From: Sphingomonas mollis
Lineage (GTDB): Bacteria > Pseudomonadota > Alphaproteobacteria > Sphingomonadales > Sphingomonadaceae
Reading direction: 5' to 3'
Assembly (NCBI RefSeq): GCF_016427505.1
Contig: NZ_JAELXS010000004.1
Span: 62,001-126,000, forward strand
DNA: 64,000 nt
Position 1 is the first letter of the stretch; each line of letters begins with the position of its first letter. The notes beneath the pieces were generated by a model. That model was not told the DNA's origin and did no database searches. It saw only the letters and a program-made list of their open reading frames with translations. Below are positions 1 to 64,000 of the stretch, one piece after another. The position numbers and the translations under genes are program-made.

Positions 1-31
1 CCCGGATGAACGGGCGATGCGTTCATCCGGG
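1..31 (-). terminator. Hairpin after the GH2-GH43 operon
   Basis: Bases 1-11 (CCCGGATGAAC) and 21-31 (GTTCATCCGGG) form a perfect 11-bp stem around a 9-base loop. It starts 16 bases past the stop codon of the minus-strand GH43 gene, so it is probably that operon's terminator. Any U-run would lie beyond the left edge and cannot be seen. Confidence 0.6.
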
Positions 32-46
32 GATAGTCCTCTCAGG

Positions 47-4697
<4,651 letters not shown>

Positions 4698-4765
4698 GCG
4701 ATGGTAGCGGTGCGCAATACGCAAGCGAGGATCACGCACCGAACCGCCCGGATTCGAGGTTTACG

Positions 4766-7351
4766 CTATTGTCCCAGCCATCGCGCCGTCCCCGCCTGCA
4801 GCCGATCACCGGCCTCGCGGTTGATCTTCATCTGCGCGATGACGCGATCTGCCGGCCCCCGCGACCCGGCGGGCAGATACTTCTTTGCATAGCTCGCTAC
4901 CTTGGCGGGCATGGCCGGATCCTTCGATCCGCTGGCGAGGCCGACGATGAATCCCGTCCGTGAACTCTGCTCGATGAAGCCATCGACCGTCGCCTGATTG
5001 GCAACCGCCCAATCATAGGCCAGATCGGCATGCGCGCCCGCAATCGCCCTCAACAGGCTGGCCTTTTGCGGATCGGTCAGGACGTCCGTCTTCAACAAGG
5101 CCAGCGCACGCTGCGCATTGGACTCATCCGCGGACGCGCCCAGCAAGCGGACATAGCCGTTCTTCGTGACCGGCGACCGTTCCGCCTTCGTCATCGCCAG
5201 CAGGATGTCCCATTCGGCCGGGGTCGCATTCACCGCATAGGTCGACAGGATCGGCTGCCGGATCGCGCCAGGAAGGGCAGCGGGGTCGTTGCGCATCCGC
5301 GACACGTAATCACGCGCACGCGCCATGACGTTTGCGTCTCCCTCCGACCCCAATTGTTCGATCAGCCGCTCGCGCAGGTTGCCGACCAGCGGCGACTCGC
5401 CATTCTTGGCCTCGAAACCGATCCGGCCGAGCACCGGCGTCAGCAGCGTCCGGGTCCGCTCCCGCAATCGCTGCTCCAGGGGCGTGCCGGCGAGCAGTTC
5501 AGCCAGCCGTTCGAGCTTCGCCGCGACCATCGACCATTCCAGCGGGTCCGCCCCCGCCCCGACCTGCGCCTGCACCGCAAAGTAGCGATCGAGGGGCTGA
5601 TACCCGCCTAGGGCCAAGGCGAAATCGTCGCCCAGCGTGCCGAGCCGGTCCTCCAGCGACAATCGTCCATAATCGCGAACAACCGCGGCATGTCCGGCAT
5701 CGTCATACATAGCGCGCGTGTACGATCCCTTGCCTGCGTTCAGTACGACGGTGCCGCAACCCTTCACGGTCAGCGAGGTCGGTTTCGCGCCCGTCACCAC
5801 CGCGTTCGCGCTGCCACCGCCGATGGTGGACACCACCAGTGGCACCCGCCATGTCTGCGGCTGCTTCGATGGCATATCCAGCCCGAACCGCCCCTGACCC
5901 AGGCTGACCTTCGTATCGCCGCCGACGCACTGTGTGCCGGTCATCGTCACCAGCGGCACGCCGCCCTGCAACGTGAAATCGCGGGCGATGCCGCCGATAT
6001 CGCGACCCGATGCCGCCGACAATTCGGTCCACAACTGGTTGGTGACGGTATTGCCGTATTTGTACTTGGCCATGTAGCGGCGGATGCCGTCACGGAAGAC
6101 GTCGGCGCCGAGCGTCGACTCCATCATCCCGATGACCGCCTGCCCCTTCATATAGGTGATGCCGTCGAACGCCTCGCCGATCTGGTCGACGGTTTCCACC
6201 TTGCGCACGATCGGATGCGTCGCCGACGTCGCATCGATCGCCATCGCCGATTCCCGTTCGAACGCGACCGCCGACGCGCCGGCTTTCCAGCCAGGGTTCA
6301 GGTCGGCCGTCGCCTTTCCTTCCATCCACGACGCGAAGCCCTCGTTCAGCCACAGGTCATCCCACCATGCCATGGTGACGAGATCGCCGAACCACTGATG
6401 GGCCATCTCATGCGCGACAGTGACGTGAACCGATTGCCGCCCGCTCGCGGCGGTTCGCGAGGGATCGAACAACAGGGTAGGTTCGAAATAGAAGATCGCC
6501 CCCCAATTTTCCATCGCGCTGAAGAACTGGCTGGACCCCGGCCCCGCGATCATGTCCATCTTGGGCAACGGATAGGGCTGACCGAAATAGTCGTTGTAAT
6601 AGGACAGCAGCCGCTTGGCGGCGCCCAGCGCATAATCGCCCTGGTCGATCACGCCACGGCGCGCGATCACGCCGATCTCCGTACCGTTCGCGGTCACCGT
6701 CCGGCGCTCGATATCGCCCATACCCAGGAACAACAGATAGCTGGACATCACCGGCGTCTCGCCGAACCGGTATAGCTGGCTGCCGTCCGCCCGCTTCGTC
6801 ACGGATGTCGCCGGCATGTTCGAATAGGCCGTCTCGCCTGCGGGTGCCGTGCTCGACAATCGGAACTTCGCCTTGAACGACGGTTCGTCCCACATCGGCG
6901 CGAACCGCCGCGCATCCGGTGCCTCGAACTGCGTCGCGAGCATCCGTGCCTTCGACCCATCGACATTTGTATAATCGATCGCGAACAGGCCGGCTGCAGA
7001 TTGGTTGATCTTGCCGGTCCACTTGAAAGCCAGCCGGTGCTGGCCGACCGTGGCGGCCGCCGGCAATGTCACCGTCAACGTCTGCGCCGCTGCATCCGTC
7101 GATATCCGCGCCGGTTTTCCATCGAATGTGGCGGCCGTCACATTCAGGTCGGCGGCATTCAGTGTCATCGTCCGCGTCGCCTGACGCACATCGACCGTCA
7201 CGGTTTCGGTCCCGGCGAAAATCAGCGACGTCGCATCGGGTTGAATGTCGATTTCATACAGCACCGGAACGACAGTGCGCGGCAACTGTCCGGCGGCCAG
7301 CGCAGGCCCGGAAACCGTAACGGCAAGGAACAATGGCGCAGCGAATTTCAT
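4766..7351 (-). CDS. Secreted M1 family zinc aminopeptidase
   Basis: The protein of 861 residues removes N-terminal amino acids from peptides. It has a signal peptide (MKFAAPLFLAVTVSGPALA), an N-terminal beta-sandwich, the exopeptidase motif in its variant SAMEN, and the gluzincin motif HEMAH (about residues 313-317) followed by NEGFASW with the third zinc ligand. The C-terminal helical ERAP1-like domain covers roughly the last 300 residues, so length and layout match the aminopeptidase N family. The start at 7351 was chosen for the signal peptide; the frame stays open another 48 codons upstream. It lies divergently from the nitronate monooxygenase gene with a 92-base gap. Nothing ties it functionally to the downstream glycosidases beyond location. 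Confidence 0.93.
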   Translation of the reverse strand: MKFAAPLFLAVTVSGPALAAGQLPRTVVPVLYEIDIQPDATSLIFAGTETVTVDVRQATRTMTLNAADLNVTAATFDGKPARISTDAAAQTLTVTLPAAATVGQHRLAFKWTGKINQSAAGLFAIDYTNVDGSKARMLATQFEAPDARRFAPMWDEPSFKAKFRLSSTAPAGETAYSNMPATSVTKRADGSQLYRFGETPVMSSYLLFLGMGDIERRTVTANGTEIGVIARRGVIDQGDYALGAAKRLLSYYNDYFGQPYPLPKMDMIAGPGSSQFFSAMENWGAIFYFEPTLLFDPSRTAASGRQSVHVTVAHEMAHQWFGDLVTMAWWDDLWLNEGFASWMEGKATADLNPGWKAGASAVAFERESAMAIDATSATHPIVRKVETVDQIGEAFDGITYMKGQAVIGMMESTLGADVFRDGIRRYMAKYKYGNTVTNQLWTELSAASGRDIGGIARDFTLQGGVPLVTMTGTQCVGGDTKVSLGQGRFGLDMPSKQPQTWRVPLVVSTIGGGSANAVVTGAKPTSLTVKGCGTVVLNAGKGSYTRAMYDDAGHAAVVRDYGRLSLEDRLGTLGDDFALALGGYQPLDRYFAVQAQVGAGADPLEWSMVAAKLERLAELLAGTPLEQRLRERTRTLLTPVLGRIGFEAKNGESPLVGNLRERLIEQLGSEGDANVMARARDYVSRMRNDPAALPGAIRQPILSTYAVNATPAEWDILLAMTKAERSPVTKNGYVRLLGASADESNAQRALALLKTDVLTDPQKASLLRAIAGAHADLAYDWAVANQATVDGFIEQSSRTGFIVGLASGSKDPAMPAKVASYAKKYLPAGSRGPADRVIAQMKINREAGDRLQAGTARWLGQ

Positions 7352-7443
7352 GAACGACCTCGTGATGTTATGCCTTGCCATAGGGCATTGCCGGTCACGG
7401 GCAACGCTGGACAGGCTCGTTTGCCACGCCCAAGATCGCCGCC

Positions 7444-8403
7444 ATGACGCTTCCTTCGCTGTTCGATCGCCTCCGTTTGCCCGTGATCGGGTCACCGCTT
7501 TTCATCATCTCCGGGCCGGAACTGGTGATCGCCCAATGCAAGGCGGGCATCGTCGGATCCTTTCCCGCGCTGAACGCCCGACCCGCCGCGATGCTGGACG
7601 AATGGCTGCATCGCATCACCGAGGAACTGGCTGCCCACAACCGCGCAAATCCCGATCGCCCGGCCGCTCCCTTCGCGGTCAACCAGATCGTGCATCGGTC
7701 GAACGACCGGCTGGAGGCCGATCTGGCGGTATGCGCGAAATGGCAGGTGCCGATCGTCATCACCTCGCTCGGCGCGCGGGAGGATCTGAACACGGCGGTC
7801 CATGGCTGGGGCGGCATCACCCTGCACGACATCATCGACGATCGATTTGCCCGCAAGGCGGTGGAGAAGGGCGCGGACGGGTTGATCGCGGTGGCGGCGG
7901 GCGCCGGGGGCCATGCCGGCCGCCAGTCGCCCTTCGCGCTCGTTACCGAAATCCGGCAGTGGTTCGATGGTCCCTTGGCGCTGTCCGGCTCGATCGCCAC
8001 CGGTGCCGCCGTCTTGGCGGCACGCGCACTGGGCGCGGATTTCGCCTATATCGGCTCGCCTTTCATCGCGACCGACGAAGCCAATGCCGATCCCGCCTAC
8101 AAACAGGCGGTGGTAGAGGGTCGGGCAGCGGATATCGTCAATTCCGATTTCTTCACCGGTGTCCACGGCAATTACCTGCGTGGCTCGATCGTCGCGGCGG
8201 GGCTGGACCCCGATAATCTGCCGCAGGGTGATCTGAAGACGATGGACTTCGGTGGCGGCAACGGCAGCAAGGCCAAGGCATGGCGCGATATCTGGGGCGC
8301 CGGCCAGGGCATCGGTGCGGTCGAAGCGATCGAACCCGTCGCCACCCGTATCGACCGGCTGGAACGCGAGTATCTCGCCGCTCGCGCCCGCCTGCTGGGC
8401 TAG
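7444..8403 (+). CDS. Nitronate monooxygenase (2-nitropropane dioxygenase family)
   Basis: This 319-residue flavoenzyme of the NMO family oxidises nitronates to carbonyl compounds and nitrite using FMN and oxygen, and is thought to detoxify nitronates such as propionate 3-nitronate. The TIM-barrel signatures are present: the N-terminal PVIGSPLFIISGPELV stretch, the FMN-phosphate-binding GAGGHAG, then LSGSIATGAAVLAA and GADFAYIGSPFIAT. Length is normal. Its stop codon overlaps the end of the convergent RcdA-like gene by four bases. It appears to stand alone, facing away from the M1 peptidase gene. Confidence 0.9.
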   Translation: MTLPSLFDRLRLPVIGSPLFIISGPELVIAQCKAGIVGSFPALNARPAAMLDEWLHRITEELAAHNRANPDRPAAPFAVNQIVHRSNDRLEADLAVCAKWQVPIVITSLGAREDLNTAVHGWGGITLHDIIDDRFARKAVEKGADGLIAVAAGAGGHAGRQSPFALVTEIRQWFDGPLALSGSIATGAAVLAARALGADFAYIGSPFIATDEANADPAYKQAVVEGRAADIVNSDFFTGVHGNYLRGSIVAAGLDPDNLPQGDLKTMDFGGGNGSKAKAWRDIWGAGQGIGAVEAIEPVATRIDRLEREYLAARARLLG

Positions 8404-8870
8404 AAGCCGGCGGCAAGTTGCAACTGCAATACCCGCGCCGGACTGGCCGGTCGCTCGACATCGGCATAGCCGGCCTCCAGCATGGCGGCGCGGCGGTATA
8501 GGGTTTCACTGGCGTCGATCAGCCACCGTGCGCGATCCGGCATCCGGTCGGCCACATCCGGATCGACGACCGACGATGGACCCAGCCGCCGCGCGGGCAT
8601 CAGTGCGTCCGCCGGAGCGATCTCGCCCGCGTCGATCGCCTTGCGCATCAGCAGCCAGGCCAGCACATGCATCAGCCGCGTCGTGACCTTCAACGACTCG
8701 CAGGACAGCAGCACCCGATCGATCGGGGCCAGCGCGTCACTATCCTCGCGACTTTGCCCCTCGATATAATGGCGTGCCTCATCCGCCAGAACCATGGCAT
8801 CAATGTACAGGCCGTCCAGCAAACGGCGATGCAGGTGAGCGGGCGGGTGCGGCGTCATCAATCGCTGCAT
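8400..8870 (-). CDS. DUF1465 / RcdA-like protein
   Basis: A helical protein of about 156 residues in the DUF1465 family, which includes RcdA, an adaptor that helps deliver substrates such as CtrA to the ClpXP protease during the Caulobacter cell cycle. The family signature YIDAMVLADEARHYIE is near the N-terminus, and a second conserved helix pair (LMHVLAWLLMRKAIDAGEI) follows. A cell-cycle proteolysis role here is inferred from the family only. The start is uncertain: ATG at 8870 has AGGCG six bases upstream, while ATG at 8858 is also possible and the frame extends to 8921. It ends convergently against the nitronate monooxygenase gene. Confidence 0.75.
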   Translation of the reverse strand: MQRLMTPHPPAHLHRRLLDGLYIDAMVLADEARHYIEGQSREDSDALAPIDRVLLSCESLKVTTRLMHVLAWLLMRKAIDAGEIAPADALMPARRLGPSSVVDPDVADRMPDRARWLIDASETLYRRAAMLEAGYADVERPASPARVLQLQLAAGF

Positions 8871-8944
8871 CGCACGCCTGCGCGGCGCTTCCCATGCGCG
8901 ATATCGGCATCGGTGTCCCATTTGCGGACCACTGATGCAGGATG

Positions 8945-9142
8945 TCAGGCGATGATGTCGGGCAGCAGATGATCTTCGAGCATGGCGATCTCATCGCGCA
9001 GCCGCAGCTTGCGCTTTTTGAGGCGGGCCAATTGCATCTGATCGGGTACGCCATTTTCGCCCAGTGCGGCGATGGCGGCATCCAGGTCGCGATGCTCCTG
9101 TCGCAGGCTGTCCAGCCTCGTCCTGATCTGTGTTTCGTCCAC
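8945..9142 (-). CDS. YdcH family (DUF465) small protein
   Basis: A 65-residue, highly charged peptide predicted as a helical hairpin, with the family's LARLKKRKLRLRDEI core followed by MLEDHLLPD. YdcH/DUF465 proteins are common in alphaproteobacteria and have no settled function. The gene starts at an ATG at 9142 and encodes no signal peptide or membrane segment. A second, more divergent YdcH gene lies divergently 172 bases away, so the pair may share a promoter region. Confidence 0.85.
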   Translation of the reverse strand: MDETQIRTRLDSLRQEHRDLDAAIAALGENGVPDQMQLARLKKRKLRLRDEIAMLEDHLLPDIIA

Positions 9143-9314
9143 GCAGCCCCCCGATCGCCCGCCGCTTTAACCAACCATCGCTGCATGTGCGAGCGGCAAA
9201 CGGGTCGGCCGGCAAAACCGCACGGTCAGTCGATTTCGCGCCGATTTCATGACGACAATCCGCGAGTCGCGTGTTCTACTCATTCCCCCGCAAGGCACGA
9301 AGGAGACTTTGCCC

Positions 9315-9473
9315 ATGCAGTCGACAGCACACCAGATCGCTCTGGAAACGAAGCATGCCACGATCGATCGGCGCATTGCCGACGAAACCGGCAGGCCGCA
9401 TCCCGATACGGCGATATTGGCCGATCTGAAGAAACAGAAGCTGCGACTGAAGGAAGAAATCGTCAGCCTGTGA
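9315..9473 (+). CDS. Second YdcH-like (DUF465) small protein
   Basis: A 52-residue peptide sharing the ILADLKKQKLRLKEEI core with the YdcH gene at 8945-9142. The start at 9315 was chosen because AAGGAGAC lies nine bases upstream and gives a normal-length family member; an in-frame ATG at 9249 would add a non-conserved extension. Function is unknown. A strong intrinsic terminator follows at once, so this is a single-gene transcript, likely abundant given the good ribosome-binding site. Confidence 0.85.
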   Translation: MQSTAHQIALETKHATIDRRIADETGRPHPDTAILADLKKQKLRLKEEIVSL

Positions 9474-9481
9474 TCGATACG

Positions 9482-9510
9482 GGCCGTCGCCATCCAGCGA
9501 CGGCCTTTCT
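9482..9510 (+). terminator. Intrinsic terminator of the small YdcH-like gene
   Basis: GGCCGTCGC (9482-9490) pairs perfectly with GCGACGGCC (9497-9505) around a six-base loop and is followed by TTTCTATT. It begins nine bases after the stop codon. It also faces the convergent PilZ gene that ends at 9530. Confidence 0.88.
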
Positions 9511-9529
9511 ATTCGATCACATCGTCATA

Positions 9530-9868
9530 TCAGCCATCGACGGCAGCCTGCACCACCGACGGATCGATCGAACTATCGAGCGCGATGCCGATGCGTCCCT
9601 CGGCCGACCATGCAACCTTTCCCTGAACCTCACCGACACCCGGCAGATCGAGCACCGCCACCGTACCGACCGACACCGGATAACCTGGCTCAGCCATCAA
9701 CCCGCGTTCCGACAGGTTGCGGATGCGAACCTGCTGGGGACCCTCGGCATCATCTTCCAACCGCAACAGGGCCATCAGTAATGCCGGGTTACGCTCATGC
9801 GCCCGCTGATCCGAAGGCGATGAATTAGGGGCACCTTTGGCGTCGTCTGAGAAGCCTTCCATGCCCAT
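9530..9868 (-). CDS. PilZ domain protein
   Basis: A 112-residue protein made almost only of a PilZ beta-barrel, a family in which many members bind cyclic di-GMP. The N-terminal QRAHERNPALL stretch stands where the RxxxR ligand motif is expected but has only a partial match. RNLSERGLMAE matches the (D/N)xSxxG motif. Both are therefore recognisable but not canonical, so ligand binding is uncertain. There is no output domain or signal peptide. It lies 72 bases downstream of dksA on the same strand. A second stand-alone PilZ protein is encoded at 16262-16600. Confidence 0.82.
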   Translation of the reverse strand: MGMEGFSDDAKGAPNSSPSDQRAHERNPALLMALLRLEDDAEGPQQVRIRNLSERGLMAEPGYPVSVGTVAVLDLPGVGEVQGKVAWSAEGRIGIALDSSIDPSVVQAAVDG

Positions 9869-9940
9869 TCCGTTCCATCTATGCGTGCGTTGCGTAAGCC
9901 TTGGCTATCCGCAGTAGCACGCACCTATGTCAAGCATTCG

Positions 9941-10399
9941 TCATTCGTCGCGTGAGATCTTTTCGTGCCGCTCGTGCCGTTCCTGGGCTTCGACCGTCAT
10001 CGTCGCGATCGGCCGCGCCTCCAGTCGGGCGAGGCTGATCGGTTCGCCGGTAACCTCGCAATACCCGTACTCACCCTCGTCGATCCGGCGGATCGCGGAG
10101 TCGATCTTGCTGATGAGTTTACGCTGGCGATCACGGGTCCTGAGTTCGATGGACCAGTCGGTCTCGCTCGATGCCCGGTCGGTCAAATCCGATTCCCGCA
10201 GCGAATCGACCTGTAGTTGGGATAGCGTGCCCAGCGATTCCAGTAGAATCGCCTCTTTCCACGCCGTCAGTTTTTTACGAAAATATACCTGTTGTCGTCG
10301 TCCCATAAAGGGTTCGTCGGCCGAAGGCCGATACCCGTCATCATTGGCCGCCGATTGGCCAGTGGAAAGGACATCTACGCGATCAAGAACCGTCGCCAT
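9941..10399 (-). CDS. dksA: DksA/TraR family RNA polymerase-binding regulator, single-cysteine type
   Basis: The 152-residue protein has the DksA layout: a long coiled coil (about residues 35-105, with the SSETDWSIELRTRDR segment) and a C-terminal zinc-finger-like globule. DksA enters the RNA polymerase secondary channel and, with ppGpp, adjusts rRNA and amino-acid promoters. In classical DksA the globule carries four zinc-binding cysteines. Here only Cys114 (GYCEVTGEP) remains and the later positions read SLARLEARPIA, so zinc binding in the usual way is not possible. Single-cysteine DksA proteins are known from alphaproteobacteria. The start ATG at 10399 has GGGAGAG upstream. A 221-base gap to the next gene shows no other feature I can support. 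Confidence 0.9.
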   Translation of the reverse strand: MATVLDRVDVLSTGQSAANDDGYRPSADEPFMGRRQQVYFRKKLTAWKEAILLESLGTLSQLQVDSLRESDLTDRASSETDWSIELRTRDRQRKLISKIDSAIRRIDEGEYGYCEVTGEPISLARLEARPIATMTVEAQERHERHEKISRDE

Positions 10400-10620
10400 A
10401 CCGCTCTCCCTTCGGCCCGTCAGACTGGTTTGCCCATCCGCGTCCTCGGGGCCTCCCCCAGATATTGAGCGCCTATAGTGCGACAGGGAAGCTGCGACAA
10501 GCGACCCGTAGAATTCTTGTCCCAGATCGATCCATATTGTTGCGCGAATGCAACTCGATGTGGTTGCACCGGATGCCGATCATCAATGACGGGCACCCGA
10601 TCAACATAACCGATCGCCGA

Positions 10621-11061
10621 TCAGGCCGCGATCAGTGCCTTTTCGATGTCGGATATGGGGTGGCCGGTCAGATCCTTGTCCAGTTCACCGATGATTCGAT
10701 CACTCACTTCCTTATGATAATGCTTGCGGAGTTCGCCCAACGTCCGTGGCGGGGCGACGACGATCAGGCTCTCGTAATCATGCGCCAGGGCACGGCGCTT
10801 CAACAGATCGGCAGCATTGGCGGCGAAGCGATCTTCCTCGATCTGATGCGCATCGGCCTTGCCGACCGAACTTTGCGCATGACCCTGTGGCGACGAAGCG
10901 CGACCGGCGGCATCGGTCGTCTGATCGCGGTCGGCCGGATTGTCCTGCTCCTCGGCATGCTCGACCTTCAACTGGGGCTGATCGACATCGCCTTCGTTTC
11001 GGAGAAACAGCAGCTTGCGGCCGTCCGCGACCAGGACGACGGCGTTGTGAGCGATCCGCAC
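10621..11061 (-). CDS. Host attachment family protein (baeRF-like)
   Basis: This 146-residue protein matches proteins annotated as host attachment proteins (baeRF, an archaeal-release-factor-like fold). It opens with the beta strand NAVVLVADGRKLLFLRN and has the later strand-helix YESLIVVAPPRTLGELRK. An acidic, low-complexity linker rich in Asp, Gln and Ala covers about residues 35-75. The family name comes from an attachment phenotype in plant-associated rhizobia; the molecular function is unknown. The start is GTG at 11061, supported by the strong AAGGAGAAG upstream. It lies back to back with serS (95-base gap). Confidence 0.75.
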   Translation of the reverse strand: MRIAHNAVVLVADGRKLLFLRNEGDVDQPQLKVEHAEEQDNPADRDQTTDAAGRASSPQGHAQSSVGKADAHQIEEDRFAANAADLLKRRALAHDYESLIVVAPPRTLGELRKHYHKEVSDRIIGELDKDLTGHPISDIEKALIAA

Positions 11062-11156
11062 GAAACTTCTCCTTCAGGGTTATGCTACTTGCCGCACACA
11101 ACGCCCCTTCATCACTTCGGGTTGCGCGGCTTCGCCCCTGACGCCATAGCCCGGCC

Positions 11157-12434
11157 ATGCACGATATCCGCCTGATCCGCGACGACCCTGCCTCGTTCGA
11201 TGCCGCTTTGGCCCGGCGTGGATTGCCGGCACAGGGGGAGGCGCTGGTCGCACTCGACGAGCGACGCCGCCAGACGATCGCCGCTTCACAGGAAGCGCAG
11301 ACGCGTCGCAACGACCTGTCAAAGCAGATCGGCCAGGCGAAAGCCCAGAAGGATGAGGCACGCGCGCAAGCGTTGATGGTCGAGGTCGCGGAACTCAAGG
11401 TGCGTCTGCCCGAACTGGAGCAGGAGGAACGCTCGATCGGTGCGGAGCTTGATGCCGCGCTCGCTGCCATCCCCAATCGCCCGGCCACGAACGTCCCGGA
11501 GGGAAGCGACGAAGACGGCAACCAGTTGATCGCCGAGCATGGCGCGAAACCGGTTTTCGCCTTTGCCGGGGTTCGCGAGCATGACGCGATCGGTCCGGCC
11601 TTGGGCATGGATTTCGAGACGGGTATCGCCATCGCCGGCGCGCGCTTTACGCTGTTGCGCGGTCCCGTCGCACGGCTGAACCGCGCGCTCGGCCAGTTTA
11701 TGCTCGACCGCCTCGTGAACGAGCATGGCTATGAAGAGGTCGCACCGCCGGTACTGGTCCGCGAAGAAGCGCTGTTCGGCACGGGTCAGTTGCCCAAATT
11801 CGCCGAAGACCTTTTCCGTACCACCGACGATCGCTGGTTGATCCCCACTGCAGAGGTGTCGCTGACCAACATCGTCCGCGAGAAGGTGCTGTCGGAAGGT
11901 GAGTTGCCCCTCCGCTTCGCCGCGCTGACCCCCTGCTTCCGCTCCGAGGCAGGCGCTGCCGGACGCGACACGCGTGGCCTGATCCGTCAGCATCAGTTCG
12001 ACAAGGTCGAGATGGTGTCGATCGTCGCGCCGGAGGCGTCGGACGACGAGCATGAGCGGATGACCCGCGCCGCCGAGAGCGCACTGGAGGCGTTGGGTTT
12101 GCCCTATCGCCGGATGCTGCTCTGCACCGGCGACATGGGGTTCTCGGCCGCCCGGACCTATGATCTGGAGGTCTGGCTGCCCGGTCAGAACCGCTATCGC
12201 GAAATTTCCAGCTGCTCGACCTGCACCGATTTCCAGGCACGGCGGATGAATGCGCGGTATCGGCCGGAGGGTGGCAAGCCGCAGTTCGTCCACACGTTGA
12301 ACGGCTCCGGGCTTGCCGTGGGTCGTACGCTGGTGGCGGTGATCGAGAACTATCAGCAGGAGGACGGATCGGTCGCGGTGCCGGCGGTGCTTCAGCCCTA
12401 TCTGGGCGGACTGACCGTACTGAGCCCACGCTGA
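11157..12434 (+). CDS. serS: Seryl-tRNA synthetase
   Basis: A class II synthetase of 425 residues that charges tRNA-Ser (and tRNA-Sec where present). The N-terminal part is the long antiparallel coiled coil that grips the tRNA variable arm (about residues 30-105, rich in Glu, Lys and Gln). The core carries motif 2 ([20 protein letters not shown]) and motif 3 ([17 protein letters not shown]). Length is normal. It is the first gene of a tight serS-surE-LysM/LytM operon: its stop overlaps the surE start by one base. Confidence 0.97.
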
Positions 12435-13198
12435 TGCGTATCCTCGTCACCAACGACGACGGCTATCACGCGCCGGGGCTGAAGGTCGCAGAGACGATCG
12501 CGGCGGCGTTCTCCGACGATGTCTGGGTCGTGGCGCCGGCGGAGGAACAGTCGGGCGCCGGCCATTCGCTGACGCTGACGCGGCCGCTGCGTATCCGCCG
12601 GTTCGGCGAGAAGCGGTTCGCGGTGTCGGGCACGCCGACCGATGCGGTGATGATGGCGGTCGCCAAGATCATGAAAGACAACCCGCCCGACCTGATCCTG
12701 TCAGGCGTCAACCGCGGCGCCAATCTGGCCGAGGACGTGACCTATTCGGGCACCGTATCGGCGGCGATGGAGGGAGCGCTCGCCGGCATCCGGTCGATCG
12801 CGCTGAGTCAGGTCTATAGCCGCGAAGGCATGGGCGATGCAGTGCCGTTCTCCGTCGCGGAGGCATGGGGCGAGCGAGTGTTGCGGCCCTTGATCGAGGC
12901 ACCGCTGGCGCCCCGATCTCTGGTTAACGTCAACTTCCCCGCCGTGCCGGCCGATGCGGTGAAGGGCATTCGCGTCGTGCCGCAGGGCCTGCGCGACTAT
13001 GGCCGGTTGCAGATCGTGACCAACACCGATCCCCGCGGATACGAATATCACTGGTTCGCACTGGGCCAGATGAAGGACGCGACGACCGGCGACACCGATC
13101 TGGAGGCGGTGGCCGCGGGATATGTCTCGGTCACGCCGCTGCATCTGGATATGACGCACGGGCCTTCGCTGGCGATGCTCGACGCCGCCTATGGCTAG
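12434..13198 (+). CDS. surE: 5'/3'-nucleotidase SurE
   Basis: A 254-residue metal-dependent phosphatase that removes phosphate from nucleoside 5'- and 3'-monophosphates; family members also act on short polyphosphate. The N-terminal RILVTNDDGYHAPGL contains the paired aspartates of the metal site, and SGVNRGANLAEDVTYSGT supplies the conserved Asn and Ser/Thr ligands. The gene sits between serS and a LysM/LytM lipoprotein, a conserved order in proteobacteria, where surE often neighbours nlpD-like genes. It overlaps the next gene by eight bases. Confidence 0.96.
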   Translation: MRILVTNDDGYHAPGLKVAETIAAAFSDDVWVVAPAEEQSGAGHSLTLTRPLRIRRFGEKRFAVSGTPTDAVMMAVAKIMKDNPPDLILSGVNRGANLAEDVTYSGTVSAAMEGALAGIRSIALSQVYSREGMGDAVPFSVAEAWGERVLRPLIEAPLAPRSLVNVNFPAVPADAVKGIRVVPQGLRDYGRLQIVTNTDPRGYEYHWFALGQMKDATTGDTDLEAVAAGYVSVTPLHLDMTHGPSLAMLDAAYG

Positions 13199-14273
13199 GC
13201 GCTGGGCGGCGAGCGTTGCGATGCTGGCGCTCGCTGGCTGCATCCCCTCGGTCGAGCCGCCTCGCGGTTCCGAGCGAATGCCGCCACCGCGCCATGAGGA
13301 ACCGCCCGCCCCGCCCATGGTGGACGATCGCCCGGCGCGGTCGATCGATGTCCCCGCCCCGCGCCCTGCCCGGCCCGCCTGGGAAGCCAAGCCCGTCGCG
13401 GCGGATACGCGGGAGGTGGCGGCATCGACCTATACCGTGCGGCGGGGCGACGGGCTGGGCGCGATCGCCGAGCGGACCGGCGCCAGTGTCGAGGCGATCG
13501 CGCGGGCCAACGGGCTGGCGGCGCCCTATCCGGTGCAGGCGGGGCGGCGGCTCACGATACCGGCCGGGCGCTATCATCTGGTCCGTCCGGGCGAGAGCGG
13601 CATCGCCATCGCGCGGGCATACGGTGTCGAATGGTCGCGGATCGTGGCGGCCAACGAGCTGACCGAGCCCTATTCCCTGCGCGCCGGCCAGCGGGTGTTG
13701 ATCCCGGGGCCGGCGGAGAGCGCGCCGAGTCGGGCAGCGGAGCGGGCGGCGGCGTTCCGGCTGGACGTGGACGACATCCTTACCGGTGGCGAGCCGGCGC
13801 TGGCGGCCAATCAGGCGCCGGTGCGGCCGGTGCGGCGGCCGACCAGGGCGTTGCCGTCGAACGCGGTGGTGGCGCCGCCGGTGCGGTTGGCGGGGGGCGG
13901 CTTCGTCTGGCCGGTCGAGGGCCGCGTGGTGAAGCGGTTCGGGCCGGGCGCGTCGGGGGAGCGCAACGATGGGATCAAGCTCGCGGTGCCGGTCGGCACG
14001 CCGGTGCTGTCGGTGGCGGACGGGGTCGTCGCCTATGCCGGCGACGGGATCGCGGCGCTGGGCGGGCTGGTGATCGTGAAGCATGGCGGCGGGTGGACCA
14101 GCGTCTATGGCCATGCATCGCGGCTGCTGGTCAGTCGGGGGCAGAGCGTGAAGCGGGGACAGTCGATCGCGCTGTCGGGGGACACCGGCTTTGCCGAGCA
14201 GCCGGAGGTGCACTTCGAGCTGCGCCGCGGGCGGACGCCGGTCGATCCGCTGACGTTGCTGCCGAGGCGGTAA
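13191..14273 (+). CDS. NlpD-like lipoprotein with two LysM repeats and a degenerate LytM (M23) domain
   Basis: The 360-residue protein begins with a lipoprotein signal (MLALAGC, lipidated Cys17). Two LysM peptidoglycan-binding repeats follow (about residues 80-125 and 128-168), then a basic and proline-rich linker and a C-terminal LytM/M23 domain. Active M23 enzymes use an HxxxD motif and an HxH motif for zinc. Here the first reads NDGIK and the last PEVHFELR, so several zinc ligands are missing while the fold signatures (VYGHAS, GDTGFAEQPEVHFE) remain. That pattern is the hallmark of NlpD/EnvC-type amidase activators rather than working endopeptidases. Its place after surE fits NlpD. It probably acts at the periplasmic cell wall during division. 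Confidence 0.85.
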   Translation: MARRWAASVAMLALAGCIPSVEPPRGSERMPPPRHEEPPAPPMVDDRPARSIDVPAPRPARPAWEAKPVAADTREVAASTYTVRRGDGLGAIAERTGASVEAIARANGLAAPYPVQAGRRLTIPAGRYHLVRPGESGIAIARAYGVEWSRIVAANELTEPYSLRAGQRVLIPGPAESAPSRAAERAAAFRLDVDDILTGGEPALAANQAPVRPVRRPTRALPSNAVVAPPVRLAGGGFVWPVEGRVVKRFGPGASGERNDGIKLAVPVGTPVLSVADGVVAYAGDGIAALGGLVIVKHGGGWTSVYGHASRLLVSRGQSVKRGQSIALSGDTGFAEQPEVHFELRRGRTPVDPLTLLPRR

Positions 14274-14411
14274 GTTCACCAACTTCACGCATATCAAAGG
14301 TGGTCAATCGCGGGTGGCGAGCGGTTGATGCGGGGGGCCTTGGAGGCTTGTACACGATGATCGGGCTGTAGGACAGGTGACGAACCGCGTCGCGGTTGCT
14401 AACCGGCGGCC

Positions 14412-15635
14412 ATGTCGTACCAGTCAGAGCTGCTCACCGTCCTCGGCAACCGTGGTTATGTCCACCAGATGACCGACGCCATCGCGCTGGATGCGCTGGC
14501 GGCGAAGGGGGTGGTGCCGGGGTATATCGGGTTCGATCCGACCGCGCCGTCGCTGCATGTCGGCAGCCTGGTGCAGATCATGCTGCTGCGCCGGTTGCAG
14601 CAGACGGGGCACAAGCCGATCGTGCTGATGGGCGGCGGCACCGGCAAGATCGGCGATCCGAGCTTCAAGGACGAGGCGCGCAAGCTGTTGGGCGAGGATG
14701 GCATCGCGACCAACGTGGCGGCGATCAAGCGCATCTTCGAACGGTTCCTGACCTTCGGCGACGGCCCGACCGATGCGGTGATGCTGGACAATGCCGAGTG
14801 GCTCGACGCGCTGGAATATATCCCGTTCCTGCGCGAGGTGGGCCAGCATTTCTCGGTCAACCGGATGCTGTCGTTCGATTCGGTGAAGCTGCGGCTGGAC
14901 CGCGAGCAGTCGCTCAGCTTCCTCGAATTTAACTACATGATCCTGCAGGCATACGACTTTCTGGAACTGTCGCGCCGCGCCGGGTGCCGGTTGCAGATGG
15001 GCGGGTCCGACCAGTGGGGCAACATCGTCAACGGCATCGAACTGTCGCGGCGGATGGACGGCACCGAGGTGTACGGCATTACCACGCCGCTGATTACGAC
15101 AGCGGACGGCGGCAAGATGGGCAAGACGATGTCGGGCGCGGTCTGGCTGCACGAGGACCAGTTGCCGCATTTCGATTACTGGCAGTTCTGGCGCAACACC
15201 GACGACCGCGATGTCGGCCGGTTCCTGCGGCTGTTCACCGACCTGCCGCTGGACGAAATCCGCCGGCTGGAGGCATTGCCGGGGGCGGAGATCAACGAGG
15301 CGAAGAAGATCCTCGCCACCGAGGCGACGGCGATGTGCCGGGGCCGCGCCGCCGCCGACGAGGCGGCGGAGACCGCGCGGCGGACGTTCGAGGAAGGCAC
15401 CGGCGGCGAGGCGTTGCCGCGGTTCGTGGCGGCGGGGCCGGTAGGGATCGTCGATGCGCTGATCGGGCTGGGCTTCGCCGCGTCGCGGGGCGAGGCGCGG
15501 CGGCTGATCGCCGGTGGCGGTGCGCGGGTCGATGGCGAGAAGGTGACGGACGAGAGCGTGACGATCACCGTCGGTGCGGAGCCGGTGCGGTTGTCGGCGG
15601 GGAAGAAGCATCATGGCTTGGTGGTTGCGGGGTGA
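14412..15635 (+). CDS. tyrS: Tyrosyl-tRNA synthetase
   Basis: A class I synthetase of 407 residues. The HIGH signature appears as HVGSL in the segment [16 protein letters not shown], and the KMSKS loop as KMGKTMSG. The tyrosine-binding segment [14 protein letters not shown] and the GGSDQWGNI motif are typical of TyrRS. The C-terminal ~65 residues form an S4 RNA-binding domain ([19 protein letters not shown]). It follows the LysM/LytM gene with a 138-base gap that shows no hairpin I can support, so it may have its own promoter. Confidence 0.97.
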
Positions 15636-16261
15636 TTGGCGGGGTGTGAGATCGGTTGCGGGGGCGGTTCATCCGTGTACGCGCGGGGTAACGGCATCAG
15701 ACTGCTTCCCCGGCGGAGGCCGGGGTCCAGTTGGGTGAAGTGCTGTGATGACCGATTGATGTTCGTCGTTGCGAGCGCAGAGAAGCGATCCAGGGCAGCG
15801 CGGGAGGCGCTGGGTTGCTTCGCTGCGCTCGCAATGACGGGGTGTTGGGGTTGCTGGCGTCCGGTATAAGTTTGGTTGCGCAACTGAGCCCCGGCCTTCG
15901 CCGGGGAACTGGTATGATTTTTGGTGAGGTTACCTTTCCACAACATTCCGTTCGTTTGTGAAAGGTCCTTGAGGTTCACGCGGAGACGCGGAGACGCGGA
16001 GAAGAAGTAGGTTGATGGCGCTTCGCGCGAAGGAAGGCAGGTCGCAGGCCCATTTCCTATCGTCGCACATGCCCGGATGGCGATCGCGCGCTCCCCGGTC
16101 AGCCTCTCCAATCTTCTTCTCCGCGCCTCCGCGTCTCCGCGCGAACCCCCTTCTTCCCGCCCGGACCAAAACCCAACCCCTAACGCTTTGTTAACCTCTG
16201 GACGGTAGCCAAATGACTGGCGTGATGCGGGAATCCTCGACCGCAGGGCCGAGGGGACGTG
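15636..16261. repeat. Gene-free region with three inverted-repeat pairs
   Basis: No convincing gene lies here. Three long inverted repeats are visible. Pair 1 has arms at 15705-15733 (starting TTCCCCGGCGGAGGCCGGGG) and about 15881-15908. Pair 2, nested inside pair 1, has arms at 15767-15793 and 15810-15839 and ends in the complement of GCTGCGCTCGCAATGACG. Pair 3 has arms at 15975-16007 and 16113-16145, built on a short GGAGACGC tandem motif. The arms are imperfect but long enough to form stable hairpins. They look like dispersed intergenic repeats of the kind common in sphingomonads, here accumulated behind tyrS. Confidence 0.7.
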
Positions 16262-16600
16262 ATGGCTTTCGGAAATCTGGCGGCGGCGGATGATCGGCGC
16301 GAACCGCGGCAGACCGTGCTGCATCGCACGCGGGCGCGGCAGGCGGGTGGTGAGGAACAGCCGATGACGCTGGTCGATGTGTCGCCGCGTGGTTTCATGG
16401 CGCGCAGCGATGGCCAGCATGCGCCGGGCGACTGGCTGTCGGTGCAGTTTCCGTTGATCGGTGTGCTGGAGGCGGAGGTCCGCTGGTCGCTGGGCGGCCG
16501 GATCGGCTGTCAGTTGACGCGGACGATCGAACTGGCGGACTATCAATTGATGCTGGAGCTGATGCTTCGCGCCATGAAGGCCGCATCGGCCCGGGCTTAA
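16262..16600 (+). CDS. PilZ domain protein
   Basis: A 112-residue stand-alone PilZ protein. DDRREPRQTVLHRTRAR near the N-terminus carries the RxxxR element and LVDVSPRGFMA matches the D/NxSxxG motif, so the two cyclic di-GMP contacts are better kept here than in the PilZ protein at 9530-9868. The start was set at the ATG at 16262, four bases after GAGGGGA; a GTG immediately before it is also in frame. It ends one base before the stop of the convergent recG gene. Confidence 0.85.
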   Translation: MAFGNLAAADDRREPRQTVLHRTRARQAGGEEQPMTLVDVSPRGFMARSDGQHAPGDWLSVQFPLIGVLEAEVRWSLGGRIGCQLTRTIELADYQLMLELMLRAMKAASARA

Positions 16601-16601
16601 C

Positions 16602-18650
16602 TCAGCCGGAACGTAGCAGGGCGACACCGGCGTCGCGTTCGAACAGATAGAGCGCGGTTCGTGCCGCGCGGCCACGCTCGCCAGCCAGACCGCCGTCGCG
16701 GTCGATCAGCAGCCGGGCATCGTCATGCGCGCATTGCAACAGGTCGGGTAGCATTTCCGGCGTGGCGAGGCGGAAGCCGGCCTCGCCCGATTGTCGCGTG
16801 CCGAGCATTTCGCCGCCGCCGCGCAGGCGCAGATCCTCCTCGGCGATGCGGAACCCGTCATTCGATTCGCGCATCAAGGCGAGGCGCGCGCGGGACGTTT
16901 CGCTGAGCGCAGCGCCGCGCATCAACAGGCAGATCGAACGGCCCCCGCCCCGGCCGACGCGACCGCGCAACTGGTGGAGTTGGGCGAGGCCGAAGCGGTC
17001 GGCATGTTCGATCACGATCAGCGTCGCGTTGGGCACGTCGACGCCGACCTCGATCACCGTCGTCGCCACAAGCACGCCGGTGCGGGCGCCGGCGAACGCC
17101 TCCATCACCGCGTCCTTCTCGGCGGGCTTCATGCGGCCGTGGACGAGGCCGACCTTCTCCCCGAAGCGACCGCGCAATGCCTCGGCGCGGGCTTCCGCGG
17201 CGGCGAGATCAGATTTCTCGCTCTCCTCGACCAGCGGGCAGACCCAGTATGCCTGACCGCCATCGGCGAGGTGGCGGCCGAGCGCGTTGACGACCTCGTC
17301 CAGACGGTCCTCCGATACGACGCGGGTTTCGATCGGCTGGCGGCCGGGGGGCATCTCGTCGAGGCGGCTGACGTCCATCTCGCCATATTGCGCCAGCGTC
17401 AGGGTGCGCGGGATCGGTGTGGCAGTCATCGCCAGCAGATGCGGGCTGCGGCCCTTTTCCTGCAGCAACATCCGCTGCGCGACGCCGAAGCGGTGCTGTT
17501 CGTCGACCACGACCAGCGCGAGGTCGCGGTAGCGGACCGCCTCCTGAAAGATCGCGTGGGTGCCGACGAGGATGTCGATCGATCCGTCGGCAAGGCCCAT
17601 CAACGTCGCCTCACGCACGCGGCCCTTGTCGCGGCCGGTGAGGACGCCGATCGTGAGCGGCAGTCCGGCGAGCGTCTTGCGCAACGTCTCGTAATGCTGG
17701 CGGGCGAGGATTTCGGTGGGGGCGAGCATCGCGCCCTGCGCGCCGGCCTCCACCGCGATCAGCAGCGCCATGGCGGCGACCAGCGTTTTGCCGGAGCCGA
17801 CATCGCCCTGGAGCAGGCGAAGCATCGGTGCCTCCTGCGCCAGATCGCCCTCGATCTCCGCCACGGTGCGCGACTGCGCGCCGGTGAGGCTGTAGGGCAG
17901 GCGCAACGCATCGCGGAGGCGGCGGTCGCCGGCGAGCGCCCTGCCCTTGCGCTTGCGCGTGTCGGCGCGGACGAGCGTCATGGCGAGCTGGTTGGCGAAG
18001 ACCTCGTCATAGCCCAGCCGTTCGCGCGCCTTGGTATCGGCGGGGTCGGCGTGGATGCGGGTGAGCGCGTCGCGCCAGTCGGGCCATTGCCGCTGCGCCT
18101 TCAGGCTGGGTTCGATCCATTCGGGCAGTTCGGGCGCGCGGGCGATCGCCTGATCGACGAAGCCGGCGATGCGGCGTGAGGTGACGCCTTCGGACAGGGG
18201 ATAGATCGGCTCGCGTTCGCGCATCGGCTCGGCGGGATCGGACAGTTCGGGATGCACGATCTGGAGCGTGTCGCCATATTGGTCGAGCCGGCCGGAGACG
18301 AGTTTCGTCTCGCCGATCGGCAGCAGCTTCTTCGCCCAGCCGGGATGGCCGCCGAAATAGACGAGGCTGACATAGTTGCCGTGCGCATCGACGGCCTGCA
18401 CGCGGGTGGGGCCGCGGCCGTTCGATTCGCGATAGCTTTGCGGAGTGAGCGGGATCGCGATGATGCGGCCGGCGTCGGATACCATCAGCTCGGTGCGCGG
18501 CACCCGGTCGACCCAGCCGGTCGGCAGATGGAAGGCGATATCGAGGACGCGCGCCAGCCCGAGCCGGTCGAGCGGCTTTGCCAGAGCGGGGCCGACGCCC
18601 TTCAGGGCGGTGACTTCGGCGAACAGCGGATTGAGGATGTCGGGGCGCAT
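16602..18650 (-). CDS. recG: ATP-dependent DNA helicase RecG
   Basis: A helicase of 682 residues that remodels stalled replication forks and branched recombination intermediates. The N-terminal wedge domain (LKGVGPALAKPLDRLG, then the OB-fold part with LVYFGGHPGW) precedes two RecA-like domains with Walker A GDVGSGKT, the DEQH box VVVDEQHRFGV, TATPIPRTL and the motif VI region QLRGRVGRGG. The start at 18650 was chosen because the protein then begins MRPDILNPLF as in other RecGs; the frame stays open to 18827, but that overlaps the divergent sdhE gene. The gap to sdhE is 75 bases. Confidence 0.95.
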   Translation of the reverse strand: MRPDILNPLFAEVTALKGVGPALAKPLDRLGLARVLDIAFHLPTGWVDRVPRTELMVSDAGRIIAIPLTPQSYRESNGRGPTRVQAVDAHGNYVSLVYFGGHPGWAKKLLPIGETKLVSGRLDQYGDTLQIVHPELSDPAEPMREREPIYPLSEGVTSRRIAGFVDQAIARAPELPEWIEPSLKAQRQWPDWRDALTRIHADPADTKARERLGYDEVFANQLAMTLVRADTRKRKGRALAGDRRLRDALRLPYSLTGAQSRTVAEIEGDLAQEAPMLRLLQGDVGSGKTLVAAMALLIAVEAGAQGAMLAPTEILARQHYETLRKTLAGLPLTIGVLTGRDKGRVREATLMGLADGSIDILVGTHAIFQEAVRYRDLALVVVDEQHRFGVAQRMLLQEKGRSPHLLAMTATPIPRTLTLAQYGEMDVSRLDEMPPGRQPIETRVVSEDRLDEVVNALGRHLADGGQAYWVCPLVEESEKSDLAAAEARAEALRGRFGEKVGLVHGRMKPAEKDAVMEAFAGARTGVLVATTVIEVGVDVPNATLIVIEHADRFGLAQLHQLRGRVGRGGGRSICLLMRGAALSETSRARLALMRESNDGFRIAEEDLRLRGGGEMLGTRQSGEAGFRLATPEMLPDLLQCAHDDARLLIDRDGGLAGERGRAARTALYLFERDAGVALLRSG

Positions 18651-18725
18651 GACTACATGGCCGCCATACACCAGCCGACGGCCGCTGCCAGCGTCCGGCG
18701 GCCTATTGCCGTTGGGAACGCCGCC

Positions 18726-18992
18726 GTGAATCATGAAATACGCCTGAAGCGCACGCATTTCCGGGCCTGGCATCGCGGCACGCGCGAGGCGGATTTGATG
18801 ATCGGCGGCTTTTTCGACGCGCATCATGCGTCGTGGTCGGCGGCGGACCTCGACTGGTTCGAGACGCTGATCGAGGAGCAGGACGTCGATATCATGGGCT
18901 GGGCGATCGGATCGATCCCCTGCCCGCCGGAATGGGATACGCCGATGATGCAGACGATGCGGTCGCTGGATTTCGTGCCGTTGCCGAAGTGA
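18726..18992 (+). CDS. sdhE: FAD assembly factor SdhE (succinate dehydrogenase assembly factor 2)
   Basis: An 88-residue protein of the SdhE/Sdh5/CptB family, which helps attach FAD covalently to the SdhA subunit of succinate dehydrogenase. The family core is clear: RAWHRGTREADLMIGGFF carries the conserved RGxxE region, followed by WFETLIEEQDVDIMGWA. The start is assigned to GTG at 18726, which makes the protein begin VNHEIRLKR at the usual distance from the RGxxE motif and has GGGAAC upstream; no ATG in frame gives the conserved N-terminus. It is divergent from recG, and the reverse-oriented extension of recG overlaps it. Confidence 0.88.
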   Translation: MNHEIRLKRTHFRAWHRGTREADLMIGGFFDAHHASWSAADLDWFETLIEEQDVDIMGWAIGSIPCPPEWDTPMMQTMRSLDFVPLPK

Positions 18993-18995
18993 TTT

Positions 18996-19128
18996 CTCCC
19001 CTCCCGCCTCGCGGGAGGGGTCGGGGGTGGGCCTTGCGTCTGGGTGACACCGCCCCCGTGACTGATTGGACGACCGTACCGCCCGGACGCCTGCCCACCC
19101 CCAGCCCCTCCCGCCAGCGGGAGGGGAG
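18996..19128. repeat. 133-bp MITE-like element with terminal inverted repeats between sdhE and mfd
   Basis: The left end (18996-19032) and right end (19093-19128) are near-perfect inverted copies of one another. Each end is itself a hairpin: CCCCTCCCGC with GCGGGAGGGG at 18998-19020 and again at 19105-19126. The right hairpin is followed by AGCTTTTAAG and could stop sdhE transcription. No coding sequence lies inside. The short size, paired inverted ends and lack of genes suggest a non-autonomous dispersed repeat. Confidence 0.65.
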
Positions 19129-19144
19129 CTTTTAAGAAGAACCC

Positions 19145-22100
19145 ATGCCCGATCTGAAGACGATCCTTTCCGCGAAGGCGGCGCTCACGCTGGCGGGGGT
19201 GCCGACCGGGTTCCAGCCGTCGCTGCTCGCCGATCTGGCGCGGGCGGCGGGGCGTGTGGTGTTCATCGCCGCCGATGACGCGGCGATGCGGGCGATCGCG
19301 TCCACCGCGCCGTTCTTCGCACCGGAGCTGGAGGTGGTGACGTTCCCGGCGTGGGATTGCCTGCCATACGATCGCGCGTCGCCGACGCTGCGGGTGATGG
19401 CGGAGCGGGTGGCGGCGCTGTACCGGTTGCAGGGCAAGGCGAAAGGTCCGCAACTGGTGCTGACGACCGCCAATGCGGCGACGCAGCGGGTGCTGACGCC
19501 GTTCCGCATCCGCCAACTGGTCGCCTCGCTGGCGCCGGGCGAGCGGATCGGGCGCGACGATCTGGCGACGTTGCTGCAGGCCAATGGCTATGTGCGGACC
19601 GAGACGGTGCACGACCACGGCGAATATGCCGTGCGCGGCGGGATCGTCGATTTGTTTCCCAGCGGCGAGGAACAGGCGCTGCGGCTCGATTTCTTCGGTG
19701 ACGAGATCGAGAGCGTGCGGACGTTCGATCCCGCCGACCAGCGGACGACGGGGCGGGTCGATGGCTTCACGTTGCTGCCGGCATCGGAGGCGTTGCTGGA
19801 CGCGGATTCGATCAAGCGGTTCCGGACGCGGTATCGCGAGACGTTCGGGGCGACGGCGACGGGCGATCCGCTGTATCAGGCGGTGTCCGAGGGGCGGCGT
19901 CAGGCGGGCATGGAGCATTGGCTGGCGCTGTTCGAGGAGAAGCTGGCGACGCTGTTCGATCACCTTGGCGATGCGGTGGTGGTGCGCGACGGCGGCGTGG
20001 CGGCGGCGGCGGAGAGCCGGATCGAGGCGATCGCCGATTATTACGATAACCGGAAACGGGCGGAGGCGGCGCAACCGGGCAGCTATCGCCCGTTGCCGGC
20101 CAAGGCGCTGTATCTGGATGCGGATGCCTGGGCGACCGGGCTGGCCGAAGCGACCGCGCATCTGACGACGGCGTTCCATGAGCCGGAATCGACGCGGGTG
20201 CTCGATTTCGGTGTCGATGGCCCGCGCGATTTCGGGGCGGAGCGGGCGGCGCAGGCGAACGTGTACGAGGCGGTCGTCGCGCATGTCGAGAAGCTGCGGC
20301 GCGAGGGGAAGAAGCCGGTGCTCGCCAGCTATTCGGTCGGCGCGCGCGACCGGCTGGGCAGCCTGTTGAAGGACCACGGGCTGAAGGGCGGCAAGAACGC
20401 CGAGACGTGGCAGGAGGCGCTGGGCGTCGCCGATACGACCAAGAGCTTCGGCGTGGCGCTGGTCGTGCTGCCGCTGGACCATGGCTTCGCGGCGCCGGGC
20501 GTTGCGGTGCTGACCGAGCAGGACATGCTGGGCGACCGGCTGATCCGGCGGAACAAGCGCAAGAAGTCGGCCGATGCCTTCCTCGCCGAACTGGCGACGC
20601 TGAGCCCCGGCGATCTGGTGGTGCATTCGGATCACGGCATCGGGCGGTATGAGGGACTGACGTCGATCCCGGTGGGGAAGAGCCCGCATGATTGCGTCGC
20701 GCTGTCCTATGCCGGTGGCGACAAGCTGTACGTGCCGGTTGAGAATCTGGAGGTGCTGACACGCTACGGATCGGGCGAGGATGGCGCGGCGCTCGACCGG
20801 CTGGGCGGCGAGGCGTGGCAGCGGCGCAAGTCGAAGATGAAGGAGCGCATCCGCGAGATCGCGGGTGAGTTGATCGCGGTGGCGGCGGAACGCGCGCTCA
20901 GGCCGGGTGAGGTCGCGGAGCCGGATGCGAGTGGCTATCCCAGCTTCGTCGATCGCTTCCCCTATGACCCGACCGACGATCAGGACCGGGCGATCGACGA
21001 TGTGCTGGGCGATCTGGCGGCGGGCAAGCCGATGGACCGGCTGATCGTGGGCGATGTCGGCTTCGGCAAGACCGAGGTGGCGTTGCGCGCAGCGTTCGTG
21101 GCGGCGATGGGCGGGATGCAGGTCGCGATCGTGTGTCCGACGACGCTGCTCGCGCGCCAGCATTTCAATAATTTCTCGGCGCGGTTCGAGGGGTTTCCGA
21201 TCAAGATCGGACGGATGAGCCGGCTGGTCGGGACGGCGGAGACGAAGGCGACGAAGGAGGGCACCGCGTCGGGCGATCTGGACGTGGTGATCGGCACGCA
21301 TGCGCTGCTGGCGAAGAATGTGCAGTTCAAGCGGCTGGGGCTGGTGATCGTCGACGAGGAACAGCGGTTCGGCGTGACGCACAAGGAGCGGCTAAAGGCG
21401 CTGAAGGCGGACGTGCATATGCTGACGCTGACCGCGACGCCGATCCCGCGCACGTTGCAGATGGCGATGTCGGGCCTGCGCGAATTGTCGGTGATCCAGA
21501 CGCCGCCGGTCGATCGGCTGGCAGTGCGGACGTACACCATGCCATGGGACCCGGTGGTGCTGCGCGAGGCGTTGCTGCGCGAGCATTATCGCGGTGGCCA
21601 GAGTTTCATGGTCACGCCGCGCGTCGCCGACCTGCCCGATATCGAGGAGTTTCTGCGCAACGAGGTGCCGGAAATCCGATACGTCGTCGCCCACGGCCAG
21701 ATGAGCGCGTCGGAGGTCGAAGAACGCATGTCGGCGTTCTATGAGAAGCGGTTCGAGGTGCTGGTGTCGACCACGATCATCGAGAGCGGGCTGGATATCC
21801 CGTCCGCCAACACGATGATCGTCAACCGCGCGGATCGCTTTGGCCTTGCCCAATTGTACCAGTTGCGCGGGCGGGTCGGGCGGTCGAAGACGCGCGCCTA
21901 TGCGTATATGGTGACGCCGCCGGAGCGGCAGATGACCGAGGCGGCGGACAAAAGGCTGAAGGTGCTGTCCGATCTGGATACGCTGGGCGCGGGGTTCCAG
22001 CTGGCGAGCCACGATCTGGACATTCGCGGCGCGGGCAATTTGCTGGGCGACGAACAGTCCGGGCATATCAAGGAGGTCGGATACGAACTCTACCAGTCGA

Positions 22101-22606
22101 TGCTGGAAGAGGCGATCATGGATGCCAAGGCGGGTGGCTTCGCCAGCCGGCCGCGTGACTTCAGCCCCCAGATCACCGTCGATGCGCCGATCCTGATCCC
22201 GGAGGATTACGTCCCCGATCTCGACCTGCGAATGGGCCTGTACCGCCGCCTGAACGATGTCGAGGATGCCGGCGAGGTCGAGGCGTTCGCGGCGGAGATG
22301 ATCGACCGGTTCGGCGCCCTGCCCGATGCGACCGAGAACCTGATCCGCGTCATCGAGATCAAGCTGAACGCCAAAAAGGCGTGCATCGCCAAGATGGACG
22401 TCGGCGCGAAGGGCGTGCTGGTCAGCTTCCACGACGACAAGCCGCCCAATGTCGCCGGGCTGATCGCCTATGTCGACCGGCTGGGCGGCGTCGCCAAGTT
22501 GCGGCCGGACTCGAAGCTGGTGCTGCAACGCGTGTGGCCGGACGCCAAGGCGCGGCTGCACGGGGCGCTGCAACTGTCGAAGGGGCTGGCGAAGGTCGCG
22601 GGGTAA
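19145..22606 (+). CDS. mfd: Transcription-repair coupling factor Mfd
   Basis: A translocase of 1153 residues that removes RNA polymerase stalled at lesions and recruits UvrA. The N-terminal UvrB-like, non-catalytic domains (about 1-350) contain the DCLPYDRASPT and HGEYAVRGGIVDLFP segments. The CarD-like RNA polymerase-interacting domain follows (GDLVVHSDHGIGRYEGL). The RecG-type translocase motor has Walker A GDVGFGKTE, the DEEQ box VDEEQRFGV, TATPIPRTL and QLRGRVGRS. The C-terminal TRCF domain ends the protein. Length is standard. It begins 152 bases after sdhE, just beyond the MITE-like repeat. Confidence 0.97.
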   Translation: MPDLKTILSAKAALTLAGVPTGFQPSLLADLARAAGRVVFIAADDAAMRAIASTAPFFAPELEVVTFPAWDCLPYDRASPTLRVMAERVAALYRLQGKAKGPQLVLTTANAATQRVLTPFRIRQLVASLAPGERIGRDDLATLLQANGYVRTETVHDHGEYAVRGGIVDLFPSGEEQALRLDFFGDEIESVRTFDPADQRTTGRVDGFTLLPASEALLDADSIKRFRTRYRETFGATATGDPLYQAVSEGRRQAGMEHWLALFEEKLATLFDHLGDAVVVRDGGVAAAAESRIEAIADYYDNRKRAEAAQPGSYRPLPAKALYLDADAWATGLAEATAHLTTAFHEPESTRVLDFGVDGPRDFGAERAAQANVYEAVVAHVEKLRREGKKPVLASYSVGARDRLGSLLKDHGLKGGKNAETWQEALGVADTTKSFGVALVVLPLDHGFAAPGVAVLTEQDMLGDRLIRRNKRKKSADAFLAELATLSPGDLVVHSDHGIGRYEGLTSIPVGKSPHDCVALSYAGGDKLYVPVENLEVLTRYGSGEDGAALDRLGGEAWQRRKSKMKERIREIAGELIAVAAERALRPGEVAEPDASGYPSFVDRFPYDPTDDQDRAIDDVLGDLAAGKPMDRLIVGDVGFGKTEVALRAAFVAAMGGMQVAIVCPTTLLARQHFNNFSARFEGFPIKIGRMSRLVGTAETKATKEGTASGDLDVVIGTHALLAKNVQFKRLGLVIVDEEQRFGVTHKERLKALKADVHMLTLTATPIPRTLQMAMSGLRELSVIQTPPVDRLAVRTYTMPWDPVVLREALLREHYRGGQSFMVTPRVADLPDIEEFLRNEVPEIRYVVAHGQMSASEVEERMSAFYEKRFEVLVSTTIIESGLDIPSANTMIVNRADRFGLAQLYQLRGRVGRSKTRAYAYMVTPPERQMTEAADKRLKVLSDLDTLGAGFQLASHDLDIRGAGNLLGDEQSGHIKEVGYELYQSMLEEAIMDAKAGGFASRPRDFSPQITVDAPILIPEDYVPDLDLRMGLYRRLNDVEDAGEVEAFAAEMIDRFGALPDATENLIRVIEIKLNAKKACIAKMDVGAKGVLVSFHDDKPPNVAGLIAYVDRLGGVAKLRPDSKLVLQRVWPDAKARLHGALQLSKGLAKVAG

Positions 22607-22683
22607 AAGCCGCCGCCTACTCTGATCGGGTGATGGACTCCGGTGCGGGTCGGCGTAGAACAGGCTGCTAGAAATCGGACTTG

Positions 22684-22764
22684 CCTGAACCGTTCGGCCT
22701 GAGCGCAGTCGAAGGCCACCTCGCGACAAGGTGCTTCGACTTCGCTCAGCACGAACGGTTCAGG
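22684..22764. repeat. Dispersed palindromic repeat, copy 1
   Basis: An 81-base hairpin-forming element: CCTGAACCGTTCGG at the left end pairs with CGAACGGTTCAGG at the right, and inner segments (CAGTCGAAG with CTTCGACTT) extend the stem. A 69-base near-identical copy lies at 44562-44630 in the same orientation. It fills much of the 208-base gap after mfd and could act as a transcription or mRNA-stability element. Confidence 0.8.
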
Positions 22765-22814
22765 CCCGCCGGTCGACGCTACGGACTATCGGCCTGACAC
22801 CCGAGGGATGGCAT

Positions 22815-23603
22815 ATGGCGACGATGAGCGACCGGGTGATCGGGACGGCGGATCACCGGTTCTTCCTGAAGATGGCGGTCGCCATGGCAGCGGTCATCCT
22901 GATCGGCTTTCCGATGCAGTACATGATGGGCCGGTCGACGTTTCACATGCCGGTCATGGTGCATGTCCATGCCGTCGTCTTCTTTGGCTGGACGCTGTTC
23001 TATGTGTTGCAGAACGTCCTGATCAACCGGGCGTCGATCGTCTTGCACCGGCGACTGGGATGGATCGGCGCGGGGTGGGCCGCGGTCGTCGTGGGCCTGG
23101 GCATCTATACGACGGCGGCGATGGTGCGCCGGGGCGGGTCGCCCTTCTTTTTCCAGCCAAATTACTTCCTGTTCATGAACTGGCTGACGGTGCTGGCGTT
23201 CGGCGGGTTGACGGCGGCGGCGATCGTGCTGCGGCGGCGGACGGACTGGCATCGCCGGCTGATGCTGTGCGGAATGGTGATCCTGACCGGGCCGGCATGG
23301 GGCCGGTTGCTGCCGTTGCCGCTGATGATCCCGTGGGCGGCGTGGGGCGTGTTCGCGGCGGTGATGATCCTGCCGGCAATCGGCATGATGACGGACCGGC
23401 GGCGGACCGGGCGTGTCCATCCCGCCTGGTGGTGGGGAACGGGAACGATCGCGGCAATCCAGATACTGATCGGGGTCGTGGCGTTCAGCCCGGCGGGGCT
23501 GGCCGTCTATGACACCGTGGTAGCCGGCGCGGCGGGCGAGCGGGTCGATCCGCTGGCATTTCCGCCGCCACCCCCGGGGCTGGCGGGACCGCGACCGGGC
23601 TGA
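22815..23603 (+). CDS. Multi-pass inner-membrane protein of unknown function
   Basis: A protein of 262 residues with about six to seven predicted transmembrane helices (for example AVAMAAVILIGFPMQYMM and WLTVLAFGGLTAAAIVL). Histidines cluster at or near helix ends (HMPVMVHVHAVVFFGW, VLHRRLGW, WHRRLML), as in small haem- or metal-binding membrane proteins, but no cofactor can be assigned. The C-terminus is a proline-rich tail (FPPPPPGLAGPRPG). The start at 22815 follows a repeat element; an open frame extends upstream through that repeat and is probably not used. It heads a co-directional string of small redox and membrane genes. Confidence 0.7.
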   Translation: MATMSDRVIGTADHRFFLKMAVAMAAVILIGFPMQYMMGRSTFHMPVMVHVHAVVFFGWTLFYVLQNVLINRASIVLHRRLGWIGAGWAAVVVGLGIYTTAAMVRRGGSPFFFQPNYFLFMNWLTVLAFGGLTAAAIVLRRRTDWHRRLMLCGMVILTGPAWGRLLPLPLMIPWAAWGVFAAVMILPAIGMMTDRRRTGRVHPAWWWGTGTIAAIQILIGVVAFSPAGLAVYDTVVAGAAGERVDPLAFPPPPPGLAGPRPG

Positions 23604-23689
23604 TCGATGGAACCCAGATAAAGGGGGAACGTCCGACGCGGTGCCGCGCTGTAGCGGGGCGGGCATGTGGCCTGCCTGAAAGGATTAGG

Positions 23690-23938
23690 ATGTCCGATAA
23701 CCGTAGCGCGACGCTGTATCGCATGGTGCTGCCCGACCATACCTGCCCGTTCGGTATCCGGGCGAAGCAGTTGCTGCAATCGGAGGGCTTCGACGTGGAC
23801 GATCGCATCCTGCGGTCGCGCGAGGAGGTGGACGCGTTCAAGGCGGAACAGGGGATCGCGACGACGCCGCTGATCTTCATCGATGGCGAGCGGATCGGCG
23901 GCAGCGACGATCTGGAACGCCATCTGGCGGCGGGCTGA
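23690..23938 (+). CDS. Glutaredoxin-like protein with CPFG active site
   Basis: An 82-residue thioredoxin-fold protein of the glutaredoxin/GST-N type. The redox motif is CPFG, monothiol, preceded by VLPDHT. The cis-proline loop ATTPLIFIDGERIGGSDDL is the standard glutathione-binding end. It could reduce glutathione mixed disulfides or serve as a monothiol thiol-transferase in the cytosol; the exact role is not readable. It lies three bases upstream of the TspO gene, so the two are probably co-transcribed. Confidence 0.85.
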   Translation: MSDNRSATLYRMVLPDHTCPFGIRAKQLLQSEGFDVDDRILRSREEVDAFKAEQGIATTPLIFIDGERIGGSDDLERHLAAG

Positions 23939-23941
23939 GCC

Positions 23942-24460
23942 ATGGCACGGAAGAACGATCACACGGGCCTGTCGCGGCCGGCGGCGGGGTTGATCGTGGC
24001 GGCGGTGCTGGGGTTCAGCGCCGTGCTGGGGCGCCGCAACGCGCCCGATCCCACGCATCCGCGCACGCGACGCTGGTACAAGCGGCTCGACAAGCCGGAC
24101 TATACGCCGCCCGACGCGGTGTTCGGGGCGGTGTGGCCGGTGCTGGAAACCGGGCTGGCGGTGGGCGGATATCGTCTGATGCGCCAGCCGGCGACCACCG
24201 GACGCAATGTCGCGGCGGGGCTGTGGTTGCTCAACACCGCGATGGTCGGTGGCTGGACCGAGTTGTTCTTCCGGCGAAAGGCACTGGGGCCGAGCGCGGT
24301 CGCGGCGGGCGCGATGGTGGCGACCGGCGCGGCCTATGTCGCGACGGCCGCGAAGGTGGACCGTCCGGCGGCGGCGCTGGGCGCGCCGTTCGTCGCGTGG
24401 CTGGGCTTCGCGACGTTGCTGGCGGTGCGAATCCGCCAGCGTAACGGCGAGAGCGGATGA
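23942..24460 (+). CDS. TspO/MBR family membrane protein
   Basis: A protein of 172 residues with about five hydrophobic helices and the TspO signature WYKRLDKPDYTPPDAVFGAVWP, the loop and helix that bind porphyrins and cholesterol-like ligands. Bacterial TspO proteins respond to oxygen, light or stress and interact with tetrapyrroles; some modulate pigment synthesis. The N-terminal ~20 residues are basic before the first helix. Its stop codon overlaps the start of the next gene (ATGA), so it is translationally coupled to the DCC protein. Confidence 0.88.
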   Translation: MARKNDHTGLSRPAAGLIVAAVLGFSAVLGRRNAPDPTHPRTRRWYKRLDKPDYTPPDAVFGAVWPVLETGLAVGGYRLMRQPATTGRNVAAGLWLLNTAMVGGWTELFFRRKALGPSAVAAGAMVATGAAYVATAAKVDRPAAALGAPFVAWLGFATLLAVRIRQRNGESG

Positions 24461-24834
24461 CCGAGCTGACGGTCTGGCATGACGGCGACTGCCCGCTCTG
24501 CCGGCGCGAGATCGCGGTGATGCGGCGGCTGGATCGACGGGGCGCGATCCGCTTCGTCGATGCCAGCGACGGGGATGCGAGTTGCCCGATCGATCGGCGC
24601 GCGTTGCTGGCGCGGTTTCATGCGCGGGAAGACGGCCGGATGCTGTCGGGCGCGGCAGCCTTCGCGGCGATGTGGCGGGCGATCCCGGTGCTGCGGCCGC
24701 TGGGGCTGGCGGCGCGGCGGCCATGGGTGCTGGCGGTGCTGGAGCGGGCGTATCTGGGGTTCCTCGTCGCGCGACCGGCGATGCAGCGCGTGGTGCGGCG
24801 CTGGGAAAAGCGGGGGGAAAGTCGGCGGGCATGA
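24457..24834 (+). CDS. DCC family (DUF393) thiol-disulfide oxidoreductase-like protein
   Basis: A 125-residue protein with the family's N-terminal motif HDGDCPLCRREI (DxxCxxC) on a thioredoxin-like fold, followed by FVDASD and the helical part FAAMWRAIPVLRPLG. The family is predicted to be redox-active through its two cysteines, without an established substrate. It overlaps both neighbours by four bases (TspO upstream, DUF427 downstream), so the three genes form a tightly coupled unit. Confidence 0.88.
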   Translation: MTELTVWHDGDCPLCRREIAVMRRLDRRGAIRFVDASDGDASCPIDRRALLARFHAREDGRMLSGAAAFAAMWRAIPVLRPLGLAARRPWVLAVLERAYLGFLVARPAMQRVVRRWEKRGESRRA

Positions 24835-25325
24835 ACGTGATGCATGATCCCGTTTTGCCGGGTCAGGAAAGCGTCTGGGATTATCCGCGGCCAGCGGTCG
24901 CGATGGCGACGTCGCGGCATATCCGGATCGAGCATCGCGGGCTGACGATCGCCGATACGCGGGCGGCGGTGCGGACGCTGGAGACCAGCCATCCGCCAAG
25001 TTATTACCTGCCGCCGACGGATATCGCGATGACGATGCTGCGGCGGTCGGCACGACAGTCGTTTTGCGAGTGGAAGGGCGAGGCGGTGTATTACGACCTC
25101 GTCTTGGGCGACGAGACGATCCGCGATCTCGCGTGGAGCTATCCGGCCCCTACCCCCGCATTCGCGATATTGCGCGATCATCTGGCGTTCTATGCGGCGC
25201 CGCTCGATCGCTGTCTGGTCGATGACGAGCGGGTGACGCCCCAGCCGGGCGGCTTTTATGGCGGCTGGATCACCGCGGATCTGGCCGGGCCGTTCAAGGG
25301 AGTACCGGAGAGCCGGTTCTGGTGA
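24831..25325 (+). CDS. DUF427 family protein
   Basis: A 164-residue cytosolic protein of DUF427. The signature ESVWDYPRPAVAM, the segment SHPPSYYLPPTDIAM and the FCEWKGEAVYYDL strand are all present. The family has a small beta-rich fold and no assigned biochemical activity. The start at 24831 is the ATG that overlaps the DCC gene's stop; the same frame is open well upstream, but that part is the shadow of the DCC gene. The gene ends four bases before the convergent ABC1 kinase gene. Confidence 0.88.
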   Translation: MNVMHDPVLPGQESVWDYPRPAVAMATSRHIRIEHRGLTIADTRAAVRTLETSHPPSYYLPPTDIAMTMLRRSARQSFCEWKGEAVYYDLVLGDETIRDLAWSYPAPTPAFAILRDHLAFYAAPLDRCLVDDERVTPQPGGFYGGWITADLAGPFKGVPESRFW

Positions 25326-25329
25326 TCCC

Positions 25330-26649
25330 CTATTCCCGAAGCGCGGCGATCATCGGGCGGACGTCGACGCGGGCTTTCAGCCGGGCGGCGAGCAGCGCGG
25401 TGCCGCTGATCTTGCGCTGGACGAACAGGGTGTCGATCGGCGGGATGTGCCAGGTGGAACGGTCGCGCGCCATCTCCACGCCCTGTTCGCGCAGCACGCC
25501 GACAAAGGCGCGGTCGCCGAAATCGAAGGGACCGGGCTTGTTCATTTCGGCGAGGATAACGTCGATCATCCGGTCGACCAGCGGCCGGTGGCGCGCGATC
25601 GCCGCCTCGCCGAGAAAGCCGGCCGTGACCGCCCCGGCACGTACTGCGTCGCGGTCGTTCGCCAGACCGGCGGTCATCAGGCCGCGATACCCGTCCGCCG
25701 TCGCCGACGGCACCGATCGCGCCGCGCCGAAATCGAGCAGGACCAGCCGCCCCGTTTCCGCCTGCCAGCGGTAGTTGGCGAAATTGGGGTCGGTCTGCAT
25801 CAGGCCCCAGTCGAACAACTCGCGCAGGGTGAGCGCGATCAGGCTGTGCATCACGCGGTCGCGCACGTCCTGCGGCGCGGTCTCCAGCATCTCGACGGGG
25901 ACGCCGGCGACGAAGTCCATCGCCAGCACCTGCGGCGTCGTCAGATCGGGATAGAGCGCGGGGACGACGAAATCGGGCATGTCCGCCACCAGCGCGCCGT
26001 AGCGGGTAAGCATCTCGCCCTCGCGCAGATAGTCCGCCTCTTCGTGCAGCTGCCGCTTCGCCTCGACCAGCAGCGGCGCGATGTCGAGTTCCTTGGGCAG
26101 CAGGCCGGAGACGCGCAGCAGGGTGGCGACATTGTCGACATCGGCGTCGATGCTCTGGCGGACGCCGGGATATTGCACCTTGATCGCCAGTTCGCGGCCA
26201 TCAGGCAGGCGGGCGCGGTGGACCTGGCCGATCGAGGCGGCGGCGATCGGGTGCGCCTGGAAATGCGCGAAGCGGCGGCGCCAGTCGCGGCCCCATTCGG
26301 CGGTCAGCACGCGGTCGAGTTGCGCGGGCGGCATGTGGTGGGCGCGGTCACGCAGGCGGGCGAGAATGGTTGCGAGTTCGGGCGGCAACATGTCGCCGGC
26401 GTCCATCGAGATCATCTGTCCCAGCTTCATCGCCGCGCCGCGCAGGTGCGACAGCTGGTCGGCGACGCGGGTGGCGTTGGCGGGCGTCAGCAACAGGTCG
26501 CCCATCCGGGGGCGTTCGCCATTGGCCAGCCGGCGTGCGCCCTCTGCGACCACGCCGCCCGCGACACCGCCCGCGAGCTTGCCGAAGACTCCCAGCCGGG
26601 CGAGCCGGCCGCCGGGCACGGCCTGCCCCTTGTCGCGTTCGTCGGTCAC
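25330..26649 (-). CDS. ABC1/UbiB (AarF) family atypical kinase
   Basis: A protein of 439 residues with the ABC1 hallmark elements: KLGQMISMDAGD (KxGQ motif), the alanine-rich loop AAASIGQVHRA, the lysine strand LAIKVQYPGV, and DFG in VLLDFGAAR. Family members (UbiB, COQ8) support ubiquinone synthesis, apparently through ATPase rather than protein-kinase activity. There is no clear C-terminal membrane pair as in UbiB itself, so it may be a paralogue rather than the core ubiB gene. The start is GTG at 26649, chosen because GAGGAAC lies just upstream. The frame also runs on another 750 bases antisense to the DUF6445 gene, which I regard as chance. Confidence 0.85.
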   Translation of the reverse strand: MTDERDKGQAVPGGRLARLGVFGKLAGGVAGGVVAEGARRLANGERPRMGDLLLTPANATRVADQLSHLRGAAMKLGQMISMDAGDMLPPELATILARLRDRAHHMPPAQLDRVLTAEWGRDWRRRFAHFQAHPIAAASIGQVHRARLPDGRELAIKVQYPGVRQSIDADVDNVATLLRVSGLLPKELDIAPLLVEAKRQLHEEADYLREGEMLTRYGALVADMPDFVVPALYPDLTTPQVLAMDFVAGVPVEMLETAPQDVRDRVMHSLIALTLRELFDWGLMQTDPNFANYRWQAETGRLVLLDFGAARSVPSATADGYRGLMTAGLANDRDAVRAGAVTAGFLGEAAIARHRPLVDRMIDVILAEMNKPGPFDFGDRAFVGVLREQGVEMARDRSTWHIPPIDTLFVQRKISGTALLAARLKARVDVRPMIAALRE

Positions 26650-26802
26650 GGATGTTCCTCGATCGGGTGGTGCGCGGCGCGGATGCCGCAGCGGGTCGGT
26701 CTGCACCGATATGGGGCGGCGGTCGTGGCGATCAATCGACGGTGGTTGACCTTGGCCGACAATCGGCATTTCCTGTGCGCGATGACGATGCCGGGAGATG
26801 TC

Positions 26803-27486
26803 ATGGAGCAGGATCGCCGGCCGACGACGGTCGTCCACCGCATCGGGGCGGAGGGCGAGCCGCTGGCCATTATCGACGACTTCGCAGGCGATCCCGATGT
26901 GCTGCGGGCGGCGGCGGTCGTGGCGACGTTCGGGCCGGCGGACCAGCATTATCCGGGCATCCGCGCGCCCCTGCCCGATTCCTATCTGAAGGCGCAATTG
27001 CCGGTGATCGCGGCGGTGCTGGGGCGGACGTTCGGCCGGTGTCGGCGGGTGCATGTGATCGACGCGACGTTTTCGATCGTCACGGCGTCGCCGGCCGCCC
27101 TGCAACTGGGCCAGCGGTTGCCGCATATCGACGCCTATGATCGCGACCGGATCGCGCTGGTCCATTTTCTGAGCCCGACCGATACCGACGGTACCGCGTT
27201 CTTCCGCCACCGGGCCACCGGATTCGAGACGGTGACCGAGGAACGGGGCCGGGCGTATTTCGCGCAACTGAACGCCGAGGTGCGCGATGAGGAGCCGGGT
27301 CCGGGCTATATCGCGGGCGACAGCGACCTGTTCGAGCGGATCGCGGTGGTGGAGGCGCGGTACAACCGGGCGCTGCTGTATCGCAGCCGGCAATTGCATA
27401 GCGGCGCGATTTCGCCTGACGCGGTGCTGTCGGCCGATCCGGCGGTGGGGCGGCTGACCATCACCGCGTTTCTGGCGATCGAATAG
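26803..27486 (+). CDS. DUF6445 family protein
   Basis: A 227-residue protein of a little-studied family often found near TonB receptors and tryptophan halogenases in glycan loci of alphaproteobacteria and xanthomonads. Visible features include the N-terminal PLAIIDDFAGDPDVLRAAAV, the segment LGQRLPHIDAYDRDRIALVHFL containing an HxD-type pair, and FFRHRATGFETV with a following His. This layout (a conserved HxD with later histidines and an arginine) resembles 2-oxoglutarate/Fe-dependent dioxygenases, but I cannot prove the fold. The start at 26803 has GGGAGA five bases upstream; ATG at 26782 is an alternative. It is 12 bases upstream of the GH16 gene and surely shares its transcript. Confidence 0.75.
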   Translation: MEQDRRPTTVVHRIGAEGEPLAIIDDFAGDPDVLRAAAVVATFGPADQHYPGIRAPLPDSYLKAQLPVIAAVLGRTFGRCRRVHVIDATFSIVTASPAALQLGQRLPHIDAYDRDRIALVHFLSPTDTDGTAFFRHRATGFETVTEERGRAYFAQLNAEVRDEEPGPGYIAGDSDLFERIAVVEARYNRALLYRSRQLHSGAISPDAVLSADPAVGRLTITAFLAIE

Positions 27487-27498
27487 GGGAATGGGGTG

Positions 27499-28320
27499 AT
27501 GATCCTACTGGTCTTGGCGGCACAGGCCGCGACGCTGGGGGCGACGAATTATCAGGCAGATGCGCCGATGGCGGTGCCGGCCGGTCGGCCGACCTTCGCC
27601 GACGAGTTTGCGGGGCGCGCGGTCGATACGCGGGTGTGGCGGTTCGACACGTCGCGCAACGCCGCCGGCTGGTACAATAACGAACGCCAATATTATGCGA
27701 ACGGCCGCCGCCGCAACGCGCGGATCGAACGCGGGGCGCTGGTGATCGAGGCGTGGCGGGAGGCGGTACGAAAGCCGCGCTTCGCCGATGCCGGCGGGCA
27801 GGATTATACGTCCGCCAAGCTCGTGTCTCGACGGGCGCTGGGGTACGGGTTCTACGAAATCCGCGCGAAGCTGCCGTGCGGACGCGGTAGCTGGCCAGCG
27901 ATCTGGATGCTGCCGACGGGTGGGACGTGGCCGGATCAGGGCGAGATCGACATCATGGAGATGGTCGGCTGGAACGCCAATGTCGTCCATGCGACCGTGC
28001 ACAGCAAGGCGTTCAACCATGTGAAGGGAACGCAGCGCGGGGCGGAGACGCGGGTCGCCACGAGTTGTACCGCGTTCCACCGCTATCAACTCGATTGGGG
28101 GCCGACATCGATCAGGATCGGGGTCGACGGACGGGCGTTCATGGCAGTGGCCAACGACCAGCCGGGCGGTGCGGCGGCGTGGCCGTTCACGCGGCCGTAT
28201 CAGTTGATCCTGAACCTGGCGGTGGGTGGCGATTGGGGCGGCAAGCAGGGGATCGACGATGCCGCCTTTCCACAGCGGATGACGGTCGATTATGTCCGGT
28301 ACTGGGCGCGGACCCGCTAG
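27499..28320 (+). CDS. Secreted GH16 beta-glucanase (laminarinase-like)
   Basis: A protein of 273 residues with a short hydrophobic N-terminus (MILLVLAAQAATLG) and one GH16 beta-jelly-roll domain. GEIDIMEMVG carries the paired catalytic acids, nucleophile Glu149 and acid/base Glu154, with Asp151 between. The five-residue spacing and the extra Met (ExDxME) are typical of the beta-bulge group that includes laminarinases and beta-agarases. WYNNERQYY and GRGSWPAIWMLP are standard substrate-cleft motifs of endo-1,3(4)-beta-glucanases. It probably hydrolyses beta-1,3 or mixed-linkage glucans outside the cytoplasm. The ATG at 27499 is preferred to an in-frame GTG just upstream. It overlaps the convergent MFS gene by four bases. 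Confidence 0.88.
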   Translation: MILLVLAAQAATLGATNYQADAPMAVPAGRPTFADEFAGRAVDTRVWRFDTSRNAAGWYNNERQYYANGRRRNARIERGALVIEAWREAVRKPRFADAGGQDYTSAKLVSRRALGYGFYEIRAKLPCGRGSWPAIWMLPTGGTWPDQGEIDIMEMVGWNANVVHATVHSKAFNHVKGTQRGAETRVATSCTAFHRYQLDWGPTSIRIGVDGRAFMAVANDQPGGAAAWPFTRPYQLILNLAVGGDWGGKQGIDDAAFPQRMTVDYVRYWARTR

Positions 28321-29501
28321 CGATACTGGCGTACGCCGAGCATGACGACGCCCCCGGTGAGCGTCAGTACCGCGAGCAGCAGCATGACCGCGTCGAAATC
28401 CTGCGGGGTCGCTAGCAGCCACGTCAGGATCGGGCCGAGCAGCCCCGGCAACGTATTGGTGAGGTTGAGCAGCCCCAGATCGCGGCCACGGTGACGGGGA
28501 TCGGGCAGCAACTGCATCGCAAAGGCGGCGTGGAGGACGAGGAAGACGGCCGAGCCGACCTCGTACACCATGAATGCGGTCGCGGCGGTGGCGAAGCGGT
28601 CGGCGAGCGCCATGCCCGTCAGGCCCGCCGCCGATACGATCGCGGCGCCGAGCAGGAAGGGCTTGCGACGGCCGATCCGGTCGGACAGCCGCCCGGCCAG
28701 CAGGGCGATCGGCAGCGGCATGATATAGGCGACCGTCAGCAACGTCGCCGCCGAGGAGGCCATATCGGTCGCGGGGACTGCGGGCGCGATGCTGATGAGG
28801 TAATAGAAGAGATAGACGAACAGGACGTTGCCGGCGATCTGCACCAGCAGGCGCGCGATCCAGGCGAGGGCGAGATCGCGTTCGAGCCGCGTTTCCGCGA
28901 CCGGTGCGGCCATCGTGTGGGCCGTTCGCTGGCCACGGATCGCCAGCAGCGGCGCAACGCAGGCGGCGGAAATGAGGGGAATGATCGCAAGGCGCGCGCC
29001 CTCCCCCAGCAGACCGATGCCGATCAACGTCGCCGACAGCGCCGAGGCGACCGGGTTCGCGAGCGCCAGCAGTCCGCCGGCCACGCCCCGCCGCTCGTCG
29101 GGAATCTCGTCGGCCATGATCGCGAAGAGCGGCGCCAGCATCGCGTTAATCGCCACCTGAAACGCCACGATCGCCAGCAGCAGCGCCATCGATGATGCAG
29201 CCTGCGCGATGGCGATATAGCATAAAGCGGTGGCAACGATGCCGCCCGCCATCCAGCCGCGCCGGCCGCCGCCACGGGCGACCGACCGATCGCTGAGCCA
29301 GCCGAACAGGATGTTCGACAGACTGGCCGCCACCGCCCCGCCGATCACGGCGGCGGTGATGACACCCAGCCGGGCATCGCCCGCAACCGCCTGCGCCTTG
29401 ATCGGCAACAGCATCGTCAGGAGCGGCAGATAGCCGATCACGCCGCCGGCATGGGCCAGCGCGACGATGCCGAGAAACAGGGTCACGCGACGACCCGTCA
29501 T
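28317..29501 (-). CDS. MFS sugar permease of the glycan cluster
   Basis: A protein of 394 residues with about 12 transmembrane helices. The loop 2-3 motif LFGWLSDRSVARGGGRRGW and its C-half repeat AGRLSDRIGRRKPFL identify the major facilitator superfamily. Its place between GH16 and the TonB receptor suggests it carries the sugars released from a beta-glucan across the inner membrane; this is inferred from context. The start at 29501 begins MTGRRVTLFLG directly at the first helix; the open frame upstream to 29699 lacks conserved features. It is divergent from the TonB receptor, sharing a 259-base region that contains two operator-like palindromes. Confidence 0.82.
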   Translation of the reverse strand: MTGRRVTLFLGIVALAHAGGVIGYLPLLTMLLPIKAQAVAGDARLGVITAAVIGGAVAASLSNILFGWLSDRSVARGGGRRGWMAGGIVATALCYIAIAQAASSMALLLAIVAFQVAINAMLAPLFAIMADEIPDERRGVAGGLLALANPVASALSATLIGIGLLGEGARLAIIPLISAACVAPLLAIRGQRTAHTMAAPVAETRLERDLALAWIARLLVQIAGNVLFVYLFYYLISIAPAVPATDMASSAATLLTVAYIMPLPIALLAGRLSDRIGRRKPFLLGAAIVSAAGLTGMALADRFATAATAFMVYEVGSAVFLVLHAAFAMQLLPDPRHRGRDLGLLNLTNTLPGLLGPILTWLLATPQDFDAVMLLLAVLTLTGGVVMLGVRQYR

Positions 29502-29633
29502 CCCGCCGGCTTGATGATAGCGGGCCGTTGGTGTTGCTGAACTGGCCGGCAATCCGGTCCCCTCCCCGTACAAGTACCTATCCCTAAGCGCTGATCGAAG
29601 CGGGAGCGAGCGTGCAGTGGTAGGGCGATCCAA

Positions 29634-29712
29634 GGGAACGTTCACAATTAAGCCCGCCACACCCGCCGACAGCCTTGACAAGGTCGCCCAAAGGATCAAA
29701 GTGAACGTTCAC
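29634..29712 (+). promoter_or_regulatory. Two LacI-type palindromes and a promoter upstream of the TonB receptor
   Basis: GTGAACGTTCAC at 29701-29712 is a perfect 12-bp palindrome with a central CG, the shape LacI/GalR-family repressors bind. A second copy, GGGAACGTTCAC at 29634-29645, keeps the inner GAACGTTC; the centres are 67 bases apart. TTGACA at 29675-29680 is a consensus -35, and the perfect palindrome begins near the expected -10, so bound repressor would block the promoter and two sites could loop. The LacI gene at 37670 is the natural candidate. The region is also upstream of the divergent MFS gene. Confidence 0.7.
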
Positions 29713-29760
29713 AGGAGAACGGCGCGGAACAACCGGCGTCGGCTGCAGGGGAGGATTATG

Positions 29761-32700
29761 ATGCGTGGCTTCAGGGCTCGCTCGCTATCGCGTTTGGTCA
29801 TCGGCACATCGGCGCTCGCGCTGGTCGGCCTGCCCGGCATGGCCGCGGCACAGGACGCGGCGGCCACGGTCGGCAACCCCGGCCCTTCCGATATTCAGGA
29901 TACACCCGCAACCAGCGAACCGACGACGGGCGACGACATCGTCGTGACCGGCATCCGCGCGTCGCTGCGCGAATCGGTGGATATCAAGCGTGACGGTCAG
30001 GGCATCGTCGATGCGATCTCAGCCGAGGATATCGGCAAGTTCCCCGACACCAACCTGGCTGAGTCGCTGCAGCGGATCACCGGCGTGTCGATCGACCGGT
30101 CGAACGGCGAAGGGTCGTTCGTCACGGTTCGCGGCTTCGGACCCGAATTCAATCTGGTGACGCTGAACGGTCGCCAGATGCCGACATCGTCGCTGGGCGA
30201 CGGCCTGAGCGCGCCATCGTCGCGCTCGTTCGACTTCGCCAATCTGGCGTCGGAGGGAATTTCGGCGGTCGAGGTGTACAAGACCGGTCGCGCCGCCGTG
30301 CCGTCGGGCGGCATCGGATCGTCGATCAACATCCGCACGCCCCGCCCGCTCGACAAGCCGGGCCTGCGCGGCAGCATCGCCGCCAAGGGCGTGCTTGATG
30401 CGTCGCGCAACGGCAAGGACCCGATCACGCCGGAAGTATCCGGCATCATCTCGACCACGTTCGCCGACAACCGGATCGGCGTGCTGCTGACCGGCATCTA
30501 TCAGCGGCGCAAGGCGAGCGTGAACAACGCCAGCGTCGGGTATCGCGACGGGTATCTGGGGTCGGAGAACAACTGGGGTTCGCTGGCGCAACCGGGCGAT
30601 CCGCGTGCCGCGAACATCACCAACCGACCCGACGCGACCGACGTGTACGAAGTGCCGCAGAATGCCGGGTATGATTTCACCGACATCGATCGCGAGCGGA
30701 TCAACGGGCAGCTCGTACTGCAATTCCGGCCGGTCGAAGAACTGACCGCGACGGTCGATTACACCTACTCGCGCAATGACATCGAGGGCCGCAACAGCAG
30801 CGTCGGCATCTGGTTCAACCACAACGACACGTCGAGCGCGTGGACCGATGGTCCGGTCGCCGGCCCGGTGTTCTACACCGAACGTTTCGGGGCGAACGAG
30901 GGCAAGGATCTGGCCTATAGCGGCGCGCTGACCACCAGCCGCAGCGAGAACAAGTCGCTGGGCGGCAACCTGACGTGGAACGCGCCGGGCGGCGTGACGA
31001 TGACGCTGGACGCGCACCATTCGACCGCGGAATCGAAGCCGACCAACCGGTATGGCAACAGCGTGTCGGTGGGCAACGCGGTGTTCGGCATCCAGAACCA
31101 GACGATCAACTTCGAGAACTACCTGCCGGTGCTGTCGTACAATATGTACCCCGGCATCGATCCGCTGAACGTCTCGCTCATCACGCCGACCGGCAACGCG
31201 TTCCGCAATTCCTATTTCAAGGACCGCATCAACCAGGTGCAGCTGGCAGGTCATTACGACCATGACGGCGCGTTCCTGGACAGCATCGATTTCGGCGTAT
31301 CGTATGTGAACAACAAGGTGCGATCGGCATACGGCGTGATCCAGAACGATACTTGGGGCGGCGCCGGGCCGGCATCGGACATTCCCGACGACATCTTCCA
31401 CCTCGCCACCGTCCCCGACAAGTTCGACGGGCTGGGCGGCGCGAACGATCCGGCGATCATCAAGCAATTCTACACGTTCGATTTCGAGCGGATGGTCGAG
31501 CTGATCGACCGGCTGTACAAGACATGCGGCGGCGACAACGACTGCCGAGCGCCGTTCAACACCGACCGGCGGACGACCGAAAAGACGTTGTCGCCGTTCA
31601 TCCAGATCAACAACAAGTTCGATCTGTTCTCCCGCCCCGCACATCTGATCGCGGGCGTGCGGTACGACCAGACGCTGGTCAACTCGTCGGCGCTGGTCCC
31701 CGTGCCGTCGGGCACGCGGTGGGTGTCGCAGAACGAGTTCGGCGTGATCTATTCGGGGGCCAGCGCCTTTACCCGATTCAAGGGCGAATATCAGAACTGG
31801 CTGCCCGCGTTCGATTTCGACATGCAGCCGATCGAGAACGTGAAGCTGCGCGCGTCGTACAGCCATACGATCACGCGTGCCGATTATGCCAGCCTGCAGG
31901 GCGGGCGGACGATCGATCAGCTGTTCCGCGTCGGCGGCGGTACGGGGCAGCAGGGCAATCCCGGCCTGATCCCGTACAAGTCGAAGAATATCGATCTGTC
32001 GGCGGAATGGTATTATTCGCGCGAAAGCTACATCTCGGTCGGGTATTTCCACAAGGACGTGGAGAATTTCATCTCGTCGACGCAGGTCAATACGCCGGCG
32101 TTCGACCTGACCAATCCCGCATCCGGTCCGCGATACCGGGCGGCGGTGGCGGCGCTGGGTGCGAATGCCAGCGGCGGGGCGATCCGGGATTATATCTTCA
32201 CCAACTTCCCCTCGACCACGCGGCCCAACCTGAACGCGGCGGGCGGCTTCGTGCGGGATGCGACGGGGTTCATCACCGGCGACATCTTCGGCGTGGCGGG
32301 CGACGATCCGGTCAATTTCCAGATCGGCACGCCGGTCAACAGCGACCAGACGGGCAAGATCGACGGCTTCGAATTCGCGGTCCAGCACCGGTTCTGGGAT
32401 ACCGGGTTCGGCACCATCCTGAACTATACGATCGTCAACGGCGATGCCCGGTACAACAACGCCCTGCCCGCCTCGGTCACGCAATTTGCGCTGGTGGGAT
32501 TGAGCGACAGCGCCAACGCGGTCGGCTATTATGACAAGAACGGCATCCAGGCGCGTGTCGCATATAACTGGCGGGCGGAATTCCTGGCGAGCACCGGCAT
32601 CAACCCGACCTATGTTCAGGCCTATGGCCAGGTCGATGCCAGTGCCAGTTATGAATTCACCAAGGGGCTGACGGCGTTCGTCGAGGCGATCAACCTGACC

Positions 32701-32799
32701 GGATCGAGCCGGCGCGGGCACCGACGGTCGGACAACAACGTGACGTTCGTGCAGCCGGGCTATGCGCGCTATTCGGCGGGGATGCGGTTCTCGTTCTGA
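29761..32799 (+). CDS. TonB-dependent outer-membrane receptor (Xanthomonas/Caulobacter carbohydrate type)
   Basis: A receptor of 1012 residues with a signal peptide (ending GMAAAQ), a spacer, the TonB-box-like [15 protein letters not shown], then the plug domain ([40 protein letters not shown]) and a 22-strand beta-barrel ending in aromatic GMRFSF. This subfamily (TIGR01782) imports oligosaccharides across the outer membrane. A GH16 glucanase upstream suggests a beta-glucan oligosaccharide as ligand, by context only. The start at 29761 is six bases after AGGGGAGG; an ATG codon immediately before it is equally in frame. It is the first gene of a run continuing through halogenase 1, SapC, cupin, halogenase 2 and LacI. 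Confidence 0.93.
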
Positions 32800-32887
32800 T
32801 GGCGATGGACCTGCCGGTGGGGTGGCTTTTTCCGTCGCCCGGCGGCAGGTCTATTGCGATCGGGGTCCAGTGAAGACGGGAAACACG

Positions 32888-34447
32888 GTGGATACGCCAG
32901 TCGCCCATATCGTGATCGTCGGCGGCGGTACCGCCGGGTGGCTGGCGGCGTGCCTGATCGCGGCGCGGGCCGATCCGGCGGCATCGGCTCCGTTGCGCGT
33001 CACGCTGGTCGAATCGCCCGACGTGCCGACGATCGGCGTCGGCGAGGGAACATGGCCGACGATGCGGCGCACGCTGGCGCGGATCGGCATCGACGAGGCG
33101 GATTTCCTGACCGCGTGTGACGCGTCGTTCAAACAGGGATCGCGGTTCGACGGGTGGGTGACGGGAGCGGCCGGCGACAGCTATCTGCATCCGTTCGTCG
33201 CACCGATGGAGGGCGATCCGGCGGCGGTCGTGGCGGCATGGCGCGATCATGGCGCCGACTTTGCAGGGATGGTGAGCGCGCAACCGCATGTCTGTGCGCG
33301 CGATCTGGCGCCGCGGCAGCGGGGGATGCCGGGTTATGCCGGCGCGCTGAATTATGCCTATCACCTCGATGCGGCCAAGCTCGCCGCGCTGCTGATGCGC
33401 CATGCGACGGAGCGGCTGGGTGTTCGCCATGTCCGCGACCATGTCGTCGGCGTCGACAAGGCGGCGGACGGCGATATCGCGGCGGTGCGGACGCGGGAAT
33501 CGGGTGCGATCGGTGGCGATCTGTTCCTCGACTGCACCGGCCATGCGGCGCTGCTGATCGGTGGCGAATACGGCGTCGGGGTGATCGACCGCAGCGGCGA
33601 GTTGTTCAACGACCGGGCGCTGGCGGTGCAGGTGCCGGTGGCGGCAGGATCGCCGATCGCCTCGCAGACGAACGCAACCGCGCATGGAGCCGGCTGGATC
33701 TGGGATATCGGCCTGCCGACGCGGCGGGGCGTGGGGTGCGTGTATTCGTCGGCCCATGCCAGCGATGACGAAGCGATGGACACACTTATGGCGTATCTGG
33801 GCCGTGCCGCACCGGGCGTCGGGATGAACGCGCTGTCGGTGCGACGGCTAACCTTCCGGTCGCAGCATCGCGAACGGTTCTGGGTGCGCAATTGTCTGGC
33901 GGTCGGACTGTCGGCGGGGTTTTTAGAGCCGCTGGAGGCATCGGCGATCGTGCTGATCGAATTGTCGCTGGATGCGCTGCTCGACCATTTTCCGGCGACG
34001 CGCGGGGTGATGGACATTCATGCCGCTCGCTTCGACGCGCTGTTCCGCTATCGCTGGGACCGGATCGTGGAGTTCCTGAAGCTGCATTATGTGCTCAGCC
34101 GGCGTGACGAACCCTATTGGCGCGATCACCGCGATAGTGCGACGATCCCGCCGCGGCTGGCGGAGCTGTTGCAGGTATGGCGTCACCAGCCGCCGTTGCG
34201 CACCGATTTCGGGATGATCGACGAGGTGTTTCCGGCCGCCAGCTATCAATACGTCCTGTATGGCATGGGATTTCCACCGCCCCGCCCGGCGATCGTGCGG
34301 GGAGATGCGCGCGCCGACATGGCGCAGTTGCTCCGCGGCGTCGACCAACGCGCACGGACGCTTGCGGCCAGCCTGCCGACCAATCGTGCCTATCTCGACG
34401 CGTTGCGCAATGTCCGCGCAGCGCCAGCCATGGAACATAGCGCCTGA
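32888..34447 (+). CDS. Flavin-dependent tryptophan halogenase family protein 1
   Basis: A protein of 519 residues in the tryptophan halogenase (Trp_halogenase) family, which uses FADH2, O2 and halide to halogenate indole-type aromatics. The FAD site GGGTAGW lies at the N-terminus, and [16 protein letters not shown] is a sub-family marker. The catalytic lysine is in [12 protein letters not shown], and FLEPLEAS provides the active-site Glu. The WxWxIP motif is altered: GWIWDIGL has Gly where Pro normally follows. The start is not certain; GTG at 32888 gives a normal N-terminus, with GTG at 32870 as alternative and a frame open further up. It lies 88 bases after the TonB receptor and is followed directly by SapC. 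The physiological substrate is unknown. Confidence 0.85.
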
Positions 34448-34448
34448 C

Positions 34449-35156
34449 ATGCCCGACCATGTGATCCTCGCCGCCGAAACCCATCGCGACCTGCGTATCC
34501 GCACCGATCATGCGGCCGATACGGCGATGTCGTGCATCACCGTGCCGACCGAGTTCCGGCGGGTGCAGAACGAATATCCGATTCTGTTCCGGCTGAACCA
34601 GGAAAGCGGCGAGTTCACCGCGCTGGCGCTGTTCGGGTTCGAAATCGGCGAGAACCTGTTCCTCGACAATGATCGCTGGGACGCGCGGTATCGGCCGCTG
34701 GCGATCGACATCCAGCCCTTCCTGATCGGTCGCCACCGCGACGGATCGGACGTGCGACAGGTGCATATCGACATGGCGAGCGCGCGCGTCAGCCGTGACG
34801 ACGGCGTGCGGGTGTTCGACGAGCATGACCGGCCGACGCCGTTTCTGGAACGGATCATCGACCAGTTGCGCGCGCTGGACGAGGGATATGTCGCATCGGC
34901 CGGCTTCTTCGCCGCGCTGCGCCGGTACGACCTGCTCGAACCGCTGACGCTGGAGATCACGCTGGATGACGGATCGACCAACCGTCTGGTGGGGTTCCAT
35001 GTCATCGACGAGGAGCGGCTGGCGGCGCTGGACGAGGCGGCGCTGGGCGACCTGCACGGGGCGGGACATCTGATGCCGATGTTCATGGCGCTCGCCTCGC
35101 TCGGCAATATTGGCGATCTGGTGGCGCGCAAGAGTCGACGTGGTCGGCATGGCTGA
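34449..35156 (+). CDS. SapC family protein
   Basis: A 235-residue protein of the SapC family, named after an S-layer-associated gene but with no known activity in this setting. Recognisable segments are the N-terminal CITVPTEFRRVQNEYPILFR, LALFGFEIGENLFLD, and YRPLAIDIQPFLIG. There is no signal peptide or membrane helix, so it is likely cytosolic. The start at 34449 begins one base after the halogenase 1 stop, which argues for coupled translation. SapC genes travel with TonB receptors and tryptophan halogenases in many sphingomonads, Caulobacterales and xanthomonads. Confidence 0.88.
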   Translation: MPDHVILAAETHRDLRIRTDHAADTAMSCITVPTEFRRVQNEYPILFRLNQESGEFTALALFGFEIGENLFLDNDRWDARYRPLAIDIQPFLIGRHRDGSDVRQVHIDMASARVSRDDGVRVFDEHDRPTPFLERIIDQLRALDEGYVASAGFFAALRRYDLLEPLTLEITLDDGSTNRLVGFHVIDEERLAALDEAALGDLHGAGHLMPMFMALASLGNIGDLVARKSRRGRHG

Positions 35157-36171
35157 GGACATCTTCGCCACCCTGCCCCGCCTGCCGGAGGTCACGATCG
35201 AAAGCCCGGCGGCGCTGGATGCGTTGCTGCGCAACCGGACCGAGCCGGTGGTGATCCGCGGGCTGGTCGATGGCTGGCCGCTGGTGAAAGCGGGCCGCCG
35301 GTCCGGGGCGGCGGCGCGGGAGTATATCGTCCGCCATGCCCGCGATCTGCCCTTCACCGTATCGGTAGGCGCGTCGCATAGCGGCGGGCGGCTGTTCTAC
35401 GACGACAGGCTGGGCATGAATTTCCAGACGCTGCGCGCGAAGCTGCCCGAGATATTCGCGCAGATCGCGGCGGGTGAGGACAAGCCGGTGGCGCCGCCGA
35501 TCTATCTCGCCTCGATCGACCTCGCCGCGTTCTTCACCGGCCTGCACGAGGCCAATCATGTCGATCTGGGCGGGCGGACGGCGCTCGCCAGTATCTGGAT
35601 GGGCACGCGCACGCGGATCGCCGCGCATAACGATGTGCCGCACAATCTGGCCTGTGTCGCGGTCGGCCGGCGGCGCTTCACGGTCTTTCCGCGCGAGCAG
35701 TTCCGCAACCTGTATCTGGGGCCGGTCGACAATACGCCGGCGGGTCGCGCGGTGAGCATGGTGGATTTCCATGCGCCCGATTTCGATCGCCATCCCCGCT
35801 TTCGCGAAGCCCTGTCCTACGGCGCGGTCGCCAATCTGACGGCGGGGGACGCGATCTATATGCCGTCGCTGTGGTGGCATCATGTCGAAGGGCTGGACCC
35901 GTTCAACGTGCTGGTGAATTACTGGTGGCGCGAGACGCCGCGGTGGCTGGGCCAGCCACAGGATGCGCTGAACCATGCGATGCTGGCGATCCGCGATTTG
36001 CCCGACGACGAGAAGCGATACTGGCGCGACATGTTCGATTATTATGTGTTCGATAACGACGCCGGCGTGACCGCGCATATCCCGGAGGCGGCACGCAGCG
36101 TGCTGGCGCCGATGACGCCCGAGAGCGCCGGCCGCATCCGTGCTTTCCTGTTGCGGGCGCTCAGCCGATGA
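35149..36171 (+). CDS. Cupin-like (JmjC-type) Fe(II)/2-oxoglutarate oxygenase family protein
   Basis: A 340-residue member of the cupin_8/JmjC-like group related to FIH-type hydroxylases. The double-stranded beta-helix carries the iron-binding triad: His160 and Asp162 in AAHNDVPHNLACV, and the distal His in YMPSLWWHHVEGLDPFN. The N-terminal part (TEPVVIRGLVDGWPLVKAG) is typical of the family. Such enzymes hydroxylate proteins or small molecules; the target here is unknown. It overlaps the end of SapC by eight bases, and its stop overlaps a possible start of halogenase 2, so the block is one coupled transcript. Confidence 0.85.
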   Translation: MAEDIFATLPRLPEVTIESPAALDALLRNRTEPVVIRGLVDGWPLVKAGRRSGAAAREYIVRHARDLPFTVSVGASHSGGRLFYDDRLGMNFQTLRAKLPEIFAQIAAGEDKPVAPPIYLASIDLAAFFTGLHEANHVDLGGRTALASIWMGTRTRIAAHNDVPHNLACVAVGRRRFTVFPREQFRNLYLGPVDNTPAGRAVSMVDFHAPDFDRHPRFREALSYGAVANLTAGDAIYMPSLWWHHVEGLDPFNVLVNYWWRETPRWLGQPQDALNHAMLAIRDLPDDEKRYWRDMFDYYVFDNDAGVTAHIPEAARSVLAPMTPESAGRIRAFLLRALSR

Positions 36172-36197
36172 GCGCCGGTTCCGTGCAGGGGAGTTCG

Positions 36198-37673
36198 ATG
36201 CGCCGTGTCGTCATCGCCGGCGGCGGTACGGCAGGATGGATGGCGGCGGCGGCGATCGCGCGCACGATGGGCCGCACGGTCGATCTGACGCTGGTGGAAT
36301 CGGATGCGATCGGCACGGTCGGGGTCGGCGAGTCCACGATCCCGCCGCTCGTTACCTACAACCGGCTGCTGGGCATCAACGAAGCCGATTTCATGCGCGC
36401 CACGCAGGCGACGTTCAAACTCGGCATCCTGTTCGACGACTGGAGGGAGCGCGGCCATCGCTATTTCCATTCGTTTGGAATGACCGGCAAGGATCACTGG
36501 TCGGCCGGTTTCCAGCATTTCTGGCTGTACGGGCAGGAGAAGGGCCACCACCAATCGTACGACGACTATTGCCTGGAACTGGTCGCGGCGATGCAGGGCA
36601 AGTTCGCGCATCTGCCCGACGACCGGGTCAATTATGCCTATCAACTGGATTCCACGCTCTACGCGAAATTCCTGCGCGGGATGGCGGAGGCGGACGGCAC
36701 GACGCGGGTCGAGGGGCGTATCGCGCAGGTAGAGCTGGACGGTGAGCGTGGCGACATCGCTGCGCTGGTGCTGGAATCGGGCGCACGGATCGAGGGCGAC
36801 CTGTTCATCGACTGCACCGGTTTCCGCGCGCTGCTGATCGAACAGGCGCTGCACGCGGGGTTCGACGACTGGACGCATTACCTGCCCTGCGACGCGGCGA
36901 TCGCGGTACAGACCGAAAGCGTGCGGCCCGCCCTGCCCTATACCCGCGCGATGGCGCATGATGCGGGGTGGCAGTGGCGCATTCCATTGCAGCACCGGAC
37001 GGGCAACGGCATCGTGTATTGCAGCCGATATCTGGACCGGGATGCCGCGCTCGACCGGTTGCTGGGCAATATCGAGGGGCGGACGCTGACCGAGCCGAAT
37101 ATGCTGCGCTTCGTCACCGGCGCGCGGCGGCGGCAATGGCACCGGAACTGCATCGCGATCGGCCTGTCGGGCGGGTTTATGGAGCCGCTGGAATCGACCA
37201 GCATCCACCTGATCCAGCGCGCGGTGCTGCGGCTGCTCCGGCTGTTCCCGATGCGCGGGATCAGCGAGCGCGACGTGGCCGAGTTCAACGACCAGCAACA
37301 TACCGACATGCTGCAGATCCGCGATTTCCTGATCCTGCATTACAAGGCGACCGAGCGGCGCGACAGCGCGTTCTGGCGGCAATGCGGGGCGATGCCGATT
37401 CCGGATTCGCTGGACCAGAAGATCGAACTGTTCCGCGAAACCGGCCGCGTATTCCGCAAGAACGAGGAACTGTTCGCGGAGAACAGCTGGGTGCAGGTGA
37501 TGATGGGCCAGGGGATCGTGCCGCGTGCCTATCACCCGATCGTCGGCAAGCTGCGCGACGACGAACTGGCGCGGTTGCTGGCGACGTTGCGTGACGAGGT
37601 GGGGCGGACCGTGGCGGGGTTGCCCGACCATGCCGCCTATGTCGCGCGCTATTGCGGTGCCATGGCGGCGTGA
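36198..37673 (+). CDS. Flavin-dependent tryptophan halogenase family protein 2
   Basis: A protein of 491 residues in the same family as the product at 32888 but a different sub-group. FAD-binding GGGTAGW is at the N-terminus, and GESTIPPLVTYNRLLGINE replaces the GEGTWPT marker. The catalytic lysine is in ATFKLGILFDDW, the intact WxWxIP motif is GWQWRIPL, and the active-site Glu is in FMEPLESTS. All features of an active flavin-dependent halogenase are present. The start at 36198 was preferred because AGGGGAG precedes it by five bases; an upstream ATG at 36168 overlaps the cupin gene's stop. It overlaps the LacI gene at its end. Confidence 0.88.
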   Translation: MRRVVIAGGGTAGWMAAAAIARTMGRTVDLTLVESDAIGTVGVGESTIPPLVTYNRLLGINEADFMRATQATFKLGILFDDWRERGHRYFHSFGMTGKDHWSAGFQHFWLYGQEKGHHQSYDDYCLELVAAMQGKFAHLPDDRVNYAYQLDSTLYAKFLRGMAEADGTTRVEGRIAQVELDGERGDIAALVLESGARIEGDLFIDCTGFRALLIEQALHAGFDDWTHYLPCDAAIAVQTESVRPALPYTRAMAHDAGWQWRIPLQHRTGNGIVYCSRYLDRDAALDRLLGNIEGRTLTEPNMLRFVTGARRRQWHRNCIAIGLSGGFMEPLESTSIHLIQRAVLRLLRLFPMRGISERDVAEFNDQQHTDMLQIRDFLILHYKATERRDSAFWRQCGAMPIPDSLDQKIELFRETGRVFRKNEELFAENSWVQVMMGQGIVPRAYHPIVGKLRDDELARLLATLRDEVGRTVAGLPDHAAYVARYCGAMAA

Positions 37674-38761
37674 GCGGTAGCGTGAGCAGCAGTGGAGCGC
37701 GAGTTACACGACGACGGCAGGCGGTGACGATCAAGCACGTCGCGGCCGATGCCGGCGTGTCGTTGCAGACGGTCAGCCGAGTCATCAACAAGGAGCCCAA
37801 TGTCCGCCCCGAGATGATGGCGCGGGTACAGGCGTCGATCCAGAAACTGGGTTACGTGCCCTCGATCGCGGCGCAGCGGATGGGCGGGTCGCGATCGTAT
37901 TTGATTTTGGCGCTGAACGACCGCGAGCGGACGATCGCGGACTGGCGCAACCGGCAGGGCACGGACTGGGTCGACCAGATGCTGCTGGGCGGGATGCTGA
38001 AATGCGCGGAGCACGGCTATCGCCTGATCGTCGAGCTGGTCGACACCCATAGCGACCATATCGAACGCGAGTTGCTGGCGGCGATCGCGGCGTTGCAGCC
38101 CGATGGCGTGATCCTGACGCCGCCGCATTCGGGCAATCCGATCATTATCCGGCTGCTGGATGCACAGGGCATCCGCTTCGCCCGGATCGGGTCGCTGCAA
38201 GAGGGGCCGGGTTTCACGCTCATCATGGATGACGAACGCGCGGCGCGATTGGCGACCGAGCATCTGCTGGCGCTGGGCCATCGGCGGATCGGCTTCATCG
38301 CCGGGCCGGCGGAGTATGAATTGAGCGGCTGGCGCGTGACCGGCTGGCGCGCGGCGATGGCGGCGGCGGGCGTCGCGGACGAAGCGTTGCTGGCGACCGG
38401 CGATTTCAGCCATGCGTCCGGGCGGGCGGCGGCGATCGGCTTGCTTGCCCTGCCCGATCCGCCGACCGCGATCATCGCCAGCAACGACCAGATGACGCTC
38501 GCCACGCTGGACCTGATGCGCGAGCGGGGGCTGAGCGTGCCCGGCGACCTGTCGCTCGTCAGTTTCGACGACACGCCGATCGCGCGGCTGGCGCATCCGC
38601 CGCTGACCGCGGTGATGCAGCCGATCGCCGATGTCGCGTCGCGCGCCGTCGAGCTTATCATCGGCGATTATGCGGGCGAACCGACGCCGGCGATGCCGGT
38701 GGTGGTGCCGGCGGGGCTGCAACTGCGCCAGTCGACGGCGGCGCCAGCCACCCGGACATAG
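37670..38761 (+). CDS. LacI family transcriptional regulator
   Basis: A regulator of about 363 residues. TIKHVAADAGVSLQTVSRVI is the standard LacI helix-turn-helix followed by the hinge helix. The periplasmic-binding-protein-like effector domain follows (LDLMRERGLSVPGDLSLVSFDD near the C-terminus). The gene overlaps the halogenase 2 stop (GTGA), so it is the last gene of the halogenase block and probably senses a sugar from that cluster. The likely sites are the GAACGTTC palindromes upstream of the TonB receptor. The start is uncertain: GTG at 37670 is coupled, and TTG at 37652 and GTG at 37682 are also possible. Confidence 0.88.
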   Translation: MSGSVSSSGARVTRRRQAVTIKHVAADAGVSLQTVSRVINKEPNVRPEMMARVQASIQKLGYVPSIAAQRMGGSRSYLILALNDRERTIADWRNRQGTDWVDQMLLGGMLKCAEHGYRLIVELVDTHSDHIERELLAAIAALQPDGVILTPPHSGNPIIIRLLDAQGIRFARIGSLQEGPGFTLIMDDERAARLATEHLLALGHRRIGFIAGPAEYELSGWRVTGWRAAMAAAGVADEALLATGDFSHASGRAAAIGLLALPDPPTAIIASNDQMTLATLDLMRERGLSVPGDLSLVSFDDTPIARLAHPPLTAVMQPIADVASRAVELIIGDYAGEPTPAMPVVVPAGLQLRQSTAAPATRT

Positions 38762-38770
38762 GCGGCCGGC

Positions 38771-38810
38771 TGGACGTAGCGGGCGCCGGCCCCTATATAC
38801 CGCTCGGTAT
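38771..38810 (+). promoter_or_regulatory. TetR gene promoter and operator O1, probably giving a leaderless mRNA
   Basis: TGGACG at 38771-38776 and TATATA at 38794-38799 stand 17 bases apart, a textbook -35/-10 arrangement. The palindrome ATACCGCTCGGTAT at 38797-38810 overlaps the -10 and ends on the ATG (38809). The expected transcription start is at about 38806-38809, on or next to the start codon, so the mRNA would have essentially no leader. Two further copies of the palindrome lie after the gene. Confidence 0.7.
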
Positions 38811-39423
38811 GAAAAGTTTGTGTGCTCTTACGGCCGTCAAGGGTCGCCCGCGCGAGTTCGATCTGGACGATGCGCTGGCGGCGGCGCTGCGCGTGTTCTG
38901 GCGCAACGGATACGAGGCGGCGTCGATGGCCGAGCTGACCGCGGCGATGGGGATCACCAAGCCCAGCCTGTACGCGGCGTTCGGCAACAAGGAGGCGCTG
39001 TTCCACAAGGCGCTCGACCTCTACGAGCGCGAAAAGCTGGCCTATATGACCTCTGCGCTCGATGCGCCGACCGCGCGCGGTGTGGCGGAGCGGTTGCTTC
39101 GCGGCGGGCTGGCGATCCAGACGAGCACCTGCGATCCCAAAGGCTGCCTGGGCGTCATCAGCGCAGCGGCGTGCGGCGCCGAGGCGGAGGCGATCAAGGC
39201 GGAGGTCGTGAAGCGGCGTGCTTCGTCGGAGGCAGCGCTGATCCGTCGGTTCGAGGAAGCGAAGGCGGCGGGCGAGTTCCCCGACGGGTTGGAGGCGCCG
39301 GCGCTGGCGCGATACCTGTTCGCGATCATGCAGGGGCTGGCGATCCAGGGCGGGTCCGGCGCAACCTGCGCGGAACTGGGCCAGCTCGTGGAAACCAGCC
39401 TGTCGGTGTGGCCGACCAAATAA
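38809..39423 (+). CDS. TetR family transcriptional repressor
   Basis: A regulator of 204 residues. The N-terminal domain FDLDDALAAALRVFWRNGYE continues into the helix-turn-helix AELTAAMGITKPSLYAAFGNK. The C-terminal ligand domain includes STCDPKGCLGVISAAACG, with three cysteines close together, which might let it sense thiol-reactive compounds; this is speculation. An operator overlaps its own start codon, so it should repress itself. Two more operators after its stop lie around the promoter of the next gene (39622). The start is set at ATG 38809 because of the promoter geometry; a TTG three codons in is possible. Confidence 0.88.
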   Translation: MKSLCALTAVKGRPREFDLDDALAAALRVFWRNGYEAASMAELTAAMGITKPSLYAAFGNKEALFHKALDLYEREKLAYMTSALDAPTARGVAERLLRGGLAIQTSTCDPKGCLGVISAAACGAEAEAIKAEVVKRRASSEAALIRRFEEAKAAGEFPDGLEAPALARYLFAIMQGLAIQGGSGATCAELGQLVETSLSVWPTK

Positions 39424-39425
39424 AA

Positions 39426-39486
39426 ATACCGTCCGGTATAAAAGTCTGTTGACGCGGTGATGGCCGCTTTATATACCGACTGGTAA
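39426..39486 (+). promoter_or_regulatory. TetR operators O2 and O3 flanking a promoter
   Basis: ATACCGTCCGGTAT (39426-39439) directly follows the TetR stop codon, and ATACCGACTGGTAA (39473-39486) lies 47 bases on. Both match the operator at 38797. Between them TTGACG at 39449-39454 and TATACC at 39472-39477 stand 17 bases apart; O3 overlaps the -10. This promoter should drive the small gene at 39622 under TetR control. Confidence 0.72.
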
Positions 39487-39621
39487 CGAAGCTACACCGC
39501 GACGGGATACGGACACGGACAGCGTGTCGGCCCCGTCGTTTCAACCAAGCGACTGACGGCATGCCGATGGATGGCCATCGACGAACCCCGGCGCTCGCCC
39601 AGATCGAAAAGGGGACGTCCC

Positions 39622-39999
39622 ATGGCCTATCTCGACCTCGACAATGCCTTCGCCGCGCCGGGCATGAGCCGGGCCATGGTCGTCAAGGCGCCCGTGGCGG
39701 CGGGCTTCTCCGCGCTGGAATGGAGCGTCATCGCGCTCGCCAAGCGGGATACGCTGCGCAGTCTGGCGCGGCCCAGCCGCCTGTCGCGGGCGATGGGTAG
39801 CCTGTTCGGTTTCGGCACGGCGTCCGCGCTGGCCGATCCCCGACTGGAGGCGTTGCGGCGGCTGGCCGTCCATGCCTGGCACCGCGGCTTCGCGTTGCCG
39901 GTCGCCGAGGTCGAGCGGTTCGTGGCGGCGGGCTTCGCGGCGGCGCAGGTCGAGACGCTGGTCGTCAGCGTCACCGGCCTGCGGATCGCGGAGGCTTGA
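39622..39999 (+). CDS. Small protein of unknown function under TetR control
   Basis: A protein of 125 residues that I do not recognise. It is rich in alanine, arginine and leucine, has no signal peptide or transmembrane segment, and looks largely helical. Visible stretches are FSALEWSVIALAKRD, SRAMGSLFGFG and RRLAVHAWHRGFALP. The start at 39622 follows AAAAGGGGACG at a good distance; an in-frame ATG at 39571 lacks such a site. It lies downstream of a promoter framed by two TetR operators and is convergent with the ABC permease/peptidase gene. Being the only nearby target of that repressor, it may report or relieve the stress the TetR protein senses. Confidence 0.7.
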   Translation: MAYLDLDNAFAAPGMSRAMVVKAPVAAGFSALEWSVIALAKRDTLRSLARPSRLSRAMGSLFGFGTASALADPRLEALRRLAVHAWHRGFALPVAEVERFVAAGFAAAQVETLVVSVTGLRIAEA

Positions 40000-40006
40000 C
40001 GCCCCC

Positions 40007-43000
40007 TCACCCGCCGGTGGCGATCACATTGTCGTCGGCGTTGCGATCGATATGGGTGTTATAGGGGTCGGCACCGGCGAATGACGGTTTGGTGCGAGTG
40101 ACGAGGCGGATGGTCTGGACGCCGGTGCGGATCGGCAGGCGCTTGATGGTCAGCACGTCGGTCGCGGCGAATTTCCCCCGGCCCGGCATCGCGGTGAAGG
40201 CGCCGAATTCGGCCTGTTCGGCCAGCGGTGCCTCCCGCTCCTTCCCCCGCCCGTCGGCATACAGCTTATGCGCGTCGACGGTCAGCGCGGTTTCCCAGTT
40301 TCCGTCGGGCAAACGCCGCGTCACTGCCGCCGTCGTCTTGATGTCGTAAAGCGTGATGCGGTCGAACAGGTCGGTGATGAGCGCATTCTCCGCCGGCGTC
40401 GCACCACGGCGGAACTCGGCGATCAGATCAAGACTGCGCGGATAGGGTGCGCCCTTGAACCTGTAGCGGGTGACATAGCGTTTCAGGGCAGCGTTCACGC
40501 GATCGGCGCCCAGTTCGTCCTTCAGCCGGTACATCACCAGCGATCCCTTGCGGTAATAGATGTACGGCTGGTCCTCGACCCGGTCGAGCGGCAGTTCTTC
40601 GATCACCTCGCCACCGCGGCTCTTCAGATAGCGGTCGAGTTCGTATTTCAGGAAGCGGCGGATCTGGTCGCGGCCGTACAGCTTCTCCATCACCATCAGC
40701 GCCGAATATTGCGCCAGCGTCTCGGTGAGCATGGTCGAGCCCTGATTGTCGCTGCCGACCGCCTGATGCGCCCACCATTGATGCGCCAGTTCGTGCGCGG
40801 TGACATAGGTGACATAATCGATCTTGTCGGGATCGGAGAGGTCGGCGATGAAACCGATCCCCTCAGAATAGGGCATCGTGCCGGCAAACGCCTGCGCGAA
40901 CTGGGCATAATCGGGAAACTCGATGACCCGCGCCTGCCGGAACTGGTACGGCCCGAACGCCGGCTGGAAATAATCGAGGCCATGCGCAAAGGCCGCCAGC
41001 ATCCGGTCGACGTTCGCACCATGCGGGGCGTCGTAATAGACCGCCAGATCGATCCCGTCATGGCGGCGATGCTTTTCGGCATAGCGCGCCGATTGCACCG
41101 AATAGAAGTTGAGGATCGGCGCATCGACCACGAACCGCGCGGTGCGGCGGCCGGCGGCGGTGGTGTCGGCCAGCTTGTAACCGGGGGCGATCGGCGTCTG
41201 GTCGGCGTCGGTGGTGACGGTGATGTCGGTGCGGACCCAGTCCATGCCATAACCGTTACGGCGCATACCGGCCAGATCCTCCAGTTTCGGCGGCCGAAGT
41301 TCCGCGGGCAGGCCATGCTTGCGCCGCTTCACCCGGTCCTGGAGCAGGTTGGCACGCGACATGCCGATGGTCGGCGCGAATTCGCTATTGTCGAGGAAGG
41401 TGCCGTTATCGACCAGCCGCGTGTCGCCGCGCCCGTTGGGAAAGCCGCGCTGGCCGCGTTCACTGCGGAAGGCGATCGTCGTGGTGGCGCCGGGCGCCAG
41501 CGGCGCGGGCAGGCGATAGATGCGATACTGGAACTTGGGATAATCGCGCAGCACCGTCGCGCCCGGCACGTCGAGTGACACCAGCCGGGTCAGGCGATCG
41601 CCCAGCCGGATATGAAGATCACGGATCGGCTGCGCCTGAAGATTGACCAGCGTCATCGTGCCGGTCGCGGTCATCTTGGGCTGATGCGGGCGCAGTTCGA
41701 TGGCGAGGCGGACCGACTGGACGGCGGGTTGCGGCGTCTTCTCATACGGCAGCAGCGTCCGTTCGTAATCGGCCAGCCAGTCGTCATCGGACACGGTGGT
41801 GCGATACTCGTTCCAGACATGCGTGTTGGTATAGATCCACACGCCGGTGCCGGCGAAGACGACGAGCGCCGCCAGCGCGATGACCCCCGGCACGCCGGCC
41901 AGCCGCCGCGGCATCCGGGCGATCCGGGGCCGCAGCCGCGTCTCCGTGCCGCGCCGCCACAGCACATGCGCCAGCACGAGCAGGAAGACCGCGAACGCTG
42001 TCCAGTACAGCCGCACCCACCATGCGCCGATGCAGAAGGCGCCGGCGCCGTTCATATCCGACAGCGGTTCGGCCGGCACCCGCCCGTAATTGTAGAGCAC
42101 ATCGGCATAGCCGAGATTGGCGAAGGTGATGCGGGTGATGACGTAGAGGACCATGATCCCCCAGCCGACGAACTTGTGCGGGCTGAGCGCCTGGACGAAG
42201 ACCGACAGGATCGCGAGCAGCGTGAAATCGACCGTCGTCGGCAGCACGTACCAGAGCAGGTATTTGCCGAATTCGATATCGCTGTAACCATGGATCAGCT
42301 GCATCACGACGCCGCCCGCGACGCTGATGAGCAGGGTCGCGAACAGGACCAGCATCACCGCCAGCGCCTTCGGGATCACGAACGCCCAGTCGGGGATCGC
42401 GCTGGCGTCGATGATCTCGTGCGTCTTGCGGTCGCGTTCGCGCCAGACCAGTTCGCCGGCATAATAGATTGCGATGATGATCGGGATGAAGCCGAACGAT
42501 CCCTCCAGCAGGCGGATGACGACGCGGGTGACGGGCAGCACGGGGGTACCGAACACCTCACCCAGATCGATCAGCGCCGCCATCGCGTTGAACAGGCCGA
42601 GCGCCATCAGCACGAAGAACGCCGGGCTCCTGAACACCTGCACCATTTCCAGCCGGGTGCGGGCGCCCAGCTGCGCCCAGGCGGTCGCGCGGTCGAAGCG
42701 GGGATCGGGCAGACGGGTGACGGTCGCGGGCACCTCTTCCGCCTCCGCCCGCGCGGCCAGTCGCTGCGCGCGGCGGCTCTGGCGGGTGGGCTTGTCGGCG
42801 AAGCGGAACGTCGCGAAGGCGAACAGGAGCGCGGCGCCACCGATACCGATCGCCAGCACCCGGTTCCACAGCAACATGCCCTGCAACGGCAGCGCCATGG
42901 TGTTGCGATCGGCGGCGGTCCAGTATTTCGTCATATACGACGCCGCACCGAAGCCCAGCGGCTCGCCGTAGGCACCGACCAGTTCATAGGCCGGGTTGCG

Positions 43001-43588
43001 ATCGAGCACGACGGTCGCGATCGTCCAGACGATCAGGAACGCGACCACGCCAATATAGGTCGCCATCATCGACCGTGTCGTCGTCGCCAGCGCGAAGAAC
43101 AGTGCCGATGTCAGGAACAGGTCGGGCAGCGCCAGCCACAGATAGGGCAGCGCGTAATAGGACAGGCTGTTCGGCCCCACCTGTTCGGGATCGACCCATG
43201 GGATATGGCTGCCGATCCACACCGCCAGCGGGATCGCGAGGAAGCCCAGCGCCGCCGCGACGAACGCGCCGGTGTAGCGGCCGAAGACATAGGCGGTGCG
43301 CGTGATCCGGGTCGCGCGGACGATCGGACCGAAGCCGCTGTCGTCGTCGCGGACGATGACGTTGGCGACGAAGGCGGTCGACACGAACATGTAGAACAGG
43401 CTGAGGATCAGCATCATCTGCGCGATCGCGAACGGCGCGTTCTTGTGGACGTTGCCGCCCGATCCGATCTGGATCTGGTCCACCGTCGCCGCGCCGAACG
43501 CGAGCAGAAAGAAAATCACGACCGCGACCCAGAACACCGGGTTGCGGAGCTGATAGCGAAGCTCGAAGTTGAAAACGCCGGTAAACAT
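40007..43588 (-). CDS. ABC transporter permease fused to an M1-type zinc metallopeptidase
   Basis: A protein of 1193 residues with two parts. About residues 1-590 hold some 12 membrane helices in two ABC-2-like permease halves (MFTGVFNFELRYQLRNPVFW at the N-terminus, a second FELR-like start near TRLEMVQVFRSPAFF). About 600-1193 form an M1 aminopeptidase-like domain with HELAH at 932-936 and the TETLAQYSALMVME segment providing the third ligand. The order places the peptidase outside the cytoplasm. Similar fusions are known in proteobacteria, but their substrates are not. It is eight bases downstream of its ATPase and clearly forms one transporter with it. Confidence 0.88.
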   Translation of the reverse strand: MFTGVFNFELRYQLRNPVFWVAVVIFFLLAFGAATVDQIQIGSGGNVHKNAPFAIAQMMLILSLFYMFVSTAFVANVIVRDDDSGFGPIVRATRITRTAYVFGRYTGAFVAAALGFLAIPLAVWIGSHIPWVDPEQVGPNSLSYYALPYLWLALPDLFLTSALFFALATTTRSMMATYIGVVAFLIVWTIATVVLDRNPAYELVGAYGEPLGFGAASYMTKYWTAADRNTMALPLQGMLLWNRVLAIGIGGAALLFAFATFRFADKPTRQSRRAQRLAARAEAEEVPATVTRLPDPRFDRATAWAQLGARTRLEMVQVFRSPAFFVLMALGLFNAMAALIDLGEVFGTPVLPVTRVVIRLLEGSFGFIPIIIAIYYAGELVWRERDRKTHEIIDASAIPDWAFVIPKALAVMLVLFATLLISVAGGVVMQLIHGYSDIEFGKYLLWYVLPTTVDFTLLAILSVFVQALSPHKFVGWGIMVLYVITRITFANLGYADVLYNYGRVPAEPLSDMNGAGAFCIGAWWVRLYWTAFAVFLLVLAHVLWRRGTETRLRPRIARMPRRLAGVPGVIALAALVVFAGTGVWIYTNTHVWNEYRTTVSDDDWLADYERTLLPYEKTPQPAVQSVRLAIELRPHQPKMTATGTMTLVNLQAQPIRDLHIRLGDRLTRLVSLDVPGATVLRDYPKFQYRIYRLPAPLAPGATTTIAFRSERGQRGFPNGRGDTRLVDNGTFLDNSEFAPTIGMSRANLLQDRVKRRKHGLPAELRPPKLEDLAGMRRNGYGMDWVRTDITVTTDADQTPIAPGYKLADTTAAGRRTARFVVDAPILNFYSVQSARYAEKHRRHDGIDLAVYYDAPHGANVDRMLAAFAHGLDYFQPAFGPYQFRQARVIEFPDYAQFAQAFAGTMPYSEGIGFIADLSDPDKIDYVTYVTAHELAHQWWAHQAVGSDNQGSTMLTETLAQYSALMVMEKLYGRDQIRRFLKYELDRYLKSRGGEVIEELPLDRVEDQPYIYYRKGSLVMYRLKDELGADRVNAALKRYVTRYRFKGAPYPRSLDLIAEFRRGATPAENALITDLFDRITLYDIKTTAAVTRRLPDGNWETALTVDAHKLYADGRGKEREAPLAEQAEFGAFTAMPGRGKFAATDVLTIKRLPIRTGVQTIRLVTRTKPSFAGADPYNTHIDRNADDNVIATGG

Positions 43589-43596
43589 GGCGGCGC

Positions 43597-44475
43597 TCAG
43601 GCGGCGCGACGCGAGGCGTCGAGCGTCGAGAAATATACGTCCTCCAGCCCGCCCGCGACGGGATCGAAGCCCTCGCCCGGCGATCCGTCATGCATCACAT
43701 GGATGATCGTCCGCCCCGCGAACAACCGGGTCGAGATGACCTGATAGCGCGCGCGGTAATCGTCCAGCTCGCTGCGGCCGATCGCCTTTTGCCAGACATG
43801 CCCGCGTGTCCGTTCGATCAGGTCGAGCGGCGCACCCTCCAGCAGGATACGGCCCCCCGCCAGCACCGCCATGCGCGGGCAGAGATCGGCGATATCCTCG
43901 ACGATATGGGTCGACAGGATAACGACGACCTCGTCGCCGATCTCACCCAGCAGGTTCAGGAAGCGGTTGCGTTCTTCTGGATCCAGACCGGCGGTCGGTT
44001 CGTCGACGATCACCAGTCTGGGGTTACCGATCAGCGCCTGCGCGATGCCGAACCGCTGGCGCATGCCGCCGGAGAAACCGGCCAGCGCCTTTTTACGGAC
44101 GGTCCACAGATTGACCTGCTGGAGCAGTCCCTCGACCGTCTCCTTGCGCTCGCCGCGCCCGGCCACGCCCTTCAGCACCGCCATGTGATCGAGCATGTCG
44201 TATGCCGACACGCGCGGATAGACGCCGAAATCCTGGGGCAGATAGCCGAGCGTCCGGCGCAAGCGTTCCGGTTCGGCGATCACGTCGATACCGTCGAACA
44301 CGATGGCGCCCGATGTCGGCGTCTGCAGCGTCGCGATGGTGCGCATCAGTGTCGATTTACCCGCGCCGTTGGGACCGAGCAGGCCGAACATGCCGGCCGG
44401 GATGACCAGATCGACCCCGTCCAGCGCCCGTGTGCCGTTGCCGTACACATGAGCCAGCTTGTCGATCCGCAACAT
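43597..44475 (-). CDS. ABC transporter ATP-binding protein (partner of the permease-peptidase fusion)
   Basis: A 292-residue ATPase of the ABC-2 exporter type. Walker A is GPNGAGKS, the Q-loop is in GYLPQDFGVY, the signature motif is FSGGMRQRFGIAQAL, and Walker B is VIVDEPTAGLDPEE. It energises the membrane fusion protein encoded immediately downstream. The pair is a self-contained exporter or membrane-remodelling unit. A dispersed palindromic repeat lies upstream (44562-44630). Confidence 0.92.
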   Translation of the reverse strand: MLRIDKLAHVYGNGTRALDGVDLVIPAGMFGLLGPNGAGKSTLMRTIATLQTPTSGAIVFDGIDVIAEPERLRRTLGYLPQDFGVYPRVSAYDMLDHMAVLKGVAGRGERKETVEGLLQQVNLWTVRKKALAGFSGGMRQRFGIAQALIGNPRLVIVDEPTAGLDPEERNRFLNLLGEIGDEVVVILSTHIVEDIADLCPRMAVLAGGRILLEGAPLDLIERTRGHVWQKAIGRSELDDYRARYQVISTRLFAGRTIIHVMHDGSPGEGFDPVAGGLEDVYFSTLDASRRAA

Positions 44476-44561
44476 CCGCCATCCCCCGATGATTCGGATG
44501 GCAAGCTAACAGGTGTGTTGCTGATGTAAAGCGCGCTAGTTCGCCAAAACGCTGAGCTATT

Positions 44562-44630
44562 CCGTTCGGCCTGAGCGCAGTCGAAGGCCACCTCTCCGCA
44601 AGGTGCTTCGACTTCGCTCAGCACGAACGG
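44562..44630. repeat. Dispersed palindromic repeat, copy 2
   Basis: This 69-base element begins CCGTTCGGCCTGAGCGCAGT and ends GCTCAGCACGAACGG. It repeats the element at 22684-22764 except for a few loop changes (CTCTCCGCAAGG against CTCGCGACAAGG) and shorter outer arms. It lies between the ABC ATPase start and the end of the GH13 gene, both on the minus strand, and could be a terminator for the GH13 transcript. Confidence 0.8.
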
Positions 44631-44660
44631 GGCGGGAAGGTCTGATCCGCGTGATCTGCT

Positions 44661-46481
44661 TCAGTGGCCCTCCGCCGCGCAGACGGCATAGCCAAACGCC
44701 GGCAGCTTGAGCATCACGCTGCCGGGCGCGACGGCGCGGGGCGCGCAGGTGCCGGCGAGCGCGGTGAACACGGTCGAGGCGGTGTCGACCTGCACTGGTT
44801 GTTCGATCGGCGTGGCGGAGGTGTTGAACGCGATCAGCACCTCCCGGCCTGTCGCCGGATCGAAGCGCGACACGGCGAACAGGCCGGGCGTCTCGCGCCG
44901 GGCACGGATCAGCATGTGGCCGCGGGTCAGGGCGGGATGCGACACGCGAAGCCTCGCCAGCCCGGCGATCTGGCGGAACAGCGGGTTGGTTTCGCCGAAG
45001 CTGGCGGTCGTGGTGGTCTTGGTCGTGCCGATCAGCCGATTGTCGTTATAGACGGCGACCTTGCTGGCGAACATGTCCTCGCGCGCGTCCTGATCGCCGT
45101 CGTCGCCGACGAAACCCTGTTCGTCGCCCGAATAGATCGTCGGTACGCCGCGCAGCGTGAGCAGCATCGCGTTCGACAGCATGACGCGCTTCAATATCTC
45201 GTCGTCCGAACTTTGCGGGAACGCGCGGCGGACGAAGGTGGCAAAGCGGCCATCGTCGTGATTGCCGCTGAAGGTCGGCAGGATGGCGGCGGTGTCGACG
45301 CCCTTGGCATATAGCGCATCGCCGTCGAACAGCGCCTCGAACGCGTCCGTCCCGCGCGTACCGGCGATGGTTTCGACCAGCGCCTGACGGAACGAGAAGT
45401 CGAGCACGGCGGGAAACTTGTCGACCACCGTATGCTGCGCGAGCACGGCGGGGCGGACGTCGTGGTCGGAGACTTCACCGAAGATATGGAAGTTCGGGAT
45501 GCCGTTCGCCTTGGCGCGGGCGAGCATGGCGGGGACGAACGCCTGCCAGAATTCGGGGTTCACATGGCGGGCGGTGTCGATGCGGAAACCATCGACCTTG
45601 AACCGGTCTATCCAGCCGCCGAAGATATCGATCATCCCCGCCACCACGCGCGGATTTTCGGTCATGATATCGTCGAGGCCGGAGAAGTCGCCCATCGTCG
45701 AACTCTCGTTGCGGAAAATCGTGTCGCCGCGATTGTGGTAATAGATCGGGTCGTTCAGCCACGCCGGCACCTTCACGTTCTTCTCGGCAGCCGGGACATA
45801 GGGGGTATAGGCATAGGTCGGGTCGGTGAGCGCGGCGAAGTTGTTCGCGGTGCCGACGCCGTCGCCGACGAAGCCGGGGTTGATCGCCCTGCCCGTCACG
45901 CCGCTGCGTCGCTGATACGGATAGGCGGCGCGGTCGCGGTACAGGCACGGCACGCCCTCGCGGCATTCGCGGTACTGGATCACGTCGGCGGTGTGGTTGA
46001 CGATGATGTCCATATAGACCTTCATTCCCCGCCCATGCGCCGCATCGACGAAGGCGCGCATGTCCGCCTCGGTGCCGAGATGCGGATCGACGGCGGTGAA
46101 ATCGGTAATCCAATAGCCGTGATAACCGGACGATTCCTTGCCCGGCGCGCCTTGCACCGGCTTGTTTCTGAAGATCGGGCCGAGCCAGATCGCCGTCGTC
46201 CCCAGCGCCTGGATGTAATCGAGACGGCGGGTCAGCCCCTTCAGGTCGCCGCCATGATAGAAGCCCTTGTGCGTCGGATCGAACCCGGTCGTGAGCGGCC
46301 CGCCCTTCAGGCCGCCACGATCGTTGGTCGGGTCGCCGTTCTCGAACCGGTCGGGCAGGACGAAATAGATCACCTCGTCCTGCGGCAGCCGCTGGCGATA
46401 ATCCGCCGCGGGCGGCGTCTGCGCCGCCACGGGGGTGGAAAGCAGCAGGGCTGCCAGAACCGTGGCGACGCTTTTCATCAT
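44661..46481 (-). CDS. Secreted GH13 alpha-amylase family enzyme (maltodextrin-degrading)
   Basis: A protein of 606 residues with a signal peptide (ending STPVAAQ) and a GH13 TIM barrel. The catalytic triad is clear: DGFRIDTARH with nucleophile Asp302, FGEVSD with acid/base Glu336, and SGNHDDGR with the transition-state stabiliser Asp409. Region I is the MDIIVNHTAD segment. A C-terminal beta-sandwich closes the protein. It should cleave alpha-1,4-glucans or maltodextrins in the periplasm or at the surface. It starts 20 bases after the TonB receptor gene and forms an operon with it. Two ATG codons are adjacent at the start. Confidence 0.92.
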   Translation of the reverse strand: MMKSVATVLAALLLSTPVAAQTPPAADYRQRLPQDEVIYFVLPDRFENGDPTNDRGGLKGGPLTTGFDPTHKGFYHGGDLKGLTRRLDYIQALGTTAIWLGPIFRNKPVQGAPGKESSGYHGYWITDFTAVDPHLGTEADMRAFVDAAHGRGMKVYMDIIVNHTADVIQYRECREGVPCLYRDRAAYPYQRRSGVTGRAINPGFVGDGVGTANNFAALTDPTYAYTPYVPAAEKNVKVPAWLNDPIYYHNRGDTIFRNESSTMGDFSGLDDIMTENPRVVAGMIDIFGGWIDRFKVDGFRIDTARHVNPEFWQAFVPAMLARAKANGIPNFHIFGEVSDHDVRPAVLAQHTVVDKFPAVLDFSFRQALVETIAGTRGTDAFEALFDGDALYAKGVDTAAILPTFSGNHDDGRFATFVRRAFPQSSDDEILKRVMLSNAMLLTLRGVPTIYSGDEQGFVGDDGDQDAREDMFASKVAVYNDNRLIGTTKTTTTASFGETNPLFRQIAGLARLRVSHPALTRGHMLIRARRETPGLFAVSRFDPATGREVLIAFNTSATPIEQPVQVDTASTVFTALAGTCAPRAVAPGSVMLKLPAFGYAVCAAEGH

Positions 46482-46501
46482 GGGTTGAGGCCTTTTCGTG
46501 C

Positions 46502-49363
46502 TTAGAACCGGAGGCTGGCGCCGAGGTAGAATTGCCGCCCGAAGAATTGGAGCGTGCCCGTCTGCGCGGTCTGGCCGAAATAGGAACGGGTCGGCTCGTC
46601 GGTGAAGTTGTTCGCCTGCGCCAGCAACGTCAGGCCGCCGAGCGGGCCGTCGTTGGGGAATTCATAGCTCATCTGCGCATCGAACACGGTTTCGGCGGCG
46701 TTCGTCACGATCTGTTCGGACAGGCCGAACTGCGGCGCCACGAATTTCGAGCGATAGCGCATCGACACGCGGGTCGAGAAACCGCTCTTTTCGTAGAAGA
46801 TCGTCGGGTTCGACACGATCTTCGACAGGCCCGGCAGCGACAACGACAACGAGTTGCCGCTGATCGCGTTGGTGATGCTGACATCAGACTGGTTGTACGA
46901 GATGTTCAGCACCGCGCCGAGGCCATCGAGCGGCGATGGCAGGAAATCGAATGTCTTCGTCACCGCCGCTTCGAAGCCATAGACGTAACCGCCATCGCCG
47001 TTGATCGGCGCGAACAGGTTGCCGGTGGTGACGACGCTGTTGAAGCCGGTGCCGGCCAGCGGCGGCGTGGTGATGCCGTTGGCGGCGAAATCGTAATTCG
47101 GCACGACGCCGCCGATCACGAAGCTCTCGATATCCTTGTAGAAGGCACCGAGGACCAGCGAGCCGCTGTTGCCGAAATAATGCTCGTACGTCGCGTCGAA
47201 CTGGTTGGCGCGGAACGGCTTCAGCTCCGGGTTGCCGCCCGATCCGTCGAGCCGCGCGACGCCGCCGCCGATCCCGACAAGGTTGGTGGTGATCGAATTG
47301 CGGAAATCGAAGAAGCGTGGCCGCGAGATCTGGCGAGAAAGCGACAGGCGGGCCTGATCCTGCGGGGTCAGCGACAGGATGAAGTTGGCCTGCGGCAACC
47401 AGTCGGTGAACTTCGTCCCGCGACCATTGTCGTACCGGCCGCCATTGCCATCGGCGATCGTCGAGGACGACAATTGATCGGTATGGACGACGCGCAAGCC
47501 GATATTGCCCTTGAACGGCAGCGATCCGGCGATCGTATCGAAGTTCAGCTGGGCATAGCCGGCATAGGTCTTCTCATCGATCGTGAAGCTCTGATCGCGG
47601 GTGAAGGCCTGCGACTGATCGACCACGCGGTCGGTGCCGAGCTGTGAATCGAAGATGCTGCCGATATCGGCGACGAGGAAGTCGGGGAAGGACGAGAACT
47701 TGCCCTTGAAACCGGCGATGGTCGAATTGGCATTCGTCAGCGTGACCGGGGTGGCGAAACTGAAACTGTTGAAGCTGGTGATCGTCCGTTCCGCGCGGCG
47801 GTTGCCGTACCGGCCGCCGATATCGAACGACTTCAGGAACGGCCCGTCGATCTTGAGCAGGGCGCTGCCCGAGAACGCGTACAGGCGATCGGTATCGCGC
47901 TGCGGCACGATGTAGAAGCCCTCTAAATTGTTCGCCGCAGGATTGGTGTAGTCAGCGCTGGTCGCGAACTGGCCGACGTTCAGGCCGTCGAGCTTGTAGC
48001 TGAGCGTGGTCGGGGTCGTCGTTGTATTGCCGTTGTCGTCCAGACCCGAATTGTTGAAGAAGCTGGACGCGCGCGAATAGGAGCCGTCGGCGGTCAGGGT
48101 CAGCCGGCCGATGTCCTTCTGGACATTGCCGCCGACGGTGTAGAGACGGTCGAGCCGGTTCTCGTCCTGCTGGATCGTGCGGGTGCGGATGCCCGACGTG
48201 GTGCCGCCGACGATGGTGTTGCCGACCACCGTGGCATTGGTCAGGTTGCTGCTGGACGATTGCAGATTCTCGACGCGGATGCCGCGACGGTACACGTCCG
48301 ACTTGAAGCGCGAGTAATAGCCGTCGATCAGGACACGGAAGGTATCGGTCGGCTCGTGCTGGATGCTGCCGAGCACGCCGTCGCGGGTTTCGTTGCCGCC
48401 GGACTGCACAGCCTCGAACCCGTATCCGATCGCATCGGGGCGACCGTTGTTGTCGAGATCGCGGGCCGCCGGGCTGCCGTTCTGGCCGGTGGCGGTGTAG
48501 TCGTAACCGACGAAGCGGGTCGCGACGTTCGCCTGGCGCAAGCGGGCATAGCCGAGCGCGAGGCCCAGCGTATCGTCGAGCAGCTTGGTCTGGATCGAGG
48601 CGCTGGCGCGGTAGCCGAAGCGGTCGGCGTCGGGGTTCTGTCCGGCGCGATCGTTATAGACGCCGCGCACGTTGACGCTGACCAGCGTCGAACCGGGGAT
48701 GGTGAGCGGGCGGGCGGTCGTCAGTTCGACCTTGCCGGCGACACCGCCCTCGATCTGCGACGCCTTCGGGCTTTTGTAGACGGCGGCCTGATTGACGAGT
48801 TCGGACGGATACTGGTCGAATTCGATGACGCGGTTGCCGGACGTGGCGACCTGTTCGCGGCCGTTGAGCGTCGCGGAGACGAGGTCTTGGCTGAGACCGC
48901 GGATGTTGATGGCGGATGCCTGACCACCGGTGCGCTGCGAGGTGACGCCGGGGAGACGGGCGAGCGATTCAGCGATCGACACGTCGGGCAGACGGCCGAT
49001 ATCCTCGGCCGAGACGATCTCCGCGACGACATCGAGATTGCGCTTTACCGCGATCGACGAGCGCAGGCTGGCGCGGAAGCCGGTGACGACGATATCGGTA
49101 TCCGCATCGTTCGCGCCGGGGGTCGATTCCACGACGGGCGGTGCAGCGGGATCGGCCTGGCCGGGCGTTGCCGGATCCGACTGGACAGGCATCGACACGC
49201 TAGGCGTCGCGGCGCTCTGCATCGTCTGCGGATCGTTGGAACTGGTCGCTTGTGCCTGGGCCGCGCCGGCCAGCAACAAGGCGGCGGCGAGGGCGGAGCC
49301 GCTGACCGAACGTTTCAACACGGCATGCGCGATATCGGCCGAACGCCGGGTGACCACGGTCAT
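46502..49363 (-). CDS. TonB-dependent receptor, probably for maltodextrins (MalA-like)
   Basis: A receptor of 953 residues with a signal peptide (AAALLLAGAAQAQA), a low-complexity linker rich in Pro, Ser and Asp, and the TonB-box-like TDIVVTGFRASLRSS. The plug follows (AEDIGRLPDVSIAESLARLPG, INIRGLSQDLVSATLNGRE), then the barrel, which ends GASLRF. It belongs to the same sub-family as the receptor at 29761, which includes Caulobacter MalA. The GH13 enzyme downstream and the maltose-type MFS permease divergent to it support starch or maltodextrin uptake. The start at 49363 has AGGGGAC eight bases upstream. Confidence 0.93.
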   Translation of the reverse strand: MTVVTRRSADIAHAVLKRSVSGSALAAALLLAGAAQAQATSSNDPQTMQSAATPSVSMPVQSDPATPGQADPAAPPVVESTPGANDADTDIVVTGFRASLRSSIAVKRNLDVVAEIVSAEDIGRLPDVSIAESLARLPGVTSQRTGGQASAINIRGLSQDLVSATLNGREQVATSGNRVIEFDQYPSELVNQAAVYKSPKASQIEGGVAGKVELTTARPLTIPGSTLVSVNVRGVYNDRAGQNPDADRFGYRASASIQTKLLDDTLGLALGYARLRQANVATRFVGYDYTATGQNGSPAARDLDNNGRPDAIGYGFEAVQSGGNETRDGVLGSIQHEPTDTFRVLIDGYYSRFKSDVYRRGIRVENLQSSSSNLTNATVVGNTIVGGTTSGIRTRTIQQDENRLDRLYTVGGNVQKDIGRLTLTADGSYSRASSFFNNSGLDDNGNTTTTPTTLSYKLDGLNVGQFATSADYTNPAANNLEGFYIVPQRDTDRLYAFSGSALLKIDGPFLKSFDIGGRYGNRRAERTITSFNSFSFATPVTLTNANSTIAGFKGKFSSFPDFLVADIGSIFDSQLGTDRVVDQSQAFTRDQSFTIDEKTYAGYAQLNFDTIAGSLPFKGNIGLRVVHTDQLSSSTIADGNGGRYDNGRGTKFTDWLPQANFILSLTPQDQARLSLSRQISRPRFFDFRNSITTNLVGIGGGVARLDGSGGNPELKPFRANQFDATYEHYFGNSGSLVLGAFYKDIESFVIGGVVPNYDFAANGITTPPLAGTGFNSVVTTGNLFAPINGDGGYVYGFEAAVTKTFDFLPSPLDGLGAVLNISYNQSDVSITNAISGNSLSLSLPGLSKIVSNPTIFYEKSGFSTRVSMRYRSKFVAPQFGLSEQIVTNAAETVFDAQMSYEFPNDGPLGGLTLLAQANNFTDEPTRSYFGQTAQTGTLQFFGRQFYLGASLRF

Positions 49364-49708
49364 CTCACTTGTCCCCTAAAAGGTCCGGCTATCTTTCGTG
49401 CCGGTTGTCGTTGCTGGTAATTCATTGAAATCGGGCGGGGCGAAAGCCAATAAGCCGACATACGTATTCAACACTGCCACATCGGGGCTGTTGCTCATCC
49501 GCCACGATCCATGTCCGTGGGCGCGTTGACGGCGGGCGGTCTCCTGGTCGATGCTGGCACCCGACAAACCGTCGCCAAGGCGGTACTGACCGAGAGGATC
49601 GAACCGCCGTGACCGCGCCGTGTCAGCCGACATCCATCGAACCTGCGTCTAGCGCCGCTTCCCCGCGCCCCGTCACGGACAGGACCGGCGACCGTGCATA
49701 GGGCCGCG
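49364..49708. promoter_or_regulatory. Divergent regulatory region between the TonB receptor and the MFS permease
   Basis: These 345 bases hold no convincing gene; an 85-residue minus-strand open frame has no recognisable features. It must carry promoters for both operons. ATACGTAT at 49460-49467 is a perfect 8-bp palindrome with a central CG, as LacI-type operators have, and lies where a repressor could cover the receptor promoter. No maltose regulator gene lies in the window next to it. Confidence 0.35.
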
Positions 49709-51193
49709 ATGGAGAAGCCGCATCAGGGCTTTTGGGGCCTGTGGAACATCTCGTTCGGGTTCTTCGGCATCCAGATCGGCTTCGCGTTGCAGAATGCGAA
49801 TGTCAGCCGGATCTTCCAGTCGCTCGGCACCTCGGTCGATGACTTGGCCTTTCTGTGGATCGCGGCCCCGCTGACCGGATTGCTCGTCCAGCCGGTGATT
49901 GGTCATTACAGCGACCGGACCTGGGGGCGGCTGGGGCGGCGTCGGCCGTATTTTCTGGCGGGCGCGATGCTGGCGACGATCGGGCTGCTGGCGATGCCGA
50001 ATGCGCCCGTGCTGTGGGTGGCGGCGGCGCTGTTGTGGATGCTCGACGGATCGCTGAACATCTCGATGGAGCCGTTCCGCGCGTTCGTCGGCGATATGCT
50101 GGGCAGCCGCCAGCGGACGGCGGGCTATGCGTTCCAGACCGGCTTCATCGGCGCGGGCGCAGTGGTCGGCAGTCTGGCGCCGATCATCCTGACCGATGTG
50201 TTCCGGGTCGCCAATGTCGCGCCTGCCGGCGGCATTCCGCCATCGGTGCAATATGGTTTCTACATCGGGGCGCTGGCGCTGTTCTTCGCGGTGTTGTGGA
50301 CGGTGCTGACGACGGAGGAATATTCGCCGGCGCAGATGGCGGCGTTCGAGGACGCGGATGCCGTGGAACACAGCCATGGCGGCTCGGCTATCTCAACCAC
50401 CGGCGCGCGACTGGCACCGCTCTGGATCGCGATGGGGGCGATCGTGATCGCCGCGGTGGCGCAGTTCGGGCTGGACAAGCCGATGTACCTGCTGGGCGGC
50501 GGGCTGGTGGCGTTCGGCGTCGCTTTGCTCATCAGCGCCGCGCTGGTGCGATCGGGGAACGGCGACAATGTGCTCAGCCAGATCGTCGGCGACCTGACGA
50601 CGATGCCGACGACGATGAAGCAACTGGCGCTCGTCCAGTTCTTCTCATGGTCGGCGCTGTTCATCATGTGGATCTACACGACGCCGATCGTCACGCAGCA
50701 CGTGTTCGGGACGACCGACACCGCCAGCGCCGCGTATAATCAGGGCGCGAACTGGGTCGGTGTGCTGTTCGCGGTGTATAACGGCGTGGCGACGATCTGG
50801 GCGTTCGTGCTGCCGTCGCTGGCGGCGAAGATCGGGCGGCGGGACACGCATATCATCGGTCTGGTGTGCGGGGCGGCGGGCTTCGCGTCGTTCCTGCTGG
50901 TGCGCGACCAGTATGTGCTGATCGGATCGATGGTGCTGATCGGCATCGCCTGGGCATCGATCCTGACGATGCCCTATGCGATTCTGTCCGGCGCGCTGCC
51001 ACAGGACAAGTTGGGCGTGTATATGGGGTTGTTCAACATCTTCATCGTGTTGCCGCAACTGATCGTGTCGTCGGTGATGGGCGAGGTGGTCCGCACCTTC
51101 TTTCCGGGTCAGGCGATCTGGGCGATGCTGATCGCGGCGGCAGTGATGCTGATGGCCGCGGCGGCGATGTTGCGCGTGCCCAAGCGGGCGTGA
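49709..51193 (+). CDS. MFS permease, maltose/maltodextrin type
   Basis: A permease of 494 residues with 12 predicted helices of the type found in the MalY/SLC45-like sugar-proton group. The start GFWGLWNISFGFFGIQIGFA and the motif GHYSDRTWGRLGRRRPYFL in the first cytoplasmic loop are typical, as is LDGSLNISMEPFRAFVGD. Members of this group in Caulobacter and xanthomonads carry maltose or sucrose. Its partner genes (TonB receptor and GH13) make maltose or maltodextrin the likely substrate. The start ATG at 49709 is preferred to the in-frame GTG at 49694. Confidence 0.88.
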   Translation: MEKPHQGFWGLWNISFGFFGIQIGFALQNANVSRIFQSLGTSVDDLAFLWIAAPLTGLLVQPVIGHYSDRTWGRLGRRRPYFLAGAMLATIGLLAMPNAPVLWVAAALLWMLDGSLNISMEPFRAFVGDMLGSRQRTAGYAFQTGFIGAGAVVGSLAPIILTDVFRVANVAPAGGIPPSVQYGFYIGALALFFAVLWTVLTTEEYSPAQMAAFEDADAVEHSHGGSAISTTGARLAPLWIAMGAIVIAAVAQFGLDKPMYLLGGGLVAFGVALLISAALVRSGNGDNVLSQIVGDLTTMPTTMKQLALVQFFSWSALFIMWIYTTPIVTQHVFGTTDTASAAYNQGANWVGVLFAVYNGVATIWAFVLPSLAAKIGRRDTHIIGLVCGAAGFASFLLVRDQYVLIGSMVLIGIAWASILTMPYAILSGALPQDKLGVYMGLFNIFIVLPQLIVSSVMGEVVRTFFPGQAIWAMLIAAAVMLMAAAAMLRVPKRA

Positions 51194-51279
51194 TCGCCCT
51201 GCCCACTTAGCGACTTTACGCCCCCTTCCCCACCGCATACCGGCATCGGTGATTTTGCGGAACCCGAGGGAATGAACGA

Positions 51280-52638
51280 ATGACCAGTATCAGCCGGCGT
51301 GGAACCCTGTTGGCAGGCGTCGCCCTGCTGGCCGCCTGTACGACCGGCACAGGATCGGGAGGCACGGGATCGGGCGGAACGCCACCAAGGTCCACGTTCG
51401 TGACCGTCGACGGCCTGCATTTTCGCCGCAACGGGGCGCCTTATCGTTATGTCGGAGCGAACATCTGGTACGGCGCGTGGCTGGGGGCGCAGACGGCCTA
51501 TGGCGACCGGGCGCGGTTGACGCGGGAGCTGGACCGGTTGCAGGCGCTGGGCGTTCGCAACCTCCGGCTGCTGGGGTCGGCGGAGCTGTCGCCACTGAAG
51601 AACTCGATCACGCCCGGTTTTCGCGGCAGGAGCGCGACCTATAACGACGACCTGCTGAAGGGCCTCGACTGGACGCTGGCCGAGATGGCCAAGCGCGACA
51701 TGACGGCGGTGATCTATCTGACCAATTTCTGGGAATGGTCGGGCGGCATGATGACGTATCTGTCGTGGGTGAACGGCGGCCGGTTCATCAACATGAACGA
51801 TCCCACGCATCCCTGGCCGGAATTTCCGGACTGGAACGCCGCCTTCTACGCCAACGCACAGGCACAGGCGATGTACCGCGATTACATCCGGGCGGTGGTG
51901 AAGCGGACGAACAGCGTCACCGGCGTCGCCTATGCCACCGACCCGACGATCATGGCCTGGCAGCTGGCCAACGAACCGCGCCCCGGCGGGTCGAATGCGG
52001 TGGCGGCGGCGAACCTGCCGAACTTCTATCGCTGGGTCGACGAGACCGCGCGCTACATCAAGACGCTCGATCCGCATCACCTTGTCTCCACCGGGTCGGA
52101 GGGGCTGAAGGGATCGATCGAGCGCGAGGATATCGTACTGGCCGCGCATCGGCCGGCGTCGATCGATTACCTGACGACGCATATCTGGCCGAACAACTGG
52201 AGCTGGATGGACCCCGGCAATCTGGCCGGTACCTATGATGCGGGCGCGGCGAAGGTGGCGGGGTATATCGACGCGCATATCCGGATGGCGAACACGCTGG
52301 GCAAGCCGCTGGTGATCGAGGAGTTCGGCTATCCGCGCGACGGGCGCGATGCGTTCGACCCGTCGATCACCACCGCCTACAAGGACCGGTTCTATCGCCA
52401 GATCTATGCGGCGATCGAGGCGAATGCGAAAGCCGGCGGGCCGCTGGCGGGATCGAACTTCTGGGCGTGGAACGGCGAGGCGCGGACGCCGCATGCCGAC
52501 CACCGGTTCCAGCGCGGCGACCTTGGCTATATGGGCGATCCGCCGCATGAGCCGCAGGGATGGTACGGCGTGTTCGACAGCGACGCTGGCACGCAAGGAG
52601 TGATCCGCAGGCATGCGGCGGTGATGAAGGGTCTTTGA
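51280..52638 (+). CDS. GH5 beta-mannanase-like lipoprotein
   Basis: A protein of 452 residues. The N-terminus has a twin-arginine-like start (ISRRGTLLAG) and a lipobox (LLAAC, Cys20), then a Gly/Ser linker, so it is likely a surface or periplasmic lipoprotein. The TIM barrel carries WQLANEPRP with acid/base Glu232 and LVIEEFGY with nucleophile Glu348. This pattern fits the mannan-active GH5 subfamily (endo-1,4-beta-mannanase). Its substrate would be glucomannan or galactomannan. It follows the MFS gene by 86 bases, with GAGGGAAT as ribosome-binding site. Confidence 0.87.
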   Translation: MTSISRRGTLLAGVALLAACTTGTGSGGTGSGGTPPRSTFVTVDGLHFRRNGAPYRYVGANIWYGAWLGAQTAYGDRARLTRELDRLQALGVRNLRLLGSAELSPLKNSITPGFRGRSATYNDDLLKGLDWTLAEMAKRDMTAVIYLTNFWEWSGGMMTYLSWVNGGRFINMNDPTHPWPEFPDWNAAFYANAQAQAMYRDYIRAVVKRTNSVTGVAYATDPTIMAWQLANEPRPGGSNAVAAANLPNFYRWVDETARYIKTLDPHHLVSTGSEGLKGSIEREDIVLAAHRPASIDYLTTHIWPNNWSWMDPGNLAGTYDAGAAKVAGYIDAHIRMANTLGKPLVIEEFGYPRDGRDAFDPSITTAYKDRFYRQIYAAIEANAKAGGPLAGSNFWAWNGEARTPHADHRFQRGDLGYMGDPPHEPQGWYGVFDSDAGTQGVIRRHAAVMKGL

Positions 52639-52656
52639 CCGTCGGTGATCGAGGGT

Positions 52657-52690
52657 TGCGACACGACCATCGACCGATGGTCGTGTCGCA
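52657..52690 (+). terminator. Perfect 15-bp hairpin after the GH5 gene
   Basis: TGCGACACGACCATC (52657-52671) pairs perfectly with GATGGTCGTGTCGCA (52676-52690) around a GACC loop. It lies 18 bases after the GH5 stop. There is no clear T-run, so it may act as a factor-independent or stabilising hairpin rather than a classic terminator. Confidence 0.6.
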
Positions 52691-52895
52691 CGAAATCTAT
52701 TGAACAAGAAATGTCCCGGTATTCATCGATCATATAAAATATTAGCCAACAACGGAAAATAAACAGCTGGCATCCGTTCGATCAGGACCGGTCCGTTGCC
52801 AGTTATTACGCATGGGTTTACGCTTGACGAGCGACTCAACCATGCCGGTCATCGGACTGTACGCCCACTCCGCCGGCTCCATCAGCCGCAGTATT

Positions 52896-52909
52896 TGTAA
52901 GCGTTTGAA
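52896..52909 (+). promoter_or_regulatory. Candidate CG-centred operator upstream of the haem peroxidase
   Basis: TGTAAGCGTTTGAA resembles the AANCGNTT core of LacI/GalR-family operators. It lies 27 bases before the peroxidase ATG in an unusually AT-rich stretch (roughly 52690-52925), which otherwise holds no gene. A role is inferred from shape and place only. Confidence 0.3.
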
Positions 52910-52936
52910 AAAACAAAACAGATCAGGAGAAGGACG

Positions 52937-54415
52937 ATGCCTCGTCATGGTATTTATCCGCGCGACATCATTCCGCCGGTGTCGGATTATTATGATTCCG
53001 GACGGTTCGGTCGGATGTTCGGCAAGCTGGTTCCGTTCGCTTCGGACACGCCGCGGATCAGAAAGGCGCTGATGGATATCGGTGCGGTCAATGGGCCGAT
53101 GGATGCGCGGGAAAATCTGGCGGCCGATCCCAAGGACCTGATCGTCGACCTGAACCTGTCGGCGAACAACAACAACAATCCGAGACTATCGGCGGGGATG
53201 ACCTTTTTCGGCCAGTTCCTCGACCACGACATGACCTTCGATCCGACATCCAGTCTGGAGCGTCAGGTCGATCCCGAACAGATCGCCAATTTCCGCACGC
53301 CGTCGCTGGCTCTCGACAACGTCTATGGTGCCGGACCGGGGGGTAGCCCGCATCTGTACGACCGCAGCGATGGCGACAAGTTCCTGCTGGAGGAGACCGG
53401 CACGCCGGGCAAGCACGACGTGCCGCGCAACAGCCAGCATGTGGCCCTGATCGGCGATCCGCGCGACGACGAGAACCTCATCATCTCGCAGTTGCAGGTC
53501 GCTTTCCTGAAGTTCCACAACGCGGTGGTAGACTATGTCCGCACGGAAATCGGCCTGACCGGCGGCGAGGTCTTTCCCGAAGCGCAACGGATCGTGCGCT
53601 GGCATTATCAGTGGATCGTGGTGCACGAATTCCTGCCCAAGACATGCGGCGACGCGGTGGTGACGGATATCCTGACCAAGGGCCGCAAATTCTATAAATG
53701 GCGGAACGAGCCCTATATCCCGGTCGAGTTCGCGGTCGCCGCCTACCGCTTCGGGCATAGTCAGGTACGCCCCTCCTATCGCGCGAACTTCACCGGCAAT
53801 CCGGGTGGCACGCCGTTCTTCGCGATGATCTTCCGCGAGAATGCGACGCCGGCCGGCGATCCCGACGACCTGTCCGGATCGGTGCGGGCGCCGCGGCGCT
53901 TCATCGACTGGCCGACCTTCTTCGACTTCAACGACGGCCAGGTGAAGCCGAACAAGAAGATCGACACGACGCTGTCGACCGCGCTGTTCCGCCTGCCGGG
54001 GACGGTGGTGCCGCATCCGAACGCCACGTCGAACCCGGCGTCGCTGGCGCAACGCAACCTGCTTCGCCACCTGACTTTCTCGCTGCCATCCGGGCAGCGC
54101 GTGGCCAAGGCGATGAAGATAACGCCGCTGGGCAAGGACAAGCTGGCGAAGCTGGCGCCCTGGGGGCTGGATGATAACACGCCACTCTGGTTCTACATCC
54201 TGCAGGAGGCGGAAACCGAGGCGAGTGGCGAACGGCTCGGCTCCGTCGGCGGGCGCATCGTGGCGGAGGTCATGCTGGGCCTGATCGAGGGGGATCGGAC
54301 GTCGTATCTGTCGCAGGACCCGGAATGGGAGCCGTTCCTGCCGACGATCGATCCGGCTCATCGACACGAGAATTTCTCGATCGTCGACCTTCTGCGCTTT
54401 GCGGGTGTCGCCTGA
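52937..54415 (+). CDS. Animal-type haem peroxidase
   Basis: A protein of 492 residues in the peroxidase-cyclooxygenase superfamily (animal haem peroxidases, bacterial peroxicin-like proteins). The distal histidine is His97 in FGQFLDHDMTFDPTS, and the proximal one His274 in VAAYRFGHSQVRPSY. LQVAFLKFHNAVVDYV and the long helical core are also typical. Such enzymes use peroxide to oxidise halides or phenolics. There is no signal peptide, so it is either cytosolic or exported by another route. AGGAGAAGG precedes the ATG. The hairpin at 52657 and the AT-rich region suggest it is transcribed separately from GH5, and it may be co-transcribed with the oxidoreductase 45 bases downstream. Confidence 0.9.
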   Translation: MPRHGIYPRDIIPPVSDYYDSGRFGRMFGKLVPFASDTPRIRKALMDIGAVNGPMDARENLAADPKDLIVDLNLSANNNNNPRLSAGMTFFGQFLDHDMTFDPTSSLERQVDPEQIANFRTPSLALDNVYGAGPGGSPHLYDRSDGDKFLLEETGTPGKHDVPRNSQHVALIGDPRDDENLIISQLQVAFLKFHNAVVDYVRTEIGLTGGEVFPEAQRIVRWHYQWIVVHEFLPKTCGDAVVTDILTKGRKFYKWRNEPYIPVEFAVAAYRFGHSQVRPSYRANFTGNPGGTPFFAMIFRENATPAGDPDDLSGSVRAPRRFIDWPTFFDFNDGQVKPNKKIDTTLSTALFRLPGTVVPHPNATSNPASLAQRNLLRHLTFSLPSGQRVAKAMKITPLGKDKLAKLAPWGLDDNTPLWFYILQEAETEASGERLGSVGGRIVAEVMLGLIEGDRTSYLSQDPEWEPFLPTIDPAHRHENFSIVDLLRFAGVA

Positions 54416-54460
54416 GCCGGTACTTCCGCGTTGTCGACGACGGGCACCGGGAGTGGCGCG

Positions 54461-55558
54461 ATGGAGATGGGACGACGCGATGTTTTGATCGGCGCGGCGA
54501 CGCTGGCGGTGACGCCGCCCGCCGCGCTGGCCGCCGGACCTGGCCGGCCGATGGGCTATGCGATCGTCGGTCTGGGCGGGTACGGCCTGGGCGTCATCAT
54601 CCCGCAATTCGCGAATTGCGTGCACAGCCGGCTGGCGGCGGTCGTCAGCGGCGATGCGGCCAAGGCGAAGCGTGTCGCGGCCAAACATGGACTGCCGGAT
54701 CGATCGATCTATTCCTATGCGAATTTCGATCGCATCCGTGACAACCCAGACGTCGACATCGTCTATGTCTGCCTGCCCAATGCGATGCACGCCGAATACA
54801 CGATCCGCGCGGCGCGGGCGGGCAAGCATGTGTTGTGCGAGAAGCCGATGGCCGTATCCGTCGCCGAATGCGAGGCGATGATCGCCGCCTGCAAGCGCGC
54901 CGACCGCCGGTTGATGATCGGGTATCGATGCCATTTCGAACCGTTCAACCGCGCGGCGATGCGGCTGGCGCGGCGCGGCGCGGCCGGCAGGGTCCGCTAT
55001 GTCCGGTCCGAACACGGCTTCGTTCAGGGCGATCCCAGGGCGTGGCGCCTGAAGAAGGCGATGGCCGGCGGTGGATCGCTGATGGATATGGGCGTCTATA
55101 GCCTGCAGGCCGCACGGTACATGACCGGCGAGGAACCGGTCGCCGTCACCGCCCGCGAATCCACCGATCGCCGCGATCCGCGCTTTGCGGAGGTCGAGGA
55201 CATGATCGAATGGACGCTGGAATTCCCCTCCGGCGCGCTGGCCGGTTGCCAGTCGATGTACAGCGCCGGCCAGAACCGCATCCTGTTGATGGGCGATCGC
55301 GGGCGGATCGAACTGGAACCGGCGACGCGCTATACCGGCAACCGGCTGTGGACCGGCGAGGATGGCCGGGAGCGCGAGATCACGCCCCCGCCCGGCCCCG
55401 GCAAGACGCAGTTCGCCGGGCAGCTGGACCATCTCGCCCGCTGCGCCATGACGGGCAGCGAGCCGATCGTCTCCGGCGAGGAGGGGTTGCGCGACCTGCG
55501 GATCATCGAGGCGATCTATCGCTCCGCACGGGAAGGCCGGACGATCCGGCTGGTGTGA
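54461..55558 (+). CDS. Exported Gfo/Idh/MocA oxidoreductase, glucose-fructose-oxidoreductase-like
   Basis: A 365-residue NAD(P)-dependent sugar oxidoreductase. The N-terminus has a Tat-type signal (GRRDVLIGAATLAV, cut after LAAG). The Rossmann start is YAIVGLGGYGLGVIIP, and the catalytic lysine is Lys128 in CEKPMAV. The region MIGYRCHFEPFNRAAMRL and GGGSLMDMGVYSLQAARY closely resembles Zymomonas glucose-fructose oxidoreductase, a periplasmic enzyme with tightly bound NADP. It may oxidise or reduce an aldose released by the nearby hydrolases; the actual sugar is unknown. The start at 54461 has GGGAG seven bases upstream. Confidence 0.85.
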   Translation: MEMGRRDVLIGAATLAVTPPAALAAGPGRPMGYAIVGLGGYGLGVIIPQFANCVHSRLAAVVSGDAAKAKRVAAKHGLPDRSIYSYANFDRIRDNPDVDIVYVCLPNAMHAEYTIRAARAGKHVLCEKPMAVSVAECEAMIAACKRADRRLMIGYRCHFEPFNRAAMRLARRGAAGRVRYVRSEHGFVQGDPRAWRLKKAMAGGGSLMDMGVYSLQAARYMTGEEPVAVTARESTDRRDPRFAEVEDMIEWTLEFPSGALAGCQSMYSAGQNRILLMGDRGRIELEPATRYTGNRLWTGEDGREREITPPPGPGKTQFAGQLDHLARCAMTGSEPIVSGEEGLRDLRIIEAIYRSAREGRTIRLV

Positions 55559-55678
55559 AGACCCCGTCCGTGCCGCCGGATCGGATGGCGATCGGCGATT
55601 GTTGGACGCGGGTTATTGCGACATAGCCGGTGCCATGTCGGTATCGTCTCACAGCGTCCCCCTTCCCCCGGTGCAGGC

Positions 55679-57316
55679 ATGATCGGTTATCGGCCCAGTC
55701 GTCGCGCGGTGATCGGCGGCGGTGTAGCACTGGCGGCGGCGCGGGGGGCGCTGGCGCAAAGTGCGGCGGGGCTGGCCACCGGGCCGGTGCGGCCCACATG
55801 GGACTCGCTGGTCCATCACTATCGCTATCCGGACTGGTTCCGCGACGCGAAGTTCGGAATCTGGTCGCACTGGGGTCCGCAGGCGGTGCCGGAGCAGGGC
55901 GACTGGTACGGCCGCTTCATGTATATGCAGGGGCATCCGATGTATCGCCATCATCTGGCGACATATGGCCACCCCGCCGATACCGGCATGATCGACATCC
56001 AGAACCGCTGGACGGCGGCGGCATGGGACCCGGAGGCGTTGATGAAGCGCTTCACGGCGGCAGGGGCGAAGTATTTCGTGTCGCTGGCGTGCCATCACGA
56101 CAATCTGGACTGCTACGACAGCAGCCATCATGCCTGGAACACGCTGCGCGTCGGGCCGAAGCGCGACGTGGTGGGCATTTGGGAAAAGACGGCACGGGCG
56201 GCGGGACTGCGCTTCGGCGTGTCCAACCATGCGGCGCATGCCTGGCACTGGTTCCAGCCGGCCTATGCCTATGACCCAGAAGGACCGCGCAAGGGCGAGC
56301 GGTACGATGCGTATCGGCTGACCCGAGCGGACGGGCGCGGCAAATGGTGGGACGGGCTGGACCCACAGGAGCTTTACACCGGGCGGCATATGGTCGCTCC
56401 GGACGGCATCGACAGCATCGCGGCGATGGATGCGTGGCATGACCAGCATGACGGGCAATGGATGGAACATGGCCCGCCCGCCGATCCGCGTTACGCCACC
56501 AACTGGCTGTTGCGGCAGGCGGACCTGATGGCGAAGTACAAGCCGGATTTCTGCTATTTCGACGATTACGAACTGCCGTTCGGCGCGGTCGGGTTGGAGG
56601 CGGCGGCGGATTACTACAACCGGTCGATCGAGTGGCACGGCAAGATCGACGTGGTGCTGACCGCCAAGCAATTGAAACCCTATGCCCGGTTCGGGCTGGT
56701 GCAGGATGTCGAGCGCGGTTTCTCCGACCATCTGTGGGACGAGCCGTGGCAGACGGATACGTGCATCGGCGACTGGTTCTACAACCGGTCGCGCTTTACC
56801 GATCGCAGTTACAAGAGTGCGGCCGATGTGCTGCAGCGGCTGGCGGATGTGGTGTCGAAGAACGGCAATCTGCTGCTGTCGGTGCCGCAGCGTGGCGACG
56901 GGACGATCGATGCCGAGGAGGAGAAGATCCTCGACGGGCTGGCGGCATGGATGACGGTGAACGGCGAGGCGATCTTCGGGTCGCGGCCCTGGCGGGTTTA
57001 CGGCGAAGGGCCGACGGTGCTGGCGACGGGGATGCAGAACGAGGGCGGGTTCAAGGGCTTCACCGACCGCGATGTGCGCTTCACGGTCAACAAGGGGGCA
57101 TTGTACGCGCTGTTTCTGGCGCCGCCGGCCGGAGAGGCGGCGATCGCGGCATTGGGTTGGGATCGGTGGCGCGGTGGCGCGATCGAGCGGGTGACGTTGC
57201 TCGGCGGCGGCACGGTGCCGTATCGGCAGGATGGCGCGGCGCTGCGTCTGGATTTGCCGCGCGGGCTGGGGACGGTGCCGGTCGTGAAGATCGAGGGTCG
57301 GGGTATTTCGGGATAG
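55679..57316 (+). CDS. Exported GH29 alpha-L-fucosidase
   Basis: A protein of 545 residues with a Tat-like signal (PSRRAVIGGGVALAAARGALAQ) and a GH29 catalytic domain. WFRDAKFGIWSHWGPQAVPE at the start of the barrel and YFVSLACHHDNLDCYDS with the substrate histidines are characteristic. The nucleophile is Asp295 in CYFDDYELPFG. A C-terminal beta-sandwich follows. It removes alpha-L-fucose; fucosylated xyloglucan is the probable source because the operon facing it (GH74-GH35-GH31) is xyloglucan-type. The start at 55679 gives the signal peptide; upstream in-frame codons lack conserved sequence. The 121-base gap after the oxidoreductase holds no feature. Confidence 0.9.
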   Translation: MIGYRPSRRAVIGGGVALAAARGALAQSAAGLATGPVRPTWDSLVHHYRYPDWFRDAKFGIWSHWGPQAVPEQGDWYGRFMYMQGHPMYRHHLATYGHPADTGMIDIQNRWTAAAWDPEALMKRFTAAGAKYFVSLACHHDNLDCYDSSHHAWNTLRVGPKRDVVGIWEKTARAAGLRFGVSNHAAHAWHWFQPAYAYDPEGPRKGERYDAYRLTRADGRGKWWDGLDPQELYTGRHMVAPDGIDSIAAMDAWHDQHDGQWMEHGPPADPRYATNWLLRQADLMAKYKPDFCYFDDYELPFGAVGLEAAADYYNRSIEWHGKIDVVLTAKQLKPYARFGLVQDVERGFSDHLWDEPWQTDTCIGDWFYNRSRFTDRSYKSAADVLQRLADVVSKNGNLLLSVPQRGDGTIDAEEEKILDGLAAWMTVNGEAIFGSRPWRVYGEGPTVLATGMQNEGGFKGFTDRDVRFTVNKGALYALFLAPPAGEAAIAALGWDRWRGGAIERVTLLGGGTVPYRQDGAALRLDLPRGLGTVPVVKIEGRGISG

Positions 57317-57351
57317 GCCGCCCGGACGCGGAAAGTCCCGAAAGTCACGCT

Positions 57352-57369
57352 CACGTACGTGTACGCGCG
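57352..57369. other. Alternating pyrimidine-purine tract
   Basis: CACGTACGTGTACGCGCG alternates pyrimidine and purine over all 18 bases, continued in broken form to about 57384 (GGGCGCGCTCGCGCG). Such tracts can adopt left-handed DNA under negative supercoiling, which would build up between these two convergent operons. It lies 36 bases past the fucosidase stop. Confidence 0.5.
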
Positions 57370-57567
57370 GGCGCGCTCGCGCGAGGGATGCGTTGACGGT
57401 GAGAAATAGCGGTCGTGGGGCGGCTATAATCCAGCGCGTCGCTGTAGGACATGGCGCATCCGCCGTGGTCGAACCCCGCACGGCAATTCCGGGGAGGAGG
57501 CGTATTCCCCCCTCCCCGGCGACTTCATCAGGGTCGTGCTCGATCGACATCGGTCGCCCTCACCCTT

Positions 57568-57617
57568 CCCGCCCGGCTGCGCCGGGCGGGCCCCTTCCCT
57601 CTCCCATCGGGAGAGGG
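57568..57617. terminator. Twin hairpins between convergent GH29 and GH31 genes
   Basis: CCCGCCCGGC (57568-57577) pairs with GCCGGGCGGG (57581-57590), and CCCTCTCCC (57597-57605) pairs with GGGAGAGGG (57609-57617), both with three-base loops. They lie ten bases past the GH31 stop on the minus strand and could end transcription from both sides. The flanking CCCTCACCC and GGGAGAGGGAG text resembles the dispersed repeat at 18996-19128. Confidence 0.6.
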
Positions 57618-57626
57618 AGAACGCCT

Positions 57627-60506
57627 CTAGCCGGGGCGGCGGAGATTTACCTCTGCGCCCGTGTACGTCACCTCCGCATCGCCCGCGCCGTCGTCCGTCA
57701 CCGGACGGCCGGCGGAGACCCAGCGGACGCGGATGGTGCGGGTGGCGGGCATCTTGTCGTAACCCTTGCCCTCCCGCGCGCCGAGCGTCAGCGTGCCGGT
57801 GGCGTCGTCGTAGCGCATCGGGATGCGGGCGAAGGCGTCGCGGCGATATTGCTCGCTGGTGCCGTCATCCTCGTACAGCGAGAAGCGGCCATCGGCGCCG
57901 GTATAGACCGCGACGGTCAGCGGCGCATCGGGATGCTGATCGGTATATTGCATCACCGGCCCCATCGGCACGATCGCGCCGGCGCGGACGAACAGCGGCA
58001 TCCGTTCGAACGGCGCGGTCGCCGTCACCGACTGGCCGCCGCGATAGGCGTTGCCGGTGCCGAAGTCGTACCACATGCCGGTACCGGGCAGATACACCTG
58101 ACGGGTACGCGCCTTGTACTCGGTGACGGGGGCGACGAGGAACGCGTCGCCGAACAGATACTCGTCGGCGATGTCGCGGGCGCGGACGTCGTTCGGCCAA
58201 TCCATCGCGAGGCCGCGCATGATGCTGCCGTCCTTGTGCCACGTATCGGCGGCGACGGTGTAGATGTAGGGCATCAGGCGATAGCGAAGCTGGTCGTACC
58301 AGACCATCGATGCGCGCATCGGCGATCCTTCGGGCGAGATTTCGTAAATCTCGCGGTACGGCGCCTCGCCATGGCTGCGGAACAGCGGGCTGAACGCACC
58401 GAACTGGAACCAGCGCAGGTTCAGCTCACGCCATTCGTCCAGATCGGCGGGCTTCGGCGTCTTGCTGGCGTAGCGATCCTCCAGCGCGAAGCCGCCGATA
58501 TCGTGCGTCCAGTTGGGGATGCCCGACATCGATGCGTTGACGCCACCCGAAATCTGCGCACGCAGATCGTACCAGCGGCTGGCGACGTCGCCCGACCAGA
58601 TCGCCGCCCCGGTCCGCTGCAACCCGCCGAACCCGGAACGGGTCAGGATGAAAGGCCGCACGTCTGGCTTATAACCGCGCCATCCGTCGTAGAAGGCGGT
58701 CGCGTTCATCAACGGATAGCTGTTGAAATACTCCGCCGCCGGGCCGCGCGCGGTCGGCCCCATCGTCTCGATCCGTTCGGGGATCGACAGGTTGGAGTGC
58801 ATGTCCGGCTCGCTGGCATCCGCCCACCAGGCATCGATGCCCAGCGTCGCGAGCCGATCCTTTACCTGCCGCCAGAAGATCGACCGACCCTCCGCCGAAT
58901 AAGGATCGTAGAAGGTGTTCTTGTACCCCGGCCCGACCCAGTCGACATTGCCCATCTTCAGATTGCCCTGATAGGCCAGTCCCTTGGCGGCGAATTCCTT
59001 GTAATTGTCGGTGGTCGGATAGAATTTCGGCCAGACCGAGATCATGAAGTGCGCGTTCAGGTCATGCACCTTGCTGACCAGCGCCTTGGGGTCTGAAAAA
59101 CGGGCGGGGTCGAAGCGGTGGCTGCCCCATTCGTCGTCGCGCCAGTAGCGCCAGTCGAGGACGATGTTGTCGAGCGGGATGCCGAGGCCGCGATACTTCT
59201 CGACCACGTCGATCATCTCTTTCGAGGTGTCGTAACGCTGGCGCGACTGCCAGAAGCCATAGGCCCATTTGGGCATCATGACCGCCTTGCCCGTCAGTTG
59301 GCGGTAACCGGCGATGACGTCGTCCATGTCGCGGCCCGGCACGTACCAGTAATTGACGGCGCGGGCGACGTCGCTGGTGAACCACACCGAATGACGATCG
59401 GCGGCGGGTAGCGGATCGTTGTGCAGCAGCGCGATGTAGCCGGCGTTCGGCTCCCATTCGATGCGGATCGTCGCGGGCTTGCCCTTCGTCATCGGCGCGG
59501 TGAAATTGGCGTACCAGGGGTTCCAGTTCTGCCGCCAGCGATTGAGCACCTCGCGCCCGTCCACGAACACCTTGAAATAGCTGGAGCCGTAGAGCTGGAA
59601 TTTCTGCTCACCGGTGACGTCGGGCGTCACCGTGCCGGTCCAGATGACCGTCTGTTTCTGCACCGCGTTGCCGGCGGTGTTCTGGCCGCCGGTCGCCGCC
59701 GTCGTCTTCGCCTTGGCCGCTTCCGGCCAGTTCACCTGGTCGCGGATATGCTGGTAGTTGATCGTCGCTTCCTGACGCGTCACCACCGGTTTGCCGTCGA
59801 GGAAATATTGCGCGGTCCAGCCGGGCTTGCCGCCCGAGGTGACGCGCATCGCATCGGCCCCGACCAGCGCATAAGGCTTCGGATTGCCGAAGCGGGTGAT
59901 GCCGTCATTATCCCACAGGATGCCGTAATTCTTCGTCGAGACGACGAAGGGCACGGCGATGTCCATATTGTGCTGGGCGAGTTCGACGTCCTCGCCATTA
60001 TAGTTCATCTGCGAATTCTGGTGCTGGCCGAGACCGTACAGCCCCTCGTCCGTGCCGCGATTGAACTGCTGCGTGGCGGTGACATACTGGCGGCCGTCGA
60101 TCAGCGTCGGGCGGAACGCGGGCGTGCCGGCCTCGTCCAGCACGACGCGGCCGCTGGCGTCGAGGAAGCGGACTTTGCCGGTGGCGAGATCGACATCGGC
60201 GGTGGTGCGCGCGGCCTTCACCTGGACATGGCCGGCGGTTTCGACGACCGTGAAGCGATCCGCCTTTGGCGGTTGCGGCACCATCAGGCTGGCCTGCTTC
60301 GTGAAACCGACCGAGGTCGCCGGCGCGGCGACGACGTGGATGATGCCGTCGCCATGGACGGTCACCTCGACCCGCGCAGCCGGGCCGCCGGCGGGCGTGA
60401 CCGCGATGCCGCCGTCGATCTTCGTGAAGCCGCCCTTGCGATCCGCGGCATGGGCGGTGGCGATAGCGCTACCCGTCAACAGCGCGGCGATCATCAGTTT
60501 CTTCAT
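57627..60506 (-). CDS. GH31 alpha-xylosidase with PA14 insert (xyloglucan type)
   Basis: A protein of 959 residues with a signal peptide (MKKLMIAALLTGSAIATAHA). It has an N-terminal beta-sandwich interrupted by a PA14 domain (about residues 225-365), a TIM barrel, and C-terminal beta domains. WWADASEPDMHSN holds the catalytic nucleophile Asp563 and the segment typical of alpha-xylosidases. The same build, including the PA14 insert, is known from Cellvibrio japonicus Xyl31A, which takes xylose off the non-reducing end of xyloglucan oligosaccharides. It lies 62 bases after the GH35 gene in the GH74-GH35-GH31 operon. The start could also be ATG at 60512, two codons upstream. Confidence 0.92.
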   Translation of the reverse strand: MKKLMIAALLTGSAIATAHAADRKGGFTKIDGGIAVTPAGGPAARVEVTVHGDGIIHVVAAPATSVGFTKQASLMVPQPPKADRFTVVETAGHVQVKAARTTADVDLATGKVRFLDASGRVVLDEAGTPAFRPTLIDGRQYVTATQQFNRGTDEGLYGLGQHQNSQMNYNGEDVELAQHNMDIAVPFVVSTKNYGILWDNDGITRFGNPKPYALVGADAMRVTSGGKPGWTAQYFLDGKPVVTRQEATINYQHIRDQVNWPEAAKAKTTAATGGQNTAGNAVQKQTVIWTGTVTPDVTGEQKFQLYGSSYFKVFVDGREVLNRWRQNWNPWYANFTAPMTKGKPATIRIEWEPNAGYIALLHNDPLPAADRHSVWFTSDVARAVNYWYVPGRDMDDVIAGYRQLTGKAVMMPKWAYGFWQSRQRYDTSKEMIDVVEKYRGLGIPLDNIVLDWRYWRDDEWGSHRFDPARFSDPKALVSKVHDLNAHFMISVWPKFYPTTDNYKEFAAKGLAYQGNLKMGNVDWVGPGYKNTFYDPYSAEGRSIFWRQVKDRLATLGIDAWWADASEPDMHSNLSIPERIETMGPTARGPAAEYFNSYPLMNATAFYDGWRGYKPDVRPFILTRSGFGGLQRTGAAIWSGDVASRWYDLRAQISGGVNASMSGIPNWTHDIGGFALEDRYASKTPKPADLDEWRELNLRWFQFGAFSPLFRSHGEAPYREIYEISPEGSPMRASMVWYDQLRYRLMPYIYTVAADTWHKDGSIMRGLAMDWPNDVRARDIADEYLFGDAFLVAPVTEYKARTRQVYLPGTGMWYDFGTGNAYRGGQSVTATAPFERMPLFVRAGAIVPMGPVMQYTDQHPDAPLTVAVYTGADGRFSLYEDDGTSEQYRRDAFARIPMRYDDATGTLTLGAREGKGYDKMPATRTIRVRWVSAGRPVTDDGAGDAEVTYTGAEVNLRRPG

Positions 60507-60568
60507 GTGCATCCGTCCCCAATCCTGTTCGCGCCGATCGATCATGCGACCGGCGCCCTTCGTTCGTT

Positions 60569-62191
60569 TCAGCGGTAACGACCCATCGTGACCCTCAGCA
60601 CCTGCGGCCGGTCGATCAGGTTGATGCCGTAATCGGTCTGGTCGCCGTTCCACACGCGCTGCGTGACCCAGCGGCCATCGGCGAAGCCACCCTCCTCGAC
60701 GCTGACGACCATGCCGTTTGCTGCGCCGCCCTTTGCCGTCCCGAATTCTAGGCGAACGTGGTCGCCGACGACCAGAAACTCGTCGGCCGACATCTGCGCG
60801 ACGGCGACGCCGCCGACCGGCTGGTCGGCCCATGGCGGTGGCGAGGATTTTATCCACGTCCAGTCCTTTTGCCCGAACTGCCACGCACCCCAGCTGGCGG
60901 TGATCGTCCAGCCGCCCATCGTGGTCGATTGCGCGGTGCCGTCATCGGGCTTGGCGACCCCCCAGGTCGGCCGCTCGAACGCGATCCGCGCCCAGTCGCG
61001 CATGATCGAGGAGAGTGCCTTGTAGGGAAGCGCGAAGACGTCGAGCGTCGCGTCGTCCAGCGTCGCGGCGCCGAGCGGATAGTTGAAGTATCCGGTCGCA
61101 TCCATGCCGAACGGCGAGAAGCCGATGCCGCCATGGCCGAGCGTGGGGTAGAGGAAGCGCGCGAATTCCTTCGCGTTGCCGATCTCCGGCACCATCAGCG
61201 CATTGTCGGGCCGGGCGTATTTTTCGAGGTACAGCGCGACGTTGCCGCTGGCGCGATCGTAGATGTCGGGCGCGGCGAAATCGATCGCGGGGGCCGCCGC
61301 CTTCCAGATATCGAGCACGTCCTGCTGCGGGCCGCCGCTCGCCACCCCGGTCGGATCGGGGACGTTGGAGGGGCCGGCGAGCGAGGCGTTGACGTACATC
61401 GGCAGCGGCTTCACCGCCTTGCCCGCCGCCGCGATCTCGTTGACGAACGCGGCGGTGTACCAGGTGTTGAACGCGCGATCGGCCTGTGCGCCGAAGGCTT
61501 GCGTCCATGTGCCGCGCTTGCCGACGCGCCGGGCGAGCGCGTCGGGGATGTTCTGTGCGAACAGGCGGTTGGCGGCGACGCCGTAATCGCGCGGCGAGCG
61601 ATAGCTGCCGACCTCGTTTTCGGGCTGCACCATGATGACGGTGTTCTGCGGATCGTGATCGCGCAGATACGTCATCACCTGCACGAACGCGCGCTTGTCC
61701 GCGTCCAGCGTGGCGCGGGCGTGGGGCGAGTGGACATAGTGATCCTCGCCCGTCTTCGTCTTCATGCGCGGGAAGCGGCGATTGTCGAGCTTGGCCCAGG
61801 CGGGCATATAGCCGGGCGACGTGTTCTTCCACGTGCCGAACCAGAGCAGGACGATGCGCTTGTCATGGGTGCGCGCCTGATCGAGCAGGGTCTGGAGGAA
61901 CGAGAAGTCGAACCTGCCCTCGACCGGTTCCACCTGCTGCCATGCGACCGGGATCTCGACCGTGTTGGCGTGGATGCGATCGAGCATCGGCCAGACGGCG
62001 GGCAGTGATGTGGCATAGTTGCTGGAATTATTGACCTGCCCGCCCAGCACCAGGAACGGCGCGCCATCGACGATCAGCGCGTGGCGGCCGTCCTTCGTTT
62101 CGATGTGCGGCACCGGTGATGCCTGTTGCGCGACCGCCGGCATCGCCAGACTTGCGAGGCTGACGGCCCAAAGCCCGATTATCTTCTTCAT
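60569..62191 (-). CDS. GH35 beta-galactosidase with DUF5597 domain (xyloglucan type)
   Basis: A protein of 540 residues with a signal peptide (ending AMPAVAQ). The N-terminal GH35 TIM barrel has IMVQPENEVGS with acid/base Glu193 and LMVPEIGNAKEF with nucleophile Glu336. The C-terminal ~160 residues are the DUF5597 domain found in Cellvibrio Bgl35A, a beta-galactosidase acting on galactosylated xyloglucan oligosaccharides. This match, and its place between GH74 and GH31, make xyloglucan side-chain removal its likely role. The start at 62191 overlaps the GH74 stop (ATGA); an open frame continues upstream but belongs to the antisense of nothing conserved. Confidence 0.92.
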   Translation of the reverse strand: MKKIIGLWAVSLASLAMPAVAQQASPVPHIETKDGRHALIVDGAPFLVLGGQVNNSSNYATSLPAVWPMLDRIHANTVEIPVAWQQVEPVEGRFDFSFLQTLLDQARTHDKRIVLLWFGTWKNTSPGYMPAWAKLDNRRFPRMKTKTGEDHYVHSPHARATLDADKRAFVQVMTYLRDHDPQNTVIMVQPENEVGSYRSPRDYGVAANRLFAQNIPDALARRVGKRGTWTQAFGAQADRAFNTWYTAAFVNEIAAAGKAVKPLPMYVNASLAGPSNVPDPTGVASGGPQQDVLDIWKAAAPAIDFAAPDIYDRASGNVALYLEKYARPDNALMVPEIGNAKEFARFLYPTLGHGGIGFSPFGMDATGYFNYPLGAATLDDATLDVFALPYKALSSIMRDWARIAFERPTWGVAKPDDGTAQSTTMGGWTITASWGAWQFGQKDWTWIKSSPPPWADQPVGGVAVAQMSADEFLVVGDHVRLEFGTAKGGAANGMVVSVEEGGFADGRWVTQRVWNGDQTDYGINLIDRPQVLRVTMGRYR

Positions 62192-64000
62192 TGAACCGCG
62201 TCTCCATAGACGATGCCGCGCCCGTCCGTTCCGATATATACCCGGCCATAACGGCGCGGATCGCCGATGATGACGCGAAATCGCAGACCCCATTGATGGC
62301 GGTCGTCGTTGATCCGTTGCCACGCCGCGCCGCCGTCGATCGAGCGCCAGACGGCGGTGATGCCATCCCGGCGCCCGATCGCATAGAGCGCCGGCCATGG
62401 GCTGTCCGGTGCGCTGTGGCCGAGACCGTAGAAGTCGATCGCCAGTTCGCCCGTCGTCCGGGTCCAGTGGTCGCCGGCGTCGGTCGATCGATACAGGTCC
62501 GGCCCGACCTTCAGCCACAAGGCGCCGGCGCGGCCGGGGGTCGCGAGCAGCGGGTTCGGCGTCTCGCGCCCTCGGGTACGGGTGCCGTACAGGTCGGCGG
62601 GCAATCCCTGCGCCGGTATGGGCGCGAAGGTCGCGCCGCCGTCAACGCTGCGCAGCAACCGGTTCTGGGCGATGTCGAGGGCGTAGAAGCGGGTGGCGTC
62701 TTCCTTGTCCGCCGCCACGCGCACCTGTGCCGGCAAGCCCTGCACCGCGATCCAGTGGCGGCCGCGATCGCGGGTCAGCATCGGCCGGTCGAGTTCGACC
62801 AGAAAGGTGCCGCCATCGGCCGATACCGTGATCGCGGCGCTGCCGGTGCGTTCCGGCGGCATCGATCCGTCGGCGGGCGGGGGCGATGGCGGCGTGGTCA
62901 GCGGTCGCCAGTTGCTGCCGCCGTCGTCCGACCATGCCAGCGAGGCACCGGGCACGACCGGCGCATGGGTGTTGCCGCTGCGGACCATGACGGCGGGCGC
63001 GCGTCCCGCATAGTCGAGCGTATTGGTGTTGGTGAGGAAGGGACCGCGGTGGACGCGCGGGGGCGAGCGACCGAGGTCGTCGTGCCGGAACCCGCCGATA
63101 TCGCCGAAGCCGGAAATCAGCGGCGCGCCGCCGGTGGGGCTCATCAGCGTCAGGATCGCGGTCTGTTCGATGCCGGCGGTCCACGGCGTCCAGCGCATCG
63201 ACCCCGGCCGGTCGAACCCGTCCGTCGCATAGACGGTCGCGCCGGTGACATAGACGGCATGGCCCGCATCGAACGGATCGATCGCGAGGCCGGCGATCCA
63301 GTGGCCGAAATCCGCCTTGGCGTCGAAATCGAGAAAGGGGGTCGCGGCGACGTCGCGCACGCTGCGCCGCCATAGCTCGTCCCAATGCGCGCCGCCGTCG
63401 ATCGACCGCCAGACGGTATCGACCGGCTTGTACCGATCGACGGTCGAAACGGCGATCACGCGCGGGTTCTGCGCCGACATGGCCACGCCCATGTAGCCGC
63501 CGGGTCGGGCGTCGGTGGCGACTTCCGGCGTCACGTCGCTCCACACGCCGGTATCGGTGGCGAGCCGCCAGACGGCGCCGCGCGTGATGCCGTTCGGGCC
63601 GATCCCGTTCGCATAGGTGATCGTCAGGACATGGTCGTGGCCGATGACGGCCTTGGCCGGCAACAGATCGGCCGGCGGGCCGCCCGCCACCGACACCCAG
63701 TGCATCCCGCCATCGTCCGACCGGAACAGATGCGCCGGGCCGGGATCGGCGCTCGCCACGTACAAGCGGCCTGCCCGTGTAGGATCGAACAGGACGAACG
63801 ACAGGCCACCATGGGTGACACGAGGCTGCTGCGGTTGCCCGAGGCCCGGCAGCGGAAAGCCCGCGACCTTGCGCCACTGCACGCCGGCATCGTCGCTGCG
63901 CCACAGACCGTCGTGCCGCGATCCGAAGAACAATGTATCGTGACGGTGCGGATCGATCGCCAGCCGTTCGCCGAGGCCGCGTCCATCCTCGTTGCCGCCC
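62188..64000 (-). CDS. GH74 xyloglucanase (5' end outside the window)
   Basis: The last ~604 residues of a GH74 enzyme, two seven-bladed beta-propellers that together hold the xyloglucan chain. Propeller motifs recur (LWRSDDAGVQWRKVAG, VWRSIDGGAHW, LYRSTDAGDHWTR). GFGDIGGFRHDDL contains the conserved Asp of the family's second catalytic site. The frame is open to the edge: residues GLGERLAIDPHRHDTLFFGS precede the first in-window start-like codon, matching internal GH74 sequence. The N-terminal part, with the first catalytic Asp and the signal peptide, is missing. It should cut the xyloglucan backbone and heads the GH35-GH31 genes. Confidence 0.92.
   Translation of the reverse strand, partial: GGNEDGRGLGERLAIDPHRHDTLFFGSRHDGLWRSDDAGVQWRKVAGFPLPGLGQPQQPRVTHGGLSFVLFDPTRAGRLYVASADPGPAHLFRSDDGGMHWVSVAGGPPADLLPAKAVIGHDHVLTITYANGIGPNGITRGAVWRLATDTGVWSDVTPEVATDARPGGYMGVAMSAQNPRVIAVSTVDRYKPVDTVWRSIDGGAHWDELWRRSVRDVAATPFLDFDAKADFGHWIAGLAIDPFDAGHAVYVTGATVYATDGFDRPGSMRWTPWTAGIEQTAILTLMSPTGGAPLISGFGDIGGFRHDDLGRSPPRVHRGPFLTNTNTLDYAGRAPAVMVRSGNTHAPVVPGASLAWSDDGGSNWRPLTTPPSPPPADGSMPPERTGSAAITVSADGGTFLVELDRPMLTRDRGRHWIAVQGLPAQVRVAADKEDATRFYALDIAQNRLLRSVDGGATFAPIPAQGLPADLYGTRTRGRETPNPLLATPGRAGALWLKVGPDLYRSTDAGDHWTRTTGELAIDFYGLGHSAPDSPWPALYAIGRRDGITAVWRSIDGGAAWQRINDDRHQWGLRFRVIIGDPRRYGRVYIGTDGRGIVYGDAVQ

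Follow-up and report, generated by a model that had tools for sequence, protein, structure and literature searches.

A probable xyloglucan utilisation locus of a sphingomonad, with a GH29 enzyme likely in the place of the GH95 fucosidase

Which polysaccharide does the three-gene glycoside hydrolase operon of Sphingomonas mollis serve, and does the predicted fucosidase gene that faces it belong to the same pathway? The operon lies at the right end of the window, the 64,000-nucleotide stretch of DNA analysed here, which comes from contig C19 in a genome of 3.94 Mb. Sequence and neighbourhood comparisons make it likely that this is a sphingomonad-type xyloglucan utilisation locus (XyGUL), in which a GH29 enzyme would fill the slot held by GH95 in Cellvibrio and Xanthomonas.

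The operon is composed of genes for a GH74 endo-xyloglucanase, a GH35 β-galactosidase with a DUF5597 domain and a GH31 α-xylosidase with PA14 and DUF5110 domains, all on the minus strand; an earlier sequence-only reading had described the three genes as a single coupled operon. The GH74 gene (62188-64404, 738 aa; window part 62188..64000) has its last 404 bases outside the window, and the complete 738-aa frame was taken from the adjoining contig. Its product carries a Sec-type signal (by inspection) and matches PDB xyloglucanases at ~1e-135, and both catalytic Asp residues align with those of the solved xyloglucanases. GH35 (60569-62191, 540 aa; PF18120 8.4e-32, PF01301) matches 3u7v (2.6e-187), 7kmn and 4d1i (Bgl35A), and scores 464.7 bits with the model NF051902, below its cut-off of 500. 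GH31 (57627 to ~60512, ~960 aa; PF01055 1.1e-93, PA14 3.6e-08) aligns in its diagnostic residues with 7kmp (1023 bits) and 2xvg (Xyl31A, 1012 bits). Catalytic residues are kept in GH74, GH35, GH31 and GH29 in printed alignments read by eye; the mapping of GH31 is based on 7kmp, presumably XacXyl31. GH31 keeps the PA14 domain, the nucleophile and acid/base Asp, and the Trp residues of PA14 and of the barrel (mapped by eye); these two Asp and the PA14/barrel Trp are named as diagnostic residues in excerpts of PMC8245568. The family matches of all four enzymes are beyond chance. The description of the operon as coupled holds for GH74 and GH35, whose stop and start overlap as ATGA, and not for GH35 and GH31, which are separated by ~56 bases. 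Neither a palindrome in either of the divergent promoter regions nor a shared 10-base word was found in the window.

GH74, GH35 and GH31 are linked, as in the Xanthomonas type of XyGUL. The sequence-only reading had assigned the enzyme set to the Cellvibrio locus, an attribution that has to be revised. Xyl31A and Bgl35A of the Cellvibrio japonicus XyGUL are indeed homologous to the GH31-PA14 and GH35-DUF5597 proteins of the window (PMC5816542 and PMC4285296, excerpts). However, PMC5816542 and PMC8245568 give that locus GH31, GH35, GH95 and a TonB receptor without a linked endo-xyloglucanase, and the GH74-GH31-GH35 linkage is that of the Xanthomonas XyGUL; the window locus has GH74 linked, GH95 absent and no adjacent receptor. 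Nor is the PA14-GH31 form rare for this function, as had been stated, being a conserved feature of xyloglucan-specific GH31 α-xylosidases (PMC8245568, excerpts). Of the systems described so far, the Xanthomonas XyGUL comes closest. According to PMC8245568, the X. citri locus likewise unites GH74, PA14-GH31 and GH35 with an esterase, leaves the GH3 β-glucosidase outside and has xylose catabolism nearby, as have several sphingomonads by other genes. It differs in having GH95 where the window has GH29, a CE20 acetylesterase where the window has BD-FAE and GDSL types, and two TonB receptors where the window locus has none adjacent.

To the right, where a receptor and a regulator were to be looked for according to the sequence-only reading, a regulator was found and a receptor was not. 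A gene set diverges from GH74 across 192 bases and encodes a BD-FAE-type esterase (64597-65580, PF20434), an SGNH/GDSL esterase (65577-66368, PF13472) and a GntR/FCD protein (66436-67155), which is the likely regulator of the locus. Beyond it lie an HlyD/ABC export pair and then a protein with a Calx-beta match. None of the five coding-like frames of more than 550 aa between 64405 and ~93600, all of which were scanned, is a TonB receptor. The nearest TonB-dependent receptor gene (46502..49363, minus strand; TIGR01782 534.6 bits) is located ~8 kb left of the operon beside a GH13 gene, and the two probably form a separate α-glucan unit. With the GH74-linked receptor of Novosphingobium rosa as query, the best match in the genome reached only 43%, on contig C9. 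Candidates for the receptor of the locus are the gene at 46502 and genes on contigs C9 and C3.

The divergent esterases are natural candidates for the deacetylation of galactose, by analogy with Xanthomonas. Dicot fucosylated xyloglucan can carry acetyl groups on galactose, and Xanthomonas uses CE20 for their removal (PMC8245568, excerpts). A CE20-type esterase was sought in the genome and set aside, PF03629 (SASA), the proxy for CE20, giving only two partial matches of 39 and 30 bits, both above the Pfam cut-off and both on other contigs. Of the 17 named sphingomonad loci, 12 have the BD-FAE-type gene near GH74 (L022 at only 42% over a part) and four have the GDSL gene there.

The GH29 gene lies on the plus strand (open frame 55616-57316, likely ATG 55679) and converges on GH31 across 310 bases, confirming that it faces the operon. 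It encodes a predicted α-L-fucosidase with a PF01120 domain (4.9e-79), the conserved nucleophile Asp and a Tat-like signal (by inspection); the acid/base position is variable among GH29 enzymes. On the strand opposite to the operon it forms a block with two further genes, which encode an aldose oxidoreductase and a haem peroxidase. A structure model of GH29 built from six sequences was discarded at a mean pLDDT of 47. The sequence-only reading had rightly noted that GH29 would be a different fucosidase from the GH95 of Cellvibrio, and had left its place in the pathway in doubt.

The survey of co-occurrence covered 298 genomes from the family, counting the present one, with thresholds of E<=1e-120 for GH29, <=1e-200 for GH31 and <=1e-100 for GH74. 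Homologues were found in 23, 27 and 12 genomes, respectively. GH29 and GH31 occur together in 16 genomes against 2.1 expected, kinship among the genomes making the co-occurrence p-values only indicative. A close GH29 homologue is present in 11 of the 12 GH74 genomes; in the remaining one, G016, a short segment resembling GH29 lies where a contig ends. The GH29 threshold is loose, in that the second-best GH29 of the window's own genome (53%) passes it, and the matches of G103, G155, G213 and G227 (50-54%) are no closer than this paralogue; without G155, 10 of the 12 GH74 genomes have GH29. Outside the family, three of 385 genomes of the class contain a GH29 match (55-57%); two of these stretches harbor GH35 and GH3, and none harbors GH31 or GH74.

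Gene linkage was taken as presence in the same fetched stretch, which measured 20 kb at most. Among the 22 other genomes with a GH29 match, 11 have window-type GH31 or GH74 beside it (G045, G052, G091, G101, G103, G112, G123, G125, G163, G280 and G294), five have GH35 without GH31 or GH74 (G029, G043, G057, G217 and G232) and six have none of the three (G110, G155, G213, G225, G227 and G262). Part of the linkage is thus to GH35 alone, which is a weak point, as are the missing receptor and the lack of GH29 at this place in the closest relative (below). Matches above 54% are linked to GH31, GH35 or GH74 in 15 of 18 cases. The linkage takes several arrangements and orientations, and some are tight: between match ends, GH29 lies ~40 bases from GH74 in G112 and ~75 in G163, and ~80 bases from GH31 in G052 and ~165 in G294. 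GH29 is within the fetched flank in only five of the 17 named sphingomonad GH74 loci, a survey that shares some loci with that of the genomes and is not fully independent of it. A maximum-likelihood tree built on 31 GH29 rows places the window enzyme inside an 11-row clade (96/99). All ten other rows of the clade, five fetched because of GH74 and five from the GH29-search genomes, have GH31, GH35 or GH74 in their stretch, two of them GH35 only. The window genome's own paralogue (C19:300703), near a GH28 gene, belongs to a different clade, together with two rows lacking GH31, GH35 and GH74 neighbours. Taken with the L-fucose genes linked in relatives (below), this recurrent neighbourhood largely settles the earlier doubt in favour of membership, and GH29 probably belongs to the xyloglucan pathway.

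It is also conceivable, though unlikely, that GH29 is part of a separate module directed at a different fucosylated glycan (plant N-glycan, arabinogalactan protein and pectin are examples), that its place beside GH31 is incidental and that a GH95 elsewhere defucosylates xyloglucan. The genome encodes three further GH29-family enzymes and one GH95, so that another enzyme could take on defucosylation. The sole GH95 match lies outside the locus on contig C17, where a TonB receptor gene and an NAGLU (GH89) gene are its neighbours, and this setting agrees with such a role. Moreover, 11 of the 27 genomes with GH31 have GH95 as well, against 1.7 expected; co-occurrence alone therefore proves little, since GH95, the control, co-occurs with GH31 too. 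At the thresholds used, nine of the 27 have both GH29 and GH95 and nine have neither. The module reading is further favoured by NixE, a GH29 enzyme of Xanthomonas that is cited as part of an N-glycan cluster (PMC10154630, excerpts). Against it, GH29 is linked to GH31, GH35 or GH74 in 16 of the 22 other genomes, whereas GH95 is unlinked to GH31. The least GH95-GH31 distance is 19-20 kb, in two genomes; elsewhere the two are farther apart or on other contigs, and never within 15 kb. This distance rules out GH95 as the linked fucosidase, and no GH95 match was found in the 62 compared loci.

The closest relative found provides a further point for a separate module. GH74 shares 91% identity with its counterpart in Sphingomonas sp. 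Leaf339; for 16 further sphingomonad loci the values are 59-70% (best segments). In the comparison with Leaf339, which covers this locus only, GH74-GH35-GH31 and the divergent esterase operon are kept at 91-98%, and ~120 bases stand where the window has the GH29-oxidoreductase-peroxidase block, which is wholly missing there. Because Leaf339 is without the block at this place, GH74-GH35-GH31 and the esterase operon form the core of the locus and GH29 is accessory. The difference may reflect either gain here or loss in Leaf339. Similarly, the TonB receptor gene is cleanly missing in Leaf339 between the symporter and GH13.

A second alternative concerns specificity, and we give it a small chance: GH29 may be mainly an exo-α-L-galactosidase, or a dual L-fucose/L-galactose hydrolase, that acts on L-galactose-bearing xyloglucan side chains. 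Its best solved matches, 7snk and 7ljj (~2e-75), include an exo-α-L-galactosidase (7ljj, 2.2e-75), which we take to be BpGH29 of Bacteroides plebeius and for which the depositors named L-galactose. The likeness is only distant, and the sequence distance is too great for specificity to be read from it. The BpGH29 cluster is itself one of two (clusters 2 and 3) that include xyloglucan-active fucosidases (PMC11189522, excerpts). Xyloglucan activity is also not new to the family, as it is known from these clusters, from Saccharolobus solfataricus and from Fusarium. Fucose release from xyloglucan or its oligosaccharides is reported for the archaeal Saccharolobus enzyme, whose gene shares a 50-kb region with GH31 and GH1 genes and is not part of a proteobacterial locus (PMC8037949, excerpts), and for the fungal FgFCO1 (PMC7711723, excerpts).

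What speaks against the L-galactosidase reading is the company of L-fucose genes that GH29 keeps in relatives. L023 combines GH74-GH35-GH31-GH29 with the L-fucose permease FucP (392 bits, cut-off 280) and an L-fucose dehydrogenase (381 bits, cut-off 300). With FucP of L020 as query, homologues at 52-70% were found in L101, L109, L110, L112, L127, L131, L136 and L137, and weaker ones in L103 and L120; the stretches of L020, L103 and L109 have FucP and no GH29. In G225 and G262, GH29 lies near FucP, an aldo-keto reductase and a GarD-type dehydratase.

That the operon serves mainly another β-glucan or a mannan is very improbable, since the GH5 exo-β-mannosidase-like lipoprotein gene (51280..52638, plus strand; PDB 1uuq, Man5A, 3e-120) and the GH13, TonB and MFS genes (44661-51193) that would favour it stand against a GH74 and a PA14-GH31 whose best matches are xyloglucan enzymes, diagnostic residues included (those of GH31 as named in excerpts of PMC8245568). 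On the GH29 strand, the genes to the left run from the oxidoreductase through the haem peroxidase and GH5 to a sugar symporter, followed on the opposite strand by the TonB receptor and GH13. The GH5 neighbour, for which the PDB match was used in place of a weak Pfam match, is probably mannan-directed.

In several relatives, genes for the released pentose adjoin the hydrolases as well. In L018 the four hydrolases are accompanied by a sugar porter, a gene of the lactonase family, a D-xylose 1-dehydrogenase (438 bits, cut-off 400) and a gene of the FAA-hydrolase family. Homologues stand in the same order in L016, L021 and L024, and L021 has in addition a dihydroxy-acid-dehydratase-family gene. 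By inference from their families, these genes would be parts of an oxidative D-xylose route. In the window's own genome, FucP (C17:280638) and a xylose dehydrogenase (C11:706292) are both encoded away from the locus. GH3 adjoins the locus in several relatives; here it is not adjacent, and five GH3 matches lie elsewhere in the genome.

In the xyloglucan pathway proposed here, secreted GH74 would cut the glucan backbone, as its family and residues suggest, and the resulting oligosaccharides would be imported by an outer-membrane receptor encoded away from the operon. In the periplasm, the esterases of the divergent operon might take acetyl groups off galactose, the weakest step of the scheme. 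Periplasmic GH29 would remove α-1,2-L-fucose, GH35 galactose, and GH31 xylose from the non-reducing end, and a GH3 β-glucosidase encoded elsewhere in the genome would remove glucose. L-Fucose and D-xylose would then enter the pathways whose marker genes lie elsewhere here and beside the locus in several relatives.

Sphingomonads are common on leaves. Among the matches listed (titles and abstract starts of openly accessible papers), we found no description of a sphingomonad xyloglucan locus, and none of a recurrent GH29 in a proteobacterial xyloglucan locus at the place expected for GH95. Whether such loci form a distinct class we judge an even question. Compared with Xanthomonas, the class would have GH29 for GH95 and BD-FAE/GDSL esterases for CE20; oxidative breakdown of D-xylose and L-fucose, encoded in linkage with the locus, would replace the xylose isomerase route, and cassettes would be swapped between close relatives. 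The repeated pairing suggests that one particular GH29 group comprises bacterial xyloglucan fucosidases, which would aid function assignment in a large family, and searches for GH95 only could miss defucosylation in sphingomonads. The divergent operon likewise predicts new acetylesterases for plant xyloglucan.

The Gfo/Idh/MocA oxidoreductase gene next to GH29 (54431..55558, same strand) is a possible accessory to the locus. Its product resembles aldose-aldose oxidoreductase (PDB 5a02, 1.3e-133), has a Tat-like start and scores 221 bits with the D-xylose dehydrogenase model Gfo6, below the cut-off of 350. The Caulobacter aldose-aldose oxidoreductase converts xylose to xylonate and xylitol (PMC4628093, excerpts), and because this homologue acts on xylose, the window enzyme could use the xylose freed by GH31.

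The TonB receptor gene at 46502-49363 is cleanly absent in Sphingomonas sp. Leaf339, the closest relative found, as judged against the corresponding Leaf339 locus (L008, about 20142-20151), so that the GH13 gene there directly follows the upstream region of the receptor. The sugar gene block of the window also contains an animal-type haem peroxidase (52937-54415, PF03098), for which no homologue was matched among the 62 other loci compared. An aldose-aldose-oxidoreductase-like gene with a Tat-like start is located at 54431-55558, and its homologues, at 44-56%, are present in three GH31 stretches (L117, L122, and L124).

Among the xyloglucan loci of relatives, three sphingomonad GH74 loci (L016, L018, and L024) carry a further GH35 immediately past GH29, starting from about 18.6-18.8 kb, and this second GH35 matches the window GH35 at 49-50%. 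Novosphingobium rosa possesses two GH74 loci (L020 and L022), which differ from each other in their receptor. Moreover, several xyloglucan loci of relatives contain halogenase-TonB pairs. The window itself has two tryptophan-halogenase-like genes at 29617-38761, where they share one strand with a TonB receptor, SapC, a cupin, and LacI.

The 1193-aa protein encoded at 40007-43588 carries a peptidase M1 domain, its membrane match of the ABC-2-like kind is weak, and an ABC ATPase adjoins it. In the stretch adjoining the window, at 67162-73290 when its numbering is continued (L002:12162-18290), an HlyD and ABC exporter pair lies next to a protein of 973 aa that matches Calx-beta, and this region is kept in Leaf339.

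On C17, another contig of the same genome, an apparent remnant of an L-fucose permease lacking its middle part was found at 254039-254422 (L006, about 15991-16500). It lies beside the sole GH95 match of the genome, together with an IclR regulator and an aldo-keto reductase, and a complete FucP is located about 26 kb from it on the same contig.
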